A stretch of 64,000 nucleotides of DNA, taken from positions 62,001 through 126,000 of the forward strand of contig JANXCQ010000006.1 of NCBI GenBank assembly GCA_025060195.1, read 5' to 3'. The notes under the pieces were generated by a model. That model did not search any database, was not told the origin of the DNA, and worked only from the letters and a program-made list of their open reading frames with translations. This document shows positions 1 through 64,000 of the stretch, in pieces. The translations under genes were made by a program, and so were the position numbers. The first letter of the stretch is position 1, and each line of letters begins with the position of its first letter. The stretch comes from Gemmatales bacterium. GTDB taxonomy: Bacteria; Planctomycetota; Planctomycetia; Gemmatales; HRBIN36.

Positions 1-85
1 TAGTGGGCTGGTGGACTGGCGCGAAACGGAGGACGGTAGTCGGGGAGGTTATGAAAGTAACGGGCCCATAGGCCAAAAACTTTTG

Positions 86-1228
86 TTAGGGTGATTTTCC
101 TGCAAACTCGTTGACTGCTAATCGCTTGAGTAGCGTGCCGGCGGGGCTAGCTTCACTGGGAGCAAGAACAACATCGTAACGGTCGCAGCCCGCAGCCAGT
201 TGGCGTTCCCGATTAAGGTAAATGTCGTCCCGTGCATAATCGCCAAAACGCCGGCGTTGGAATTTCACATGGCCACCAACGCAAAGAACGTTTTGCCCCA
301 GTCCCGCATGATTGGGGCTGTTTTTTGCGGACCAATGGGGGTCTTCTGCAGCTCGCAAGGGTCGATCAGCGAGTATCGGTAGGCAACCGTCATCTTGCAG
401 CGTGAGGCCACACAATCGCCGCTCTTCGTCTCGGTATCCCAAATGATAAGCGTAGCATCCGCTCAAACGACGACACCACTGTTCAAATTCTCTGGCTTGT
501 GCCTCATCTTGCGACGACGCCCATCGTAGCCATTCTTCTAGCGAAGGAGGCTCCGACGATTCTGCTACAGCACGAGAACGATTGGCAGGACAGATTACAG
601 ATAAGTCATGATCCCAAGTACCAGAGCGACGCAAGAGTAAGACGAAAGCACCAGCCCTGGCCAGGGGCCCTTGTTCTTCGGGAGCGGGAAAGGAGTAGTT
701 ATGCTGTTCGGCGTAACTGCGTAAGCAGGTATGAAATCGTCGTAGATTGTTTTGGCACGCTAGAACCCGCTCCCAGTGCTTGGCCTGAAGCAATACTGGC
801 GGAACTAAGGAAGCCACCAGGAGGGACAAGATAGCTAATACCACAAAATCTACGAGGCGCCAAGATGACCGGCCTAAATCATAAGCTGTGATGCCTTTGT
901 GAGAAGTCGGAGCCAGCGGCAAGGCATCGCTTTCGCCAAACGAGCGAGGATCATACGGAGACGGTATGGCAGACGAAACAGTCGTAGCATCGATAGAAGC
1001 GTTTACTTCGGTAACGTGGGCCACTATGGCTCGTAACGTACGATAGCGCAAACCATCGGGAAGTTCATCTTGTGGGAGATCATGCAAGCCTAAGCCATGT
1101 AGCCAATGGAGGAGAATGCTGAAGGCCTCACGCTGTTTTGGAGATTGTTCCAGCTTCAACTGAATGCGAAGTGCTTCCTCAGAATCCAGTAGGCCTAAAG
1201 CGTAGCCAATCAGATCTGCCTCCTCCAT
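86..1228 (-). CDS. Anti-sigma-like membrane protein with a prepilin/DUF1559-like C-terminal part
   Basis: Protein of 380 residues starting 3 bases after the stop of the ECF sigma gene, so the two form a sigma/anti-sigma pair. The first 70 residues are helical and acidic, with a 'YALGLLDSEEA' stretch typical of cytoplasmic anti-sigma N-termini, but there is no HxxxCxxC zinc site. One strong membrane segment lies at about 125-147. The exported half begins with CQNNLRRFHTCL and ends with SPNHAGLGQNVL followed by GGHVKF, which resembles the conserved ends of planctomycete DUF1559 (H-X9-DG) pilin-like proteins. Likely role: membrane-anchored control of the adjacent sigma factor. The signal sensed is unknown. 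The sigma pairing is inferred from context; the C-terminal resemblance is seen in the sequence. Confidence 0.6.
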   Translation of the reverse strand: MEEADLIGYALGLLDSEEALRIQLKLEQSPKQREAFSILLHWLHGLGLHDLPQDELPDGLRYRTLRAIVAHVTEVNASIDATTVSSAIPSPYDPRSFGESDALPLAPTSHKGITAYDLGRSSWRLVDFVVLAILSLLVASLVPPVLLQAKHWERVLACQNNLRRFHTCLRSYAEQHNYSFPAPEEQGPLARAGAFVLLLRRSGTWDHDLSVICPANRSRAVAESSEPPSLEEWLRWASSQDEAQAREFEQWCRRLSGCYAYHLGYRDEERRLCGLTLQDDGCLPILADRPLRAAEDPHWSAKNSPNHAGLGQNVLCVGGHVKFQRRRFGDYARDDIYLNRERQLAAGCDRYDVVLAPSEASPAGTLLKRLAVNEFAGKSP

Positions 1229-1231
1229 ACC

Positions 1232-1888
1232 CTACTCCGCACGTAGTGGCTTGGCAGGTGGTTCGGCTGATTCGGAAGCCTCAGGTGCCAGGCGTGCCTG
1301 CAGCCAGTCGTGGATACGTTTGAGCGCGACATGTAGTCGAGACTTTACCGTCCCTATAGGGATTCCCAGGATGTCTGCGATATCCTGGTATTTCAGCCCG
1401 CGAAAGTAAGCAAGCAAGACAACGGCGCGCAAAGATTCTGGCAGACTTTGGAGAGCCTGCTGAACCAATTCGGCGCGCTCCTTCTCTTCCAGGGCTTCAA
1501 AAGGTTCCCTACTGGGACCACGAAGCGACTGTAGCAATGACCCTTGAGTCTCGTATCGTTCCGATTCGACGGTACGTTCCAAGCTAGCCGCTTGACGCCG
1601 AGCGCTACGTCGTAAAGCATCGATGGCTAAGTTGGTAGCAATAGCATAGAGCCAAGGCCGCACGGCTCGACCAAGTTGATATTGTTTAGCCCGCTGCAAG
1701 ACTTGGAGGAAAGTATTTTGGAAAATATCTTCAGCTAAAATCGGATCACTCGTGAAACGACGGAGGTAGATATAGAGTTCTCTTTCGTAGCGTCGAATCA
1801 GTTCGCCTAAAGCCTCCTTGCGCCCTTTTTGGAGTTGGGCCATTAATTCTTCATCGCTCAGCTGTGCCAGATCCCACTCCTGCAACAC
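1232..1888 (-). CDS. ECF-type RNA polymerase sigma factor (RpoE-like)
   Basis: Protein of 218 residues. Region 2 spans about 28-97 and carries the core-binding/-10 recognition helices (RRFTSDPILAEDIFQNTF, then RPWLYAIATNLAIDALRR). Region 4 spans about 145-197 with the helix-turn-helix YQDIADILGIPIGTVKSRL. The linker is short, as in group 4 sigma factors. The open frame begins with GTG at 1888; the next in-frame ATG (1846) would cut into the region before domain 2, so GTG is preferred although no strong Shine-Dalgarno is visible. The membrane anti-sigma-like gene follows by 3 bases, implying co-transcription and post-translational control. Its promoter targets cannot be told from this window. 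Confidence 0.9.
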   Translation of the reverse strand: MLQEWDLAQLSDEELMAQLQKGRKEALGELIRRYERELYIYLRRFTSDPILAEDIFQNTFLQVLQRAKQYQLGRAVRPWLYAIATNLAIDALRRSARRQAASLERTVESERYETQGSLLQSLRGPSREPFEALEEKERAELVQQALQSLPESLRAVVLLAYFRGLKYQDIADILGIPIGTVKSRLHVALKRIHDWLQARLAPEASESAEPPAKPLRAE

Positions 1889-1935
1889 TGGCTACTCTTT
1901 GCTACGAGGTACTCAGAAAAAAGTTCGCACGCGAC

Positions 1936-2490
1936 TTAGTCTTTGGCAGCGATAGAGGCATTGTCGGTGAGTCGAACAGGTTGGTCAAGGGTGGCCCAGG
2001 CTCGTCGTAGGCGCTCTAACAGTTGCACGTAGGCATGACCGAACGCTTGGCAAACAATTCGCCGACTCGTCGGACCGGTAATTTGGAGGATCATCTCCAA
2101 GCGCTCCCCTGGCAAAACGGAGCGGACGCGGTCGGCCCATTCGATCAAACACACCCCATCGCCGCGAAAATATTCATGCACGCCCAGATCCTCGAAATCT
2201 CGAACCCGTGTCAGGCGGTAGGTATCGAAGTGATAAATAGGTAAGCGCCCCTCGTATTCTTGAATGAGGATGAAGGTGGGGCTATTCACCAATCGGCTGT
2301 CGGGAGTTCCCAAGGCTTCGGCGAGACAGCGTACCAGAAAGGTCTTCCCCGCCCCCAGTTCGCCGATTAGTCCGATAACAGCTCCTGGAAACAGATGCCG
2401 TGCCAACTCTTGGGCTAGTCGCTGTGTGCCCGCAGGGTCAGTTACATCACAGTGCCATGTCAGTTCTGGAAGGGCAGTATTCATACTCAT
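1936..2490 (-). CDS. tsaE: tRNA threonylcarbamoyladenosine biosynthesis ATPase TsaE
   Basis: P-loop ATPase that works with TsaB and TsaD in making the t6A base at position 37 of ANN-decoding tRNAs. The Walker A motif GELGAGKT is at residues 43-50 counted from the start chosen here, followed by SPTFILIQEY and IYHFDTYRL, and later VCLIEWADRV, all hallmarks of the TsaE family. Length is 184 residues, slightly longer than the usual 150-160 because of a C-terminal extension. The open frame reaches upstream to 2586, but those 32 residues are not part of the family fold; ATG at 2490 (or 2484) begins just before the conserved core. It sits alone between the sigma gene and the large exported protein. 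Confidence 0.9.
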   Translation of the reverse strand: MSMNTALPELTWHCDVTDPAGTQRLAQELARHLFPGAVIGLIGELGAGKTFLVRCLAEALGTPDSRLVNSPTFILIQEYEGRLPIYHFDTYRLTRVRDFEDLGVHEYFRGDGVCLIEWADRVRSVLPGERLEMILQITGPTSRRIVCQAFGHAYVQLLERLRRAWATLDQPVRLTDNASIAAKD

Positions 2491-2712
2491 ATTAGACGAA
2501 AATTCTCGCAATATCCGGTTTCCAAGAGGGTGATAAGTTCTTATTACAATTATTCCCAAACGGATTGGTCTTGTCGAATCGCTCAAGCGACAAACGCATC
2601 TGGAGGTTGACTGGAGTGGTAATCACAATACAACTAAAGTCTGTTTTGCACTAAATCCCCGTTCATAACTGATTTTTTGGATAACTCAGCGTGGCGTTGT
2701 CGAGCCAAGAGT

Positions 2713-5421
2713 TTAGTCTTGCTCACTGGCGGGAGGAGTGCGTGTATGCTGGGGAAAAGCACGGATTAGGGGTTCCACACGCAAGTCGTCAAGGTAAACG
2801 CGGCCGAGGCCGGTCAACGCCATGGTCACCACGACGGAACCTGAAGCAGGCACTTTACGAAAGAGGGTGAACTTACGCCAGGGAGTCGCACTGGTGAGGC
2901 GGAGTGCCAAAGGTTCGCCCCCTATGGAATCATACAGTAACATGCCGTCAACGCTGCCTTGGATCGGTTCGGGAACGCGTAGCCAGGCACTGATACGTAT
3001 CCAACTTCCAGGCTGCAAAGCAACTGGCGGGCTAACCAGGCCCAAATAAGTACGTTCCAGAGCGGCAGGGCGCTGATGAGGATTCTTTGGCCGCACTTCG
3101 AGCAACCAGCACGACCGCCCTTCCTTGGGTTGTTCAGTCGAGAACTCTGCTCTCATTTCAACTGCGTCGAGACTAGCCTTTTGCACCTGCCAACCGTGTA
3201 ACAAACCTGACGATGGAATCTCAAACCCGCCGTTCTCCAACAAGTTCGGGCCGACACGCGCACGGCGTATTTCCGCGACCGCTTGCCAGAATTCGGGCAG
3301 CGTGTCAAAAGCTACTGCAAACGGTAGGCAGACAGGATAATCAAGCAGCCGGACTGCCTGTTCCCAAAGTCTTCGCCTGCTGAGGCGAAGTAAGCGAAGT
3401 GCCGCTTGGCTTTGCGACCATGCCTCGAGATAGTCTAGTTGGCCCGCACGAAGCAGGGAGGCACGCGCCCGCTCCAAATGACGGCGTGCCTGATCCAAAT
3501 AAAGCCGGGTAACGCTATCAGAGAGTTGCAGCGACTGAAGTCGAGCTACTACGGACTCAGTGCGCGTGAGTTGCTCAACCCCCAGGTCATAAGCCCATTG
3601 CGCTGCCAAGTGCCTATATCGGGTGTTGGTCGCCTGAAGCTTCTCGACCATCCGTAAATCGGAGGTAAAAACCACAAGCGTGGTGAGATTGAACTCGGGG
3701 AGGGTCACCCTGACCCCACCGCCGACGCGTTCCGTGCGTAAAGCCCGCACTTGGCCAGCAGTAACTTCCCACGCTTGTGCGTCTTCGGGCACCGTTGGAA
3801 TAACTATCTGAGTGCTCTGGAAAGAGGATTGGCCCGGTACGTATTGTCCGCCAGGCCCTGTCCAAACAATCAGCGCAAGCAGCCCGGCATCACTGCGTAG
3901 GATGGCAGTCAGCAATTCAGAATGACGTTGCGGCAAAACGGTGCATTCCCGGGCCGTGGCTAAGAATGCTTCCACCATTTCCAATTCAAGATTGAGAAGA
4001 GCCAGTTGAAGTAGGCGAGCCCGTGCCAACTCTGGATCGCCAAAAGTGTCATCGGCCCAAAATGCCAGACCACGGTAACCTGCCGCTAAGGCCAGCCATG
4101 TGAGAATTCGAATGTGTTCGGGGTCAATGCTCTTGGCCGGAAACGACTGCGCAAACTCGGCCCTCATCCAATTTGGAGCATGACATTGAATCCAGGTAAA
4201 AAGGAAAGTGCCGGGGTCGGCCAAGCGGCGGCGGTGTACCAGCCAGTTGTGGTAATCCTGCAACTCGAGACCAGTATGCAACGGCCAACGGTAGGTGCCA
4301 AGCAAATCTACTTGCCGCGAATAGTCGCGCAAACCGTCCCAAGCTTCTAAAGCTAATAAAGATCGATTTCTACTGCGGAAGTCCTTGACGAAGCGGCTGA
4401 AGGATTCACCTTGCTCCGCCGACCAACCACTTCCTAGGTGCCAGGCAAGGATATTTTCGGCGAGAGCCAAACGTTCCATTTGCCGCGCAAAATTTCCGGC
4501 CACCTTGCCTTCAGCCCCAAGGCTTTCTACCAGACCAGGCCAAGAGGGTACCAACAAGAAACCGAGTTCTGCTGCTTGCCGCAGACGCTCGTCACTGGTA
4601 TCCGTTGGCACGAGCAAGGCATTGAAGCCAGCATCGCGTAACACCTGTAGCGGAGTCCCCGTGTCGCGCACGAGCCGCAATAGAAACGCTTTGTTGTTTA
4701 GATGAAGACGCTCCTGAAAAATCTCCACCCGCTGCACCACACGAACCTTGCTGGTGGGAACTGCCGTAGGCTGGGGGCCGTCGCCCGGTGATTGAGCAGG
4801 GCCAAACGTCTCACTCCAGAGCGGTCCGACTTCCAAGTCATCTATCCAAATCTCATGTACACCAGGCCCGCTATAAATGTTAAGCACGACTTGGTCAACA
4901 TATGCATCCTCGAAATTGACCTCACGAGCTAGTTCCTGCCGCAGCAGCCTTTGCACCTCCCGCACGCGTTGCGAGACTTGACGCAATTCCAAGCGCTGCC
5001 AACGTCCGACCAGTTCGTACGTATCGCCACGTAGTAACGTTGTTAGGGGGCGGTCAAGATTCTGTGGATCGCGTTCACGAGGCATGACTAACCGGGCCAT
5101 TAGCTGCGCCCCAGGACGGTTAGCTTTCACCCACACGCTCAAGGTCAATTCATCCAGTAGCACGGCTTTGCCAATGGGGTAGTAATAATGGATAAAAGTC
5201 CCCTGTTCGGCTTGAAGGCGGATATGTTCAGATTGGCGCCCCGAGTGGGCGGTTTGTGTGGTACGCTCGTGAATCCATTCTCGATGGGTAACGTCCGCCA
5301 GTCCTTTACGCCAAGCTGTTGTTGGCCCCTCGAAGCCATCGCGATGCACGTGGAGCATACTTTGAGCGGCCAAACCTAGTGCGGTCACGCTTGCGGCTAA
5401 CGTCATCGCCCAGCGAGTCAT
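2713..5421 (-). CDS. Large exported protein with glycosidase-like central domain and flanking CBM-like domains
   Basis: Protein of 902 residues. Residues 1-19 (MTRWAMTLAASVTALGLAA) form a signal peptide, so it acts outside the cytoplasm. An N-terminal beta-rich segment (about 20-200) with HSGRQSEHIRL and ends such as EIWIDDLEVG reads like a carbohydrate-binding jelly roll. A second such domain occurs at the C-terminus (ENGGFEIPS to VYLDDLRVEP). The middle has TIM-barrel-like stretches (VLRDAGFNALLVPTD, ILAWHLGSG, AGYRGLAFWADD) as in glycoside hydrolases, but no catalytic acid pair can be named. A helical region lies between. A family could not be assigned, so polysaccharide binding or hydrolysis is inferred. 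The start is fixed by GGAGG four bases before ATG 5421. Confidence 0.55.
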   Translation of the reverse strand: MTRWAMTLAASVTALGLAAQSMLHVHRDGFEGPTTAWRKGLADVTHREWIHERTTQTAHSGRQSEHIRLQAEQGTFIHYYYPIGKAVLLDELTLSVWVKANRPGAQLMARLVMPRERDPQNLDRPLTTLLRGDTYELVGRWQRLELRQVSQRVREVQRLLRQELAREVNFEDAYVDQVVLNIYSGPGVHEIWIDDLEVGPLWSETFGPAQSPGDGPQPTAVPTSKVRVVQRVEIFQERLHLNNKAFLLRLVRDTGTPLQVLRDAGFNALLVPTDTSDERLRQAAELGFLLVPSWPGLVESLGAEGKVAGNFARQMERLALAENILAWHLGSGWSAEQGESFSRFVKDFRSRNRSLLALEAWDGLRDYSRQVDLLGTYRWPLHTGLELQDYHNWLVHRRRLADPGTFLFTWIQCHAPNWMRAEFAQSFPAKSIDPEHIRILTWLALAAGYRGLAFWADDTFGDPELARARLLQLALLNLELEMVEAFLATARECTVLPQRHSELLTAILRSDAGLLALIVWTGPGGQYVPGQSSFQSTQIVIPTVPEDAQAWEVTAGQVRALRTERVGGGVRVTLPEFNLTTLVVFTSDLRMVEKLQATNTRYRHLAAQWAYDLGVEQLTRTESVVARLQSLQLSDSVTRLYLDQARRHLERARASLLRAGQLDYLEAWSQSQAALRLLRLSRRRLWEQAVRLLDYPVCLPFAVAFDTLPEFWQAVAEIRRARVGPNLLENGGFEIPSSGLLHGWQVQKASLDAVEMRAEFSTEQPKEGRSCWLLEVRPKNPHQRPAALERTYLGLVSPPVALQPGSWIRISAWLRVPEPIQGSVDGMLLYDSIGGEPLALRLTSATPWRKFTLFRKVPASGSVVVTMALTGLGRVYLDDLRVEPLIRAFPQHTRTPPASEQD

Positions 5422-5425
5422 TTCG

Positions 5426-5430
5426 CCTCC
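5426..5430 (-). promoter_or_regulatory. Shine-Dalgarno GGAGG deciding the start of the 902-residue exported protein
   Basis: GGAGG lies four bases upstream of ATG 5421. That ATG opens directly into a signal peptide, whereas the longer frame (to 5511) would bury the signal peptide behind 30 unrelated residues. Confidence 0.75.
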
Positions 5431-5666
5431 CGGCCTAAGCAGGTGTTCCCTATGGGTAATCGAACAAATCCGAGTGGGAATTCGGGTTCCTGGCTCCGCG
5501 ATACATAGCAATTGCCATGGTTTAGGGGAAGATCAGCCCTTACATAGCAGCCAAAGACGCAGGCAGGGCATCGCTGGGGAACGACCATCGTGCCCCCTAC
5601 ATCATGGAGGCGGTGGGTACGGACCTGCAGTTCTGGTGGCTCTGGCAGGAACCAATCTGGTTGCCG

Positions 5667-6650
5667 TTAGATCGTACGCACAAACTTGTTGGTGAGATCC
5701 AGATGGAACTGTTTTCCTGTTTGGATTTGCAATTCTTTGCGAGCGTCCTATTATATCGTGGGTTTTTGATTAGGCCGAACACAGGGTATGGCATCATAGA
5801 CACATCTACGACGGTGAGGATTCAGGCCAGGAACGACGTTTGCTGGCCCCCCAAACCCGCAGGATAATTTTGTCCTTCCCATCATTCATGGTGATGACGA
5901 ATCGCGTGGGACAGTTGTGGCTGCCTAAGCATGGGGCTAACGATTTGCCCACGCCAGATAGGGTGTTGCATGCCTAGCGAATCCTTGGCTGGCTACAACG
6001 GTAGCGTCTCATGCAGCAACGGTGGGGAGCACCTAGCTTCCCAACCTCATGGACTCGTGCTGCGAACCTAAGCGCCACTAAACGCAGCGCTGGCAGCCGC
6101 TGGATGCGACTCAGCGTCTTCGCAAGACAGCATAACTTCCGACAATGGCTGAACATCATGAGATCCTAAAGGCTTATTTGCGGTTACCGGTACTTACGAG
6201 GCCTGGATACCATTTTCGATCTCATGGCGTGCCATCAGCCGGGGGCAGGATTGCACGTTACGAATTTAGCGCCTCCGTTGCTTTTCGTGCTGTACTTTTT
6301 GAACTCGCTGGGTAAGCGCTTGACGAAGCGCTTCAGTGTCTAGGGGTTTGTGAAACACCCTTCCACAGTCAGACCCAAATAATCTAGGAGCATGGACATA
6401 CTATCACGGACACTGCGACTCATAACCAAGGATATCACTTCGGGCCATTCCCGACGTAACTTTTCCAAAAGCGATAAACCATCCTGCTTTGGGCGGAATC
6501 GCATCACTCATCCCAATTGGCTTCAGCCTCTGGGCAAACAATTTCAAGGCTTATTCGGCGCTGGCCGCTCCCTGTGTTGGGATGTGCTAGTACTCGCAAA
6601 GAATTTGCCGCGGTTACCGGATGTTCGTACCGTCTTCCACCTAACTGAAT
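5667..6650 (-). pseudogene. Decayed RpfG-type response regulator (CheY-like receiver followed by HD-GYP domain)
   Basis: No open frame survives, but joined minus-strand frames give a recognisable protein. Receiver part (about 6650-6266): ALKLFAQRLKP, then QDGLSLLEKLRREWPEV, then after a frameshift VFHKPLDTEALRQALTQRV with the conserved Lys-Pro, ending at a stop at 6266. HD-GYP part (about 6190-5667): a helix ending RVHEVGKLGAP at 6037-6057 (canonical LHDIGKxGxP), then LSHAIRHHHE, stop, WEGQNYPAGL (canonical HHERWDGxGYPxGL), then a stop and ILTVVDV, and after another shift ARKELQIQTGKQF. The order and a linker of about 25 codons match RpfG-type cyclic-di-GMP phosphodiesterases. Several stops, at least three frameshifts and the loss of HD and GYP residues show it is dead. 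The upstream boundary is uncertain. Confidence 0.7.
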
Positions 6651-7102
6651 AATAAGAGGATAAGCGCTATCTCTTGTGTTGTGAACCGTTGGCCAAGCCT
6701 AACGATTTACTCTGCAAACTTACCCTTGAGCTAGTTAATATCTTGGGACGGAGTCGCGTTGAATATCTCTTTGGCTAAGTCGTAATTACAAAGTAGTGGA
6801 GGCAGTCTGCCCGCACATTGCAGTATGTTGCGTCTCATGAGGCATACGTCCCGCTAAACCACAGTGCGCCCAGCGTTCGCAGCCGACTTACTAACTGCGT
6901 TGCTTAGCCTGCCTACTCCCTTCGGTAATATGAGAGTAGCGATTATCACGAAAGCGGAGGAACAAGGCTCCATCTCGGCATTTTTGTTAATAATGACACA
7001 ATCATCACGGCGTGAAAGGCCATAGGGGATGTTCTCCCAGTGCAAATTGTATCCGTTCCGAACGTGAGCCGATATCAGTTTGTGGACTCGGAGGACTAAC
7101 TT

Positions 7103-7900
7103 ATGGCGAGAGCGAGCTTCTGCGGTACTGGGTTAAGCTGGCTCGCGAGCTTAGTTTTGGTGCAGGGCTGTCATTGCTTGGGGTGGTATCATTATCACAA
7201 TTGCCATGTCTACCTGGGTACGCCGCCAGGAACTAAGACCTATGGGTTCGGGTGGTGGACAGGCTGGCCCTATGTCCCTGGTACTCCTCATGCGCCCGCC
7301 TGGTCAATACCCTTAGTTACCGCACAATACGGGACTCCCTTTTCACTAAGCGACGGCAGTGTCTCTTCAAACAATGAACCAGCACCTATGCCGCGCTTGC
7401 AGGAAGAGCCCAATAGATCTTCGCCACCCGACGGCCCAAGCCAAGACATATTGATTCCCCCTCCCCGCAAAGCATCCCCTCAATCGGAGGCCCCACCACC
7501 CGCACCGAATTCTTTTCAGGGGGATAGCAGGAATTCTTACCCCCAGTCACAGGCCTTACACCTGGAAATAGTCAGTCCCCCACAAATGACCCTTGAGCAG
7601 ACCGCCGAGCTACGTATCGTGTTGTCCAACCGCAGCGACCGAAACCTGCAGGATACAGAAGTCATCTTACACCTACCACGAGTGCTGCGAGCCCAGTCAG
7701 CACTGCCTACTCCCCACGTGCAAGACCAGCAAGTCATCTGGAAGCTCAACTCTCTCGGGCCACATGTCCGCGAGATTTTCACCGTTCAGCTCAAAGCTCA
7801 TAACACCGCTAGTGCCGCGGTATGCCACGTCAGCGTACTCGCTGCGGATGGTAATGGAGCTGCTTCGAGCTGTTCCATCCGCATCATTCCCGCGGAGTAA
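7103..7900 (+). CDS. Exported proline-rich protein with C-terminal DUF11/CARDB-like beta domain, possible lipoprotein
   Basis: Protein of 265 residues preceded by GGAGG eight bases before the ATG. A hydrophobic N-terminus (SWLASLVLVQGC) ends at Cys23 in a lipobox-like context, so it may be a lipoprotein; the Gln at -2 is unusual. Residues about 95-150 are rich in Pro, Ser and Gln and probably form a flexible spacer. The last 110 residues (LEIVSPPQMTLEQTAELRI, SDRNLQDTEVILHLP, REIFTVQLKAH) read as an Ig-like fold of the kind used in envelope adhesion modules. The gene stands alone, pointing away from the decayed response regulator. The function is unknown. Confidence 0.6.
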   Translation: MARASFCGTGLSWLASLVLVQGCHCLGWYHYHNCHVYLGTPPGTKTYGFGWWTGWPYVPGTPHAPAWSIPLVTAQYGTPFSLSDGSVSSNNEPAPMPRLQEEPNRSSPPDGPSQDILIPPPRKASPQSEAPPPAPNSFQGDSRNSYPQSQALHLEIVSPPQMTLEQTAELRIVLSNRSDRNLQDTEVILHLPRVLRAQSALPTPHVQDQQVIWKLNSLGPHVREIFTVQLKAHNTASAAVCHVSVLAADGNGAASSCSIRIIPAE

Positions 7901-7951
7901 AGCCCGCGTGGTTAGACACAAGCCTTGACGGCGGTGCGCAAGAAACAGTAC

Positions 7952-9493
7952 CTAGCGTTCCGCAGGATCACGTCCGTTGATCCAAGGACCGGCCAGTTTC
8001 AAGTTGTAATCAGGTGTCTTCACGATGCAACCAATATCGCCTGCTTGCCAGCCGATGATGTTGTTCGGCTTGCCACGTTCATGGCTCCGCTTTTCCCACA
8101 TACTAGCCCAACTACCATCATCGGGGACCGGCTTGCGCTGCGTCTTATCCCAGCGATAAACCTTGCCTGTGCGATAGCTAAGCACTCCCATACTCACGGT
8201 GGTAAATGCCGCAGCGCCTAACTCGGGTGGCGACAAAGTATCGCGTCGGCCTGAGCGCACACAATGGAGAAAATCTTCCCATAACGCAGCGGTATCGGCA
8301 TTACGGCCCTCAGGTGGCTTGCAGTCCACGAACTCCCCGCGGATGCGATCTTCCAAACGAGCCGGCGTTCCCGCACCCCCGGCAGGCTCGTCGGGAATAA
8401 TCTCGAAGCCGCCTTTGACGAATTTGATGGTACCTAAACGTCCGCGAATCGTTTCTTCAATGGGGTAGCGATTGATCATAGTCGCGGTAACGAGGAGCTG
8501 ACAACCTTCCTCATAGTCAGCGACCACCGTAGCCACATCGGGGACGTCCCGACCGTCGTACTCTAAGTAAATACCGCCCGCGCCGACCACGCGAGCAGGA
8601 TAACGTACCCCCATCGCCGCGATCAGATGCGTTACTTGGTGTACAAACAAATCTGTGAACATGCCACCTCCGAACGGCCAATAGCAACGCCATTGGGCAA
8701 ATAGCGCCCGGTCAAAGGGCAACTTGGGCCCGATAGGTTGCCCCTCGAAAACGCTAAACTGGTGCCCTAAGAACATGTCCCAATCAATCGTCTTGGGTGT
8801 CATCTCCCGCAACACCGGGTAATAGCGCCATTGTCCTTCCAAGGAATTGCGATAGTAACTGGTCTGCCCTTGGGCCACGTGGCCAATTTTACCATTACGA
8901 ATGTACTCATAAGCGATGCGCCAAGTAGGATCGGCCATCGACTGCACGCCGACGGTCATGACGCGATTGTATTTGTTCATGGCGTCCACCACGGCGTGGG
9001 CTTCATCAATCGTGCGGGTCATGGGCTTTTCGCAATAGATGTGTTTGCCAGCCGCCGCGGCGTCAATGCACATCTTGGCGTGCCAATGATCGGGCGTACA
9101 AATGCACACCACATCCACCTCAGGTAACTCCAACACCCGCCGATAATCTTTCGTCACATGCCGCGTGTCGTCGGGAGGCAATCCGCATTTCTTCGCCGAG
9201 GGATATAAACCTTGACTATAAAATCGTTTGACCACCTTACCATCGCGCACCGTCTCGTAGGTACCCTCATAACCGTCCCAGACATCACAAACCGCTACTG
9301 GTTCGACCCCTTTGTTCTGTTTCCTAAATTCGTTGATAATTTCAATATGAGCCTGGCACCGTCCGCCGGTGCCTAAAAACGCCACACCGATCCGCTCATT
9401 GGCTCCATAGAGACGGCTATACGTGCGCGCGGACAAGGCCAAGACACTAGCTCCAGCGGCTTTCAAGAAAGCGCGTCGCGGCATTCTCGGCAT
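7952..9493 (-). CDS. Tat-exported Gfo/Idh/MocA-family oxidoreductase
   Basis: Protein of 513 residues. The N-terminus PRRAFLKAAGASVLALSA is a twin-arginine-type export signal. The Rossmann NAD(P) site follows (IGVAFLGTGGRCQAHI), then CDVWDGYEG, ICTPDHWHAKM and the family's catalytic Glu-Lys-Pro (EKPMTRTIDEAH). The C-terminal alpha/beta substrate domain contains GGGMFTDLFVHQVTHL. Members act on sugars or cyclitols with a tightly bound or supplied nicotinamide; planctomycetes carry many exported copies. An upstream GTG (9508) opens the longest frame, but AGGAGG six bases before ATG 9493 shows the true start. A secreted esterase lies just upstream on the same strand, fitting polysaccharide or glycoside breakdown. 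The substrate is unknown. Confidence 0.88.
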   Translation of the reverse strand: MPRMPRRAFLKAAGASVLALSARTYSRLYGANERIGVAFLGTGGRCQAHIEIINEFRKQNKGVEPVAVCDVWDGYEGTYETVRDGKVVKRFYSQGLYPSAKKCGLPPDDTRHVTKDYRRVLELPEVDVVCICTPDHWHAKMCIDAAAAGKHIYCEKPMTRTIDEAHAVVDAMNKYNRVMTVGVQSMADPTWRIAYEYIRNGKIGHVAQGQTSYYRNSLEGQWRYYPVLREMTPKTIDWDMFLGHQFSVFEGQPIGPKLPFDRALFAQWRCYWPFGGGMFTDLFVHQVTHLIAAMGVRYPARVVGAGGIYLEYDGRDVPDVATVVADYEEGCQLLVTATMINRYPIEETIRGRLGTIKFVKGGFEIIPDEPAGGAGTPARLEDRIRGEFVDCKPPEGRNADTAALWEDFLHCVRSGRRDTLSPPELGAAAFTTVSMGVLSYRTGKVYRWDKTQRKPVPDDGSWASMWEKRSHERGKPNNIIGWQAGDIGCIVKTPDYNLKLAGPWINGRDPAER

Positions 9494-9499
9494 AGTTGA

Positions 9500-9505
9500 C
9501 CTCCT
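9500..9505 (-). promoter_or_regulatory. Shine-Dalgarno AGGAGG deciding the start of the Tat oxidoreductase
   Basis: A perfect AGGAGG lies six bases before ATG 9493. The upstream GTG at 9508 overlaps the motif itself, so it cannot be the start used. Confidence 0.85.
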
Positions 9506-9548
9506 CACATTTAGGCAGTCTGATCAGAGGAAGGGATTTTCCTTAGAC

Positions 9549-10310
9549 TCAAGGTCGCTTCTGAGAGAGCAGCCAGGCGTAAAGCTCTTTTGTGTTGTAA
9601 GCCAGGTCCCAACAATTATGGCCTACACCAGGATATTCGGTGTAGCGGGGGGAGGCCCCCGCAGCTTTTAGCGCTTCGATCATCCGCCGAGATTCCTCCA
9701 CCCGAACCGCTTTATCTCGGTCGCCGTGGAAACACCACACGGGAATGTGCTTAATTCTCTCGGCCCATTGCGGGTCACCGCCTCCGCAAATCGGCACGAT
9801 CGCCGCCCATTTGTCGGGATACTTCGCGGCCAAACTCCACGTACCGTATCCGCCTAACGAGAGTCCCGTCAAGTAAATACGTTTGGGGTCAATATTATAT
9901 TTTTTCTCAACAAATTCTAATATGGCCATTGCTCGCTGTGCGTCGTCGCCCCCCGCCATCCAGTTGCGATTAGCTCGGCAGCGTGGAAATAATACGAAGA
10001 ACGGAAAATCCTTCTCCCCATATCTGCGAATCGCAGGACCGATGCCGACTTCGCTGGGTTTGTACTTGCCGCCCTCCCGTTCGCCCGCACCGTGAAGAAA
10101 CAAAATTAACGGGAACGGCTCCTTTCCCGTATAGCTGTGCGGAATGAACATTTCAAAGGTTACCTTCTCACCATTGGGCGCCGTCCAAACTTCCGTAACA
10201 AAACCACGACGCTCCTGTAGCTCCTGGGCACAAGCCCAGGACGAGCAACACAGCATCGCCACCGCACCCGTTATCCAAGCCATTCTGGTCATAGTGTCTA
10301 TCCTTGCCAT
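9549..10310 (-). CDS. Secreted alpha/beta hydrolase (esterase/dienelactone-hydrolase-like)
   Basis: Protein of 253 residues with an N-terminal signal peptide (WITGAVAMLCCSSWACA). The alpha/beta hydrolase core shows the oxyanion segment FLHGAGEREGG, the nucleophile elbow GLSLGGYG with Ser151, an acid in HGDRDKAV (Asp197 or Asp199) and the catalytic His231 in YPGVGHNCW. This layout matches the 'predicted peptidase' / feruloyl-esterase-like group common in planctomycetes. Two start ATGs (10310 and 10292) both have a purine-rich site upstream; the first has GGAAGG. It lies 55 bases upstream of the Tat oxidoreductase and is probably co-transcribed with it. The ester substrate is not evident. Confidence 0.85.
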   Translation of the reverse strand: MARIDTMTRMAWITGAVAMLCCSSWACAQELQERRGFVTEVWTAPNGEKVTFEMFIPHSYTGKEPFPLILFLHGAGEREGGKYKPSEVGIGPAIRRYGEKDFPFFVLFPRCRANRNWMAGGDDAQRAMAILEFVEKKYNIDPKRIYLTGLSLGGYGTWSLAAKYPDKWAAIVPICGGGDPQWAERIKHIPVWCFHGDRDKAVRVEESRRMIEALKAAGASPRYTEYPGVGHNCWDLAYNTKELYAWLLSQKRP

Positions 10311-10402
10311 ATGCCTTCCATAGTGAATAAACTGCTTATCCTGAGGTGAAGCTCATTTTAGCGAACAGCTTAACCCCAGCCAATATTTGCAAACCTTTGA
10401 CT

Positions 10403-10554
10403 GGCGCTTACAAATCCATCCTTTCAGGAACCTCCCGCAGGTCTGCTAAAAAGGTTTCCTTAACAATTTGTACTAGGGCGCTCACAAATCCATCCTCTTT
10501 AGAAGCTCCCACTAGGCCGCCAACTGATTCGCACTATGCCGAGGTCCCAACTAG
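10403..10554. repeat. Two degenerate direct repeats with 74-bp period in a gene-free gap
   Basis: The 436 bases between 10310 and 10747 hold no convincing gene. A 20-base element GGCGCTTACAAATCCATCCT at 10403-10422 recurs with one change at 10477-10496, exactly 74 bases later. Similarity continues more weakly downstream of both copies, so this looks like a two-copy tandem repeat rather than a short chance match. Confidence 0.6.
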
Positions 10555-10746
10555 TAGAAAGTAGCGGCTCTGCCTAATAACCCGTCGTGCTATTTTTATA
10601 ATCAAAATCTGCCAACTAAGAAATTCTTATTACATTTCGCGAAAAACTTGTCTAATAAGCTTGTTAGTAACATTCTCATATCAATCAACAAAATGGCTTG
10701 CTTCTATCTCAAGTAGTAATCGCAGTCTATCCTCCTCGGAAACAGT

Positions 10747-11160
10747 TCATGATTCTGGCGGTAAGAACGGTTCAGGATCGGGCCAGACAGAGGGTTCGGG
10801 ATTCAGGCGAATTTGTGGATAAGTCTCGGGTTCCTGCGCCGGAGGACGTTCAGACTCTAAATAGGGCTTACAGGTGGCTTCCATTTGCCGCCAAAAATCC
10901 TCGATGTCCAATCCCAGAAAATGCCGGCCATACGCACGCATATAGTTTTGTGCGGATTGGTATAATCGAGCAGCTCCCGAATAATTGCGATTGCATAAGT
11001 GCACCAAACACACCGCAGCTTGGATGAGCCCTTGATAAAACCGCTTGGCTTCGCCTCCCGTGTCTAACCATAAATCCTCCCAGACCTCATGAGCCTCAAA
11101 AAATGCTCCTTCATTGAAGAGTAATATTCCGGCTAAGTATCGCGGATCATAGTTTTCCAT
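10747..11160 (-). CDS. DUF309-domain protein
   Basis: Small soluble protein of 137 residues. The family signature FNEGAFFEAHEVWEDLW is near the N-terminus (about 15-31), followed by FYQGLIQAAVCLVHL and the helical GAARLYQSAQNYM; this all-helical DUF309 fold has no established reaction. The last 35 residues are rich in Pro and Glu and are probably disordered. It is followed downstream by the repeat-bearing gap and preceded by the Rieske oxygenase gene on the same strand, about 160 bases away. No function can be assigned from context. Confidence 0.85.
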   Translation of the reverse strand: MENYDPRYLAGILLFNEGAFFEAHEVWEDLWLDTGGEAKRFYQGLIQAAVCLVHLCNRNYSGAARLYQSAQNYMRAYGRHFLGLDIEDFWRQMEATCKPYLESERPPAQEPETYPQIRLNPEPSVWPDPEPFLPPES

Positions 11161-11321
11161 GGCTAAGTTTCCGATCCAGTCGCATCCTAGTTTGATCCGG
11201 GTAGCTGTGGCATCATGTGTGTCGCCCTTTTTCGCTCCATGAGGTAGCTTGGCCCTAAATCGTCTGAGGCTATTATTTTCTCGTGGATATGGTCAAAGAA
11301 GTCTCACGGCGGTTGATTAGA

Positions 11322-12446
11322 TCACTTCATATCTGAGCGCAGGTCTTGGGCCAGGAGTTGGTGAAAATGGTAAATCCCGGATTCGCGTCGTAGGCTATAG
11401 CGTCCCGTGTCGAAGACTCCGCTAGCTAAGCCCCGCTGTACGTCTTCACATATTTCCATATCTTCTTGTTGCACACGATCAGCCACAGCTATGCTTTCCG
11501 CAATATATTGTTCCGACTGCGGCGTACCCGGTTGCTCCGCAAAATAGAAATCGAAAATCACGCGGCAACGATCTACTCCTAGGGGCAGTACTAAATTGGT
11601 ATCCATATAGCCCTCATAAGCGTTGAGCATAAAGTTGGGATAGAGCCACCAATAAGCGGCCAATTGACCTTTACGCACCCCAGCAGCGCTCGCGTCTTCT
11701 CGCTGTGGATCCGGAGCCCGCATGGGACTGGCTTGCACGCTGCAATAGCGGAATGTCTCCGTCGTATAGTGCTTATAGTCGAGCACTGCTGCTAACGATC
11801 GGTGCAACGTCAGCACGTGATAGCCGCCATCGAGATAATTGTCCACAAACACCTTCCAATTGCAATGCAGGTCATAGATCCGTCGGGCCACGAAGTGAAG
11901 TTTCTCGATGGTGAAAATCCGTAATCGGTCTGGCATAGGGGCCAGGTACTCTTCCAAGGAGCAGCTTGGTTGACCAAGGTGTACGAAAATCAGCGGAGGC
12001 CATTCCGCGACTTGAACGGGGATGAGACCGTTTTCCTCCCGGCAAAATCCCTCGACACCGTCAAACTCGGGCACACCCCGTAAATTTCCCGCCAAATCAT
12101 AAGTCCAGCCGTGATAGCGGCAGCGGAAGCGATCCGCAGTGCCTTGCTCAGCCACGGCGACGCGGGCGGCGCGATGGCGGCAGACATTGTAAAAGCCGCG
12201 TAAAACTCCATCCTCTCCTCGCACCACGACGAGAGGCCAGCCTGCTAGGTCCAGGGTAAAAAACTGCCCGGGTTGCGCCACCTGATCAGAGCGGCCAGCC
12301 ACGAGCCAGTGGCGTGTAAAAACAGCGCGGCGCTCCCATTCGGCCAACTCCGCATCTGTGTACCAACTGGCCGGGATAGTATGGGCCTGACTTAGGGGTA
12401 AGTCGGCACGAAAACGCTGCAGCAAGTGATAGAGCTTGGGAGTCAT
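11322..12446 (-). CDS. Rieske non-heme iron oxygenase, alpha subunit type
   Basis: Protein of 374 residues. The Rieske [2Fe-2S] ligands are C89-x-H91 and C109-x2-H112. The mononuclear iron site is H210-x4-H215 in DNYLDGGYHVLTLH, with the third carboxylate probably in the later DMEICEDV segment. Family members use electrons from a reductase to hydroxylate or demethylate small organic molecules (aromatic acids, choline, carnitine, betaines). This single polypeptide resembles the homotrimeric alpha-only group. No ferredoxin or reductase gene lies in the window, so its electron donor must be elsewhere. It sits at the downstream end of the radical SAM/lipoyl-carrier operon, 171 bases after the double DGC gene, and may belong functionally with it. 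The substrate is unknown. Confidence 0.88.
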   Translation of the reverse strand: MTPKLYHLLQRFRADLPLSQAHTIPASWYTDAELAEWERRAVFTRHWLVAGRSDQVAQPGQFFTLDLAGWPLVVVRGEDGVLRGFYNVCRHRAARVAVAEQGTADRFRCRYHGWTYDLAGNLRGVPEFDGVEGFCREENGLIPVQVAEWPPLIFVHLGQPSCSLEEYLAPMPDRLRIFTIEKLHFVARRIYDLHCNWKVFVDNYLDGGYHVLTLHRSLAAVLDYKHYTTETFRYCSVQASPMRAPDPQREDASAAGVRKGQLAAYWWLYPNFMLNAYEGYMDTNLVLPLGVDRCRVIFDFYFAEQPGTPQSEQYIAESIAVADRVQQEDMEICEDVQRGLASGVFDTGRYSLRRESGIYHFHQLLAQDLRSDMK

Positions 12447-12617
12447 GGCCGATCTCTCCTCGACCTGTCTCAGCGAGTCGTCCTCAGCATTTGACTATGC
12501 AACCTGCCTCCGCGCTAAGATATTCCACAAACATCCTATGAGAACCCGTAAACGCGACCCTAGATAAGAAGTCAAGCTGTAGGCATACAACCACGTGCCT
12601 CGGCAGTTAGGTTCTAA

Positions 12618-13727
12618 CTATGTGGCCGCAGGTTCATGGACTGCTCGCGGCACGTCGTAGCCCCGCGACGTGGCTTGGTATCCGAAGAACCTTTCGATGC
12701 CTACCGGATCGTTGACCATACCATGCGTACAGTGCGCTCGCGGTTGCCAACGCGTTTGCTGCAACAACTCTTGCAGTTCAGGCAACAGTTGTTCGGCCCA
12801 ACGTCGCGCTAGCTCTGACTCCTGCGGGGTCAGATCCGGCTCTAACACGCGGGTTTCACATGGATACTCGGGAAAGGCCTCGTACAGGTTCACGCTGCGC
12901 ACCGCAGGAATACCGAACAGTTCAGCTATCTTGGTTGCGCAATTTTGCGGACAACCGTTTAGGGCTACCGTCGGAAAGTCCCGGTAATAATGCACGTCTT
13001 CCGGGACGCCCGCGGCTAGGGCCGAGACACACAGCGGCTGCGATTGGCCCAGGAGCTTGTCCTCATCTTCGCAAAGGTGGTACGCCGTCCGCTGGGCAAT
13101 CCGCGCGCCACTTCGCTTGATCCCCTGACACGGTAGTAAGGTTAGTCCCTGCGCAGGGGGCGGCTCACCATTCGATTGGAGATTATCAGTAATTGGCTGA
13201 GCCGGGGGACTGAGCGAGTGTACTTGGCTTACGCCTTGATTCGGTGAGGGAGCCTCCGCTGGGGTCCGACCCGATGAGGAGCACGAACAAGCACACGGAC
13301 AACCTGTCCCAGCTTCCGGCTGGGCCGGAGAATCGCCCCAGGGTTCGTCCGCGAGCGCTAAAGCAATGCGCTCTGCCACCGCCTGAGCCAGTTGTTTCCC
13401 GGAAGCCTCCAGTTCTTTACGTGTGCGACCTGGGGTAAGGCGTTTTTCCCGAATGATGCGTGATACTTCAATCTTGGCTGCGGGCTTTGCTCCGACGAGC
13501 CGAAGCACGTGGCTGGCACAGCGTAACACACAGCCTTCGATGACCACTACAGGATGCTCGAATACTAGCCGCCTCTCGGCTGTGTCCCCTGCTAGCAGTG
13601 CGGGGAGGGACAGAATCTCCGTGTCCTCTGGGCAAGCGGCATGGGCCAGATACGCCGCCCGGCGGGTCACATTGGCCACCACTTTACCCACACCCATGCA
13701 AGGGGCGAGCACCACCTTATCGCTCAT
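12618..13727 (-). CDS. Tandem DGC-domain (putative zinc-binding) protein with Cys-rich linker
   Basis: Protein of 369 residues made of two copies of the DGC domain. Copy 1 covers about 1-125: Cys10 in APCMGVGK, and EGC at 64-66 followed by Cys70. Copy 2 covers about 195-320: Cys200 in LPCQGIKR, and NGC at 257-259 followed by Cys263. The family's name-giving Asp-Gly-Cys is Glu-Gly-Cys in one copy and Asn-Gly-Cys in the other, with the second Cys four residues on kept in both. The linker contains alternating cysteines C143, C145, C147 and C149, which could bind a metal. DGC proteins are thought to bind zinc but have no proven reaction. Its ATG overlaps the stop of the lipoyl-carrier gene (ATGA), showing translational coupling. 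Confidence 0.75.
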   Translation of the reverse strand: MSDKVVLAPCMGVGKVVANVTRRAAYLAHAACPEDTEILSLPALLAGDTAERRLVFEHPVVVIEGCVLRCASHVLRLVGAKPAAKIEVSRIIREKRLTPGRTRKELEASGKQLAQAVAERIALALADEPWGDSPAQPEAGTGCPCACSCSSSGRTPAEAPSPNQGVSQVHSLSPPAQPITDNLQSNGEPPPAQGLTLLPCQGIKRSGARIAQRTAYHLCEDEDKLLGQSQPLCVSALAAGVPEDVHYYRDFPTVALNGCPQNCATKIAELFGIPAVRSVNLYEAFPEYPCETRVLEPDLTPQESELARRWAEQLLPELQELLQQTRWQPRAHCTHGMVNDPVGIERFFGYQATSRGYDVPRAVHEPAAT

Positions 13728-14218
13728 CGGTTGATGTCTCCTTTCAAAGTCCGCTGAGTTTCTTCCCAGGTGGCCTCGAGGAAGGCTTTATATTGCTCGG
13801 CGTCCCAACTTTCACCCCTCACCTCACTCATAGCGAAAAGCCAGCCCGCCCCGTAACCGTCGAGATTGATTGGCGACGGGTCTTGCAGCAACGCCTGGTT
13901 GATTTCCACAAGCCGTCCGGCTAATGGGGCAAACAAATCCGCCGTCGCCTTCGAGGTTTCGATATGCCCAATGTGTTGCCAAGAATCCACCCAATCCCCC
14001 TCGCGAATATACCAGTCGAGAAAGTAAACATCCTGCATCAAGCGCACCGCGAAGCTGGTAAAACCAAAACGCCAACGTTCGCCCTGGGCTTGACACCACA
14101 TATGGTTGCGACAATACCGACGGTCGCGCGGCAGCACCGCCGCATATTTTCCCATCCAGAAGATTAATTCGCTTTCCCCCGACAAAGCGTCGTCCGATGA
14201 ATCGTTGCGTTTAGACAT
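13724..14218 (-). CDS. GcvH-like lipoyl carrier protein
   Basis: Protein of 164 residues with the glycine-cleavage H-protein fold. The N-terminal NHMWCQAQGERWRFGFT matches the 'HeWv...vGiT' strand pair, and IGHIETSKATADLFAPLAG carries the lipoylation lysine (Lys90), as in the family's ESVKA motif. PINLDGYGAGWLFAM matches the usual C-terminal signature. There are no gcvT, gcvP or gcvL genes nearby. Instead it overlaps the radical SAM gene upstream by 8 bases and the double DGC gene downstream by 4 bases. It is therefore probably a dedicated lipoyl carrier for another process, as is known for LbpA in sulfur oxidation. That parallel is inference only. Confidence 0.82.
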   Translation of the reverse strand: MSKRNDSSDDALSGESELIFWMGKYAAVLPRDRRYCRNHMWCQAQGERWRFGFTSFAVRLMQDVYFLDWYIREGDWVDSWQHIGHIETSKATADLFAPLAGRLVEINQALLQDPSPINLDGYGAGWLFAMSEVRGESWDAEQYKAFLEATWEETQRTLKGDINR

Positions 14219-15566
14219 ATCGGTGTGTACGATGCTGAGGCAAGAAAAATATGGGTAATAGTCTGTCTACTTGCAATAAGCCTGCGCGGGTGAGTACCAG
14301 TTGTTTGTCATCGAATTGCGCAAAACCTTGCTCGCTCAGCCAGTGAAGCTCCTCGCCAAAACGCAGGTTTAGCCGCTCACCGTATTTGTCCAAAAAATAA
14401 CCAAATTCAACTCGACCAGTTTTCAGTTGCAGGATGAACTCCCGCAAGCATAATTCCAAAGGCGCGCAAACATAGGCACGATACAAAGGCAAGCGACCTT
14501 CTCGTAAAGGTTGTAAATAAGTGTCCCACTCCGTGAAGTTTTGAACATGAACGCCTTGAATGTGTCCAAAAGACGCGACCCCTGTACCTAATAAATCTGC
14601 TCCGTGCCAGAGCGCATCACGATAATGAAATTGAACACGCTTCTTGTCACGGACGAGCGTGTAGCCACTGGAAACCTCATAGCCCGCAGCAATCAGTTGA
14701 TCGAAAGCGTAGTCCACCCAAGCACGCTTCGTGGGCCAATCGGCCAGAGGCAACGGTAAAGACTCTCCATTGCGAACGGTCTTCGCATACTCCGTGTTAT
14801 AAGGCAATTCCATCTGATAAATCGTGACACTATCCGGATTGAGAGCTATAGTCTGTCGAATGCATTCGCGCCAATTCTCCCATGTCTCTCCCACCATTCC
14901 AGCAATCAGGTCAATATTCACCTGGGGAAAGGCTAACTCTTGAATCCACTGGTATGCACGAAATATTTCCGCAGAGCGATGAGCCCGGCCATTTTCCTCT
15001 AATATCGTGTCATTGAAATTCTCAACCCCTAAACTTAGTCGCGTGATGCCCAGTTCACGCAATACTTCCAGTTTTTGCCGCTGCAAGGTGCCCGGCTCAC
15101 ATTCAAAAGTCACCTCCTTTACCTGCTCCCAAGGCATGAATCGTTTCAATGCCCCCAGGAAATCCCGTAATTGCCGAGCACTAAGATAAGAAGGCGTCCC
15201 CCCTCCGAAATAAACAAAATCTAAGCTCCTGTCTCGAATTGCAGCTTGAGAGCTATATATGCTCACTTCCACTAAGACACGCTGTAAGTATTCCTCAATA
15301 TCGCGAGCATTTTTGTCGGTATAGACGCGGAAATAACAAAATTTGCACCGTTTACGGCAGAAGGGAATGTGAACATATAGTCCTAAAGGAGATGCATGTT
15401 GAGGACTGCGGGAAAGAACCGCATGCACTGCCTCGACGCATTGCGGAGTCCAAAAGGAAAACGGAGGATAGTTCGCAATGAAATAGTTCCCGAGACCAGT
15501 TTTCTCCTGGTCACCAGCCAAGCTAATTTTTTTGCTAACCGCCGCGGTAGAGCTATCCCGGAGCAT
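14211..15566 (-). CDS. HemW-like radical SAM protein
   Basis: Protein of 451 residues. The [4Fe-4S]-SAM ligands are C70-x3-C74-x2-C77 in IPFCRKRCKFCYF, followed by VYFGGGTPSYL, ECEPGTL and RLSLGVENFND, which place it with the coproporphyrinogen-oxidase-like (HemW/HemN-type) radical SAM group. HemW proteins bind or insert heme rather than oxidise coproporphyrinogen, and many relatives have other jobs. A long N-terminal extension of about 60 residues precedes the core. It starts 2 bases after the PQQ-propeller stop and overlaps the lipoyl-carrier gene by 8 bases, so it belongs to a four-gene operon. Radical chemistry on, or partnered with, the lipoyl carrier is a hypothesis. Confidence 0.82.
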   Translation of the reverse strand: MLRDSSTAAVSKKISLAGDQEKTGLGNYFIANYPPFSFWTPQCVEAVHAVLSRSPQHASPLGLYVHIPFCRKRCKFCYFRVYTDKNARDIEEYLQRVLVEVSIYSSQAAIRDRSLDFVYFGGGTPSYLSARQLRDFLGALKRFMPWEQVKEVTFECEPGTLQRQKLEVLRELGITRLSLGVENFNDTILEENGRAHRSAEIFRAYQWIQELAFPQVNIDLIAGMVGETWENWRECIRQTIALNPDSVTIYQMELPYNTEYAKTVRNGESLPLPLADWPTKRAWVDYAFDQLIAAGYEVSSGYTLVRDKKRVQFHYRDALWHGADLLGTGVASFGHIQGVHVQNFTEWDTYLQPLREGRLPLYRAYVCAPLELCLREFILQLKTGRVEFGYFLDKYGERLNLRFGEELHWLSEQGFAQFDDKQLVLTRAGLLQVDRLLPIFFLPQHRTHRYV

Positions 15567-15568
15567 GA

Positions 15569-16681
15569 TTATTTTCCAAAGCAGAAGATCAAGCCGTCGT
15601 GATTACCGATGACGAGATGACCGCGGGCGATGGCTGGCGAGGCAGTAATGGCGGCTCCCGAGGGTACAGACCAAATCTGCTCCCCCGTGGCCAGGGCCAG
15701 CGCATAAAGGTGACCATCACCCGAACCTACATAAACGTATTTGCCCGCAAGGACGGGAGAGCTATCCACTTTGCCGCGCGTGGCAGTACGCCAACGAAGT
15801 TTACCGGTAGGGGCCTCTAAGCCGTACACTGCCCGGTCGCGACAACCGACGACCACTAAATTATCATGCACTGCAGGCGAAGCATAAAAGGGGAACGCAC
15901 GTTCCGGTTCAAATTGCCAGAGGATTTTCCCAGCCTTCCAATCGATGGCTAAGAAGGTCTTATCCATGTTGCCGACATATAGTCTATTGCCTACGATGGC
16001 CGGCGAGCCACCCACTTGGCCCCCTAATTCTAATTTGCGAATTTCTTTACCCGTCGCTAAATCTACAACGTGCAGTTGGGAATCACAGCCTCCTAGGATT
16101 GCTTTTCCCTCGGCGATGGCTGCGGTGGCATTGACTGGCCCTTCAGTCTGAACTTTCCAGACTAACTTCCCGGACTTGGCCTGTAAGCAATACAGATGCT
16201 CGTCATATGAGCCGATCACTATGCGATCTTTCCAAAACGACGCCCCGGCCACGATCTCCCCTTCGGTCTCAAACTTCCAGACATTCTTTCCCGTTTGCGC
16301 ATTCACCGCATGAAGAGTCCCTCGATTATCGCCGACATAAACGACGCCATCTTGATAAGCGGGCGGTGCCTTAATCGGCGCGCTGGCCGCGTATTTCCAT
16401 CTTTCCTTTCCGTCAGCTAGGTTGAGAGCATATAAGTGTCCGTCCATGCAACTGACGAAAACAGTATCATGCACAATAATGGCCGCGGCCTCTATACTGT
16501 CGCCGAGTTTCACCCGCCAGAGTTCTTTCAAAGGTGGTGCCAATTCCTCGGGTGCCACGCCCGTTTGCTCAGGATTACCCCGCCAAGTAATCCAGTCAGC
16601 AGAGGCTATTTCCCACGCAAGTCCCAGACTTAGAATTATAGCTAAGCATAGTCTTTTATTCCGAGTCTGCATCTTAGTCAT
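15569..16681 (-). CDS. Exported PQQ-like beta-propeller repeat protein
   Basis: Protein of 370 residues. A signal peptide (RLCLAIILSLGLAWEIASA) is followed by WITWRGNPEQTG and about seven blades of the form 'LYALNLADGKERWKY', typical of BamB/PQQ-like propellers (recurring YVG, G-x-hydrophobic-Y-ALxxxTGxxxW). It is probably periplasmic and acts as a binding scaffold or an electron-transfer enzyme; a bound cofactor cannot be inferred. The open frame runs to 16786 but would overlap the plus-strand GcvH-like gene. ATG 16681 has GAGG five bases upstream and begins the signal peptide. It heads the operon with the radical SAM, lipoyl-carrier and double DGC genes. Confidence 0.88.
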   Translation of the reverse strand: MTKMQTRNKRLCLAIILSLGLAWEIASADWITWRGNPEQTGVAPEELAPPLKELWRVKLGDSIEAAAIIVHDTVFVSCMDGHLYALNLADGKERWKYAASAPIKAPPAYQDGVVYVGDNRGTLHAVNAQTGKNVWKFETEGEIVAGASFWKDRIVIGSYDEHLYCLQAKSGKLVWKVQTEGPVNATAAIAEGKAILGGCDSQLHVVDLATGKEIRKLELGGQVGGSPAIVGNRLYVGNMDKTFLAIDWKAGKILWQFEPERAFPFYASPAVHDNLVVVGCRDRAVYGLEAPTGKLRWRTATRGKVDSSPVLAGKYVYVGSGDGHLYALALATGEQIWSVPSGAAITASPAIARGHLVIGNHDGLIFCFGK

Positions 16682-16711
16682 CCTGACCTCGTGGCCATAG
16701 AAAACTGAATC

Positions 16712-17161
16712 ATGGATTCGATGGAATATCTCCAAGCACCGGGCGGTATTCGGATTGCGGCAGATCGATGGTACCACCGTCATCACTATTGGATTCTATC
16801 TGATACAGCAGGAACTGGACACTATAAATTAGGGCTGACGGCTTATGTCTGCCGGCCTGGAATCGAAGTCTATTTTGTCGAACAATTACCACAACCAGGT
16901 ACCATTATCGTTGAGGGCGGATTACTCGGCGTCGTAGAGACCGAAAAAGCCGTGGTTTCTATTTATAGTCCCGTATTATGCCGTGTCGAAGCAGTCAATC
17001 GAACGGTGTTGGAAGATCCGAATTGCCTTAGTTTTGACAATTACCGCGTTTGGCTAATCGAATTTAGTACCACGGAATTACCGCCATTACTCAGTGCGAT
17101 AGAGTATTGCCAATATTTGCAAGAATTACCCCCACCTCAGTGCATATGGTCGAGGGCCTGA
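16712..17161 (+). CDS. Second GcvH-like lipoyl carrier protein
   Basis: Protein of 149 residues, the only plus-strand gene between 7.9 and 34.8 kb. LGLTAYVCRPGIEVYFVEQLP matches the H-protein core. VVETEKAVVSIYSPVLCRV carries the lipoylation lysine (Lys79), and NCLSFDNYRVWLIEFS resembles the C-terminal signature. It diverges from the PQQ/radical SAM operon, with only about 30 bases between the two starts for both promoters, and converges on the iron alcohol dehydrogenase with 6 bases between stops. No clear Shine-Dalgarno is visible; ATG 16721 is an alternative start. It is clearly different in sequence from the other H-like protein nearby, so this is an old pair rather than a recent duplication. 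Confidence 0.75.
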   Translation: MDSMEYLQAPGGIRIAADRWYHRHHYWILSDTAGTGHYKLGLTAYVCRPGIEVYFVEQLPQPGTIIVEGGLLGVVETEKAVVSIYSPVLCRVEAVNRTVLEDPNCLSFDNYRVWLIEFSTTELPPLLSAIEYCQYLQELPPPQCIWSRA

Positions 17162-17167
17162 CCAAGT

Positions 17168-18334
17168 TTAGTAGGCGGCCTGGTAAAGTTGCACGAAGTC
17201 GTCGAAGCTCACCGGCCGGGGATTAAATTTGCCCGTCCATTGTTGAGCGGCTTCTTCGGCCAATAAAGGTATAATTGCTGGGTTGACGCCTACTTCTTGT
17301 AATCGGCTGGGTAATCCTGCAGCCTGGCGTAAATGTTCGAGATGTGAGGCGAGCGTTTCGCCCGCATGGCTTGTAGCATGACATGATAAATCCGTCACTG
17401 CAACCAAATCGGCATAGAGGTTATCAACTTCCGTGCTATTGAAACGAATCACGTGAGGCAGCATGAGCGATACGGCTAAACCATGGACGAGACCGTAGTG
17501 CGCCGTGAGCGGGTTAGCTAAGGCATGGGTTGCTCCTAACATAGAAAGTTCGATTGCCTGCCCCGCGAGATGGGCGCCCAACTGCATGGCAGCGCGCGCT
17601 TCTAAGTCATGTGGATGTTCTAACACACGTAGAAAATTCGCCTGTAGTAGGCGCCAGGCCTCGCGAGCAAACATTTGCGACCAGACATTCCTTTTGGTGC
17701 AAACATAGCTTTCTAAAGCATGGGCCATGGCATCCAATCCCGTATCGGCGGTTACGTGTTTAGGTTGAGTAGTGGTCACGACGGGGTCTAAGATGGCGAT
17801 GCGAAATGCAGCTTTCCGATCGCCACAGGCCATTTTTATATGCGTTTCCGGATCAGCTATTAAGGCATACGATTGAGCTTCGCTGCCAGTACCCGCTGTC
17901 GTGGGAACGCCAATCGAAGGCAACATGGGTTGCTTGGCTTTGCCGAAGCCCCGATAGTCATGCATTCGGCCACCATTGGTGTAAAGGAAATTAATACCCT
18001 TAGCACAGTCCATCGCACTGCCGCCACCGACTGCGACTAAACAATCAGGGTGGAAATTTTGGGCGACAGCTACGCCTGCTTCCACATGGCGTGTTGTGGG
18101 ATTTTCTTCAACTCCGTCGAATATTTCTACCGTGATCCCTGCCTTGGTAAGGGATTCTCTAGCTCGTTGAGGATGGCCCACGGCCTCTAATCCGGGATCA
18201 GTGACCAATAGGACACGGGTTGCCCCTAAGTCGCGCGCTAATTCTCCAAGACGGTCTAACGCACCAATGCCAAACACTACTCGAGTAGCAGGAAAATAGT
18301 CGAAGTGACTAAGTAGGGCCGACATTCTTCCCAT
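17168..18334 (-). CDS. Iron-containing (group III) alcohol dehydrogenase
   Basis: Protein of 388 residues, the usual length. The NAD(P) site is GGGSAMDCAKGINFL. The metal ligands are in DTGLDAMAHALESY (Asp and His) and HGLAVSLMLPHVIRFN (two His), the Asp-His3 pattern of the family. These enzymes interconvert alcohols and aldehydes or ketones. It lies 30 bases downstream of the aldehyde/acyl reductase gene and on the same strand, with an acid-activating enzyme further upstream, so aldehyde-to-alcohol reduction is likely. ATG 18334 and ATG 18325 are both possible starts; neither has a strong Shine-Dalgarno. Confidence 0.9.
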   Translation of the reverse strand: MGRMSALLSHFDYFPATRVVFGIGALDRLGELARDLGATRVLLVTDPGLEAVGHPQRARESLTKAGITVEIFDGVEENPTTRHVEAGVAVAQNFHPDCLVAVGGGSAMDCAKGINFLYTNGGRMHDYRGFGKAKQPMLPSIGVPTTAGTGSEAQSYALIADPETHIKMACGDRKAAFRIAILDPVVTTTQPKHVTADTGLDAMAHALESYVCTKRNVWSQMFAREAWRLLQANFLRVLEHPHDLEARAAMQLGAHLAGQAIELSMLGATHALANPLTAHYGLVHGLAVSLMLPHVIRFNSTEVDNLYADLVAVTDLSCHATSHAGETLASHLEHLRQAAGLPSRLQEVGVNPAIIPLLAEEAAQQWTGKFNPRPVSFDDFVQLYQAAY

Positions 18335-18364
18335 AGTTACTTACCAGTCTGGGGGGGCGCGGAC

Positions 18365-19798
18365 TTAGATACGGATCCAATCTTTATCAAACTGAAAGGC
18401 GCGAGGCCGGAATAGGAAATCCACTATGTTTCCTTCGTGAGGTTGGAGCCAGTTTAGTTTAATCGTAGGAATAGGACCTATGTTGAGGCGGTCAATATGA
18501 GGGGCGTCGGCTAAGGTGCGCTGAAACTTAGCATCGGTGGTGATGGCTGTGCAAACTAACGTAGGTCCGATTTTTTCTACCATCTTGTCCTGTGGGCATT
18601 CTACGACAGTTACAAAGGGGAACATATATTCTTTTTTAGCGATATTGGCATCGGGAGAGGAACAAAAGATGACCATAGGACGCAGATAAGCGCAACGCTC
18701 CTGCTTGATAAGTCGTGGGCCGAATTTCGCCGTCATGTCCTCGACGCCGGGTTGAGTCAGGTCACGCTCGATATCAGCATAGATAGCTTCTGCTTGACCG
18801 GGAACCGTGAAAGCGGCGAGTTGGGCTTCCGGGTCGTCGGGAGGCCTCGGTTCAATTGGGCCCAGGCGTTCAGCTAACACTTGAGCAATTTTGCGACCGT
18901 GCCGAGAAACCCAGATGCCAGAACAGTTGATGCAACCTCGACCACTATTAACTAACACACTATCCACCATTAGGTCTAAGTAGCGTTCCCATTCGTCAAC
19001 TTTATCGTCGCCAAACAATATCTTACTGAATCCCGGCCCATGTACCTGAACACGTGGATTAGCCTTGTATTGTTCTACGGTCTGGGCACTGCCGAAAATC
19101 AGGCTGCGTGGACAAGCCTGGAGCACCGCGGCACCAACATCGCCTAAACCTGGGTAAATCGCAATGGCCTGCTTAGGAATCCCCGCTTGAAGGAAGGCTT
19201 GAGTCATGCGATACGGCGTCCAAGGTTCCTGGGGGCCTGGCTTGAGCACTAAGCCAATTTGTAAAGGTATAATGGGCAACCATAATGTGTGTACCCCAGG
19301 TGAGTTGCTGGGTAGGACTAAACCAAGCACTGGAGACTGACATTGATAGCTCACGGGAACACCGCGGTTCTCCACGCCATAACCGCGAGATAAAATTTCT
19401 AGGTCTAAGCCGCGGGTGAGTGAGTCTAAAATCTCGTCCATGTGAGTCAACACATAGAAATTTTTTTCCATGTTGAACCGACACATGTGCTCGGGCATGC
19501 CGGTGGTGGCCGATTGCATGCGTACGAACTGCTCCGGCGTCTGTGAACCATTACCAAGCGGTAGTTCAGCACGCGTATAGAGGTCAGCAGCTTTTTTGAG
19601 CATAGCCAATAGCTCGCGCACAGGAATCTCGCGGAGCACTTCCCGTGCGCGACGAGCATAGCGCAGGTCGCGTTCGACTAGCGCGGCATTAGCTCGACTG
19701 ACTTCCGCGAGCACTTCGCCGGTTTGGAAGTGTACCACGCGGTCAGTTTCCATGCTTTGATAGGGTTCGCCCCAACGGGAAATGGGGATGTGTAACAT
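18365..19798 (-). CDS. Aldehyde dehydrogenase superfamily protein, probably an acyl reductase (LuxC-like)
   Basis: Protein of 477 residues with the ALDH fold. LGLVLPSNSPGVHTLWLP matches the cofactor-proximal Asn region, and VNSGRGCINCSG supplies the catalytic cysteine (Cys289, with Cys292 next to it). The usual ALDH general-base Glu motif before the cysteine is not evident (SAQTVEQY, LFGDDKVDEW), as in acylating reductases and LuxC, which use an acyl thioester. AAGGAG six bases before ATG 19798 fixes the start. Placed between an adenylating enzyme upstream and an alcohol dehydrogenase downstream, it probably reduces an activated acid to an aldehyde. The acyl substrate is unknown, and classical aldehyde oxidation is an alternative. 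Confidence 0.7.
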   Translation of the reverse strand: MLHIPISRWGEPYQSMETDRVVHFQTGEVLAEVSRANAALVERDLRYARRAREVLREIPVRELLAMLKKAADLYTRAELPLGNGSQTPEQFVRMQSATTGMPEHMCRFNMEKNFYVLTHMDEILDSLTRGLDLEILSRGYGVENRGVPVSYQCQSPVLGLVLPSNSPGVHTLWLPIIPLQIGLVLKPGPQEPWTPYRMTQAFLQAGIPKQAIAIYPGLGDVGAAVLQACPRSLIFGSAQTVEQYKANPRVQVHGPGFSKILFGDDKVDEWERYLDLMVDSVLVNSGRGCINCSGIWVSRHGRKIAQVLAERLGPIEPRPPDDPEAQLAAFTVPGQAEAIYADIERDLTQPGVEDMTAKFGPRLIKQERCAYLRPMVIFCSSPDANIAKKEYMFPFVTVVECPQDKMVEKIGPTLVCTAITTDAKFQRTLADAPHIDRLNIGPIPTIKLNWLQPHEGNIVDFLFRPRAFQFDKDWIRI

Positions 19799-19884
19799 GG
19801 TGCGCTCCTTTCGGTGGGACTATAGGGTTGCTTAGTTAGTGGATTGTTTAGATTTTAAGTACACTTGATTTTATTTGAAGATCG

Positions 19885-21012
19885 TCAATAAACGCCAACC
19901 GTAGTCGTGGCGGCGAAACCGCGGAACGGTTTGACTCCGCTGATACCATCCCACGGAAAGCGTTCGCAGGGCGGTTCGCGAACGCCTTCATCCCGCTCAG
20001 GAAACCGCGGCATAAAGAATTCCTTAGTTAACGTGGTCAGTAGGACACGACCCTCTTGGCCGTAGTCCACAATGCGATTGTAATCGTCGAAGTCTACCAC
20101 TTCGATGACTGCACGAGGTTGGGGGGCATAGTACGTGATTTTGTAATTCTCCTCAGGCCTGGGCATAGGGGCAACGGCCAGACCCATGAGCGTGTTCCCG
20201 TAGGTCGGGGCAATGTAGATGCCCGGGCCTAACAGTTCTTCGATGGTGAAACGCATCCACTGCGGGGTCATTTCCGTGCCACCACAGAAAATCCCGGTAA
20301 TACCCATTTGCCGAAGGGAGGTACCGCGTTTTTCCAATTCGAGGGCTAAGGCCTCTAATAGTTTCGGAGTAGTGAACATGCACTTAATGTCGTGACCGGC
20401 CTCTAATATCGTCAGGGCTTGCTCAATGCAGTGTTCCATATAGGCCTTAGCTACGTCCACCCAGCCGCGTTTGAGACACTTGACGACCCAACGGGGATCT
20501 AAGTCAATGCAAAAACAGATGCCGCCGCGATATTGGCAAAGATGTTCCACGGCCAAGCGCAGGCGACGTGGCCCGGACGGACCGAGCATAAGCCAGTTAG
20601 CTCCTTTGGGAAAGTATTCGTCAGGTAATGTTTCGCTAAATTGCTCATAATCAATGCGAAAATCCTCAATATTGATGCGGGTCTTAGGGATGCCTGTAGT
20701 ACCGCCGGTCTCGAAAACATAGATAGGCCGATTCTGATAAGCAAGGGGCACCCACCGGCGCACGGGACCGCCACGGAGCCAATCATCCTCAAAGAACCCA
20801 AATTTTTTCAGGTCGGCGAAACCGTGAACTTCCTGGCGCGGGTCGAAATTGAGCTTGAAGTGCGGGTTCGTACCGGCGACAGCATCGAGCCAAAACGGTG
20901 TGCCGGTTTCTGGGCTGAAGTGCCAGTTAATGATTTCCCGAACATGGGCGTCGAGTTGGGCCCGAGCAGTCGCTACGCGTTCTTGCAAAGTTGACGATAA
21001 TAATGCAGTCAT
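19885..21012 (-). CDS. ANL-superfamily adenylating enzyme (LuxE/PaaK-like)
   Basis: Protein of 375 residues. FETGGTTGIPKTR at about 100-112 is the ATP P-loop of acyl-adenylating enzymes, and YGNTLMGLAVAP resembles the later adenylate-binding motif; GRVLLTTLTKEFFMPRF replaces the usual hinge region. It lacks the roughly 120-residue C-terminal subdomain that acyl-CoA synthetases have, a shape also seen in LuxE acyl-protein synthetases. It likely activates a carboxylic acid as an adenylate and passes it on as a thioester. It is transcribed first in the order adenylating enzyme, ALDH-like reductase, iron alcohol dehydrogenase, which is also the reaction order for reducing an acid to an alcohol. 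Confidence 0.7.
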   Translation of the reverse strand: MTALLSSTLQERVATARAQLDAHVREIINWHFSPETGTPFWLDAVAGTNPHFKLNFDPRQEVHGFADLKKFGFFEDDWLRGGPVRRWVPLAYQNRPIYVFETGGTTGIPKTRINIEDFRIDYEQFSETLPDEYFPKGANWLMLGPSGPRRLRLAVEHLCQYRGGICFCIDLDPRWVVKCLKRGWVDVAKAYMEHCIEQALTILEAGHDIKCMFTTPKLLEALALELEKRGTSLRQMGITGIFCGGTEMTPQWMRFTIEELLGPGIYIAPTYGNTLMGLAVAPMPRPEENYKITYYAPQPRAVIEVVDFDDYNRIVDYGQEGRVLLTTLTKEFFMPRFPERDEGVREPPCERFPWDGISGVKPFRGFAATTTVGVY

Positions 21013-21081
21013 AGCCGCGACAGGCTCCGTGGAAAAGCGGGTCTCTTAGTACGCTTAGTTTTGGGAACAAAGACGCGCGGG

Positions 21082-22728
21082 CTATTTCTGTTCGCTAATG
21101 GCATATAAGTTTTGGCGGGTCATGACGTAGAGGACACCGTTGACAGCTATCGGCGTGCTAAGTACGGGGGCTTCCATTTCGTTCTTAGCTAAAAGGCGTA
21201 GTTTTTTCCCATGTTCGAATACGTAAACCACACCTTCATCGGTGCCGATATAGACCTTGTTATCCACGACGTAAGGCGATCCCCAGATAGCTGCTAAGGT
21301 GTCGTATTCCCAATATTTTTCTCCCGTATAGGCGTCGAAGCAGGCGACGAAGCCACTTAGGTTAGCGATGTAACATAAGCCTTCATGTATAGCGCACGTG
21401 GACAATCCTCGACGCCACAGGAGCTTTCCGTCCTTGTCCTGACCGCCGACATGCCAAACTAAACCGGAGTTTTTGTTTTCTGGCGCTTTTGGATCGAAGT
21501 TGTCATTGACGGGACTTAGGTCAATATTGGTGGGACTGGCCTTGCTGGGGTCGATACACCATAGGTGTCCCACGCCTTCACCGTGTTCAGGGTCCTGACC
21601 GACCTGAACATAAACCCGGCCTTCATAAACCACAGGAGTGGCAATGATTTCGTTTTTCGTGCCGCGGCCGCCCAGGATGTACTTTGAATTCTTCGGATTG
21701 CAATCGAATTTCCAGAGCAGCTTGCCCGTCAAAGGTTCAAAAGCGTAGAGCCAACCATCGCCACCGGGAAAGATGACTTGGGGTTGTCCGTTGATGACCG
21801 CGTAGCAAGGGTTCGACCATTGTCCGTGGAGAATTTTATCGCCCGGCAGGTTGCTTTCCCAAATGACTTTGCCCGTGTGTTTATTGACCGCTAAGAAGCT
21901 GGGCGCCTGGGGCGCTGGGATGTTCTCATGGGATTCATCATGTCCGTTACCCGTAACGACATAGACGATATCGCCCACGACCAATGGGGAGCAGACCGCC
22001 AAGTTATGGGGAAAAACGCCGAGTTCTTCCATCATGTCCAAACGCCAAATAAAATCTGCGTCCATCTTTTCCTTGTACTTTTCATCCTGGGCACCGTCGT
22101 TTTTGCCATCGAGAAAACCTTCGGTATCAGCGCAGACCAACTCGCAACGATTGCTCACGTAATACACGCGGTTTCCTTCGACATACGGGGAGGAGCAAAT
22201 ACCCTGCTCAGGCCAATCATTAACGCGTCCGGAGGGAAGCTTGTCGTGAACTGCCTGCCAGAGACATTGTCCGTCCGATTCACGCAGACAAAGCAAGATG
22301 CCTTTATCTATCGGAATTAGCTCATTGCCTTTTTTGATGGCATCGCGGGGATTTCGAAGACCACCGTTGTTAGTGCCAAGGAAAATTTTGCCCCCGTAAA
22401 CTACAGGATTGCCATACGATTGGGAACCTAATTTAGCTACCCACTTGATATTTTTGGGCGAGATTTTGCGGCGCTGGTCGCCGATGTGCCACTCGGCGGG
22501 CAGACCTTTCTCGACCGTGTTGACCATGTTGCGAGCCGGAGTACCGCCAAACATCTGCCAAACACGTTGATGGGGCTTGCCCGGTTCCGGTTTCGCACCC
22601 TGGGCATGAATGCGTGGCCCGCGAGGCGGAGTGGTCGGATCGGACTGCGCCCACCAAGCCACCGCGAGGAAACAGGTGGCAGAAAGGAAAGCCAGGGGCC
22701 AACGGAAACCAGGGGACAGAGATTGCAT
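21082..22728 (-). CDS. Exported PQQ-like beta-propeller protein
   Basis: Protein of 548 residues. An N-terminal hydrophobic segment (WPLAFLSATCFLAVAWWA) acts as signal or anchor. The rest is an eight-bladed-type propeller with repeated motifs such as ILLCLRESDGQCLWQ, FLAVNKHTGKVIWES, LYAFEPLTGKLLWKF, FVACFDAYTGEKYWEY and VYVFEHGKKLRLL. It contains inserted charged loops and conserved NGQPQVIFPGGDGWLYA. The PQQ cofactor of true quinoproteins cannot be confirmed. The neighbouring gene upstream is a second, longer PQQ-propeller, with 64 bases between, so both are probably envelope partners of the same system. GAGGAG lies upstream of the ATG. Confidence 0.85.
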   Translation of the reverse strand: MQSLSPGFRWPLAFLSATCFLAVAWWAQSDPTTPPRGPRIHAQGAKPEPGKPHQRVWQMFGGTPARNMVNTVEKGLPAEWHIGDQRRKISPKNIKWVAKLGSQSYGNPVVYGGKIFLGTNNGGLRNPRDAIKKGNELIPIDKGILLCLRESDGQCLWQAVHDKLPSGRVNDWPEQGICSSPYVEGNRVYYVSNRCELVCADTEGFLDGKNDGAQDEKYKEKMDADFIWRLDMMEELGVFPHNLAVCSPLVVGDIVYVVTGNGHDESHENIPAPQAPSFLAVNKHTGKVIWESNLPGDKILHGQWSNPCYAVINGQPQVIFPGGDGWLYAFEPLTGKLLWKFDCNPKNSKYILGGRGTKNEIIATPVVYEGRVYVQVGQDPEHGEGVGHLWCIDPSKASPTNIDLSPVNDNFDPKAPENKNSGLVWHVGGQDKDGKLLWRRGLSTCAIHEGLCYIANLSGFVACFDAYTGEKYWEYDTLAAIWGSPYVVDNKVYIGTDEGVVYVFEHGKKLRLLAKNEMEAPVLSTPIAVNGVLYVMTRQNLYAISEQK

Positions 22729-22792
22729 AGTTCGACGTTCTCCTCATCAAATCGCTTTCAGTCAATGGAAGCCGTGGGGATCGGGCCTCCCG

Positions 22793-25099
22793 TCAGCGGT
22801 TAGGATAAATGCGGACGTTATCGAAAAAGGCCTCAGCTCCGGGAGAATTAGCGGTGATGCCAGTAGCGTAGGCGTATAATGCGGCTGCACCTTCGGTGTT
22901 AGGGATCGGATCTTCGGCAGTGATGGTCCACTCTGCAGGTTCCGGCTGGTCGCGAGGCCAAACTTTGCCCTGTAGGAGACCTTTACCGTCCACTACTTGC
23001 ACGCGGAGTTTGAAGCGATACCAGATGCCTGCTCTCCAGGGATAGTCCACTTTGGCATTGATCCGCCCCGGAATAGCGTCGGGTGGGGCGTCCTCAGGGC
23101 GACGCGCTTCCCAGGTGCGCAAGAGTAATCGCTGCTTATTCCCGTCTAAGGTCAGGCTATAACGGCAGTTGACGACGCCCATGTCAGGCAAGTTCCGTCG
23201 TCGCTCCGTAGCCATCAGGTCCGCTTCAATAGTGTAATCGCGTGCTTGGGGAGTAGTAATAAAAGCCAAGGCTCGCGCCAGCATGGGGTTTGGGTTATTG
23301 GCGAGCTTTTTGAGCACTTTGTTCTGAGGGTTGGTGGGGTCTGCGGTAACGACAAACTTACCAGCGACATTGACCCAGCCACCTGGCACCGCACCTTCGG
23401 GAAGCGTGTCGAAGGTCTGCACTAAAGGAATGCGGGGCGCGACACGGACGCGCGCCCGTGCGCTCAAGTGACGCCAATGGGCCTGAACATAACCATGCTG
23501 CGCGGGAACTTGGGGGTCGGCCGTGAAGACACCATCTGCGAGGGTGCCCCGCAATGGTGGAGGTGAAGGGGCCGGCTTGCCTTCCGGTGTCTTGGCAGTA
23601 ATTTCCGGAGCCGGTAGTGTCCAGCTTTGTGGCGTGATCTCGCCGAGCACCTGGCCACGGGCGTTATAAAGACGTGCCCGAAACCTAACTTGCTGGCCCG
23701 GTTCAAGCACAACGTCGGCGGGAAGGAGTTGAAGCCAACCGGGTTCGTCTCTGGGATCGACCGCTGGTTCGGCGGTCATCGCAGGCACTGGGCCGGCGCG
23801 GCTTTCTTGAGTACCCAGACAATACAGAGCGTCGCCCGTGGTGAAGTAAAGCCGACCGTTCCACACAGCCGGGCTTCCATTGTTTTCGATAATCTCGCCC
23901 TGGGGACCCACCGGGTTGGAGAAAGAATGGATGGTTTTACAACTCCGCTCTCCGGGCTCCAGGATGTGGAACTTCCCAGCAACTTCCATGACGTAAATCT
24001 TGCCGTCGGCCCATACAGGCGAACCGCGGCCCATGGTACCGAATTTATGTTCCCAGAGCGTTTCGCCTGTTAGCGCATCTAAACAGAATAGTTTGGCCGA
24101 GTTATCAACGACGTAGAGGCGGTCGCCATGCAAAGCAGGGGAGGCCAGTCCTGCCAAAATCCCGAGGCGCCGCCATACCAGTTTTGGTTGCCGCTCCCGC
24201 ACCTGCGCAGCGTCCAGGCAATAGACGCCGCCCATTTCGTTCGTATCAAGATTTTCGTCGCCGTGTGTAATATAAACCCGCGAGCCTGCGACCACGGGCG
24301 ACGGATTGATACCCCGCTTGGAGATCGCAAAGCTCCAAACCGGTTTTCCAGTGCGCGATTGTAAAGCATGTATAGCACCGTCGGCCCCGCCGCAGATAAT
24401 CAGGCGTTCGCCTTGAATCGCCGCCACTACAGGTACGGAATAGAGCGTGTCCACGGGCACGTCGCCGGGCTCCGACCACCAAAGCACTTCGCCTGTACGC
24501 TTGTCGAAGGCAACGAAGCGATGACCGGCTCGTGCCTGGTCTCCCCAACTGGCGTTGAGGAAGTGAAGGATAACACGGTCTTCGTCCACGATCGGCGATG
24601 TCGTTCGGCCGCCATAGCCGGAAATGCGGCCATATTCTTCAGTAAGCGAACGCGACCATACCACCTTGCCATCAGGTGAGAAACACAGGAGAAGTCCTTG
24701 AATGCCGTGGGCGTAGACGTAACCTGTCTCAGCATCTGCCGCCAGATTCGCCCAGCCGACGCGGTTGGTGACGATGTCAGTGTGGAAAATGTTGAACCGG
24801 TATTCCCAGAGCAACTTGCCCGTGTCGGCATCAAAACACATGACCCGTTCCTGCTCACGGACCTTGCCGGGCTCGGCGCCGTTAATGATGTAAACTCGTC
24901 CTTGACAGATTACGGGTGTCGAGCGGCCGCCATAAGGTTGTTTCCAAAGCAGATTCAGTCCCGTAGCCGACCATACGGCAGGTAAGCCCGTGTCGCGCGA
25001 AACGCCATTTTGTTCCGGGCCACGCCAATGCAACCAGTCGGCTGCCCAGGCCAAGCATGTTCCAGCATACAACACCGCGAGAGCAGCCCAAATTCGCAT
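22793..25099 (-). CDS. Exported PQQ-like beta-propeller protein with extra C-terminal beta domains
   Basis: Protein of 768 residues. A signal peptide (IWAALAVLYAGTCLAWA) is followed by a propeller of about 400 residues (DWLHWRGPEQNG, VMCFDADTGKLLWEY, HALQSRTGKPVWSF, LFCLDALTGETLWEH). After it come an Ig-like segment (VLEPGQQVRFRARLYNARG) and a C-terminal lectin-like domain (VQTFDTLPEGAVPGGWVNV to EAFFDNVRIYPNR), probably for sugar or surface binding. The open frame reaches 25237 but would overlap the PaaK-like gene. ATG 25099 with GGGAG nine bases upstream begins the signal peptide. It is co-directional with the second propeller and the acid-activating genes. Confidence 0.85.
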   Translation of the reverse strand: MRIWAALAVLYAGTCLAWAADWLHWRGPEQNGVSRDTGLPAVWSATGLNLLWKQPYGGRSTPVICQGRVYIINGAEPGKVREQERVMCFDADTGKLLWEYRFNIFHTDIVTNRVGWANLAADAETGYVYAHGIQGLLLCFSPDGKVVWSRSLTEEYGRISGYGGRTTSPIVDEDRVILHFLNASWGDQARAGHRFVAFDKRTGEVLWWSEPGDVPVDTLYSVPVVAAIQGERLIICGGADGAIHALQSRTGKPVWSFAISKRGINPSPVVAGSRVYITHGDENLDTNEMGGVYCLDAAQVRERQPKLVWRRLGILAGLASPALHGDRLYVVDNSAKLFCLDALTGETLWEHKFGTMGRGSPVWADGKIYVMEVAGKFHILEPGERSCKTIHSFSNPVGPQGEIIENNGSPAVWNGRLYFTTGDALYCLGTQESRAGPVPAMTAEPAVDPRDEPGWLQLLPADVVLEPGQQVRFRARLYNARGQVLGEITPQSWTLPAPEITAKTPEGKPAPSPPPLRGTLADGVFTADPQVPAQHGYVQAHWRHLSARARVRVAPRIPLVQTFDTLPEGAVPGGWVNVAGKFVVTADPTNPQNKVLKKLANNPNPMLARALAFITTPQARDYTIEADLMATERRRNLPDMGVVNCRYSLTLDGNKQRLLLRTWEARRPEDAPPDAIPGRINAKVDYPWRAGIWYRFKLRVQVVDGKGLLQGKVWPRDQPEPAEWTITAEDPIPNTEGAAALYAYATGITANSPGAEAFFDNVRIYPNR

Positions 25100-25199
25100 C
25101 GTTCTTCGCTCCCACGTGGAAGTTTTTAGGTATTTCTTCCGTGCCGTTCTGGGGGGACAATCAATGGGATAATTAGTATAGGGGAAAGCGGAAGAATAG

Positions 25200-26513
25200 C
25201 TACGTTTCCTTACGCCAACGTCGAGCTTTGAGTTCATACCGCGGGAGTGAGCCGGGAGCTACGACCAGGACAGTTGGGTTCACCAGGAATACAGACTTGA
25301 CCTCCTGTGCGATCCGTTCTGCCCATTGCATCGCTGCCGGACCATCCGCCAGCTCATGCGTAGATGGTTCGACCTCGATGAGGAAACTCTCCGTGACCTG
25401 GTCGCTACGCCAGGTAACGCGATACTCGACCAATTCGGGAAAACGGTGTAACACCTCGTCCAGAGCACTGGGGTAAATTTTGACACCGCGAACCACGACG
25501 AGGTCGTCGAACCGACCGAGGATGCCGCCCTGGAGACGCAGCCAGATGCGACCGCAAGGGCACGGCTGAGGATCCACTAAAACCCGGTCACCTGTACGAT
25601 AGCGGATCAGGGGGCTGCCCCATCGACCTAAATTGGTGAGTACTAACTCGCCCTCGACTCCTGCAGGGACAGGCTTGCTTGTGCTCGGATCGATCACTTC
25701 AGCGATGCATTCCGTCTCCAGCAAATGTACCCCACCTGGGTTCTCGGGACACTCAATCCCAAGTGACCCGATTTCGGTCATGCCTGTGTGGTCAAAAACT
25801 CGTGCCTGCCAACCTTGTTCGATGCGCTGACGCACGTGCGGCACGCTGCCGCCCGGTTCCCCGGCCACGATAAGTAAACGAACCGCACTATCCTGGAGTG
25901 TTAAACCTTCGCGTCGCGCTACTTCCAACAGGTGTAATGCATAAGTGGGCGTGCAAAAGATTACGGTGATACGGTGCTCTAAGATAGCCCGAAGCCGCGC
26001 TACGCTTGTCATGCCACCGCCGGGCAGGACGAACCAACCGCCACGTACGGCCGCATCCCAGGCCGCCCAGAATCCCAAGAACGGGCCGAAGGAGAATGGA
26101 AAGAATAAGCGGTCCCCAGCTCGCAGGCCCACAACCTGGAAGATCCAACGCCAACATTGCATCAGCCACTCCCAATTTTCAGGCGTGTCGGGCCAACGTA
26201 ATGGTTGTGCTGTGCTTCCTGAGGTCTGGTGGACGCGCACATATCGTGCCACTGGGTAAGTCAAGTTGCTACCATAAGGCGGATGCTGACGCTGGTCGGC
26301 TAACAATTCGTCCTTAGTCGTGAAGGGCCAAGCTGACATTTCGTCTAACGAGCGGGGCAACGGGAATTGACCGAGCTTACGTTGATAAAAGCGATTCCGA
26401 AGTAAGATTTCCGTGAGCATGGCGCGCAGGCGTTCCAACTGCCAGGCCCGTAATGCTTCTCGATCCGTTTGTAAATCTCGTTCACCAAGACGGGCCATAT
26501 CAACCTGCCCCAT
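25200..26513 (-). CDS. PaaK-type phenylacetate-CoA ligase family protein
   Basis: Protein of 437 residues, the normal length for PaaK-type ligases. The P-loop VHQTSGSTAQPLRW is at about 94-107, FDHTGMTEIGSLGIECPE is the adenylate motif, and RYRTGDRVLVDPQPCPCGR is the hinge motif with its Cys pair. VVRGVKIYPSALDEVLHRFPE opens the C-terminal swivel domain that carries out the thioester step. It probably forms an aryl- or acyl-CoA. The gene lies between SerA and the PQQ-propellers in the same minus-strand block as the LuxE-like enzyme, so two acid-activating enzymes are present. The true substrate cannot be read from sequence. Confidence 0.85.
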   Translation of the reverse strand: MGQVDMARLGERDLQTDREALRAWQLERLRAMLTEILLRNRFYQRKLGQFPLPRSLDEMSAWPFTTKDELLADQRQHPPYGSNLTYPVARYVRVHQTSGSTAQPLRWPDTPENWEWLMQCWRWIFQVVGLRAGDRLFFPFSFGPFLGFWAAWDAAVRGGWFVLPGGGMTSVARLRAILEHRITVIFCTPTYALHLLEVARREGLTLQDSAVRLLIVAGEPGGSVPHVRQRIEQGWQARVFDHTGMTEIGSLGIECPENPGGVHLLETECIAEVIDPSTSKPVPAGVEGELVLTNLGRWGSPLIRYRTGDRVLVDPQPCPCGRIWLRLQGGILGRFDDLVVVRGVKIYPSALDEVLHRFPELVEYRVTWRSDQVTESFLIEVEPSTHELADGPAAMQWAERIAQEVKSVFLVNPTVLVVAPGSLPRYELKARRWRKET

Positions 26514-26547
26514 GGACGGTGCCGTTCCGTAAGAAACGCGGATTGGC

Positions 26548-28167
26548 CTAACCCAGCCAGGACGGCGTCTGGCCCGGCGGCGGTAATTTTACCACGTGCA
26601 CACTGCTAATCAGCGGATGCCGACGTACTTCCTCTAAAGCCTCCTCGGGAGGAAGGCTATCTAAATTCAAGATGGCCACCGCCTCTCCACCTGGTCGCAC
26701 CCGTCCCACGTTCATCTGAGCAATGTTGACCTGATGCCGGCCTAACACCGTGCCGATGAAACCAATCAGTCCAGGGGCATCCCGATGTTGGAAGATCATG
26801 AGAATCCCGTCCAGATAAGCATCCAGATGGAACTGTCCCAGCTGAACCACACGTAAGTATTGTTTGCCGAAAAGCGTCCCAGCAGCACTCAGCGTCCCTT
26901 GTTCCGTTTCGACTTCGGCACGAATGAGCGAACTAAAATCGCCTCGCAGCGAACTGACTTGCTCCACTAGTTCAATTTGTCGTTCACGGGCGAGCAGCTC
27001 GGCATTCACGATGTTGACACTGTCGGCTAAGTGCGGTTCTAAAAGACCAGCGGCAAACGCCGCGGTGACCAGGCGCGTGTTCCGATTGGCAACATCGCCG
27101 CGGTAAGTCAAAACTGCTTTGCGGACGGCACCCCGGCTCAGTTGGGTGAGCAATAAGCCCAACCGCCGGGCTAAGTCGAGATACCAGCGCAGTTCGCGTA
27201 GCTCGGCCGCATCGAGCGTGGCCATGTTCACCGCCGACTGCACCACGCCTTTGACCAGAAAGTCAATGAGCAACTGGGCGGCCTCGCACGCCACAGAAGT
27301 TTGTGCCTCAACGGTAGAAGCCCCAAGGTGGGGCGTAAGCACCACGTTGGGCAAGTTCAACAGCGGCGAATCGGGCGCAGGCGGTTCTTCGGCAAAGACA
27401 TCCAAAGCGGCTCCCGCCAACTGCCCGCTTTGCAGCGCTTCGACCAAGGCGGTTTCGTCCACCACGCCCCCACGAGCGCAATTAATCAGGTACGCTCCCC
27501 GTTTCATCAGGGAGATTTCACGAGCCCCAAGGAGCTGTCGAGTTTGGTCCGTGAGAGGTACGTGCAGGGTTACGATGTCGCAGTGGGGTAGTAATGCGTG
27601 TAAGCTAGGTGCCGGCTCAATTCCCAATTGGGCCGCACGCTCTGCGGTCAAGAACGGGTCGTAGGCTAGCACCTTCATATCGAACGCCAAGGCACGCCGT
27701 GCAACCTCACGACCGATCCGACCGACTCCCACCACGCCCAGAGTTTTCCCTGCCAGCTGCATGCCGATGAACCGTTGACGCTCCCACTTTCCCGCCCGAA
27801 CACTGGCATCGGCGGCCGGTACGTGTCGAACGAGCGACAAGATTAGGGCCCACGTGTGCTCCGCCGTACTGACCGTGTTTCCACCTGGCGTATTCATTAC
27901 CACGATACCACGCCGGGTCGCCGCTGCCACGTCTATATTGTCCACTCCAACCCCAGCGCGAACGATTGCACGCAACTGCCCCGGCTGTTCCAACAAATCA
28001 GCGGTCACTCGTGTCCCGCTCCGCACAATCATGCCGTCAGCCCGTTGCAAAGCGCGACGCAGCTCTTCTCCCTTTAAACCTGGGCGGTAATCCACTTCCA
28101 AACCAGCCTGGTGAAGCAGTTCCAAGCCCACGTTTTCCAGCTTGTCCGCAACGAAAACCCTTGCCAT
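26548..28167 (-). CDS. serA: D-3-phosphoglycerate dehydrogenase
   Basis: Protein of 539 residues catalysing the first step of serine synthesis, oxidation of 3-phosphoglycerate with NAD. The Rossmann motif is GVVGVGRIGREVARRA, with the active-site Arg in NCARGGVVDE, Glu in DVFAEEPP and His in LTPHLGAST. Between the catalytic core and the end lies the intervening ASB-type regulatory domain, and a C-terminal ACT domain (DAPGLIGFIGTVLGRHQVNIAQM) binds serine as feedback inhibitor. This is the long (type I) form. It stands at the upstream end of the minus-strand block, 34 bases before the PaaK-like gene. The function is well supported, but its link to that block may be only positional. Confidence 0.95.
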   Translation of the reverse strand: MARVFVADKLENVGLELLHQAGLEVDYRPGLKGEELRRALQRADGMIVRSGTRVTADLLEQPGQLRAIVRAGVGVDNIDVAAATRRGIVVMNTPGGNTVSTAEHTWALILSLVRHVPAADASVRAGKWERQRFIGMQLAGKTLGVVGVGRIGREVARRALAFDMKVLAYDPFLTAERAAQLGIEPAPSLHALLPHCDIVTLHVPLTDQTRQLLGAREISLMKRGAYLINCARGGVVDETALVEALQSGQLAGAALDVFAEEPPAPDSPLLNLPNVVLTPHLGASTVEAQTSVACEAAQLLIDFLVKGVVQSAVNMATLDAAELRELRWYLDLARRLGLLLTQLSRGAVRKAVLTYRGDVANRNTRLVTAAFAAGLLEPHLADSVNIVNAELLARERQIELVEQVSSLRGDFSSLIRAEVETEQGTLSAAGTLFGKQYLRVVQLGQFHLDAYLDGILMIFQHRDAPGLIGFIGTVLGRHQVNIAQMNVGRVRPGGEAVAILNLDSLPPEEALEEVRRHPLISSVHVVKLPPPGQTPSWLG

Positions 28168-28375
28168 GTGCGTTCCTTGGTATCTTGCTTCGTAGATACC
28201 CTACCATTTCCGACAAAATAGGGTCAATAATAATAGCGAGAGCGGGCAGGACATTTCTTGTGGCTCCTGATCAGCCCTCAGCCGCCAGTTCCATGTCATT
28301 CTAGCACGCTTCGTTGCAACCGTTATCGCGCCTCCAACGAAAGTGCCCAAGCAGTAAGGTCTGCATGAATTTTCA

Positions 28376-30346
28376 TCAGGGCGCAAAATGCAAACGCTCC
28401 GACGCCTTGGCCCGCTCGTAAACTTGCCGCGTCACTTGAAACGCTTCTGCCGCGGCGCCAGCAATGGTCAATCGTCGCGGCGCTAACAAAGCTAGGGCGA
28501 TGGGCACATCGAGTACCCGAAGGATACCCAGATAATGAGGGCCCTGCAGATGGCTCGTCGTCGGCTCTATCAAAACGACCTCAGAGATCGCCCCTTCCCA
28601 AATCGCCGCATAAGCGCAGTTGATGGCCATCGTCCCCCGGCCCATGACGGTCAACGGTAGCGCTTCCTCCCTGCTCTCATGCAGCCAACGCGCCACCGCC
28701 TGAATATCCCAGACTCGCATTTGATCCACCGTGCGGCCAAGTAACGCGTGAGCACGTTCGACATAATTCGGCGGATTGCGTCTGGTCCAGGCAAACCGAC
28801 CGCAGCCACGAGGATAAAGTAGCCAGACTTCATCCTCGGCCGCGATCCACGCCTTCGCCCAAGCCGGCAGTTTTCCTTCTTCATCTTCCGGCCCGAGGAC
28901 GATGAGTAATTGTCGCTTCGCCTGCTTCGGGCCTGCCAGCCGATGGACTATCACTACCATCACCTCATCCGTGCCTAAGAGAAACTCGCCTGTCTCCTGA
29001 TTGTTCTTCAGGAGTTGCGCGGCGGGCACCGGCTGAGGCCAATCGGTGAACACGCGCTGACGCAATTGGGCGAGTAAGTCTGCGTACCACTTCGGCCAAT
29101 CTTCCGATTTTTCCGGGGCCCGCACTGATGCACGGGGCACGAAACTTTCGTCAATGCGGCGATTGATCGCATCAGCTGGAATATCGCTATCCTCAGGGAA
29201 GACTCGAAGTTCCTTACCGCTAAACAGGGGAACCTCTGGTTCGTGCACCGGGCGAGGATCCTTTTTTAGGTGGCGATTAATCCAGCGATAAGCTAACAGT
29301 CGAAGTTCGGGGTGATCCTGATGCGGTCCAGGCACCACTCCAAACTCGAAATGACTCTGCGCCTGAGGATAAAAGAGACCGTAGAACTGATGCAATTTCG
29401 CCCGCAGACGTTCGTTGCCCGGCATTGGAAATATAGTGTCGTTGCTGGAATTGAGAAATAATAATGCTCGAGGTGCTATGAGGCCTAATATCGTGCTAAA
29501 ATCCCAGCGATAAACATTGTAGGGAAACATACAATCGCAGTGCCCATTCATCACGCGATCAATCACATGCGTTTGTAAGTCACTAAATCCGCTTACTGGC
29601 ACCGCCACCTTAACCCGTTCATCTGCGGCACTAATCCATACAGTATAAGCACCGCCCCCACTAATGCCCGTCACGGCGATACGCTCAGGATCCACCTCAG
29701 GTCGGCTACAAAGATAATCGAGTGCTCGTAGGCCATTCCAACACTCGACGCCTGCTGGCGTATAACCCGCTGAATGCCACCACCAGCGACCCTCGCGGTA
29801 GGTACCATGGTGAATCCCAGCAATCTCGCCCAGTTGCAAGGTATCTATAATCAGGCAAACATAGCCATGGGTAGCGAACCAAATACCGTGGTGCTGAAAG
29901 GCTGTCTTATTACCATCCCGCCCACGATTAGAGTGACCGCAAACGTAGAGCACTGCAGGAAGCTTCTCGCCCGGCTTTATATTTTTCGGAAGATAGAGAT
30001 TGCCTGTGACATACAATCCGGGTCGGCTTTGAAAATATAGTTTCTCCACGCGAAAATTATCGCGCTCTAAGGTACCTGTCACGCGGGCGTGGAGCGGTGT
30101 CTTTTCGGGCATCGGCCACAAACCGAGCATATACAAAAACTGCTGATGCAAATGGGGGCGTAGCCGCTCCCATTCTTCGCGAGACTGGGCGTAGGCAAAC
30201 GGGGCTTGGGAGAGTTTCGCGGTCTCTGCACGAAGCCACGCATAAACTAATGCATCGCCAGGCAATTCCTTGTCAGCTGGTTTTTGCGCATAACCAACGC
30301 AGGCTACCGCAGCGATAACTAGCATTAGCCAAGCTGTACGCCCCAT
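28376..30346 (-). CDS. Secreted acetyl-xylan-esterase-like hydrolase with a second, degenerate hydrolase half
   Basis: Protein of 656 residues with a signal peptide (AWLMLVIAAVACVGYA). The first half is an alpha/beta hydrolase: LPAVLYVCGHSNRGRDG (oxyanion region), nucleophile elbow TGISGGGAYTVW with Ser229, acid in NSSNDTIFPMP and a His in the ESQSHFEFG-like segment QSHFEFG. It matches the large planctomycete family annotated as acetylxylan esterase. The second half (about 400-656) again looks like a hydrolase fold, but its elbow reads MGRGTMAIN with no Ser, so it is probably structural. AAGGAG precedes the ATG. A role in removing acetyl groups from plant or algal polysaccharides outside the cell is inferred. 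Confidence 0.75.
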   Translation of the reverse strand: MGRTAWLMLVIAAVACVGYAQKPADKELPGDALVYAWLRAETAKLSQAPFAYAQSREEWERLRPHLHQQFLYMLGLWPMPEKTPLHARVTGTLERDNFRVEKLYFQSRPGLYVTGNLYLPKNIKPGEKLPAVLYVCGHSNRGRDGNKTAFQHHGIWFATHGYVCLIIDTLQLGEIAGIHHGTYREGRWWWHSAGYTPAGVECWNGLRALDYLCSRPEVDPERIAVTGISGGGAYTVWISAADERVKVAVPVSGFSDLQTHVIDRVMNGHCDCMFPYNVYRWDFSTILGLIAPRALLFLNSSNDTIFPMPGNERLRAKLHQFYGLFYPQAQSHFEFGVVPGPHQDHPELRLLAYRWINRHLKKDPRPVHEPEVPLFSGKELRVFPEDSDIPADAINRRIDESFVPRASVRAPEKSEDWPKWYADLLAQLRQRVFTDWPQPVPAAQLLKNNQETGEFLLGTDEVMVVIVHRLAGPKQAKRQLLIVLGPEDEEGKLPAWAKAWIAAEDEVWLLYPRGCGRFAWTRRNPPNYVERAHALLGRTVDQMRVWDIQAVARWLHESREEALPLTVMGRGTMAINCAYAAIWEGAISEVVLIEPTTSHLQGPHYLGILRVLDVPIALALLAPRRLTIAGAAAEAFQVTRQVYERAKASERLHFAP

Positions 30347-30405
30347 AATTCACTCCTTACTAAGATTGGCTCGCCTTGGAGACTAAGTTGTCATCTTATA
30401 CTCGT

Positions 30406-32010
30406 CTAATAACGAATCCAGCCGAGCGCTTCCATCCAGTTATATAGCCAAGGATGCCTCCAGGGATTCCACGCAGGATGGGCGACGCTGACAGCCGACC
30501 ATGCTAGTAAGATGTATCCCAAGAAACGACGGGTCCGCGTAGCCGCAAGCCAATCTGCAGCAGGTAACATACTCAGTAACCACAACGGAATCAACCAGAA
30601 AAACCAGCGCGGCCCACTAGTCCACCCACCGTAGTTACTCGTCTTAAGGGCATAGTAAACATAGACCGTGTAAAAAAGAAACACAATCAAACTAACCACG
30701 CCTGTACCTATTAGCAGGACTTTATAAGACGAAGGCGACCCAGGATTTGAAATTTTCGGGCAAACTATGCTCACCAGGCTTAGCAGGAAAACGGGACTTA
30801 GTGAAAATATACCATGATGGCCCACCAGAAGATGGACCATATAAAGCCAAACTGGTTCGCGTGCTGCATCAATACCGCGACGCACCGCCCAATAGCTCCC
30901 AGGATATTCATACCAAATTGACCCGAATTTCTCGTAGGCGGGCCACCACTCTCCCAGCGCTAAATAATTGGTGTATGCAAACCCTGCGATGGGTAATAAA
31001 GCGGCCGGGATATAAAACACTATCGTTAGCAAGACGTTGCGCCACATCAGTAGGCACGCGAAACCGACGACGATCAAAAGAGCTGGCAACTCATTACACG
31101 CAGTCCAACCCGCAAAGAGGCCCGCTAAACAATAGTACCACCATTGCCTGTGCCGCGAGTCGGTGGGGATGAAGGAAAGCTCGCGGTTCGATTCGCCCTG
31201 CCGCCAAATTTGGAGAAATGGATATAATCCGAAAACTAGACCCGTAGCCGCCTGTGTGTGATTATTAAGCGTAACGCTAAAAGTGCTAAGAAAGGTCGCC
31301 CAAGAAGCGGCTCCCATGCTGAATAAGCGTCCCCAATCCGTCTGACCGTAATATTCAATCAACTTACTCATGAGCACCAAATACAAAAGAAACGGGAGCC
31401 AGTTCCAGGTGAACAAAACAATTTTCGCAACTAACATGGGCCGTTCGGTTAAGGACCAACCGAAGAGCCACCGGATGAGCCAATATTCGCCCGCAATGAG
31501 TGTAGGAAGAAGAGGTGGCTTACTGGAATAATACCGTTTCGTTTGCGGGTGCAAGACGCGATCCACGCTCGTGTAGCCGGGTTCAAACAGGATACCGTGA
31601 TCACTATAAAGGGGCGGTGGCAAGATTGGCGGTATAAAGTTAGGGGTAATTATGAATAAAGTACCTGTACCAAGTGCTCGGCATAATAAGACTGCTTGCG
31701 CTTGTAAGTGGCTAAGTTCTCCAAATGGTGGATATTCTAGGCGATAGCCTACACTATAAGTACCTTGCTCCACTAAGGCGCGGATTGTTGCCCAGCGCGC
31801 TCGATCATTAGAACTATAAAACGGCAGTGCTGGGGGTGGACTTATTGGCCAAGGCCGTCGAGGATCCTCCCAACGCTCGGCCGGGCGATGGAGACTCGGT
31901 TCAAGAACATATTCGGCGGATAAGATTCGCCCTGCCAAGTGCCCCGCGGCTAAAGTGATCAAAATCGCATAACCCCAGGACCTGGTCGTTTGGGCCGACG
32001 TTCCCCCCAT
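30406..32010 (-). CDS. Polytopic membrane protein, probable GT39/ArnT-like glycosyltransferase
   Basis: Protein of 534 residues with about ten hydrophobic segments. The first extracytoplasmic loop has FYSSNDRARWATIRALVEQGTY, and the following loop has GYTSVDRVLHPQTKRYYSSKPPLLPTLIAGEYWL, a charged region like that carrying catalytic Asp residues in C-type (polyprenyl-phosphate-sugar using) glycosyltransferases. Later loops include WWPAYEKFGSIWYEYPGSYW and aromatic-rich segments. The family is recognised by layout rather than a full motif, so the donor and acceptor are unknown. The start is ATG 32010, just downstream of dapF on the same strand with 36 bases between. Confidence 0.6.
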   Translation of the reverse strand: MGGTSAQTTRSWGYAILITLAAGHLAGRILSAEYVLEPSLHRPAERWEDPRRPWPISPPPALPFYSSNDRARWATIRALVEQGTYSVGYRLEYPPFGELSHLQAQAVLLCRALGTGTLFIITPNFIPPILPPPLYSDHGILFEPGYTSVDRVLHPQTKRYYSSKPPLLPTLIAGEYWLIRWLFGWSLTERPMLVAKIVLFTWNWLPFLLYLVLMSKLIEYYGQTDWGRLFSMGAASWATFLSTFSVTLNNHTQAATGLVFGLYPFLQIWRQGESNRELSFIPTDSRHRQWWYYCLAGLFAGWTACNELPALLIVVGFACLLMWRNVLLTIVFYIPAALLPIAGFAYTNYLALGEWWPAYEKFGSIWYEYPGSYWAVRRGIDAAREPVWLYMVHLLVGHHGIFSLSPVFLLSLVSIVCPKISNPGSPSSYKVLLIGTGVVSLIVFLFYTVYVYYALKTSNYGGWTSGPRWFFWLIPLWLLSMLPAADWLAATRTRRFLGYILLAWSAVSVAHPAWNPWRHPWLYNWMEALGWIRY

Positions 32011-32046
32011 AGCCTGATACCTTGTTACCTTAGTTACACAAAGATT

Positions 32047-32883
32047 CTAGTCGGGCCAATCTCCTTGAAAGACTTCGACAGCGGGGCCTGTTAGATAAAC
32101 ATGGTTACTCGTCTCCGACCAATATAGCTCCAAGTCGCCGCCCAGCAGATGAGCTAACAGTCGTCGCTTAGTGCGTCCGGTCAGTGCGCCTGCGACACAC
32201 ACAGCACATGCTCCAGTGCCACAGGCTAAGGTCTCTCCACTACCCCGTTCCCAGACCCGTATTCTAACTTCCTCAGGACTTAGTATTTGAACGAATTCCA
32301 CATTAACCCGTCGGGGAAAAGCTGCATGTTTTTCAATGAGCGGTCCATAGTCTAAAACCACTCGATCACTTAATTGCCCCATATAAATAATGCAGTGGGG
32401 ATTGCCCATCGAAATGCTGGTTACAAGGAAGGTTCGATCCTGGACAGAGAGAGGAACATCCTTTGGCGGACAGCCGGGAAGGGTAGTGGGAATTTCCTCC
32501 GGCTGGAATATCGGTTCGCCCATATCCACCGTCACTTGCTCCACGCGTCCTTGGTGGAGGTGAAGCTCTAACTCGAGAATGCCTCGCCCGGTTTCAATCT
32601 GCAGGTGTCGCTTTGATACTAACCCGTGATCATAGAGATACTTCGCCAAACAACGAATACCGTTGCCGCACATCTCGGCCTCACTGCCATCGGCATTGAA
32701 CATACGCATCCGGGCATCCGCACGTTCCGAGGGACATATCAAAATGAGACCATCGCTGCCTACGCCAAAGTGCCGATCACTCATTTGCCGACTTAGTGCT
32801 CCAGGATCACGAGGTATGGGTTGGCGAAAACAATCAATAAAAATATAGTCGTTGCCGCACCCATGCATTTTCACGAAGCGCAT
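32047..32883 (-). CDS. dapF: Diaminopimelate epimerase
   Basis: Protein of 278 residues converting LL- to meso-diaminopimelate for lysine and peptidoglycan. The two catalytic cysteines are Cys72 in [13 protein letters not shown] and Cys221 in [13 protein letters not shown], and the opening [12 protein letters not shown] is typical. Its presence supports a DAP-containing cell wall in this organism. GGAGG lies just upstream of the ATG. It may be co-transcribed with the downstream membrane glycosyltransferase-like gene. Confidence 0.96.
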
Positions 32884-33031
32884 TTTAACCTCCGTTTTCT
32901 ATGCCGATGCGTCAGTGCACGACTAAGCAGCAGGCGAAAAGTTGACCGAGCGGAGCAAGACGAAGTATTCCAGCATTAGTTACATGTCAGCTAGGAATTT
33001 AGCTGCGAGACAGCCAGTGCAGCCATCTTCG

Positions 33032-34717
33032 CTACTCAAGCTCTGGGGGAGGTAGCGGCGGAGGACTCGCAAACCAGACCAAAAGCCAAATTAACCCAAC
33101 CAAAACTAGCACACTTATGGCGCCTAGGAGGAACATGAACAGATCCCGGGGCACGGGCAGGCCAAATGGGGCTTTGACTAAGTCGGCGGGGGACACAGGC
33201 TCCACGTTGATGAGCTGAAGCCAAGAAGCGCTCGCGGCCGACGAGTCAGGGGAGGCTTGAGGAGGGACCGCGGAAGCCAGGCGCGCTGGGGCTGCTTCAG
33301 ATTCGGGAGTAGGAGCGACACTGGCTGAAGTTGGAGAAGTGGGCGCGACCACGACGCTCGGAGATCCAGGTACGGCTCCCACGCTCGGAGGTGCCGAACG
33401 AGGCTCTCGGCTTTCACTCGGAGTGGAACTGACTTCGGGAGGACCTGGACGCTTTTCGGGCGGGGTAGGCAAGCGTATTACGCGACCTTGGCGGCGCCGA
33501 CGCTTCAATTGTTTCAGCGAAGGCGGCGGCTTGGCCAATTTCACGGACGAGGAAGAGCCACTAGCGCCTGGCTGCGCGCGTGCGGCATGTTGGTGCTGGA
33601 GCCAAGCCAGATACTCCGCCGACTGGGCCTGAGCTTGATCCAGAGGCTCAGCAGGGAGTTCTTTCAGCACTGCCTTGAATGCTTCCGCAGCGGCTGCAGG
33701 TGTGGGAAAGCGGTCTTCGGGGTTTTTTGCTAATAAGCGAGCCAGGATTTGCCAAAGCGTTTCTGAGACTTGGGGGTTGATTTCAGACAAGGGACGGGGA
33801 GCTTCGGTGGCATGGCGAGCCAGCTGACGTATGGGGTTAGTGTCCGCGAACGGCGGTTGCCCGGCTAAACATTCGTAGAGAATGCACCCCAAGCTATACA
33901 AGTCAGCGCGAATGTCCACGCGGCGAGCATCACGGGCCTGTTCAGGCGCCATGTAATCGGGATTTCCAAAAATCGCGACCTCCATGGTCAGTTCTGCATG
34001 TTGCGGCGCTCGCTTAGGCTCAAAAATTTCACGGGCCAAACCTATGTCCAGCAACTTGACTACGCAACGTAAAGTCAATTCTGAGGGTTTAGGTTCAGGT
34101 ACGAGCATGATATTAGCCGGCTTGAGATCGCGATGTACCACATGTTTTTCGTACAGATGCTGCAACGCTTGGCTGATGAAAAAACCGATCCGGGCGGTTT
34201 CGAGCGGTGTCAACGTGCGGCGTTGCTCGAGGACCTCAGCCAGAGTGGCCCCATCGAGATACTCCATAACAAGGAAGTAAATCCCGTTGTGTTCTCCGGC
34301 GTGAAAAGTCCGCACAATATTAGGATGAACCAACTCCCGAGCGATTTCTGCTTCCCGAAAAAATCGCGCTAACAAAACGGGGTCGCGGGCTGAGGAAGGC
34401 GGCAACACCTTCAGGGCCACCACTTGGTTGCTCGCAACATGGATTGCTCGATAAATGCCTGCCATTCGTCCTTTGGCGACCCGCTCGAGGATTTTATACG
34501 GGCCGAGAAAGAAATTATCGGCGTAACCATGTAACAGCAGAGCGGCCTGATACTCAGTCAGATATTGATTTTGCACCAGCCAACGAGCGAAAGCTTTGGT
34601 GTCGCGCGGATCGCGTGCGGATTCCCGCCAACGGTTGCATAATTCCTGAACGGCCTCGGGGCTGAGCAACTTACTTCGCATTATCAGACCGCAGTAATTT
34701 TCCACTGTATAAGCCAT
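33032..34717 (-). CDS. Membrane-anchored Ser/Thr protein kinase with variant glycine loop and DIG motif
   Basis: Protein of 561 residues. An N-terminal helical region (LSPEAVQELCNRW, FARWLVQNQYLTEYQAALL) precedes the kinase domain at about 60-325. Present are VALKVLPP (ATP-binding Lys), HVVHRDLKPANIML (catalytic loop) and YMAPEQARDARRVDIRADL. The glycine loop reads VAKGRMAGIYRA rather than GxGxxG, and the metal-binding DFG is KLLDIGLAR (DIG). A Pro/Ser-rich linker (about 390-500) leads to a membrane helix (FMFLLGAISVLVLVGLIWLL) close to the C-terminus, so the kinase is cytoplasmic. The start is ATG 34717, with GGGGA upstream, nine codons inside the longest frame. Its signal and targets are unknown. 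Confidence 0.88.
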   Translation of the reverse strand: MAYTVENYCGLIMRSKLLSPEAVQELCNRWRESARDPRDTKAFARWLVQNQYLTEYQAALLLHGYADNFFLGPYKILERVAKGRMAGIYRAIHVASNQVVALKVLPPSSARDPVLLARFFREAEIARELVHPNIVRTFHAGEHNGIYFLVMEYLDGATLAEVLEQRRTLTPLETARIGFFISQALQHLYEKHVVHRDLKPANIMLVPEPKPSELTLRCVVKLLDIGLAREIFEPKRAPQHAELTMEVAIFGNPDYMAPEQARDARRVDIRADLYSLGCILYECLAGQPPFADTNPIRQLARHATEAPRPLSEINPQVSETLWQILARLLAKNPEDRFPTPAAAAEAFKAVLKELPAEPLDQAQAQSAEYLAWLQHQHAARAQPGASGSSSSVKLAKPPPSLKQLKRRRRQGRVIRLPTPPEKRPGPPEVSSTPSESREPRSAPPSVGAVPGSPSVVVAPTSPTSASVAPTPESEAAPARLASAVPPQASPDSSAASASWLQLINVEPVSPADLVKAPFGLPVPRDLFMFLLGAISVLVLVGLIWLLVWFASPPPLPPPELE

Positions 34718-34830
34718 GGAGTTTCCCCGGGCGGAAAGACGCACATCCGAAGCTCGAAGTCCTATGACAATATTATTGTGGAACTTACCTTGCCGTAATA
34801 CAAATCAAGAGACCCTCATCGGGGCCAACC

Positions 34831-35442
34831 GTGGTCCATTGGCGCCTGACTTTACGCAACTTGGAGCGAGACGATTGCCAGTGTGTGGCGGAGTTAGCAC
34901 GCAACACGGGAGTTTTTCGACCCGTGGAATTAGCGGTGTTAGCCGAAGTGATCGAGGAGTATTTGCGTGCGCCAGGCGGGGAAGGTTATTACGCTACAGT
35001 GGCAGAATTGAAACTTACTGCTGACCAAGCGGATTCTTCCGAGTATCAGGAAGTGTTCGAAGATGCGCAAAAGAGCTTGGAGCCGGTCAGGGAATTGACG
35101 ACGCATCAAGTGAGTTGGTTTCGTCCAGGGGTCGCAGGGTTCGTGATATTTGGGCCAACCCCGTTGACGGTGCACACGTGGGACATCTATTGGATCGCGG
35201 TCAGCAGGGATGTGCAACGTCATGGCATTGGCTCGCGCTTGTTAGAGTCGGCAGAAGCGCGGATTCGCGCCCAGCGAGGCAAATTAGTCCGCGTGGAAAC
35301 CAGTTCGTTACCCACCTACGAGGCCACACGGCGGTTTTATGAAAAACACGGTTATCAGCGGGCCGGCGTTATTCCCGACTTTTACGCTGACGGTGATGAC
35401 TTAGTAATTTACTACAAGCGCTTGCCGCGCTTATCCCGCTAA
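34831..35442 (+). CDS. GNAT-family N-acetyltransferase
   Basis: Protein of 203 residues. The acetyl-CoA binding motif is DVQRHGIGSRLLESAEARI, preceded by the strand DIYWIAVSR and followed by TSSLPTYEATRRFYEKHGY, the usual order of GNAT motifs A and B. It begins with GTG at 34831. It is divergent from the Ser/Thr kinase gene, with about 110 bases between. The substrate (amino acid, protein N-terminus or small amine) is not evident. Confidence 0.85.
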   Translation: MVHWRLTLRNLERDDCQCVAELARNTGVFRPVELAVLAEVIEEYLRAPGGEGYYATVAELKLTADQADSSEYQEVFEDAQKSLEPVRELTTHQVSWFRPGVAGFVIFGPTPLTVHTWDIYWIAVSRDVQRHGIGSRLLESAEARIRAQRGKLVRVETSSLPTYEATRRFYEKHGYQRAGVIPDFYADGDDLVIYYKRLPRLSR

Positions 35443-35911
35443 GCTTAAAAATCGCATAATCAACCTTGGTTGGACGGGCTGAGCGCGCGACCCACTTGCA
35501 AATGGGCCGACCCGCAGGTAGGGTGGCTTTGTGGCAGCGCACAGCAGAAACAACTCATCGGCGAGGCCGACTTAGTCGGAGTTTTGGGAGGCTTGTACAG
35601 TGTTGAGTCACCAGCTCGTGGAGTCGCTACACTCCTAAACCAATCGCGATCTTACAGTCCTGCGAAGGGCATAGCTTGTTTCCGTGTATCAGGAAACGCC
35701 GTTTACGAGTGGCTTGGGGTCTTGCCATCACCGGCGATGGCTAGCCACCCATGATTCAACTCGCTTGCATGCCCGATCGGGCTGAGAAGCCCTGCTAAGT
35801 TATTGGAGGTCATCAGTGTTGCTCCGAGGCCTGTAAGTGCATTTGTTGTGGGTTAGTGATTTGACGTGGAAAGAAAGAGCCTCGGGGTCCAGGGCCGCTA
35901 ACCAAGGATCT
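35443..35911. other. Gene-free gap between GNAT and sigma genes
   Basis: About 470 bases without a convincing coding region. A short inverted repeat CCCACTTGCAAATGGG lies just after the GNAT gene near 35490, too weak to call a terminator. The one longer frame here has unnatural composition and no Shine-Dalgarno. Confidence 0.5.
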
Positions 35912-36606
35912 ATGCCTTCAGCGGGAAGGTTACCGACAACGCACTGGAGTCTGGTGCTGACCGCTGGGCGACGTGCGACACCGAAAGCACAACAGGCCCT
36001 GGAAAGACTTTGCGAAACGTACTGGATGCTGATGTATGCCTATCTGCGTCGGCGCTTGGCCGATGCTGCGGAGGCCCAAGATGTAACGCAGGCCTTCTTC
36101 GCCGAGTTGCTCGAAAAGGACTATCTTCGCACCGCGACCCCGGAACGGGGCTGTTTCCGTTCGTTCTTGCTCACTGCCTGCCAACACTTCTTGAGTAAGC
36201 ATTGGGCCAGATGCAAAGCCCTGAAACGGGGCGGTGGCGTTCGCGTTTTTTCTCTGGACTTTGCTGGAATCGACAGTCGAATGGGAGATCTCGCAGCCAC
36301 CTGCCGCACTCTCGAACAGGAATACGAGCGTCAATGGGTTTGGCCTTGTTGGCGCGTGTGCTCAGCCGATTGGAGCAAAGCTACGTCCAAAGCGGCAAAG
36401 GAGCGCTCTTTACCACCCTGAAACCGTTCCTTCTCGGGGAGCAAGGGGAAACTACCTACGAAGCGCTCGCCACTCAGCTCGGCCTGACGAAAGCAGCGGT
36501 GAAGGTGGCGGTGTATCGCCTGCGCCGCCGTTATCGAGAACTTCTGCGCGAAGAAATCGCCCATACCGTCGCCAGCCCTGAGGAGGTAGAGGAACAACTG
36601 CGCTAA
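35912..36606 (+). pseudogene. ECF sigma factor of the planctomycete 'TTHWSL' type, frameshifted
   Basis: Two overlapping frames together give a full sigma factor. Frame 1 has RLPTTHWSLVLTAGRR, CETYWMLMYAYLRRRLAD, AEAQDVTQAFFAELLEKDY and RGCFRSFLLTACQHFL (region 2), running to EYERQW. Frame 2 resumes with LALLARVLSRLEQSY and continues through TTYEALATQLGLTKAAVKV and YRLRRRYRELL (region 4) to a normal stop at 36606. The switch is at about 36335-36341 and needs one extra base, so one base appears lost. The start ATG 35912 has AAGGA upstream. This family normally sits directly before a zinc-ribbon Ser/Thr kinase, as here. It could be a true pseudogene, a sequencing error or programmed frameshifting. 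Confidence 0.8.
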
Positions 36607-36741
36607 TTGTTCTCCGCCCTGGCGAACTAAGCAACGCGTTCGCAAACCTGTTACCTTTGCGACTTTTTCTGTCAGATAACTTACGAGGGGCGCTTACAGG
36701 AAACGCAGCGAACGAGCACCCTGCCGCTCGGGAGATTTGCC

Positions 36742-38253
36742 ATGCCAGAAACCGCTACTTGTCCCAAATGCGGGGCTTCGTTACCTGCCGACGCACCGGG
36801 TGGTCTTTGTCCGAAATGCCTCCTGGGAGCTGGACTGCAAATCCCATCGCAGACTGGCGTTGCAGGGGCAACTTCTTCTTCAATCGCGAACGCCTCCAGC
36901 AGGTCCCGCTTTGTGACACCTCGTCCTGACGAATTGGCGCGTGCCTTTCCGCACCTGGAAATCCTGGAGCTCATTGGCAGCGGCGGCATGGGTGCGGTTT
37001 ACAAGGCGCGTCAGCCCCATCTAGAACGCTTCGTGGCACTGAAGGTCTTGCCTCCTGAATTAGGCATGGACCCTACCTTCGAAGAGCGTTTCATTCGTGG
37101 AGCGCGGGCATTGGCCAAACTCAATCAGCCCCACATTATCGCTGTGTATGATTTCGGCTATGTGCCGTGGTCGCTAGCGGTTTCCTCAGCGCCAACCTCC
37201 CTTGCGACGGTGCCCGCGGAGCAAGAGTGTCGCCTCTACTATCTCCTCATGCAATACGTGGACGGAACGAATTTGCGAGAGGTGATCCGCAAGGGCCGGC
37301 TTGAGCCGAATGAAGCACTGGCCATCGTGACGCAAATTTGCGACGCCTTGCAGTATGCCCACGAGCAGGGCATAGTGCATCGCGACATCAAACCTGAAAA
37401 CATCCTGCTCGACCGCCAAGGGCGTGTAAAAATTGCCGACTTCGGCCTGGCAAAAATTATGGGCCGAGCGCCGGCTGGCGAAGCAGCTGCCGTCGGTCAA
37501 GCCTGGACCCTAACGGCCACCGGTCAGGTCATGGGCACATTGCATTACATGGCACCGGAACAATTGCGTGGTTCCAACAATGTCGATCACCGAGCCGACA
37601 TTTATTCCCTCGGAGTCGTCTTCTACGAACTGCTAACTGGCGAACTGCCGATCGGCAAATTCGAGCTACCTTCGCGGAAGGTGCAACTCGACGTGCGGCT
37701 CGACGCCGTCGTTCTTCGTGCTTTAGAAAACGAACCCGAGCGGCGTTACCAAAAAGCCAGTGAACTGCAAACTGACCTTCACTCGATCACTGCTACGGAC
37801 AAAGCCCAGGTTGAGGAGCGACTTCCGTATGCGCTTGCCCTGTTCAATCGGCCCTGCGGCTTCCGGCGTTATGTTGCCTTCTTAGTGCTTTCCACGCTTG
37901 GCTTGTGGGGAATGTATGCGGGTCTAGAACTAGACGTAAGTGAATTCGTCTATATAGGAACGTTCCTCAGTGTGTGGATTCTAATTTTGTTAGCATGGTT
38001 GCTTTGGAAAGTGCCCTATGATAGAGCTACGGGCAAACTAAGCAAGTTCTTGCACCTCTTAATTGGAACTATGCTACTAATCGCTATGTCATCACCCTGG
38101 CTGCTTAGTGTGATCTTGTTTGACTTGCTGATTGAAGGCTCGCCGGAAATACTCCGTAGGATACGAGATCGGCCAGCGATATTCTTGTTTCAGGCTGTCA
38201 CGTTTACGTTGACGACCGTGTTTTTGATGTCCACTTGGCGTCCACTTCAATGA
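36742..38253 (+). CDS. Zinc-ribbon Ser/Thr protein kinase with four C-terminal membrane helices
   Basis: Protein of 503 residues. The N-terminal zinc ribbon has C7-x2-C10 and C23-x2-C26. The kinase domain runs from about 73 to 350: glycine loop IGSGGMGAVYKA (79-90), VALKVL Lys101, catalytic loop IVHRDIKPENILL (HRD 213-215), DFG 233-235, MAPEQLRGSNNVDHRADIYSL. The C-terminal 130 residues contain four membrane segments (for example VWILILLAWLLWK and TMLLIAMSSPWLLSVILFDLL) instead of the usual sensor domain. GGAG seven bases before the ATG supports the start. It follows the frameshifted ECF sigma gene and is probably its functional partner; kinases of this arrangement are thought to regulate their neighbouring sigma factor. 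Confidence 0.92.
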   Translation: MPETATCPKCGASLPADAPGGLCPKCLLGAGLQIPSQTGVAGATSSSIANASSRSRFVTPRPDELARAFPHLEILELIGSGGMGAVYKARQPHLERFVALKVLPPELGMDPTFEERFIRGARALAKLNQPHIIAVYDFGYVPWSLAVSSAPTSLATVPAEQECRLYYLLMQYVDGTNLREVIRKGRLEPNEALAIVTQICDALQYAHEQGIVHRDIKPENILLDRQGRVKIADFGLAKIMGRAPAGEAAAVGQAWTLTATGQVMGTLHYMAPEQLRGSNNVDHRADIYSLGVVFYELLTGELPIGKFELPSRKVQLDVRLDAVVLRALENEPERRYQKASELQTDLHSITATDKAQVEERLPYALALFNRPCGFRRYVAFLVLSTLGLWGMYAGLELDVSEFVYIGTFLSVWILILLAWLLWKVPYDRATGKLSKFLHLLIGTMLLIAMSSPWLLSVILFDLLIEGSPEILRRIRDRPAIFLFQAVTFTLTTVFLMSTWRPLQ

Positions 38254-39460
38254 CTGATGGGCTATTCGAGTCGCCTGGCTACCTCTTCTCATACTCGGCT
38301 AACGAAATCTCAGAAACGACCCAGTCAAATGAGAGAGCCGCAGGCACTACCGCAATCGGATCCAGGATGAATAAGCCGTGTTGACCAGTTCTGTACGGGT
38401 CCCAGTCTAGCCGTTTCCTAAGCCAAATTTGCTGGCTGTGTTCGCTCTCCTGCAGGCGTCTGAAGCTGCTAAACTAACTTTTCCCGGGGGATGCTGTGGT
38501 GAATGTATGTGGGTTGTCCGTGGCGTAACATCTTTGAGTGCTCCGGACTAGGAAATAGCATCTCCCAGCGTTCACCGCATCCGAAAGGATCAAACTACCT
38601 TGGAACTAAGTCGCTGGTAGGTGAATTTAACATCTGAATTCCGCCTGGCTGATGGGAACAACCAGCTGTAATGCGATGGAAATTTTGATGTCCCCCGAGA
38701 TTTCAGCACTAAGGCTACCTGCTTTCAACTTTGGATTACGAGCAATAGCCACAACAGAGATGACGCGGAGCGTTTATGGGTCTGTTTCGGTGCGGTGCAG
38801 CATTTTACCACGGCCCGCGAATCGATCCGCCCGGCCTTGTCTAAAAATCTCCAATTCACCTTTCGCGGTAAGGCAAATGCACATAAAGAATGTCGCTTCA
38901 AGTCATAAGTGTAGCTTGACGTGATGTGGTGGACTATGAAAGTCTCATGCTTTTTACGTCGAACTTCTATCTTCTACCCATCACCAGCACAGTGCCCAGC
39001 GAAAGAAGTAGCAGCTTCTCTTTGGGAAGATCTAACTACTTCGGCACGGCGCTTTAGGATTCCCTTCTCGGTGAAGGCTTCTGCAAAGCCTTTCTTAGGC
39101 GGCAATGACCGTGGGCATCGAATAACGCCTCAACTCGGCCCTCGGCAGTTGAGTTTCACGCCAGCGGGTCTTCAGGTGGGCACTTGAACCTCTCATTGTC
39201 CTGAGCCGAGCGGGTATGCACCATCAGCCTAAAATCACTCTGTTTTCCTTTCGTCAGCGCAGTAATCTCAGCAAGGTGTGTATTCTCAGTTGGCCACTAC
39301 TTGGCGGTAGCGCCGCGTTAGGCGCCTATATGCATAAGACCGCCATGCGGGCCCGCTACTTATCGTGTTTGTAACCCACAAGAAAACATAGCCACCATGG
39401 GAACCCCCTTGACGTAGCCTTCTGAAGGGGATAACGCAAAGCTTGTACCGTTCTTCCAGA
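38254..39460. other. 1.2-kb gap without an intact gene; coding-like remnant on the minus strand
   Basis: No intact gene is visible. On the minus strand, about 38875-38630, one frame with a single stop reads GELEIFRQGRADRF and then, after the stop, LRVISVVAIARNPKLKAGS followed by GDIKISIALQLVVP. This has natural protein composition and ends like a beta-sandwich protein. A weak resemblance to the end of YceI-type proteins was noted but cannot be supported. The rest shows no recognisable feature. Confidence 0.35.
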
Positions 39461-40930
39461 CTAATCAGTCTTCTGGCGAAGAAAGTGGGGGCAACGTTGA
39501 CGGAAAGCTTGGAGGACTGGGCGAGGCCGACCATTTTTATCAAGAAGGCCACCGTGCGGTACTAAATGGGGAATCGCATCAGAGGCGTCGAGCCAGGTGA
39601 CGCGTTGAACGTTCGGGTGGGCCAATGCCAGGTCCAATAAGGCAGAGGCCCAGGCGGCTTGCCAGTCCTCATTGGCGGGCACGAACACCTCTTGATCAGG
39701 CGGATCCGCCAGTGCATCGCTCTCGTGCGTGGCAGGCAGTCCGAGACTCAAATGCAGGGGAAGCTGGATGTCAGAGAAGACATCAAACAGGTGGCTGATG
39801 CTCCAAGGCGGACGTAAGAAACTGCCGCGCGGTTCACATTCGAAAATCAGTTCCAGATCCAAAGCAGTCAGTCCCAAGTCAGCCCGGCTGAGCCAATCCG
39901 CTAGTAGAACCGGGATCGGATGTTCCTGCGAGCGCGCTGCTAGTTCGCCGAAAGGGTGTGCTAGGCCTACACTGACGTTCTTGCCTCTGAGAAGTCGCTT
40001 TATGGGACGGAGCAGTCGGCCCAAGAACCTTATACCTTCTTCTAAGCCCAATTCCGTGGGAAAGAGATTGACCGCCGAGGCGATGTGCCAGTCATGGACG
40101 AACTCCGCATGGGCACACATGCGGCTGAGAAACAGTATTCCCCTTTGCAGGAATTGTTCTTTATTATTCAAACTTTGCCAGAGTTCGTAGAAATGCGTGG
40201 AGGCGAAATCAAAGAACGGACCCAAGCACACTTGCCAACCTTGCCGACGAAGACAGTCGAGCGTCAAGTGGAGATGCCACCAGTAACTTTCTTGCTCACA
40301 GGCCTGAGGATCAAACGGACACGTCAGGCGAATACCTTGAAAGGTGGGATAGAGCGGGGTCAAGTCGCCCACATGCGTAACTCGGTCGAGAACGTGGCCC
40401 ACATAGAAGGGAACGGGCGACCGTTCTTGCCGCGCTTGGGCCAACGAGCGGGCCGTTTCGAGCGTGAGGGCTTGGCCCGCGACCATGGCGAACTGCAACG
40501 CCTGTCGCGCCGACCGACCGTGGGCTTCTTGACCAGCTTGGGCGGAGTAAAGAAACTGCCGCAGTGCCTGGCGTAAGTGTGCCGTCAGTTCCCTAGGAGA
40601 AATTAAACCCGCCTCTTCCCAAGCAGTAGCAAGCTCGCGCACTTGGTGCAACTGGCCCCGAGCCAATTCGCGCACCAAGTCATAGGGACGTAAGCGGGGC
40701 ATGAGCGTGGTAGTGGCGAGCATCCAAAGCTCAGAACCAACCATCCAGGGGATGCAAGCCGCCACCGAAGCCACTGTTTCGCAGGGATGAAGCACCAGTT
40801 GTTCTTCTTCCACGGCCACAGAAGTGGCCACGGGCAAGCATTCGCTGCCGCGTTGGAGGTAGGCAAATGTCAACCAGCGGTGCACATTGTCGGGCAAATC
40901 GGGCGGTAAGCGAAAGCGCAAAGCGCTCAT
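39461..40930 (-). CDS. GH10-like (endo-xylanase-like) TIM-barrel protein
   Basis: Protein of 489 residues without a signal peptide. The C-terminal end NVQRVTWLDASDAIPHLVPH, followed by GGLLDKNGRPRPVLQAFR, strongly resembles the end of glycoside hydrolase family 10 xylanases ('W...D...P.GLLD..G.PKPAY'). LTALDLELIFECEPRGSF may be the strand carrying the catalytic nucleophile Glu. The first 150 residues (LVLHPCETVASVAACIPWM, LWMLATTTLMPRLRPYDLV) do not match any domain I recognise and may act as a binding module. The lack of an export signal argues for an intracellular or non-classical role, or a non-xylanase function. It stops just after the gap and is 120 bases from the phosphofructokinase gene. 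Confidence 0.5.
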   Translation of the reverse strand: MSALRFRLPPDLPDNVHRWLTFAYLQRGSECLPVATSVAVEEEQLVLHPCETVASVAACIPWMVGSELWMLATTTLMPRLRPYDLVRELARGQLHQVRELATAWEEAGLISPRELTAHLRQALRQFLYSAQAGQEAHGRSARQALQFAMVAGQALTLETARSLAQARQERSPVPFYVGHVLDRVTHVGDLTPLYPTFQGIRLTCPFDPQACEQESYWWHLHLTLDCLRRQGWQVCLGPFFDFASTHFYELWQSLNNKEQFLQRGILFLSRMCAHAEFVHDWHIASAVNLFPTELGLEEGIRFLGRLLRPIKRLLRGKNVSVGLAHPFGELAARSQEHPIPVLLADWLSRADLGLTALDLELIFECEPRGSFLRPPWSISHLFDVFSDIQLPLHLSLGLPATHESDALADPPDQEVFVPANEDWQAAWASALLDLALAHPNVQRVTWLDASDAIPHLVPHGGLLDKNGRPRPVLQAFRQRCPHFLRQKTD

Positions 40931-41050
40931 CCGCGCTCCTTTGCACCAGGCGACCGCGTTGATAAGCAGCGAACGCCCTTGTTAGGCTCATGCTCGCCAT
41001 CGGTGCCAAGAGATGCCGCGGCTCGAAGATTTGTTTGGCGGCCCGTCGCT

Positions 41051-42376
41051 TCATCGCCACGGAGGTAGCTTTTTGGGCAAGGGTTTCTTACTTAGGTCGA
41101 CATACTTAGGCAAACCATAATCGTCCTCCGGAATAGCAACCCGTCCCCGTAATAGAGGACGAACGTAGTCCAAGAAGGCCTGGGTAACGAAATAACCGTC
41201 GGCACTGATGAAGCGCTCTTCTAAGTAACGAGTTTTATTGGCGACGCGCTCCAAACTGATTAGGCAGGGTTTGGCTTGATAGGGCGCATAGAAATCGTGG
41301 CGTGGCTCGAAACCGACACTATAGCCGCTCGCCCCTTCTTCCACGGCGAAGCGGACGGCCGCCTGGCTCAAGCGAATCGCCTCATCACGATCGGTCTGGG
41401 ACATAAGGTGGCCCGCATTACGTTGTGTCGTGCCAGGCAGATTGAAGCGAGCCCGCACATAGTCATTCGCTTCCCCTTGCCACCAAGGTGCGATCGCCGA
41501 GCCGCGAATGCGCAGATGGCGTTCGATTTCGTCTCTCAAGTAAGCCGCTGCCCCGCCTAACTGCTTGTGGCCGAAAGCATCCACATGAATGGTTCCGGTG
41601 GTACGAGCTAACTCAGCGTACAATCGGCCATCTTGATCGCGAATCCCTTCGCTCACTACCAGAAGTACCACTTTATGGCGGGCTAACAAGTCTTCCAGAT
41701 GCCCCAGGAAGCGATACATCTTTAGGGGTCGTTCGGGCAGCAAAATCATATGGGGGGCGTCGTCGTCAGCACGGCGCGCCACTGCAGAGGCAGCGGCCAA
41801 CCAACCGGCATTTCGCCCCATCGCCTCGATCAATACCACTTGATGTTGCGTGGCCATGGCTCGCGCGTCTAGCCACGCTTCGCGTACGATCGTCGCCAGA
41901 TACTTTGCGGCGCTGCCATAACCAGGACAGTGATCCGTGTCCATCAGGTCGTTATCAATCGTTTTCATTACCCCCAGAACGCGGAGGGGATAGCCTGCTT
42001 GCTGAGCTAGCTGATGTACGCGCAGCGCGGTGTCGGCCGAATCGTTGCCCCCAATGTAAAAAAAGTATCGAATCTCGTGAGCCCGAAACACTTCCAAAAT
42101 TCGTCCATAGTCGTCCGGCTTTAACTTGTAACGGCACGAACCAATGGCTGCCGCGGGCGTCCACTGCAAGCCCTCAATGACCTCGGGACTTTCGGCATTC
42201 AGGTCAAACAGCTCTTCATGCAGCACGCCCAGTATGCCGTGGTCGGCGCCATATATGCCAGTGATGAAATTGTAACGCCGCAGTTCTTGAATCAGGCCGT
42301 AGGCTTGTGCATTAATGACGGCGGTAGGCCCGCCTGATTGCGCAATCAAAGCGTTGCCATGCAATGCCGTCGCCAT
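41051..42376 (-). CDS. Phosphofructokinase, probably pyrophosphate-dependent
   Basis: Protein of 441 residues phosphorylating fructose 6-phosphate. The donor-binding loop QSGGPTAVINA is at the N-terminus, GGNDSADTA at 109-117, and MKTIDNDLMDTDH from residue 137. In ATP-dependent enzymes the loop is GGDGS; an Asp in the second variable position, together with Lys in KTIDND, is typical of PPi-dependent enzymes. LIEAMGRNAGWLAAA supports the group. GAGGAGG precedes the ATG. PPi use would make this step reversible. The donor choice is inferred from motif residues only. Confidence 0.88.
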   Translation of the reverse strand: MATALHGNALIAQSGGPTAVINAQAYGLIQELRRYNFITGIYGADHGILGVLHEELFDLNAESPEVIEGLQWTPAAAIGSCRYKLKPDDYGRILEVFRAHEIRYFFYIGGNDSADTALRVHQLAQQAGYPLRVLGVMKTIDNDLMDTDHCPGYGSAAKYLATIVREAWLDARAMATQHQVVLIEAMGRNAGWLAAASAVARRADDDAPHMILLPERPLKMYRFLGHLEDLLARHKVVLLVVSEGIRDQDGRLYAELARTTGTIHVDAFGHKQLGGAAAYLRDEIERHLRIRGSAIAPWWQGEANDYVRARFNLPGTTQRNAGHLMSQTDRDEAIRLSQAAVRFAVEEGASGYSVGFEPRHDFYAPYQAKPCLISLERVANKTRYLEERFISADGYFVTQAFLDYVRPLLRGRVAIPEDDYGLPKYVDLSKKPLPKKLPPWR

Positions 42377-43309
42377 TAGACCTCCTCTGGTTGTGCGTCA
42401 AAAGCTTTGCCTAACGGTGCCATTTCTCAGTGCTGCATATGGTATGGAGAATTTTTTGTCGAGAAAAGCCGGCGCGTTGTGTTAAGTTCGTGAAGATATC
42501 GCGTCGTCTTATAGTCATAGCCGTAGTCCTAATCAACACCCACGGGCACTGATTGGGGATGCCGAGCTGGGCGTTGGTGAAGCGCGGCATGGGATCTGGC
42601 CTTCGACGGACACATGGCTTTCCACCAGGTCTGTTCAGCCGGGAAAATCTGTAAGAAGACTGAGTGCAGTAACACTGAGATCTAGCATCTGCATGGGGAA
42701 CTAAACATGCTGAAGGTCTGGGAATGAACGCAGCACGGACGGAATCATAGCCCGAATAGATGCAGGCGAAATGGGGCATCACGGTTTTAAGTTTCACCAC
42801 GATAATGCGTTGTAGCGATAAGGCACCTTCCCAAGTCGAAAACGGACTTGCTGTGGAAGGCCTGCAATCTCATCCACGGCTGACCACAATGTCGTTTATC
42901 ATAAAGAGGCATATACACACATAAGACGGCTTGGTTCAGTAGTGAACGGAAGCTTATTCGTTTTAGACGGGGAGCTAAATCTGCAGGGTTGTCTCCAGCT
43001 GGGGCTAGTCTCGACACTGCATTGGCCCTGGTCATAGTCTTCCCTGCACTCGGCAATCGGGAGGTCGTTTTTCATCACATGGGAGAATTGATTGATAGGA
43101 ACAAATCCGTGCCGGCGTTGGTAACCCAAATCGGTAAGTATTTCCATCATGGCCTGCACTAAGTGTGGATGGTTTGACCAAACCAGCGACTGATGTAACT
43201 ATAACCGGAACTAACGCAGGTGCGGATCGCTCCTAAGCAAGGCAGGACTTCGCCTGAAAATGGTGCGGTTGTTCGAAGCTGTACCCATGAAGCGGCTCGA
43301 ATTGCCACT
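42377..43309. other. 0.93-kb gap with no recognisable gene
   Basis: Several short minus-strand frames (for example QAMMEILTDLGYQRRHG near 43130 and VDEIAGLPQQVRFRLG near 42850) have natural composition but break after 30-90 codons, and no family is recognised. It may hold another decayed gene. Confidence 0.35.
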
Positions 43310-44521
43310 TCACGACAATTCGTCCGTACAGTAAACCAATTGACCACCAATATAGACACGTAAGGGCGCTTCCTGACTTTCCAGCAAACAGGATAGCGGA
43401 TCATCCGAAGGTCTTTGGTTGAGAGGCATCACGATAAAATCGGCTAATTGTCCGGGACAAAGTGTGCCTGTTTCTGGCCAGCCTAACAGTCGCGCGGCGG
43501 TGTGAGTAACCAGGTTCAGCAGTCGCTTTGGCGAAAGTGGACAGCCGCACTTCCACACAAAGCGCAGTTCGTTCAAAACGTTCAAGTCGGGATTCGACGC
43601 GCGGCTATCTGTGCCGAATACGACCGGCACACCAAGTCGCAGCAACCGTAACCAGGGATGTGGCGGATGGCCGAAAAAAGCATGAGTGCGGGGACAATAG
43701 ACGATTCCCGTTCTTCCCAGTCCTGCCCAGTGAATCAAGGTTTGCTCCAAAGCGTCGTTGGGATAATTGACATGGACAAAGAGTATGCGGGGCGCGGATG
43801 CTGTCAAATTGAGTAATTCCTCGTAGCCGCTCATTAATCCCCGTTCGTCCCACGCGCCCAGCGATTCCAGCCACATGCGAAACGGCCCTGAACGCTTAGC
43901 CAAGAGGTCGTGTTCCTCCGCGAATTCCAGGCAGTGAATGGCCAGTGGCAGACCAGATCGTGCAGCGAGCGCAAACAAACTTCGGCGTGTGGAATAAGGT
44001 GCGTGGGGACTTAGGCCCAGGCGGACATTATTCGGCCTTTGCCAGCTAGTCAGCAGTTGTCGGGCCGCCTGCCAAGTACCACGAGCGCGTTGTTTCGATA
44101 AGCCTACGATTTCGACAAATACGGTGGCGCGAAGGGCTGTCGTCCGCCACTCCTCCAAATTCCCCAGTGTCCCGGCAATATCGCCTACTAATGTAACGCC
44201 GTAACGGAGCGACTCACGCATCCCCTCTCGCATTGCCCGAGCGACACTTGTAGCATCGGCTTGACGGCGATGAGTAATCACTGAACTTAGCCAGGCAAGC
44301 GGTTCGCGCGGCAATTGCGCGGCACGCAGATCGCTGAGGTCGAGATGGGTATGAGCATTTACTAGGCCAGGCAGAATGATAGCGTCGCTAAAGTAGGTCT
44401 CGCCGTGTTGTGCCCGAAACGATTCAACTCGGAGAATTCGTTCTCCTTCCCAAACCAATAGTGCCTCTTGATATATTGCCTCAATACCGTCGAAGAGCCA
44501 GCGTGCCCCGATACTTGGCAT
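43310..44521 (-). CDS. Amidohydrolase-family protein (cytosine deaminase/chlorohydrolase-like)
   Basis: Protein of 403 residues with the amidohydrolase TIM barrel. First metal motif HTHLDLSD follows LPGLVNA; then GLSPHAPYSTRR, PLAIHCLEFAEEHDL, ILFVHVNYP and the last ligand Asp in VFGTDSRASNPDLNVLNEL. A final beta domain includes LCPGQLADFIVM and LRVYIGGQLVY. This layout matches the SsnA/TrzN/cytosine-deaminase-like branch, which deaminates or dechlorinates purines, pyrimidines or triazines, or related side-chain amides. The precise substrate is unknown. It stands 88 bases downstream of dprA. Confidence 0.85.
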   Translation of the reverse strand: MPSIGARWLFDGIEAIYQEALLVWEGERILRVESFRAQHGETYFSDAIILPGLVNAHTHLDLSDLRAAQLPREPLAWLSSVITHRRQADATSVARAMREGMRESLRYGVTLVGDIAGTLGNLEEWRTTALRATVFVEIVGLSKQRARGTWQAARQLLTSWQRPNNVRLGLSPHAPYSTRRSLFALAARSGLPLAIHCLEFAEEHDLLAKRSGPFRMWLESLGAWDERGLMSGYEELLNLTASAPRILFVHVNYPNDALEQTLIHWAGLGRTGIVYCPRTHAFFGHPPHPWLRLLRLGVPVVFGTDSRASNPDLNVLNELRFVWKCGCPLSPKRLLNLVTHTAARLLGWPETGTLCPGQLADFIVMPLNQRPSDDPLSCLLESQEAPLRVYIGGQLVYCTDELS

Positions 44522-44609
44522 GAGGATGAGAAAGCAGCTGAATCCAGCCTAAGAGCACTATCCCACAGCCAGCCCGAATAGAGTCTTTCGGGGTTGCTGC
44601 CTAAGCTGG

Positions 44610-45893
44610 TCATCGGCATCGTGCCAAACGGTTGCCGGGTAATCGGCGAATAAGACCGTGCAGTTCCAATTGCACCGCAGCGCGGGCTAAATCTTGGGCC
44701 GACAAGCCCGTGCGTTCGACCAGCGCATCCACATCCTGCGGCACCTCAGTGAGGACCTCATAGAGTTGCCGCGCACATTCAGGCAAACCGACGGGCCAAG
44801 AATTCATTTTTTCCAAGGGTGCAGACGTTGGTTCACCCGTGGCGAGAGACGAAGTCGAATATTCAGATGTCTGTGCCTTTTGGGGTGGATCGGCAGGAGT
44901 TGTCATGGCTATCGTCGGCCTAACTCTTTGCAGAGCAGCATCACGCGCACTCGTGTCAGGAAAAAGCGCCGGACTGCGGGGTGATAACTGGCCAGTTGCT
45001 GAGTGCGCCTTGTCATTGGCCTGCAAGTTCCGTAACACGGCGATAATTTCGGAGGCATCTCGAATGGGATATGCTCCTTGGCGTAGTAGCTGAACGATGC
45101 CACCTGAATTGGGGCTGTCCACCGGTCCGGGCACGACAAAAACTTCGCGGCCCTGCTCGACGGCATGGCGTGCGGTGATCAGGGCGCCGCTTCGTTCACT
45201 GGCCTCGACCACCACCACCCCTTGACACCATCCGCTGATGAGACGATTGCGCGCGGGAAACAACTGTCGCTCGGGAGGCATACGCATCGGCTGTTCACTG
45301 ACCAGCGCTCCTTGCCGCACGATTCGTTGGGCCAAATCCCGATGCTCAGGGGGATAGACGCATAATAAGCCGCCTGCGGATATGGCAATGGTACGGCCGC
45401 CTTGACTCAGGGCCGTCTGGTGCGCTATGGCATCAATGCCCCGGGCTAGGCCGCTGACTATTGTGTAACCCGCACGGACTAATCCAGTGACTAAGCTCTC
45501 GGTAATGCGCCGACCATAGTAGGTGCAATGACGCGAACCCACGAAGGCGACGCAAGGCTCGTTAGGCACCAATTCGCCGCGCACATACAATAAGGGCGGT
45601 GCATCAGATAAGTTGCGCAGCCACACCGGGTAGTCGGGGCTGTTCCAGGAGATGAGGCGCGTTTGTGCAGCGGCCGCCTCTGCCAATTCTCGCTCCACGG
45701 GCGCTTGGGCGATGGCGTGTCGCAACGCCTGCGCTAGTTTGTGCGGCAAACGTGGCACAGATGCTAACTGCTCGGCGTCTGCTGCAATTACTGCCTGAGC
45801 CGTGCCGAAATGATTCACCAAGGCCCGAATCAGGCGTGGACCTAATCCTGGAACCAACCGTAGGGTCAATAACGCGCGCGTCTCCGCATCCAT
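44610..45893 (-). CDS. dprA: DNA-processing protein DprA
   Basis: Protein of 427 residues that loads RecA on incoming single-stranded DNA during natural transformation. An N-terminal helix-hairpin-helix region (LRLVPGLGPRLIRALVNHFG) is followed by the Rossmann core: VAFVGSRHCTYYGRRI (GSR 119-121), VSGLARGIDAIAHQTAL, TIAISAGGLLCVYPPEHRDLA, SEQPMRMPPERQLFPARNRLI. After a linker, the C-terminal winged helix (VLTEVPQDVDALVERTGLS to LELHGLIRRLPGNRLARC) is present. All parts of the long DprA form are there, so DNA uptake or protection may be active. No com genes are nearby. Confidence 0.95.
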   Translation of the reverse strand: MDAETRALLTLRLVPGLGPRLIRALVNHFGTAQAVIAADAEQLASVPRLPHKLAQALRHAIAQAPVERELAEAAAAQTRLISWNSPDYPVWLRNLSDAPPLLYVRGELVPNEPCVAFVGSRHCTYYGRRITESLVTGLVRAGYTIVSGLARGIDAIAHQTALSQGGRTIAISAGGLLCVYPPEHRDLAQRIVRQGALVSEQPMRMPPERQLFPARNRLISGWCQGVVVVEASERSGALITARHAVEQGREVFVVPGPVDSPNSGGIVQLLRQGAYPIRDASEIIAVLRNLQANDKAHSATGQLSPRSPALFPDTSARDAALQRVRPTIAMTTPADPPQKAQTSEYSTSSLATGEPTSAPLEKMNSWPVGLPECARQLYEVLTEVPQDVDALVERTGLSAQDLARAAVQLELHGLIRRLPGNRLARCR

Positions 45894-46033
45894 TTCGCCT
45901 TGCCTGCACCTCGTCTAGTGCCTTGGCCGCGGCGCTGCGTATGCCTTACATCTTTGAATAGGAGAATCGAAAATTCGGTCAACAAAGGAAGCACAATCCT
46001 GGCGCCTGCTAGCATGGCGCGTCGCTTCAGCGT

Positions 46034-46798
46034 CTAGCGAGTAGTCCCAGTGTTCGGTTTTGCAGGCGTTTTTTCCGGAGGTTTCTCTGTCGGTTTTGTC
46101 TGAGGTTTCCCCTCGGGTTTGTCGGGTTGGTTTTGAGGTTTGTCGGGAGGTTTGGTCTCGGTCTTTGGCGGAGGTGATGGTTCCTTTCTCGCTGCGTCCG
46201 CAGGCTTCTCCGTAGCGACGATTCCCAGTTCCACATGCAGGCCAGGAATAACGGCCATGATTTTTTTCGCCCCCGCTTCCGTTACCTTTGTGTCCCAGAC
46301 ATAGAGTCTTTTGAGTTGTTTCAACCCTGTTAACTCTGCCAGGCCCTCATCGCTCACCTGAGTACCATACAGATTGAGCACTTCCAAATGCTGCAAGGAC
46401 CGTAAAGCTTGCAGACCTTTGTCGGTCAGGGCCGTTTTTTGCAGCTTCAGCACTCGCAAATGGGGTAATTTAGCCACCATGGCCATGTGCGCGTCGCCGA
46501 CGTTGGTGCCGGCCAGATTGAGTTCGACCAGATTAGGTATGTCGGCCAATAAGGCCAGCTCCTCCTCGCGCACTGGTTGCCCCCGCAAACTGAAGTCGGC
46601 AAACAGCCAATTCGTGTTCATCGCTAACCGTAGCACTAACACACCCGCTTGCTGTAACCGTGCTACCGCTTTTTTCTCTCGCTCGCTAATTGGCAAGCCC
46701 TCCTCTGGTAAGCCAGCTTTCTCCTGGGCACTAAGCATAAGCGAGGCAATGTGCCAAAGCATCAGTCCGAGCAAAAGTTGGAGGCACAGTTTCTTCAT
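46034..46798 (-). CDS. Exported leucine-rich-repeat protein with Pro/Lys-rich tail
   Basis: Protein of 254 residues with a signal peptide (LCLQLLLGLMLWHIASLML). LRRs of the cysteine-free ribonuclease-inhibitor-like type lie at about 75-190: NLVELNLAGTNVGDAHM, HLRVLKLQKTALTDKGL, HLEVLNLYGTQVSDEGL, QLKRLYVWDTKVTEAG. The last 55 residues are built of Lys, Pro, Thr and Glu and are probably a disordered or wall-contacting tail. Such LRR proteins are abundant in planctomycetes and likely mediate protein binding in the envelope. The partner is unknown. Confidence 0.85.
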   Translation of the reverse strand: MKKLCLQLLLGLMLWHIASLMLSAQEKAGLPEEGLPISEREKKAVARLQQAGVLVLRLAMNTNWLFADFSLRGQPVREEELALLADIPNLVELNLAGTNVGDAHMAMVAKLPHLRVLKLQKTALTDKGLQALRSLQHLEVLNLYGTQVSDEGLAELTGLKQLKRLYVWDTKVTEAGAKKIMAVIPGLHVELGIVATEKPADAARKEPSPPPKTETKPPDKPQNQPDKPEGKPQTKPTEKPPEKTPAKPNTGTTR

Positions 46799-46853
46799 CG
46801 GCGCATCTCACATTGAGCGACGCGTATGATGCCAGGGGCTTCGAGCCGCGAGA

Positions 46854-47606
46854 TTATTGCCAAGGAGAAAAATCGGTGGGCTTGAGGAAAACGGAGGTGA
46901 CACCAGTTTTCGGCACCACCAGTGGCCCACCAGCCTTTTCTTCGGATTCCTTGCGCACCCGCAGCCATTCGGGGTCCTTACTAAAGGCCGCGAAGGATTC
47001 CTTAGCCGCTTCAACGCTTTTGTGAGCCAAGATGTAAATCAACTTACGCTCCGATTCTTTTTGTCCTGGCAGGAGTTCCCAGTAGGCCAAGTTTACCATC
47101 CCATGTTTGGCGAACAGCTTCATCGTATGGTGGCGGAAACGTTGGTGCAACGCTTCGAGGCGACCTGGCTCTGCAACGTAGAGGCGCAATTCGAAGACGC
47201 GCCCAGCGATTTTTTCGGGCTTGATGACAGGCGAATAATCCGTCGGCCGCAGAAGGAACGATTCCACGCGCTCCACCAATCGGCCCTCTTTTTCTGTCTC
47301 GGCACGAACGCGTTGCCATTCAGGATCGGCGGCAAACGCCTTCCAACATCGGTCACGTGCCTCGACACTGGGAAAAGATAGCAGATAAATCAGTCGCTGG
47401 TCCTTCTCATCTACAGGCACCCAGTAACCGATGTTAGTCATGCCGTGCTTCTCGAACAACTTGATGGTGTGCTGGCGGAAGCGGGCCAACAGTGCTTCCA
47501 TCTTTCCTGGAGCGGTATGATAAATCCGCAGTTCGTACACCGTATTAGTGGTTGGCTCCGCGGCCGTGATGCACATGGCCAAGGTTAGACCGACACTAAT
47601 CCACAT
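46854..47606 (-). CDS. Exported NIPSNAP-family protein with two NIPSNAP domains
   Basis: Protein of 250 residues. A short signal peptide ([15 protein letters not shown]) precedes two tandem NIPSNAP (dimeric alpha/beta barrel) domains, beginning [20 protein letters not shown] and [20 protein letters not shown]. Each continues with [14 protein letters not shown] or [14 protein letters not shown]. No enzymatic activity is established for the family. The frame opens at 47636, but ATG 47606 has GGAG eight bases upstream and starts the signal peptide. The two halves are similar enough to have come from an internal duplication. Confidence 0.92.
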
Positions 47607-47786
47607 GGGTAGGTCTCCTCGACTAGCGCACTGCACAGATTTTCTCCCTGGCTGAGAGCAAGCGTAACGGGAAGATCGAAGTTGTTTTATCTATTCACCC
47701 TTGCCACCAAGGCAATGGACGTTGTACCATAAAAATCGGTTGGCTGTCTAGCAAATCACGTTAACAACCCGGAGAGGAGCTCGGCC

Positions 47787-49073
47787 ATGAGATTAGCACG
47801 TCGGCACTGGCTGCAGATGAGTATTGGGGCTTTGTTCTGCGGTAAGATTTGCGGCGAAACGCCTTTGGGTATCGTAGGCGAGAATGTTACCGAGATGGTC
47901 CAACAATGGAACCGAAGGCCTGTAACGCCCGGGTTTCGCCCAGGCCGCATAGCTGTCCGTAGGGTGGCCTTCCAAATCAACCAGCGACGAGAAGGCTATG
48001 AGCTAACAATAGCCCCCGGACAACCTATCGCCACGCCGTTGGTTGTCGGCGACCGCGTTTACGTGGGCAGCGGATTCACCGGCACGACATTTTATTGTTT
48101 GGATGCGAACTCGGGGAAGGTGATTTGGTCCGTGCAACTGAGTGACAACGGTCCCACTGCGGCAGCTTATGAAGACGGCATCGTATATGTCAACACCGAA
48201 TCCTGCACTCTGTTTGCCCTAAATGCTACGACGGGACAACAGATTTGGTCATGGTATCTTGGCGACCCACTGCCCACTATGCCGACGGTGGCCCATGGCC
48301 GCGTATTCACGGCCTACCCACTGGACGGCACAGGAACTCATGCTTTGGTCTGTCTGGAAGCTAGGACGGGTCGGGCGTTCTGGATCAGGCGGATTGATAG
48401 CGAAATTTTGTCCTGTCCGGTGGCGGACAAGGAAGATGTTTATGTGGCGACGTTCGGCGGCATTCTGTATCGTTTTCGGCAGAAAGACGGCGCGGTTCTC
48501 TTGGCCGTGCGGAGTCAGCCCACATCAGCGCCAGTGATTGTCGGTAATTACGTTCTTTACAGCCGCGTGCGCCCTGGTACCCAGGTTGAGACGATAGTGG
48601 CTCATGCGAAAGACGACAACCACATAGTTCTGGAAACAACCCAACGAGGAAGTAGAAATTGGCCTCAGGATCAGGGAGCCAATGCTGCTTATGTCTACCA
48701 AGGTTCGCGCCCGGTGTACGCAGACGGCAGAATCTATGTGGCCCTGGGCAACGCGGTCCACTGCCTGGGAGCGGCACACGGAATGGCCTACTGGTCCTGT
48801 GAAGTTGGTGCCGCGATGCCGGTAGCACTGGCCGGCAATGCGGTGGTCGTGGCGAAGGTCAACGGCGAAATCCTGCTTTTGGAGCCCGGAAGCGGTGAGG
48901 TCAGGAATAAATACGACGTTGGTGCGCCGATAGCGTTTCCGCCGGCCGTCGATCGAGGCCGCATTTTCGCCGTAACCGCTACCGGCAAACTCGTGTGCAT
49001 CAAGACGGGCCAGGCTGAGCTCACAGGTTGGCCCTGCTGGGGCGGCCACGCCCATCGCAATAGCGTCGTATAA
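47787..49073 (+). CDS. PQQ-like beta-propeller protein with Tat-like signal
   Basis: Protein of 428 residues. The N-terminus has two arginines followed by a hydrophobic run (LARRHWLQMSIGALF), a twin-arginine-like signal. The propeller blades are clear: TFYCLDANSGKVIWSV, LFALNATTGQQIWSW, ALVCLEARTGRAFWIRR, VHCLGAAHGMAYWSC, LLLEPGSGEVRNKY. GGAG lies upstream of the ATG. It is the fourth such propeller in the window and the only one not in the 15-25 kb block. Folded export by Tat would suit a cofactor-bound protein, but none can be shown. Confidence 0.85.
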   Translation: MRLARRHWLQMSIGALFCGKICGETPLGIVGENVTEMVQQWNRRPVTPGFRPGRIAVRRVAFQINQRREGYELTIAPGQPIATPLVVGDRVYVGSGFTGTTFYCLDANSGKVIWSVQLSDNGPTAAAYEDGIVYVNTESCTLFALNATTGQQIWSWYLGDPLPTMPTVAHGRVFTAYPLDGTGTHALVCLEARTGRAFWIRRIDSEILSCPVADKEDVYVATFGGILYRFRQKDGAVLLAVRSQPTSAPVIVGNYVLYSRVRPGTQVETIVAHAKDDNHIVLETTQRGSRNWPQDQGANAAYVYQGSRPVYADGRIYVALGNAVHCLGAAHGMAYWSCEVGAAMPVALAGNAVVVAKVNGEILLLEPGSGEVRNKYDVGAPIAFPPAVDRGRIFAVTATGKLVCIKTGQAELTGWPCWGGHAHRNSVV

Positions 49074-49183
49074 CTTCCCGCTTAGACGAACGCTAGCACG
49101 AATAAAGGCTTGCACTATCTTCTGACTTGAGGGTCACTTAGCAGGACGTCGGAAGGCGAGAAATTGGCTTTTCGGAAAAAGTG

Positions 49184-50635
49184 TTACGTTGGCAGTTTCC
49201 AGGGAGCGCGACGCGGGCGGGAAAGCATCTCGTTGGCCTGAGTGTCGTCGAAACGGTAAGTCTTGGGATCCCAACGGAGTTTCTTGCCGGTGCGCAGAGC
49301 GATGACACCGATATGACAAACAATCACAGTACTAGCACCCACGGTGGCGTTGCAGATCGGCTGCCGTCGGCTCCGCACACAATCCACAAAGTCCTGCATG
49401 TGGTTGGTAGGTCGGCCGGGATACAGTTCCTGAGACAGCTTGATCGGCTCGGCCAGGATTTTCGGGTCGCTGGCGAGAAGCATGCTCCGGCTGACGAAGA
49501 TCGTTCCCTCCTCGCCAACAATCAGGACGCCGTTTTCGTCGCCGCTGATCGCTTCGATTTTGCCGACGGGTTTGCCTTTTTGAACACGAGTAGGTATTTC
49601 TCCGCGCGCGTTAACGAGCCCCTTCACCGTCGTACCGCCGCCGCTCATGGCGATGACGCGGGTACCATCTTCGTAGGTAAACTGTACCTGGAAGCGCGGG
49701 TGGCAATTATAACCGTCGTCGCCGGGATAGGGCGCATCGGCGCGGAGCACTTCGACTAACACAGGACCGCTGCCATCCTTGTTCAATGCCCACTGGGCGA
49801 TATCAATGTGATGGGCGCCCCAATCGGTCATTTTTCCGCCGCTGTATTCGTACCACCAGCGGAACTCGTAATGGCAATTCGTCTTGCCGTCTTTGTAGCG
49901 ATACGGCACTTTGGGCGTCGGGCCCAGCCAGAAATCCCAATCGAGTCCCTCGGGCACAGGTGCTTCCGGAATTGGACCACTAGTCGGGTTTTCCCCGATG
50001 CGGCATTCGATGAGTTTCACTCGGCCAATCCGCCCCGCTCGCACGGCTTCCACAGCCAGGCGGAACATGCCGTTATATTCGGTGCGTTGCTGACTGCCGG
50101 TTTGCAGGACGCGATCCGTTTCTTTAGCGACTTTTTCGACGGCTAACGCCTCTTCGACAGTGAGGGTCAACGGCTTCTCGCAATAAACGTCTTTGCCCGC
50201 TTTCATGGCTTCGATGGCAATTTGGGCGTGCCAGTGGTCGGGCGTGGCGATGACTACGCAGTCGATATCCTTGCGCTGGAGCACTTCGCGGTAGTCGTTG
50301 TAGGGGCAGTCAAAATCTTTGAAACCCTTGCTACGCATGACCTCAGTAGCCCGCTTCCGGTGGCGCGCATCCACGTCGCAACCGACGACATAAGTAATCT
50401 GCCCCGACTTCAAGCTGGGGCCTGAGGCGTCCACCAGCTGCAAGCCGCGACTCGCCGGGCTGCCAATGCCAATGACCGCAAAGCGGAGCGTGTCTTGTGG
50501 CTTGGCAGTAGCTTGCTGTTGACCGAGGGCATAAGCCTGCTCCCGCGCAAACCAACTGGGCAGGCCCACTGCCATTAAGGCATTCGCCGTTCGTTGCAGA
50601 AATCCACGCCGGGATAACGTTCCACGTTCGTACAT
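49184..50635 (-). CDS. Tat-exported Gfo/Idh/MocA-family oxidoreductase (second copy)
   Basis: Protein of 483 residues. The signal is [19 protein letters not shown]. The Rossmann site is [17 protein letters not shown], followed by [15 protein letters not shown] and the catalytic [15 protein letters not shown]. The substrate domain has [20 protein letters not shown], with [11 protein letters not shown]. It shares the overall plan of the copy at 7952-9493 but differs widely in sequence, so the two probably have different substrates. GGGGAA precedes the ATG. It is convergent with the plus-strand PQQ-propeller. Confidence 0.88.
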
Positions 50636-50839
50636 AGGAAGTTCCCCTCTTTGATGCTTACCTCGGCAGAACGATAAAAGCAGCAGCCAGCACCGCGGCT
50701 ACATAGCTCCCTCTCAGAGAGCTTCGCTAGTCTGCATTGTACAACATTCCCTTCAGCTGGCCAGAAAATTCCACCACGATTACCCGAGCATGGACGGCAA
50801 AAGACAACGTACAGCCGAATAGAGTCACCCTAAAGGAAA

Positions 50840-51259
50840 TTAGCCTGGCGGGGCCTGCCGCTTGATTTTTAGTGTTACCTCACCCATGCCTGGCTTGACT
50901 TCTAAAAACAACTCGCCACCTTCCCGATAACTATCAGGCACCATTTTCCAAAAGGTACCAGTATCATTCTTCGGGGCCCCAATCAGGACACGATACTGAC
51001 CCACCTCCGCGCCCGCTTGGCCGGCGACATGGCGTATTTCGAACGAGCCGTCTGCGGCGGTTTCGCCCGAAGCACTCCCAACCTTGCCTTCGATGGGATC
51101 AAGAATCACAATCGTGCCTGCAGGTAGCGGCGTGCCGTCTTCAAAGATCAGCTTTCCTTTCACCGGCACGACATCGCGTTTCGGGCCACCACATCCGAGA
51201 TTGTTCAGGGCGAGTATCCCTGCTACTAGGAAAATTACACCATAGCCAACCTGCCGCAT
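50840..51259 (-). CDS. Small lipoprotein with a carboxypeptidase-regulatory-like beta domain
   Basis: Protein of 139 residues from ATG 51259, which has GGAGG nine bases upstream; the longest frame adds 20 unlikely residues. A hydrophobic segment VIFLVAGILALNNLGCGG ends in a lipobox-like LGC, so it is probably lipidated. The rest (VPVKGKLIFEDGTPLPAG, TAADGSFEIRHV, GQYRVLIGAP) is the transthyretin-like beta fold widespread in planctomycete lipoproteins, which is usually encoded next to a DUF1559 protein, as here (175 bases upstream). Its role is unknown. Confidence 0.8.
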   Translation of the reverse strand: MRQVGYGVIFLVAGILALNNLGCGGPKRDVVPVKGKLIFEDGTPLPAGTIVILDPIEGKVGSASGETAADGSFEIRHVAGQAGAEVGQYRVLIGAPKNDTGTFWKMVPDSYREGGELFLEVKPGMGEVTLKIKRQAPPG

Positions 51260-51433
51260 TATGTACGCCCTCCGCTCATTCAGGTTCATACGATTCCAGC
51301 TGCGTAGCATAGTGTTCATCCAAAAATTGCCCCACTCATGGCCAGCACGAGTGGGGCGTGCAAAATAGGTCAGATGCGAGAGAGTGATGCGCTTAATTCT
51401 GGCTATTACCGCAGTTCTGACGGAAAAATGCCA

Positions 51434-52552
51434 TTACTCGTCCAAGGTGATGGCCTCACGCCCCGCCCGGGTGCCCAGGGCGTAAACCACTCGCAGAGAG
51501 ATACCGTCCGAGACGAATCGGGTACTGCCGTCAGCGAAGAGGGCATAAGCTCCACCCGAGTGGAAGCTGAACCACTCGTTGTTCGGGCCGCAGTCATGAT
51601 AGCGCCAGGGGCAGCTGGGAGGTCCGCCAAACGGCTTATTGTTATTGTTGATTGGACGCGAGCAGCCAGAGGTATTGTCCGGTTCCGCCCAGCGCCAGTG
51701 GGCACGTTTACAGCCGGTGACCGGATCGTGGTAGCTATTCGGTCCGAACGGGGTGCCAGTCGGATCTCCAGTCATGGTCTCATTGCGACCGACGTCTTCG
51801 TAAACCAAGATGGAATAGCTGGTACCGTCAATGACAGCGCTGATATTGGCACCGCCATAGTAATGGTCAATTCCCCCCATAGCCTGAATCGCGGTGGATT
51901 CTAAAAGCTGCACGCTCTTATCTTGGCTAACCCAGCAAGGCGGCCCGCTGTTGATCGTGTACTGCTTGTAGTAATTCAACGGGTAGGGATCGGAGGTCAA
52001 GGCTGTCGGGTGGAATCCGGCGGATAACCCTACAATGGAAGCTTCGCTCCTGCGCACTTGCACGTAGGGTAGAATAGCGTAATCGGCGGCGGCATAGCCT
52101 TCGGAATCGCGAGGTTGCTGCCTTAGCGGGTTGGTCGGACACAGCAAGGTTTGAATCACCGTACCTGGACCACGGCCCTGAGACGCCAAGGTGGCGTTAA
52201 TACCTTCGTTATGCCGAAACTTGAGGTCCATCTCGTCCCAGGCAATGGATTGATCCAGATAAGGCAGGAGCATGGTGTAGGGGCTATGGAAGCATTGGGC
52301 GCGATAGGTCAGACCATCTGTCCAGGTAACCAGGTGTTCACCAGAGCGCGGGAAGCGATTGCGGTCGGAATGGAAGTTGTGGATAGCGATACCGATTTGC
52401 CTGAGGTTGTTCGAGCAGCGTGTACGGTTCGCTGCCTCGCGTGCCCGCTGAATCGCAGGCAAGAGCATCGAGATGAGCAAAGCGATGATGGCGATGACCA
52501 CCAGCAGCTCAATGAGCGTGAAGCCACGCCGGCTCGAGCGACTCCTCTGCAT
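51434..52552 (-). CDS. DUF1559 protein with type IV prepilin N-terminus
   Basis: Protein of 372 residues from ATG 52552, preceded by a GGGGG-rich Shine-Dalgarno. The prepilin cleavage signal is [23 protein letters not shown] (cut after Gly10), followed by [20 protein letters not shown] and [15 protein letters not shown], the defining start of DUF1559. The C-terminus has [20 protein letters not shown], the H-X9-DG end signature. These pseudopilin-like proteins are hugely expanded in planctomycetes and are thought to be exported through a type II/IV-like system. The companion lipoprotein lies downstream. Confidence 0.95.
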
Positions 52553-52784
52553 CAGCCTACCCCCTTTGTTACGTGTCCTCGAATAAGGCTCCAAAGCTTC
52601 CTCGACTGCTACGGCACCGCTACGACACTCCGATTAGCCTCCCATGTATGCTGTTTCGCGGGCGGTGCCCATTTCAGCGAGGGCCGGCCCTATTCATAGG
52701 ACACAGACCATTTGTCAATCGCGGGCATTATAACCAGGCGCTGTGAAGTTCCTGTGAAGATTGCACAAATAAGGGGCGAGTTTT

Positions 52785-53060
52785 TCATAAAATCTCAGCG
52801 CTCGTGATCGTAACTTGGGCGCTGGTGGGCAGGTCAGCGCAGCCGGAATAATCAACAACCATGGTCAGGGAGCCGTTGATGTGCTTAGCCCGATGAGAGC
52901 CTCCTGCGTATGAAACGGGGGGCCTATATCGCGCGATAAGCGTTGTGCCTATCGCGTAGCTGGCCGCGGCGTTGTATGGGGTGCTGCCTACCAAAGTTAT
53001 TTGCTGGCTTGAATGAATAGCCTTCTTTGCGGTTGCGTAGGTTGCGGAACAGCAGGACAA
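52785..53060 (-). CDS. Unrecognised 91-residue reading frame, possibly the remnant of a larger exported protein
   Basis: The frame has natural composition, with LVGSTPYNAAASYAIGTTL, YRPPVSYAGGSHRA and SLTMVVDYSGCADLP, and ends in a normal stop. There is no Shine-Dalgarno and no signal peptide at the listed start, and no family is recognised. The Ala/Ser/Thr-rich beta-like pattern suits the C-terminal end of an extracellular protein. It may be a fragment of a decayed gene, since the next stretch upstream holds another pseudogene on the other strand. Confidence 0.3.
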   Translation of the reverse strand: MSCCSATYATAKKAIHSSQQITLVGSTPYNAAASYAIGTTLIARYRPPVSYAGGSHRAKHINGSLTMVVDYSGCADLPTSAQVTITSAEIL

Positions 53061-53071
53061 GCGGCCATCCC

Positions 53072-53829
53072 GTCAGCACTAGCAGCTGTAACTCAGTTTC
53101 TTGGAGGTCGAACTGTGGATATCGACCATGTGGCTGAGAAAAGTAATCTTGCTGGCAGGTAAATACGCAGATTACATGGCAAGAGTTGGTGCCATTCATC
53201 CGAAAGTGGAAAGCTTACCCAGGTACTCTTAGAAGCCATCCAATACCACATGGACCTATCAAAGCGCCCAATTGTTCTACCCAAGCGGTTTCTCCGAAGT
53301 ACGTCGGTTGGAAAATCGAATTGCGCGTAGTGATGGGCAAACGATGTGGGCACAATTCAGCAAGGGAAGCATTGCAGTAAGTCGCGGGCTACACCAGTTG
53401 CAACGAGGTTTCTGACCGACGTTTCCGCCTCAACTCCAAACGCAAGCCACGCGATAACGACGCCTCCTTTGGTTGGCTGCATGGCAAGTAGCACGATACA
53501 TTTCTGCTTTGCGGCCCACGCGTGCGCTTTGCCCATGTGGCTACCGATCCGCAGAAGCTCCGCCTCCGCTTGTGTGTGTCCAACGCCAAACCACGTAAAA
53601 CGCTTGTACATGCCGGATGAATTTCCCAGGGCCGCTCTCGTTTCGATTCCTTCCAGGTTTATCATTTTTGGAGCCTCGCGACTTGATTTCAACTGGAACA
53701 TTTGCTGGCGTTAGCGCAGCATCCAAACACCTCGATATTCTCCTTAGGCCCGGCGACCTGGTCGAGTGCGAAATTGAGTTTATCGGCATCCTGCGCAATC
53801 CTGTCATTTGCGAAACCCGATCCCGATAA
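53072..53829 (+). pseudogene. Decayed fumarylacetoacetate hydrolase (FAH) family gene
   Basis: Joining plus-strand frames gives an almost complete FAH-family protein in the right order. VILLAGKYADYMARVGA matches the 'GxNYxxHaxE' start. CSTQAVSPKYVGWKIELRVV and MGKRCGHNSAREALQ match the metal-binding 'DwEvELavVIG' region. Then come GYTSCNEVSDRRF, GWLHGK (stop) HDTFLLCGPRVRF, TDPQKLRLRLCVSNAKP, and after frame changes LEPRDLISTGTFAGV, LLRPGDLVECEIEFIGILRN and PVICE with a normal stop at 53829. At least three stops and several frameshifts are present, and metal ligands are lost (Asp-Trp-Glu is now Gly-Trp-Lys). The intact ancestor would have hydrolysed an acylpyruvate-type C-C bond. The upstream limit is approximate. 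Confidence 0.8.
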
Positions 53830-54076
53830 AAACAGGGTCACCTTCTCACGTCACCAGGGTTGAAGCCCCCACCAATGATGCGACTATGAGGGCTAATGCT
53901 GGTGGGCGCAGGTTTTGTCGCAGTTGGGTTCGGGAGGGCAGAAGCAAGGTCGCGGTAAACGGTGTATTGCACGTACGCAGATAAAATGGGCGCACAGGCG
54001 CCACCGCAAGGTAGGATGGCGCACTCGACTCGGTACACCAGATGGCCGTCCTTCAGGGCGGGTCGAACGGGAAACT

Positions 54077-54082
54077 GGAGGG
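54077..54082 (+). promoter_or_regulatory. Shine-Dalgarno GGAGGG deciding the NAD kinase start
   Basis: GGAGGG lies four bases before ATG 54087, which begins the family-typical N-terminal strand RLWLFGN. The longer frame from 54042 lacks such a site and adds 15 unrelated residues. Confidence 0.8.
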
Positions 54083-54086
54083 CAGC

Positions 54087-54914
54087 ATGCGGTTATGGCT
54101 TTTTGGCAACGGGGCCAAGCCGGGCGTCGCCGAGTGGGCTGAACGGCTCCGCGACGCATTACAGCACGTGTGCACCATCACAGCGTTCGACCTGACAGGC
54201 CAAAGCGACCTGAGCCAATCGGAGGCGGACTTAGCCCTGGTAGTGGGCGGCGATGGCGCGATTCTCCGCGCGGCGCGACAAATGGGGTATCGGCAGCGAC
54301 CTGTACTGGGTGTCAATCTGGGCCGACTCGGTTTCCTCGCGGAGGTGTCGCCTCACGAGTTGCTGGCGCAGCTCGACCAGTTAGTGGCGGGAAAATTTCG
54401 CGTGTCGCGACACGTGATGTACGAATGCACCGTGACCGGGCCGGAACTCCAGCGGACTACCCTAGGACTGAACGAAATCGTGATTTACCATGGTCCGCCG
54501 TTTCGTCTTATTGAAATCGAACTTTACGTCGAGGGAGAGCTAGCGGCTCGCTATGGCGGAGATGGTTTTATTCTCAGTACGCCTATTGGGTCCACGGCAC
54601 ACAATCTCTCAGCAGGGGGCCCGATTTTGCACCAGGAATTGGCCGCCTTTGTGGTCACCTTTATCTGTCCGCACATGTTGACCAACAGGTCGCTGGTGGA
54701 TCGTGCGGATAAGACCTACTGCATCCGCCTGCCAAAGGCCGGGCCTGGTACCACTTTGATTCTCGATGGACAGGATTCGATCCCAGTATCCTCCCAGCAC
54801 ACCATCACCGTGCGGCAAGCGCCGGTCTGGTTTCAATTGGTTCACTTGCCGGGCCATAGCTATTACCGTACCTTACGGGATAAACTCCATTGGAGCCTTT
54901 CGCCACCTGGGTAA
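54087..54914 (+). CDS. nadK: NAD(+)/NADH kinase
   Basis: Protein of 275 residues making NADP from NAD and ATP (or polyphosphate). The catalytic GGDG motif is VVGGDGAILRAAR (54-57), followed by VNLGRLGFLAEVSP. The NAD-binding segment is GDGFILSTPIGSTAHNLSAGGPI, where the usual Tyr is His (TPTGSTaYs to TPIGSTAHN), a tolerated change. The C-terminal half carries the family's beta-sandwich. It is followed 83 bases later by the sulfatase gene on the same strand. Confidence 0.95.
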   Translation: MRLWLFGNGAKPGVAEWAERLRDALQHVCTITAFDLTGQSDLSQSEADLALVVGGDGAILRAARQMGYRQRPVLGVNLGRLGFLAEVSPHELLAQLDQLVAGKFRVSRHVMYECTVTGPELQRTTLGLNEIVIYHGPPFRLIEIELYVEGELAARYGGDGFILSTPIGSTAHNLSAGGPILHQELAAFVVTFICPHMLTNRSLVDRADKTYCIRLPKAGPGTTLILDGQDSIPVSSQHTITVRQAPVWFQLVHLPGHSYYRTLRDKLHWSLSPPG

Positions 54915-54997
54915 GCCCATCCTTGACGGCCGCGTGCATTCGGATCTTGCTAAGTGTTCCTAAGGCTTGGGATGGATGCAAACTTGGGGGTGTAGTT

Positions 54998-56365
54998 ATG
55001 CTGTGTAGATTGACAATACTAGTGCTGGTGGTCGGTGTGATGTTGCCTGGCCCAGTCAGGGCACAAATGCCGCCTAACATCGTGTTGATTGTAGCCGATG
55101 ATTTGGGCTGGGCTGACCTGAGTTGCTTCGCACCCTCCTTATGGCACACGCCCAACTTGGACCGACTGGCCCGGGAGGGCATACGCTTTACCGATGGATA
55201 TGCGGCTAGTTGTGTATGTTCTCCGACGCGTGCGGCCCTGATGACAGGCCGTCACCCAGCGCGCCTGCATTTGACCACGTTTCTGCCGGGCCGAAAAGAT
55301 TGGCCCGACCAGAAGCTGCTTCAGCCGGTCATTCGTCCCGCGTTGCCAAAAGAAGAAGTGACCCTGGCAGAATTGCTGAAAGCGCGAGGCTACGTATGTG
55401 GACATTTCGGTAAATGGCATCTGGGCGAGGGACCTGAGGCTAGTCCCCTCGCCCGGGGATTCGACGTCTATCGTGGAGCGGTGGGGCGCTACTTTCGGTT
55501 CAAAGGCCCTAACCTGGTGGCGCGGGACGAGCAGGAGTATCTCACAGACCGCCTCACTGAAGAGGCGGAACGCTTTCTAGAAGCGCATCGTGACCGACCC
55601 TTCTTTCTTTACCTGCCCCATTTTGCCGTGCACATACCCCTCGAGGCAAAGCCGGAGTTGCTGGCCCACTACCAAAGGAAAGCCGCACAGGCCGGCAACG
55701 ATCTCGTGCGAAAAAATCCCCATTATGCAGCGGTGGTGCACAGTCTCGACGAGAGTGTGGGCCGCATCCTGAAAAAACTCGACGATTTGGGGCTTCGCGA
55801 GCGCACCCTTGTGGTCTTCACCTCTGACAATGGTGGCCTATCAGTTGTCGAGGGGCCACACACTCCTGCGACTTCTAACGCTCCTCTTCGCTTGGGAAAA
55901 GGTTATCTTTACGAAGGCGGTATCCGCGTGCCGTTACTGATTCGCTGGCCAGGCGTCGTGGCGCCTACACAGGTATGTTCTGTGCCCGTGCGCAGTGAAG
56001 ACTTGTTTGTGACCCTAGTGGAGGCTGCCGGGGCCCACTTACCCAAGGATCGCGAGTTCGACGGTGTTAGCTTGCTATCCCTTCTACGCGGACAAGCGCA
56101 ACAATTGCGGCGGGACTACCTTTATTGGCATTTTCCCCACTACAGCAATCAGGGCGGCAAGCCTTGCGGGGCGATTCGCTTTCGGGATTGGAAGTTGATC
56201 GAGCATTACGAGGACGGCGAATTAGAGCTATACAATCTGCGAGATGATTTAGGCGAGACGCGGAACGTAGCGGCCCAACATCCTGACTTGCGGGATGAAC
56301 TCCAGAGGGAATTGGCCCATTGGCGACAACGCATCCGTGCTCCGATGCCAAGGCCTCGTGATTAA
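54998..56365 (+). CDS. Secreted sulfatase (Cys-type arylsulfatase family)
   Basis: Protein of 455 residues from ATG 54998, which starts a signal peptide (LTILVLVVGVMLPGPVRA). Sulfatase signature CSPTRAALMTG holds Cys74, which must be converted to formylglycine by a separate maturation enzyme not present here. The Ca-binding Asp pair is ADDLGWAD (34-35), and later GHFGKWHLGEG and FTSDNGGLS complete the active site. The end EDGELELYNLRDDLGETRNV is typical. Planctomycetes use many such enzymes on sulfated algal polysaccharides; the target is not evident. The longest frame begins at 54890 inside nadK and is not used. Confidence 0.94.
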   Translation: MLCRLTILVLVVGVMLPGPVRAQMPPNIVLIVADDLGWADLSCFAPSLWHTPNLDRLAREGIRFTDGYAASCVCSPTRAALMTGRHPARLHLTTFLPGRKDWPDQKLLQPVIRPALPKEEVTLAELLKARGYVCGHFGKWHLGEGPEASPLARGFDVYRGAVGRYFRFKGPNLVARDEQEYLTDRLTEEAERFLEAHRDRPFFLYLPHFAVHIPLEAKPELLAHYQRKAAQAGNDLVRKNPHYAAVVHSLDESVGRILKKLDDLGLRERTLVVFTSDNGGLSVVEGPHTPATSNAPLRLGKGYLYEGGIRVPLLIRWPGVVAPTQVCSVPVRSEDLFVTLVEAAGAHLPKDREFDGVSLLSLLRGQAQQLRRDYLYWHFPHYSNQGGKPCGAIRFRDWKLIEHYEDGELELYNLRDDLGETRNVAAQHPDLRDELQRELAHWRQRIRAPMPRPRD

Positions 56366-56498
56366 CTCGACGCAGTTGTGCCTACCCACATTGTTTTTGT
56401 CCGCATCGAGTGCCACGTTTGCATATTCCGCATGTTTACTGTGGTAAAATCACAACGACAGAGAGAACGACCACGCCGTGCCAAAACCGGAATGTCAT

Positions 56499-56503
56499 GG
56501 AGG
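56499..56503 (+). promoter_or_regulatory. Shine-Dalgarno GGAGG deciding the AceE start
   Basis: GGAGG seven bases before ATG 56511. The frame extends up to a GTG at 56478 that lies upstream of this motif and has none of its own. Confidence 0.8.
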
Positions 56504-56510
56504 AAACCAA

Positions 56511-59189
56511 ATGGTCGAGCGGCTCCAGGATTTCGACCCTGTGGAGACGCAAGAATGGCTAGATTCACTAGATGCTGTCTTAGAAGCTCGCGGGGCTGCG
56601 CGGGCACAATTCCTGGCCGAGCGCATTGTCGAACGGGCCCAGCAACGCGGCGTGCCGTTACGCTTGGGCTTCACCACTCCTTATGTCAACACCATCCCCG
56701 CAAGCGAAGACCCGCCTTATCCTGGCGACCGGGTTCTAGAGCGGAGAATTTCTAGCATCATCCGCTGGAACGCTATGGCCATGGTGGTGCGGGTTAATCG
56801 GAAGTATCCTGCCGTGGGCGGACATATTGCCACCTTCGCTTCTATCGCCAAACTCTATGAGGTCGGCTTTAATCACTTCTTCCGCGGCAGCATCGACAAA
56901 GAAGTTGGCGACTACGTTTATTTCCAAGGCCATTCCGCTCCAGGTATCTACGCCCGCGCTTACCTGGAGGGTCGCATCTCCGAGGCACAGTTAGAAAACT
57001 TCCGCATGGAACTCTTACCCGGCGGCGGATTACCCTCCTATCCGCACCCCTGGCTCATGCCGCATTTCTGGGAGTTTCCCACCGTGTCCATGGGACTTTC
57101 CCCTATGATGTCCGTGCAGCAGGCACGTTTCTTGCGCTACCTCCAACATCGCGGCATCGCCGACACTTCGAATACGCGCGTCTGGTGTTTCCTCGGCGAC
57201 GGTGAAATGGACGAACCCGAATCCGCGGGGGCGATTTATCTGGCCGGTCGCGAAGAATTGGACAACCTCATCTGGGTGGTTAATTGCAATCTCCAACGGC
57301 TCGACGGTCCAGTACGGGGCAACGGTAAGATCATCCAGGAACTGGAAGCGCTCTTCCGCGGCGCGGGTTGGAACGTCATCAAAGTCATTTGGGGCTGCGA
57401 TTGGGACCCCTTGTTGGCTGCCGATAAAGACGGTCTGCTCGTGCGTCGCATGAATGAAGCAGTGGACGGTGATTACCAGAAATACGCGGCTTCCGATGGA
57501 GCCTATATTCGTCAGCATTTCTTCGGCAAATATCCACCGTTGCTCAAACTGGTCGAACACCTCAGTGACGAGCAACTACCGCGCTTACGGCGTGGTGGCC
57601 ATGATCCCGTCAAGGTGTACGCGGCCTATAAACGGGCAGTTGAACATCGCGGCCAGCCTACAGTCATCCTGGCGAAGACCATCAAGGGCTACGGTCTCGG
57701 TGAAGCGGGCGAGGCACGCAACATTGCTCATCAGCAGAAGAAACTCGAAGAGCAACACCTCCGCGAGTTCCGAGACCGCTTCGACTTGCCCATTCCCGAT
57801 AGCAAGATTCCTGAAGTTCCCTTCTACCATCCCGGGCCGAAGAGTCCCGAGGTGGAATATCTCCTCGAGCGACGTCGCGCTCTGGGGGGATTTTTGCCGC
57901 GGCGCGTCATGCGAGCCGCTCCGCTGCGGGCACCGTCTTTGGAACTTTTCCAAGAATTTCTCAAAGGTTCCGGAGCAGGTCGGGAAGTCTCCACGACCAT
58001 GGCCTTCGTGCAGATGCTCAATCTGCTGATGCGCGACAAGACCATTGGCAAACTCATCGTCCCCATCGTGCCCGACGAGGCCCGCACCTTCGGCATGGAT
58101 GCGCTCTTCCGACCGTTCGGTATCTATTCCCCTAAAGGCCAGCTGTACGAACCCGTAGATAAAGGCATGCTCATTTACTACCGTGAAGCAACAGATGGTC
58201 AGATTCTCGAGGAAGGCATCAACGAAGCGGGAGCGATGGCCTTGTTCACCGCGGCGGGAACTACTCCGGCTCTGCGGGGCATCAACACGATTCCCTTTTA
58301 TATCTTCTACTCCATGTTCGGCTTCCAGCGTGTCGGCGATTTCATCTGGGCCAACGCCGATTCGCGTGGCAAAGGTTTCCTGATGGGCGCGACTGCAGGA
58401 CGCACCACGTTAGCAGGCGAAGGTCTGCAACATCAGGACGGTCACAGTCACGTTCTCGCCTCAACTGTGCCGAACGTTCAACCCTACGACCCTGCATTCG
58501 CGTTTGAGTTAGCGGTCATTATCCAGGACGGCATCCGCCGCATGTATGAACTCCAGGAAGACATCTTCTACTACATCACGCTTTACAACGAGCGTTATGA
58601 GATGCCACCTATTCCAGACGGTGAAAAGGTGCGCGAAGGCATCCTGCGCGGTCTCTACAAATTCCGCCCTGCCCCCCGCCCCTCCCGGCGCGCACTGCGG
58701 GTTCACATACTCGCCTCAGGGCCGATGGTCGTCGAGGCCTTGCGCGCCCAGACCATGCTCGATGAACAGTTCCACATTCAGGCCGACGTCTGGAGCGTCA
58801 CCAGTTTCGTCCTGCTTCGCCGCGAGGCCTTAGAAATCGAGCGCTGGAACTGGTTACATCCTGAAGCCCCACCTCGCAAGCCTTATATCACCCAACTTAT
58901 GGAGGCGGAACCCTGGCCCGTCGTCGCCGTGTCCGATTACATGAAAATACTACCCGACGGCTTGGCCAAGTGGGTCCCGCAAGGAATTTTTTCCCTGGGC
59001 ACCGACGGTTTCGGACGCAGCGCCGACCGACCAATGCTGCGACGCTTTTTCGAAGTGGATGCAGAATCCATTGTGTTGGCCGCGTTATACCAACTGGCGC
59101 GAGCGGGCAAACTGGAAACGCGCCGGGTCACCCAAGCGATGAAGCAACTCGGCCTCGACCCCGACAAACCCAACCCTGCCGCTTGCTAA
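56511..59189 (+). CDS. aceE: Pyruvate dehydrogenase E1 component, homodimeric type
   Basis: Protein of 892 residues, close to the 887 of the E. coli enzyme, decarboxylating pyruvate with thiamine diphosphate and passing acetyl to lipoyl-E2. The ThDP/Mg motif is FLGDGEMDEPESAGAI (about 227-242), with LIWVVNCNLQRLDGPV completing it. Other AceE landmarks are the N-terminal DFDPVETQEWLDSLDAVLE, YFQGHSAPGIYARAYLEGR, IVPDEARTFGMDALF, EGLQHQDGHSHVLAS and ITLYNERYEMPP. The genes for E2 (aceF) and E3 are not in the window, which is unusual since they commonly follow aceE. The two lipoyl-carrier-like genes at 13-17 kb are unlikely partners since they are H-protein-like. Confidence 0.96.
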   Translation: MVERLQDFDPVETQEWLDSLDAVLEARGAARAQFLAERIVERAQQRGVPLRLGFTTPYVNTIPASEDPPYPGDRVLERRISSIIRWNAMAMVVRVNRKYPAVGGHIATFASIAKLYEVGFNHFFRGSIDKEVGDYVYFQGHSAPGIYARAYLEGRISEAQLENFRMELLPGGGLPSYPHPWLMPHFWEFPTVSMGLSPMMSVQQARFLRYLQHRGIADTSNTRVWCFLGDGEMDEPESAGAIYLAGREELDNLIWVVNCNLQRLDGPVRGNGKIIQELEALFRGAGWNVIKVIWGCDWDPLLAADKDGLLVRRMNEAVDGDYQKYAASDGAYIRQHFFGKYPPLLKLVEHLSDEQLPRLRRGGHDPVKVYAAYKRAVEHRGQPTVILAKTIKGYGLGEAGEARNIAHQQKKLEEQHLREFRDRFDLPIPDSKIPEVPFYHPGPKSPEVEYLLERRRALGGFLPRRVMRAAPLRAPSLELFQEFLKGSGAGREVSTTMAFVQMLNLLMRDKTIGKLIVPIVPDEARTFGMDALFRPFGIYSPKGQLYEPVDKGMLIYYREATDGQILEEGINEAGAMALFTAAGTTPALRGINTIPFYIFYSMFGFQRVGDFIWANADSRGKGFLMGATAGRTTLAGEGLQHQDGHSHVLASTVPNVQPYDPAFAFELAVIIQDGIRRMYELQEDIFYYITLYNERYEMPPIPDGEKVREGILRGLYKFRPAPRPSRRALRVHILASGPMVVEALRAQTMLDEQFHIQADVWSVTSFVLLRREALEIERWNWLHPEAPPRKPYITQLMEAEPWPVVAVSDYMKILPDGLAKWVPQGIFSLGTDGFGRSADRPMLRRFFEVDAESIVLAALYQLARAGKLETRRVTQAMKQLGLDPDKPNPAAC

Positions 59190-59191
59190 AG

Positions 59192-59286
59192 GCTCTTGTC
59201 CCCGTACTGGCTTGACGAGTGCACGGTATTACTAACAGGTCATCGACCTGCGAATTGCGATACGCTCTTATCCCCGTAGTGGCTTG
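59192..59286. repeat. Direct repeat of 23 bases with 72-bp period downstream of aceE
   Basis: GCTCTTGTCCCCGTACTGG plus CTTG at 59192-59214 recurs with two changes at 59264-59286, 72 bases later. The first copy begins just after the aceE stop. Similarity between the two units decays downstream. Confidence 0.6.
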
Positions 59287-59289
59287 CCT

Positions 59290-62100
59290 GGGACACTCTC
59301 TAACAACTTAGCCGAGACACTCCAATCTGCTAACTTTCAACCGCAACGCTAATTTGTAGCAAACGGTTTCTTGTAGCGTCCACCGTAACCTCCGCAATGT
59401 CGCACCAGCATACCATCGCTGTAAAAGAACGTGTGAGGGCTGCAGCTAAGTGGCAACTCCCAGATACAACCCGAGAACCTGCAAGCTGGCCAGAACGATT
59501 AGTCCCTAGCACGCCGAACTAATAATATTCCAGTGTTTAAATCCATTTAGCATGGCTCCCCTTCTAACGTCCGTCCGTAGGATCGTCATTAGAATATATT
59601 CGCGTAACTAGTTTAGAGACTAAACGAGAGGCGGCCCGGTAGGAGCAGATATTGAAACTAGAACTACATCAACTACTGCGCGACTGTTAGACTAACAAAC
59701 ACTATCGGTTCACCTCACAGTACATGATTAATCCGGCTTCTTCAATTTGGCTAATTTCAATGGGAAATGCCTATCTGAGATAAGTTCGTACCTGAACAGC
59801 TCTGACCCAATATTCTAGCATCATAACTAGGGGCATTAAGGGCTCGCGATCACCTAGTATAGTAGCTAAGATAAGCGGTTACCCGATGTAGATTGAAAAC
59901 TCATCAAAGTCGTGGCTAATTATGTACTCGCGGTAGCATGCGATACATGCTGTTCCCGTAGCTAGAGACCGTGGACACATTCGTCTCCGCCGTCAACACC
60001 TCTAAGCCTGCCTCAGAATGTAGCCAGATCTCTGCTAAAGCATCATAAGTCTTTTGTACTCGATGCACGAAAGCATCAGTTCCCTAGTGCGCTTGTCAGG
60101 ATATCAAGGCTAAGTATGGACACTGGCCCCGCCAGGATGTGCCGTAAAAGAGCATGATGGCTCACCTCATACCAACAAGGTAACTAAAATCAAAGCGCGC
60201 GTTCATGTGGCAACCATCGATACCGAAATAATGTTAGGGGCTAACTTGCGTTCGTTAATGCCGCTCCGAAGACGAGGCAAGAATGATCGCGAGGGATCAA
60301 TTGCGTCCGTAATCTTAATCCGCCCGGACCGTTTCACTTCTCTGTTCATCCACGTTGTAACGACCAATAACAGCCCCAGGCCTAAAGATGCCGCGATAGT
60401 GACCAAGGCGTCGAAGCCCATGTTGACATCCAGCCAGCGCTTGCGCACCGCGGAACTCACGATTTGCCCAGCCTCCAACGCGCGAACCTGCGGCACACTT
60501 GGCGAAGGGATGTTAGTAGACCCCTGGTGCGATGACTAGTGACCATAGTGCGGCCAAACTTTACGACCTTGAGAAAGGAATAGAAAAACTCAATGGCCAG
60601 AATTGAGAGGCCAAACCTCAGTAGAGGCAGACTCAGGCTACGACGGCATTCCACCTTTGCTCGTCTAGGCTTTAGAGAATTGATAAGGAGGGTTAACGAC
60701 ATCTAACTCGCCTGAAGGCGATGCCCTAGCCGGGTTCATGGCCGACTCTGCTCTTCTAAATGCTCGCAAGCAAGACGAAGCTTAACTAGTACAACACGCC
60801 CTAAACGTGAGAGGCACTGTGAATCTTAGGCATATCGGATCATGCTAAATCGCGAATCTAGCACTGGGCTAGTACACTGTGTCTGCGGGCGAAATAGCAT
60901 TCGCCGCAACGCCACGGAGCACCTTAGGCTTGCCCGTCTAGTGCATAATGAGCAATCCACGACCGACTATTGGTCAGCATTGCAATAATAACAGGACTAA
61001 CCATAAGCGAAAATAAACATGAGTCCGCCTGGGGATGCTAGTTCCATTATGACGTTTTGAAATAATCCTGGTGTTAGGACAGTGATGTTAAGCGTCCATG
61101 ACCCGGCTAATCTTGCACAGAGTCTAATGAATGCTAGATATCTCAGACAGAAATCCTCTATAGTTCCCTTAGATCATAATAATATTGAGACTAATCCTAT
61201 AGTGGCCTCTATCGTCTCTAAGAGTATTTTCGCTCTGGTCTTTAGAACTTCAATTACATCAAGCTAGCAAGGGCCAAACGGGTTTCGTCCTTCTCTTAGT
61301 AAGCACGCGGCTTCCTTAGAAGCTGCATGCTTAGTATCACTCTGGATTCGTCTGGGTAGTGCCCAGTCTTAAGTATTAGATAAAGCGTGGATTGTACGAA
61401 TTGATGCAGAGGGTCGCAAACCAACGCCGATGGAAGCGGATTTATGATACTAAGAGCGCCACGGATGCGATACGTGTTGGCTCGGGATTTTCGATACAGC
61501 TGTCGGTGATAATGGACTTGTCAATAACGTCCATTAGCCCGTGAGCCTTTCTCTGTGTATATCTAAAAAGCCTGTGATTTTATACTTTGGACGAACCGGG
61601 AATTATCTAGTTGTCGTAGAGGGAGCCGGGTCATTTGGTGTTATATATGCCGAGACATGGCTAGCAATGGAATAGGTTTAGTACGTTCCTTGACCCAAAC
61701 CAAACGGGGTGTCCGCTGTCATAATTGACGGATGACAGATGCAAGTTCCGGGAAGCGGGGCGTCATTAGCTGATCTGCATCGGTTGTTATGCCATATTAT
61801 ATGGACGAGCAGGATCTGGCCGTTAGAAAGCAATGCGTGATAAGCTATCAAGTGTGTGTTATCCCTGGGAGGCTGCTTAAACGACAAGTACGAGTGATGG
61901 AAAGCAGGGCCAGCCACCAACAGGGCACGACTTTTCCCAAAGATGGGGCACACACTAAGGGGTGGGCTGGGGATGCGTTCAGGACAAGCTGACAGATTAC
62001 CGCTTTTGTGAATGGTCTCAGGACGAAAGGGCTGCATTCCCGATAACGATATGCTATAAACTAATTACTCGCGACTTTTTCGCTGGTCGGCGACGGACCA
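59290..62100. other. 2.8-kb gene-free stretch with AT-richer sequence
   Basis: No credible gene. By eye it is more AT-rich than the flanks and full of CTAG, TTAG and CTAA words, and stop codons are frequent in all frames. One possible membrane-protein fragment lies at 60203-60420 on the minus strand: MGFDALVTIAASLGLGLLL then VVTTWMNREVKRSGRI. It loosely resembles the N-terminus of MgtC/DUF4010-type membrane proteins, but this cannot be supported further. No RNA gene was recognised. Confidence 0.5.
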
Positions 62101-62626
62101 TCAGACGAGGTGAGCGTGTTGGGCATGGTCAGGCTCGCATCAACGCGGTCTGAGCTGGCGCGGTGAACTGATTGGTTACATACTTACCCTTCGGCACTGT
62201 GGTCGCAGGCCCATCCACGTGGGCTGCGTTGGCATAGCGATCTGCTTGGCTACATACTTCCCCATCAGCGGTAGGACCAGAGCGCAGCCACGTGATCGAA
62301 GCTAAAAAGATGAACTTCTTCCTTTCACCGTTGCTCGTCAACGGCAGGCTTAGGTGTGTATCCGCGTGATCTAGGCTGGGGCGGCGAACTGGCTGGTTAC
62401 GCACTTTCCAATGAATCATAAAGTCGGGCGCGCATCGGCGTGGTCGGTGCTGGGGCGGAGAGAGTGAGAGTGAGCGGTTGCGCACTTCCCAAGCGGCGGT
62501 ATGGTCAGGCCTGCGCCCGCGTGATCTGCGCTAGGATGGCGGATCGTTTGGTTACGTACTCCCTAAGCGATGACGTGGTCAGGGGGAGCCCATCCGCGAG
62601 CATTGCGCTGGTGAGATGGGGGAGCA
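62100..62626. repeat. Tandem array of about seven degenerate 74-bp repeats
   Basis: The anchor GGTTACGCACTTCCC recurs at 62174, 62248, 62395, 62476 and 62550 (spacings 74, 147, 81 and 74), with a degenerate unit between 62248 and 62395 and another before 62174. Each unit then has a GGTCAGGC-GCGCATCCGCGTG block and ends in GATCTGCGCTGGGGCGG. Conservation runs through the whole unit rather than in a short core, so it is a satellite-like tandem repeat and not a CRISPR array. A 74-base unit would shift frame at each copy, so it is not coding. Confidence 0.75.
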
Positions 62627-62714
62627 TCATGTGAACATTTCCTCATCTTAGTGAAGCACGCATTTGTACTGGATTTTCTTCAGGTGTACCTTGCTAACGG
62701 GACGCGAGTTGCTT

Positions 62715-63051
62715 AGGGGTCGGTTACTGCTTTGGGGGCAGGTGTTACTTTGGCGCTGGCTATGGCTTCGGGGGCGGTGGCTCCTGCCGAGGGAGTTGAT
62801 TCTGTGGTCGTGATTCTTGGTTCAGGAAAGGCGCTTGCTTGGTGGCTGGTTGACCTTTTAGCGCCAGTTGCTGCTATGGGCGATGGCTCTTGCTTCGGAA
62901 ATGGTTCTGCTTTCGGGTGGTTTGCTACCTCGAGGATTGTTACTGCTTCGGCGGCAGTTGTTGCTTTTGTCGGCGGCACTTCCCTCGAGGGTAGTTCTTG
63001 CTACGAGGGCGGTTGCTCGCTCAAAAGCAGTTGTTGCTTTGGCGCTGGTTC
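62715..63051. repeat. Degenerate 18-bp repeats just downstream of the TPR gene
   Basis: Plus-strand units resembling TTGTTGCTTTGGCGGCGG recur about 18 times, most spaced 16-21 bases. Read on the minus strand in continuation of the TPR protein, the units give Pro-, Lys-, Gln- and Glu-rich peptides (EPAPKQQ, SEQPPS, HPKAEPFPKQEPSP) interrupted by stops. It therefore looks like the former low-complexity C-terminal tail of that protein, now cut off. Open frames here on both strands are products of the repeats. Confidence 0.6.
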
Positions 63052-64000
63052 CTACTTCTGGGGCGGTTTTTGTTTCGACGGCGGTAACTTGGCGCGCCAT
63101 TTTGCTGCTTCAGTGGGCTTGCCCCAGGCTTGGTACAGTTCGACGAGAGTGGGAACCATGTTGCGACAGACATTAGGATCAATCCCGAGGCGACCTTTAG
63201 CAACTGCCGACTCGACTTGGAGCAACAATTCCTCGGCTCGTGCGTAGTGCTTCATTTGGATTAGCGATGAGGCCAGCGTGAACATGCTCAGAATGGTGTC
63301 GGGATGGTCGGGGCCCAGCTTGGCCTGATATACCCCCAGCGTCTCTTCCAGGAGCTTTGCTGACTGTGCATATCGGCCCAAACAGAAATAGCTGGCAGCG
63401 AGGTTGTGCATAATACGAAGCGTGTCCGGATGGTCGGGGCCGAGCTTGGCACGACCCAGGCCTACCAACGCCTCTCCAAGTCTCACTGCTTCCTCGTAGC
63501 GGCCCAGTTCAGCGTAGACGTTGGCCAGGTTGTACATGCTGAGAAGCATGTCGGGATGGTCAGGACCCAGCTTGGCTTGGAGCAAGCGTAGCGTCTCTTC
63601 ATGGAGTTTCGCTGACTCGGCATACCGGCCTGAGGCGTAATAGTTGAGCGCGAGGTTGTGCATACTACGAAGCGTGTCGGGATGGTCAGGGCCGAGCTTG
63701 GCCCGGCGCAGTCGCAACGTCTCTTCGTGGAGCTTTAATGCTTCCTCATGGCGGCCGAGGACAACGTAACAATTGGCGAGGTTGTCCATACTGGTAAGCG
63801 TGTCGGGATGGTCGACGCCGAGCTTGGCGCGGCGCAACCGCATCGTTTCTTCGTGGAGTTTTGCCGCATCTGCATATCGGCGTAAGGCGAAGTAGCTATT
63901 GGCGAGGTTGTTCATACTGCTAAGCGTGTCGGGATGCTCGGGGCCGAGCTTGGCGCAACGCAGCCGCAGCGTTTCTTCCTGGAGCTTTAATGCTTCATCA
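63052..64000 (-). CDS. Kinesin-light-chain-type TPR protein (5' end outside the window)
   Basis: The frame is open to the window edge, so the start is missing. It contains six full 42-residue TPR units of the pattern 'EEALKLHEETLRLRRAKLG' then 'PDHPDTLRSMHNLA-YY-LGRY' and a final variant capping unit (GLWDP-like NVCRNMVPTLVELYQAWGK), ending in PPSKQKPPQK. At DNA level the units are about 126 bp and very similar, especially around 63420-63850. Such arrays bind proteins; in planctomycetes they often form the C-terminal part of Ser/Thr kinases, and the missing upstream part could be one. The Pro/Lys tail stops at 63052, and repeat DNA of similar composition follows. Confidence 0.85.
   Translation of the reverse strand, partial: DEALKLQEETLRLRCAKLGPEHPDTLSSMNNLANSYFALRRYADAAKLHEETMRLRRAKLGVDHPDTLTSMDNLANCYVVLGRHEEALKLHEETLRLRRAKLGPDHPDTLRSMHNLALNYYASGRYAESAKLHEETLRLLQAKLGPDHPDMLLSMYNLANVYAELGRYEEAVRLGEALVGLGRAKLGPDHPDTLRIMHNLAASYFCLGRYAQSAKLLEETLGVYQAKLGPDHPDTILSMFTLASSLIQMKHYARAEELLLQVESAVAKGRLGIDPNVCRNMVPTLVELYQAWGKPTEAAKWRAKLPPSKQKPPQK

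Follow-up and report, generated by a model that had tools for sequence, protein, structure and literature searches.

A probable unitary pseudogene of an RpfG-type HD-GYP response regulator in an apparently empty gap of a Gemmatales genome

Does a 1.59-kb gap without a long open reading frame, lying between two conserved genes of a Gemmatales genome, represent regulatory DNA or the remains of a gene? HD-GYP proteins degrade cyclic di-GMP (c-di-GMP), and a first-pass annotation of the 64,000-nucleotide stretch of DNA analysed here (the window) had placed in this gap, at 5667-6650, a dead RpfG-type response regulator, with receiver and HD-GYP motifs in the correct order on the minus strand but dispersed over several frames with stops. 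We conclude, with a probability of about 0.97, that the segment is a unitary pseudogene, derived from a response regulator of the c-di-GMP phosphodiesterase type, that was inactivated after the species represented by the window and its sister species split.

The minus strand from 5511 to 7103 holds no open frame of at least 80 aa. A frameshift-tolerant protein-to-DNA alignment with an intact sister protein, the type of search proposed as a check in the annotation, nevertheless recovered an HD-GYP response regulator, collinear over 6676-5619 of the minus strand, with 164 of 352 positions identical (47%) and a score of 735 as compared with 44.4 +/- 5.2 (maximum 56) for 40 dinucleotide shuffles. 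The same query scored 53 on the opposite strand and 83 on the best other 1.7-kb chunk of the window, and the receiver and HD-GYP halves were each significant in separate alignments (Table 1). The span that had been proposed is essentially correct, the remains reaching 6676 at one end and at least 5619 at the other (5549 under a softer frameshift cost), and the counts of stops and frameshifts were unchanged across frameshift costs of 9-18. The Pfam HD_5 profile (PF13487) also matched the minus strand at 5804-5998 across three internal stops (E = 2e-6; 28.8 bits against a curated cut-off of 27.2 bits), covering profile positions 70-134 despite these stops, and the match was reproduced when the stops were masked. 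In a six-frame, stop-tolerant search of the same genome, HD_5 was found in five places, the remnant among them. DNA-level searches with the gap gave nothing outside its own genome in 40 relatives and no match in plasmid records, because decay and distance hide the homology at the DNA level.

Table 1. Features of the locus (window coordinates; L056, locus of the sister genome)
Feature	Position	Strand	Evidence or remark
Intact 932-aa Gemmatales protein, downstream neighbour	2713..5511	-	71% identical in sister
RpfG-type (receiver + HD-GYP) response-regulator pseudogene, near full length	5619..6676	-	frameshift-tolerant alignment to sister gene L056:3880-5028(-)
HD-GYP-domain part of remnant (sister residues ~168-330)	5697..6187	-	score 454 vs null 42 +/- 6
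Receiver-domain part of remnant (sister residues ~18-124)	6317..6643	-	score 245 vs null 37 +/- 5
Intergenic spacer, outside dead gene	6677..7102	.	alignment with L056 5029-5440
Conserved 265-aa protein, no Pfam match, upstream neighbour	7103..7900	+	synteny marker on other side

The intact counterpart is encoded by the Gemmatales MAG SKYG129 (genome G001), the one congener compared, on the 16,410-base contig JANWVZ010000078.1. This gene is open, encodes 382 aa, and lies on the same strand as, and directly upstream of, the ortholog of the 932-aa gene. Its product contains Response_reg (E 1.8e-17) and HD_5 (E 1.2e-37, full-length match) in one polypeptide, the arrangement that characterizes RpfG-type proteins, and keeps the HD pair, the HHExxDGxGYP motif and the acidic pocket of the receiver. 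The window and the sister genome (L073) share the gene order 7103-7900 gene, HD-GYP gene, 932-aa gene, tsaE and sigma factor, the last two names being assigned by eye from sequence, so that comparison with a relative, also suggested in the annotation, placed the intact gene between the same neighbours. Homology, the common locus and the intactness of the ortholog are direct observations. A tree of HD-GYP domains groups the remnant with the SKYG129 gene alone (support 100/100), apart from all paralogues, and the other HD-GYP genes of its own genome score at most 150 against it. The remnant has an intact ortholog at the syntenic locus and no other 1:1 counterpart in its own genome, the combination by which a unitary pseudogene is recognized. 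The gene was probably present in the common ancestor, judging from SKYG129, the shared synteny, and related genes at other loci in genomes G004, G005 and G028. The receiver-HD-GYP genes of these three genomes are not claimed as orthologs, as they were not found beside the 932-aa gene and fall outside the pair formed by the sister gene and the remnant.

Compared with the sister gene, the window copy contains 13 in-frame stops and at least five frameshifts. The changes of HD to HE and of GYP to NYP reported in the annotation are read in the remnant: HDVGK of the sister is HEVGK, and HHERWDGKGYP is HHE(stop)WEGQNYP, with a stop immediately after HHE. The copy thus has neither the HD metal-ligand pair nor the HHExxDGxGYP loop of the HD-GYP domain, and its two domains, although correctly ordered, are spread over several frames; it is a relic of the family and no functional member. 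These motif changes do not by themselves prove inactivity, because the HD-GYP protein PmGH tolerates alanine changes in GYP with hardly any reduction of activity, the Asp of HD being essential (D222A) (PMC4159591). Inactivity is proven, at the level of the sequence, by the stops and frameshifts. Losses at conserved positions are likewise observed directly: of the 66 residues that do not vary among four intact relatives, 41 (62%) survive in the remnant and 25 (38%) are replaced, as compared with 44% of variable residues kept. The remnant differs from the sister by 0.32/0.30/0.64 at codon positions 1/2/3; the corresponding values are 0.25/0.13/0.62 in the adjacent gene and 0.08/0.03/0.52 in the next conserved one, with dN values (NG86) of 0.39, 0.20 and 0.05, respectively. 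Stops, lost invariant residues, and raised dN and second-position change together are the signature of relaxed selection. The better retention of invariant than of variable residues and the greater change at third than at second positions indicate that part of the divergence accrued under selection, a pattern in keeping with a gene that died after the split and not with one that never died.

We propose that the common ancestor with SKYG129 would have carried, immediately upstream of the 932-aa gene and in its orientation, a gene for a stand-alone response regulator that joined an N-terminal phosphoacceptor receiver to an HD-GYP domain of the c-di-GMP phosphodiesterase type at the C terminus. 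The ancestral protein probably hydrolysed c-di-GMP, as suggested by knowledge of the family and the intact motifs of the sister gene. In the window lineage, selection on this gene would have been lifted some time after the species split; stops, frameshifts and replacements would since have gathered while nearly the whole length was kept. The remnant makes no functional protein. The release from selection may fall very roughly within the last 20-65% of the branch leading to the window lineage, an order-of-magnitude figure only, as the timing model is crude and third positions are near saturation.

Comparison with known systems helps to describe what was lost. The SKYG129 gene resembles the window copy in locus, neighbours and domain order and differs in being intact. 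The ortholog has the domain architecture of the RpfG family (Xanthomonas RpfG, Thermotoga TM0186), and by analogy its predicted activity is that of a phosphorylation-controlled c-di-GMP phosphodiesterase, whereas the window copy yields no functional protein; unlike that family, the inspected locus has no recognized rpfC or rpfF beside the gene. The HD-GYP domain of PmGH (PDB 4mcw) is matched by the sister protein (E 4e-26) with HD and HHExxDGxGYP kept, but the match stops short of the receiver. The sister protein also has Thr at the position of the PmGH metal ligand E185 (by eye, PMC4159591), and because of this replacement it would fall outside the E/D-T-G (trinuclear) subgroup.

The genome still has four other open HD-GYP genes (an FHA-GAF-HD-GYP, a 430-aa HD-GYP, a divergent member and a Ser/Thr-kinase-receiver-HD-GYP fusion) as well as two GGDEF genes, and therefore c-di-GMP signalling as such has not been lost; one branch is gone. 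The view that this lineage has lost a c-di-GMP output gene accordingly stands for that branch and does not extend to the pathway. Besides the dead gene, no stand-alone receiver-HD-GYP gene was found in the draft genome, and the loss may have been neutral or tolerated since other HD-GYP proteins remain. The kinase-receiver-HD-GYP fusion is located at L003 10-2100 (contig C46) and proteins of comparable length (781 aa or longer) correspond to it in relatives.

The description of the gap as a gene graveyard rather than regulatory DNA holds for part of it: the dead gene takes up about 1.06 kb, or about two thirds, and a spacer about 0.4 kb. The spacer beside the 7103 gene is similar in length in the window (~0.42 kb) and the sister (~0.41 kb), is partly alignable, and is probably ordinary promoter or leader DNA. 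As far as the tools used can tell, it would be ordinary intergenic DNA rather than further dead genes. An Rfam search of the gap (E up to 1) and of the whole window gave no match, and scans found promoter- and terminator-like sites in the gap at chance level. On the other side of the remnant, the 932-aa gene probably starts at about 5421; its product has no Pfam family match and is kept in 30 of 31 Gemmatales genomes. The sister genome has a 1.45-kb stretch without a long open frame between its 935-aa gene and tsaE (L073 4858-6311), with no Pfam match in six frames; its counterpart in the window is only 127 bp.

These data bear on three other explanations. The remains could have been retained for a different function, such as a leader or promoter region of the 932-aa gene or a source of short peptides, as their nearly full length and the co-oriented, conserved downstream gene might suggest; since neither a significant structure family nor an excess of promoters nor a conserved open frame was found, and the changes look like decay, we consider this improbable, though about 100 bp next to 5511 may have room for such a role. 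Sequencing or assembly errors in an intact gene are a natural concern in a 126-contig metagenome-assembled draft, but are very improbable as the source of so many stops, frameshifts and replaced invariant residues, all within 1.06 kb; random errors this dense would also wreck the neighbours, and the 932-aa and 518-aa genes alongside are open and align over their whole length. That the gap, which does look empty of long open frames, is regulatory or non-coding RNA DNA resembling HD-GYP by chance is equally hard to credit against a score more than 100 standard deviations above the shuffles, two collinear domains, an intact gene at the same locus, and the Rfam and promoter/terminator results above.

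The unitary pseudogene is a case of ordinary gene loss, clearly demonstrated. It documents a specific case, inside one planctomycete genus, in which a c-di-GMP output gene was lost, and provides a paired intact/dead locus that is usable for measuring neutral decay. Annotation based on open frames only overlooks dead genes of this type, while profile-based counts of HD-GYP proteins can take them in, as the remnant passes the Pfam cut-off.

Elsewhere in the window, 59186-62732 comprises 3.5 kb without an ORF of at least 150 aa, in which neither Pfam (six frames, stops masked) nor Rfam gave a match. A second near-full-length pseudogene, of an FAA hydrolase, is located at 52864-53814 on the plus strand, with 10 in-frame stops and seven frameshifts, and aligns with an intact 322-aa sister gene (L116) at a score of 737 against 43 +/- 5. 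The lineage could conceivably bear many old near-full-length pseudogenes through unusually slow deletion of dead DNA, a rather doubtful idea hinted at because both dead genes in the 64 kb are nearly full length (~1.06 kb for ~350 codons and 0.95 kb for 321 codons); two examples are too few to establish it. The FAA hydrolase gene of the sister lies at a matching distance from a common Gfo/Idh neighbour (G000:C93:111799, G001:C177:22675), and its place apparently matches that of the remnant.

What the first reader, a model, noticed from the sequence alone, without database searches (positions are those of the whole stretch)
12618..16681. Operon of PQQ-propeller, HemW-like radical SAM, GcvH-like carrier and double DGC protein
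Seen: four genes with gaps or overlaps of +2, -8 and -4 bases, so very likely one transcript. Known: H-protein lipoyl domains serve glycine cleavage or, as LbpA, sulfur oxidation; HemW-like proteins bind heme or SAM; DGC domains bind zinc. Inference: a lipoyl-based redox or sulfur/metal process that I cannot match to a described system.
Basis: partly seen in the sequence, partly recalled or inferred. Interest (0 to 1): 0.7.

Follow-up and report, generated by a model that had tools for sequence, protein, structure and literature searches.

The report
Lipoyl carrier in conserved planctomycete cluster
The four adjacent genes are real, but they are one genus's version of a much larger, apparently undescribed gene cluster conserved across planctomycete bacteria, in which a lipoic-acid carrier that is not the glycine-cleavage one travels with a ferredoxin and isoprenoid-building enzymes; what it makes is still unknown.

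Summary
The four-gene run is confirmed to the base. PQQ propeller, HemN-superfamily radical SAM (rSAM) and GcvH-like protein (GcvH1) belong to a planctomycete cluster: AMP-ligase, aldehyde DH, Fe-ADH, PQQ, rSAM, GcvH1, ferredoxin (Fd), often rSAM2, squalene-cyclase-like protein, DUF116-isoprenyl synthase. In 80 named loci rSAM lies directly before GcvH1 in 70 and Fd directly after it in 62. GcvH1 is a separate clade from glycine-cleavage GcvH (99/100); the attachment lysine is kept in 102 of 102; the own genome has a canonical gcvH beside gcvT plus lipA and a lipB-like gene. GcvH1 and Fd have identical presence/absence in 41 relatives (33 present, 8 absent), DUF116-isoprenyl synthase nearly so, while rSAM is in all 41. 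So GcvH1's functional partner is probably Fd/DUF116-isoprenyl synthase, not rSAM. HemW's heme motif (0 of 98) and LbpA's cysteine pair are absent. Best guess: a dithiol swinging-arm carrier for Fd-driven redox or sulfur chemistry in an isoprenoid pathway. Identity strong, chemistry inferred.

The parts
13724..14218 (-). GcvH1: GcvH-like lipoyl carrier, 164 aa, attachment Lys90 (ETSKA)
   Evidence: PF01597 65.6 bits; below GcvH cut-offs in NCBIfam, 71 of 115.85; separate clade from canonical GcvH; ExxKA in 102 of 102
14211..15566 (-). HemN-superfamily radical SAM protein, 451 aa
   Evidence: PF04055 81.9 bits; below cut-offs of HemN, HemW, HutW; HemN structure 1olt matched over residues 49-437; CxxxCxxC in 98 of 98, HNxxYW in 0 of 98
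15569..16681 (-). PQQ1: BamB-like beta-propeller with an N-terminus that reads as a signal peptide
   Evidence: PF13360, Beta-prop_ACSF4; orthologue 5' of rSAM in many conserved loci
12618..13727 (-). double DGC-domain protein, genus-specific addition
   Evidence: two PF08859 stretches; found only in the own genus
16712..17161 (+). GcvH2: second, divergent GcvH-like protein, 149 aa, Lys79
   Evidence: PF01597 47.8 bits; 67% identical in the sister species; on a long branch on the GcvH1 side of the tree
17168..18334 (-). iron-containing alcohol dehydrogenase (FeADH) of the conserved cluster
   Evidence: PF00465 172.9 bits; conserved position
18365..19798 (-). aldehyde-dehydrogenase-family protein (ALDH) of the conserved cluster
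   Evidence: PF00171 75.6 bits; in 41 of 41 relatives
19885..21012 (-). AMP1: short AMP-binding (adenylate-forming) protein
   Evidence: PF00501 29.2 bits, just below the cut-off; TGGTTGxP motif in 37 of 37 orthologues
21082..22728 (-). PQQ2 propeller protein
   Evidence: PF13360; orthologues in the cluster
22793..25237 (-). PQQ3 propeller protein
   Evidence: PF13360; orthologues in the cluster
25200..26513 (-). PaaK-like CoA ligase
   Evidence: PF00501, PF14535; orthologues in the cluster
11322..12446 (-). Rieske ring-hydroxylating-type oxygenase; loosely associated, downstream of DGC in both species of the genus
   Evidence: PF00848, PF00355; 90% identical in the sister species

Best explanation
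The finding is the genus-specific form of the junction of two conserved planctomycete modules. Module A (PQQ3, PQQ2, AMP-ligase, aldehyde DH, Fe-ADH, PQQ1, HemN-superfamily radical SAM) would activate a carboxylic acid, reduce it to aldehyde and alcohol, and carry out one radical step. Module B (GcvH1, a 4Fe-4S ferredoxin, often a second radical SAM, a squalene-cyclase-like protein, a DUF116-isoprenyl diphosphate synthase fusion) is an isoprenoid-linked module. GcvH1 is a lipoylated H-type protein that no longer serves glycine cleavage; its lipoyl dithiol swings between the ferredoxin and a partner (DUF116 and/or a radical SAM) to deliver electrons, or less likely sulfur or an acyl group, to an isoprenoid-derived product. 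The double DGC protein, the second GcvH-like protein and the Rieske oxygenase are later additions in this genus, where the ferredoxin and the isoprenoid genes lie on other contigs. Shown: gene content, order, co-occurrence, lysine and motif conservation, a separate canonical gcvH/gcvT, presence of lipA and a lipB-like gene. Inferred: lipoylation, partners, redox role, product.
For: Conserved order in planctomycete loci: of 80 named loci, 70 have rSAM directly 5' of GcvH1 and 62 Fd directly 3'. GcvH1 and Fd have identical presence/absence in 41 relatives (33/8; Fisher 1e-8, not corrected for kinship) and DUF116-isoprenyl synthase agrees in 32 of 33, while rSAM and ALDH are in 41 of 41. Where rSAM lies elsewhere in the genome, GcvH1-Fd-cyclase-DUF116/IDS stay together (L176, L179, L180, L191). 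Attachment lysine 102 of 102. GcvH1 clade apart from canonical GcvH. Canonical GcvH beside GcvT. LipA, and a lipoyl/octanoyl-transferase-type gene adjacent to it. DXDD motif in 41 of 41 cyclase-like proteins. The own genome keeps Fd (C60) and cyclase + DUF116/IDS (C104).
Against: No product or substrate is known. The isoprenoid link could be simple gene neighbourhood. GcvH1, Fd and DUF116/IDS are absent in four other genera of the own family, so the module is dispensable. Co-occurrence in 41 related genomes amounts to perhaps two or three independent events. Lipoylation is not shown. In the own genus the genes are scattered over three contigs.
Confidence: 0.42

Rival explanations
1. GcvH1 is a sulfur-carrying lipoate-binding protein in the manner of LbpA: sulfane sulfur passes from TusA to the lipoyl dithiol and on to iron-sulfur or DGC partners.
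For: LbpA is a GcvH-like protein essential for Hdr-like sulfur oxidation (PMC6067878). In the own genus a TusA-family gene (PF01206, 44.1 bits) lies directly before the ferredoxin gene in both species. GcvH2 keeps three cysteines in both species (two sequences only).
Against: The two LbpA cysteines are not conserved in GcvH1: no column exceeds 48% Cys in 102 sequences. No hdr-like or lipoate-ligase genes were recognised in the flanks examined. TusA is next to Fd only in the own genus.
Confidence: 0.15
2. The rSAM acts directly on a group bound to GcvH1; the two form an enzyme-carrier pair, as HemN-like class C enzymes act on tethered substrates.
For: Adjacency in 70 of 80 loci and an 8-base overlap in the window; all 33 relatives with GcvH1 have rSAM, 43 of 45 at phylum level. 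NocN, a radical SAM methyltransferase, is a weaker structural relative.
Against: rSAM is in 41 of 41 relatives, including 8 without typical GcvH1, and in many loci of other planctomycete classes without GcvH1 nearby. In family f4 the two are far apart.
Confidence: 0.2
3. GcvH1 is a spare H protein for glycine cleavage or a lipoyl-relay hub.
For: GCV_H family match and attachment lysine. Lipoyl relay by GcvH is known (LipM/LipL, PMC6067878).
Against: A canonical GcvH above cut-offs sits beside GcvT in the same genome. GcvH1 is a separate clade with its own C-terminal signature and is absent together with Fd and DUF116/IDS while a canonical-type GcvH remains in most of those genomes.
Confidence: 0.08
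4. The locus is for heme (HemW-like chaperone) with metal-binding helpers.
For: The rSAM is in the HemN/HemW/HutW superfamily.
Against: It is below all curated cut-offs of HemN, HemW and HutW; the HemW heme motif HNXXYW (PMC11834973) is in 0 of 98 orthologues; no tetrapyrrole genes were noticed in the conserved locus.
Confidence: 0.05

Closest known systems
LbpA, lipoate-binding protein of the Hdr-like sulfur oxidation system
   Same: GcvH-like single lipoyl domain outside glycine cleavage, in a gene cluster with redox and radical SAM genes
   Different: LbpA's conserved cysteine pair, hdr-like genes and dedicated lipoate ligase / LipS genes were not found; canonical LipA with an adjacent lipB-type gene is present instead
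GcvH-related protein NF045810 and DVU_1553-type AMP-dependent ligase NF045666 of desulfovibrios (that these sit in one neighbourhood is from memory)
   Same: window proteins give sub-threshold matches: GcvH1 55 bits, PaaK-like 159.8 bits, AMP1 25.1 bits
   Different: scores far below cut-offs (150 and 300); gene content and host phylum differ
GcvH of the glycine cleavage system
   Same: GCV_H domain and attachment lysine
   Different: 71 of 115.85 bits; separate clade; extra C-terminal signature W...Q(R/K/N)..K; no gcvT/gcvP recognised nearby
HemN / HemW / HutW radical SAM enzymes
   Same: CxxxCxxC, GGGTPS, full-length HemN similarity (1olt)
   Different: below all cut-offs; no HNXXYW; set in an AMP-ligase/aldehyde DH/ADH/propeller cluster

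Membership tests
Glycine cleavage H protein (GcvH) | score above curated cut-off (TIGR00527 115.85 bits) | tested here: not met
   71.3 bits; the canonical copy in the same genome scores 136.8
Glycine cleavage H protein (GcvH) | lipoyl-attachment lysine in ExxKA context | tested here: met
   102 of 102
Glycine cleavage H protein (GcvH) | gene linked to gcvT/gcvP, or the only H protein of the genome | tested here: not met
   gcvT lies beside another gcvH on contig C32
LbpA | two strictly conserved cysteines near the N- and C-terminus (PMC6067878) | tested here: not met
   no column above 48% Cys in 102 GcvH1
LbpA | linked to hdr-like and lplA/lipS genes | tested here: not met
   none recognised in the conserved flanks examined; the rest of the genome was not searched for hdr genes
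HemW heme chaperone | score above cut-off (TIGR00539 205.4 bits) | tested here: not met
   166.7 bits
HemW heme chaperone | HNXXYW heme-binding motif | tested here: not met
   0 of 98 orthologues; motif from PMC11834973
HemN-type radical SAM superfamily | CxxxCxxC cluster motif and HemN-like length | tested here: met
   98 of 98; 1olt aligned over residues 49-437
DGC domain (PF08859) | score above gathering cut-off, two copies | tested here: met
   79.5 bits of 27, two stretches; 45 and 47 bits apart
DGC domain (PF08859) | zinc binding | not testable with these tools
   cysteines of PCxG and GC...C are kept in both copies
Lipoylated protein | lipoyl group on Lys90 | not testable with these tools
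   lipA and an adjacent lipoyl/octanoyl-transferase-type gene exist in the genome

The most novel reading that the evidence does not exclude
A lipoyl-dependent isoprenoid pathway that belongs to planctomycetes: a dedicated H-type carrier passes electrons from a ferredoxin to a DUF116-isoprenyl diphosphate synthase / terpene-cyclase system, a use of lipoic acid outside 2-oxoacid dehydrogenases, glycine cleavage and sulfur oxidation.
Probability: 0.22. Interest if true: 0.8.

Novelty: new variant of a known kind. Interest (0 to 1): 0.58.

Why it matters
Lipoic acid has few known jobs. A lipoyl-carrier family conserved through much of the planctomycetes, travelling with a ferredoxin and isoprenoid enzymes, would be another one, and it is testable in cultured species that carry it (Zavarzinella formosa, Limnoglobus roseus, Gemmata sp.; loci L240, L225, L244). 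It also gives a large, apparently undescribed conserved cluster to a phylum whose lipid and cell biology is unusual.

Tried and rejected
DGC fold by AlphaFold2 on four domain copies: pLDDT 41.6, discarded. Fd N-terminal domain: confident alpha/beta fold (pLDDT about 90 in most of residues 1-160), no PDB match at E below 0.001. DGC against the PDB by sequence and against plasmids: no match. Literature: no paper found for the cluster, for DUF116 with lipoate or for PF08859 (hits concern diguanylate cyclases). Promoter/terminator scan: no excess of promoters over shuffles, slight excess of terminator-like sites, uninformative. Chorismate lyase for the c4a neighbour: only a sub-threshold Pfam match (E 0.021), not claimed. 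Tri-selenoprotein (TrsS) idea: only sub-threshold family matches, not pursued.

Full report
1. Observation. The window is in a 3.94 Mb draft genome. It has the same four genes in the same order at 74-81% protein identity, including the 4-base overlap of GcvH1 and DGC.

2. A second GcvH-like gene (GcvH2, 16712-17161, + strand) lies divergently just upstream of the propeller gene, and the next genes upstream (Fe-ADH, aldehyde dehydrogenase, AMP-binding protein, two PQQ propellers, PaaK-like ligase; 17168-26513) belong to the same conserved locus.

3. The conserved cluster. Neighbourhoods were read in 20 planctomycete loci from across the phylum, 19 more from relatives, 20 chosen around Fd or distant GcvH1 and 80 named loci found with a GcvH1 profile in GTDB genomes. 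All 80 kept loci are titled as planctomycetes except one titled only 'bacterium'; 312 stretches passed the search but only the best 80 were kept, so absence outside the phylum is not shown. The recurring order is PQQ3-PQQ2-AMP1-ALDH-FeADH-PQQ1-rSAM-GcvH1-Fd-(rSAM2)-squalene-cyclase-like-DUF116/isoprenyl diphosphate synthase, at times followed by a chorismate-lyase-like protein and a halogenase/geranylgeranyl-reductase-like flavoprotein. Of the 80, 70 have rSAM directly 5' of GcvH1 and 62 have Fd directly 3'.

4. Two modules. In loci of other planctomycete classes the AMP1-ALDH-FeADH-PQQ1-rSAM block occurs without GcvH1 nearby. In family f4 the rSAM is elsewhere in the genome, but GcvH1-Fd-cyclase-DUF116/IDS stay together in several genomes (L176, L179, L180, L191). 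In 41 relatives, rSAM and ALDH are in all. GcvH1 in its typical form is in 33; Fd in exactly the same 33; DUF116/IDS in 32 of those and in none of the rest in typical form. G019 and G150 carry divergent forms of all three, G098 a divergent DUF116/IDS only. Fisher tests give 1e-8 and 9e-8 but ignore kinship; the changes amount to perhaps two or three independent events. The finding therefore sits at the junction of two modules, and GcvH1's tightest partners are Fd and DUF116/IDS.

5. GcvH1. It scores below every curated GcvH-type cut-off, falls on the opposite side of a 99/100 branch from E. coli and planctomycete GcvH, keeps the attachment lysine in 102 of 102 sequences, and has its own C-terminal signature in 96 of 102. 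The own genome holds a canonical GcvH (136.8 bits) next to GcvT, a LipA (391.5 bits) and a lipoyl/octanoyl-transferase-type gene adjacent to it, so lipoylation is plausible. It is not LbpA by the cysteine test (PMC6067878).

6. The rSAM. It is a full-length HemN-superfamily protein below the cut-offs for HemN, HemW and HutW. CxxxCxxC is kept in 98 of 98 and the HemW heme motif HNXXYW is in 0 of 98 (PMC11834973). NocN, a radical SAM methyltransferase, is a weaker structural relative. Its substrate is unknown.

7. DGC, GcvH2, TusA. The DGC protein is found only in the own genus. It occupies the place after GcvH1 where Fd usually lies. In the own genus Fd is on another contig, directly after a TusA-family gene, and cyclase + DUF116/IDS are on a third. 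Both DGC copies keep the PCxG and GC...C cysteines; the N-terminal copy lacks the cysteine before the ALxAG stretch. GcvH2 groups with GcvH1 on a very long branch (support 93/50), so its origin is open.

8. Mechanism, inferred. The AMP-ligase, aldehyde dehydrogenase and Fe-ADH suggest acid to aldehyde to alcohol reduction; the cyclase-like protein (DXDD motif in 41 of 41) and isoprenyl synthase suggest an isoprenoid; ferredoxin and a lipoyl carrier suggest delivery of electrons through a dithiol. I could not identify the product. In the own genus, TusA, DGC and a second carrier leave room for a sulfur role.

9. Novelty. No paper describing the cluster was found in the open-access library held, which misses most subscription journals. 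I rate GcvH1 as a new variant of the known kind 'GcvH-like lipoyl carrier outside glycine cleavage'.

Noticed in passing
L173:8982-10468 and L174:9545-10944: TusA-family gene directly before the GcvH1-associated ferredoxin gene in both species of the own genus, not elsewhere in the loci examined.
   Followed up: partly
L185:8403-11263 and L186:7916-10988: In two genomes of the order (G150, G019) GcvH1 and Fd are replaced by a divergent but still linked GcvH-like/ferredoxin pair.
   Followed up: partly
L181:11583-12884, L183:7755-8939: In family f66 a NirJ/SPASM-like radical SAM and a CobW-family GTPase sit near GcvH1, Fd and the cyclase.
   Followed up: partly
L048:10710-16403: In other planctomycete classes the rSAM is followed by a glycosyltransferase, a 4HBT thioesterase, a PaaK-like ligase, a chorismate-lyase-like protein and a halogenase-like flavoprotein: perhaps a 4-hydroxybenzoate-derived product.
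   Followed up: partly
L225:9512-10534 (alignment A4): The Fd has a well-predicted N-terminal alpha/beta domain of about 160 residues with no significant PDB match.
   Followed up: partly
window 11322-12446: Rieske oxygenase with a sub-threshold glycine-betaine monooxygenase match, kept downstream of DGC in both species.
   Followed up: no
window 2713-5511 and 30406-32010: ORFs of 932 and 534 aa with no Pfam match at the cut-off used.
   Followed up: no
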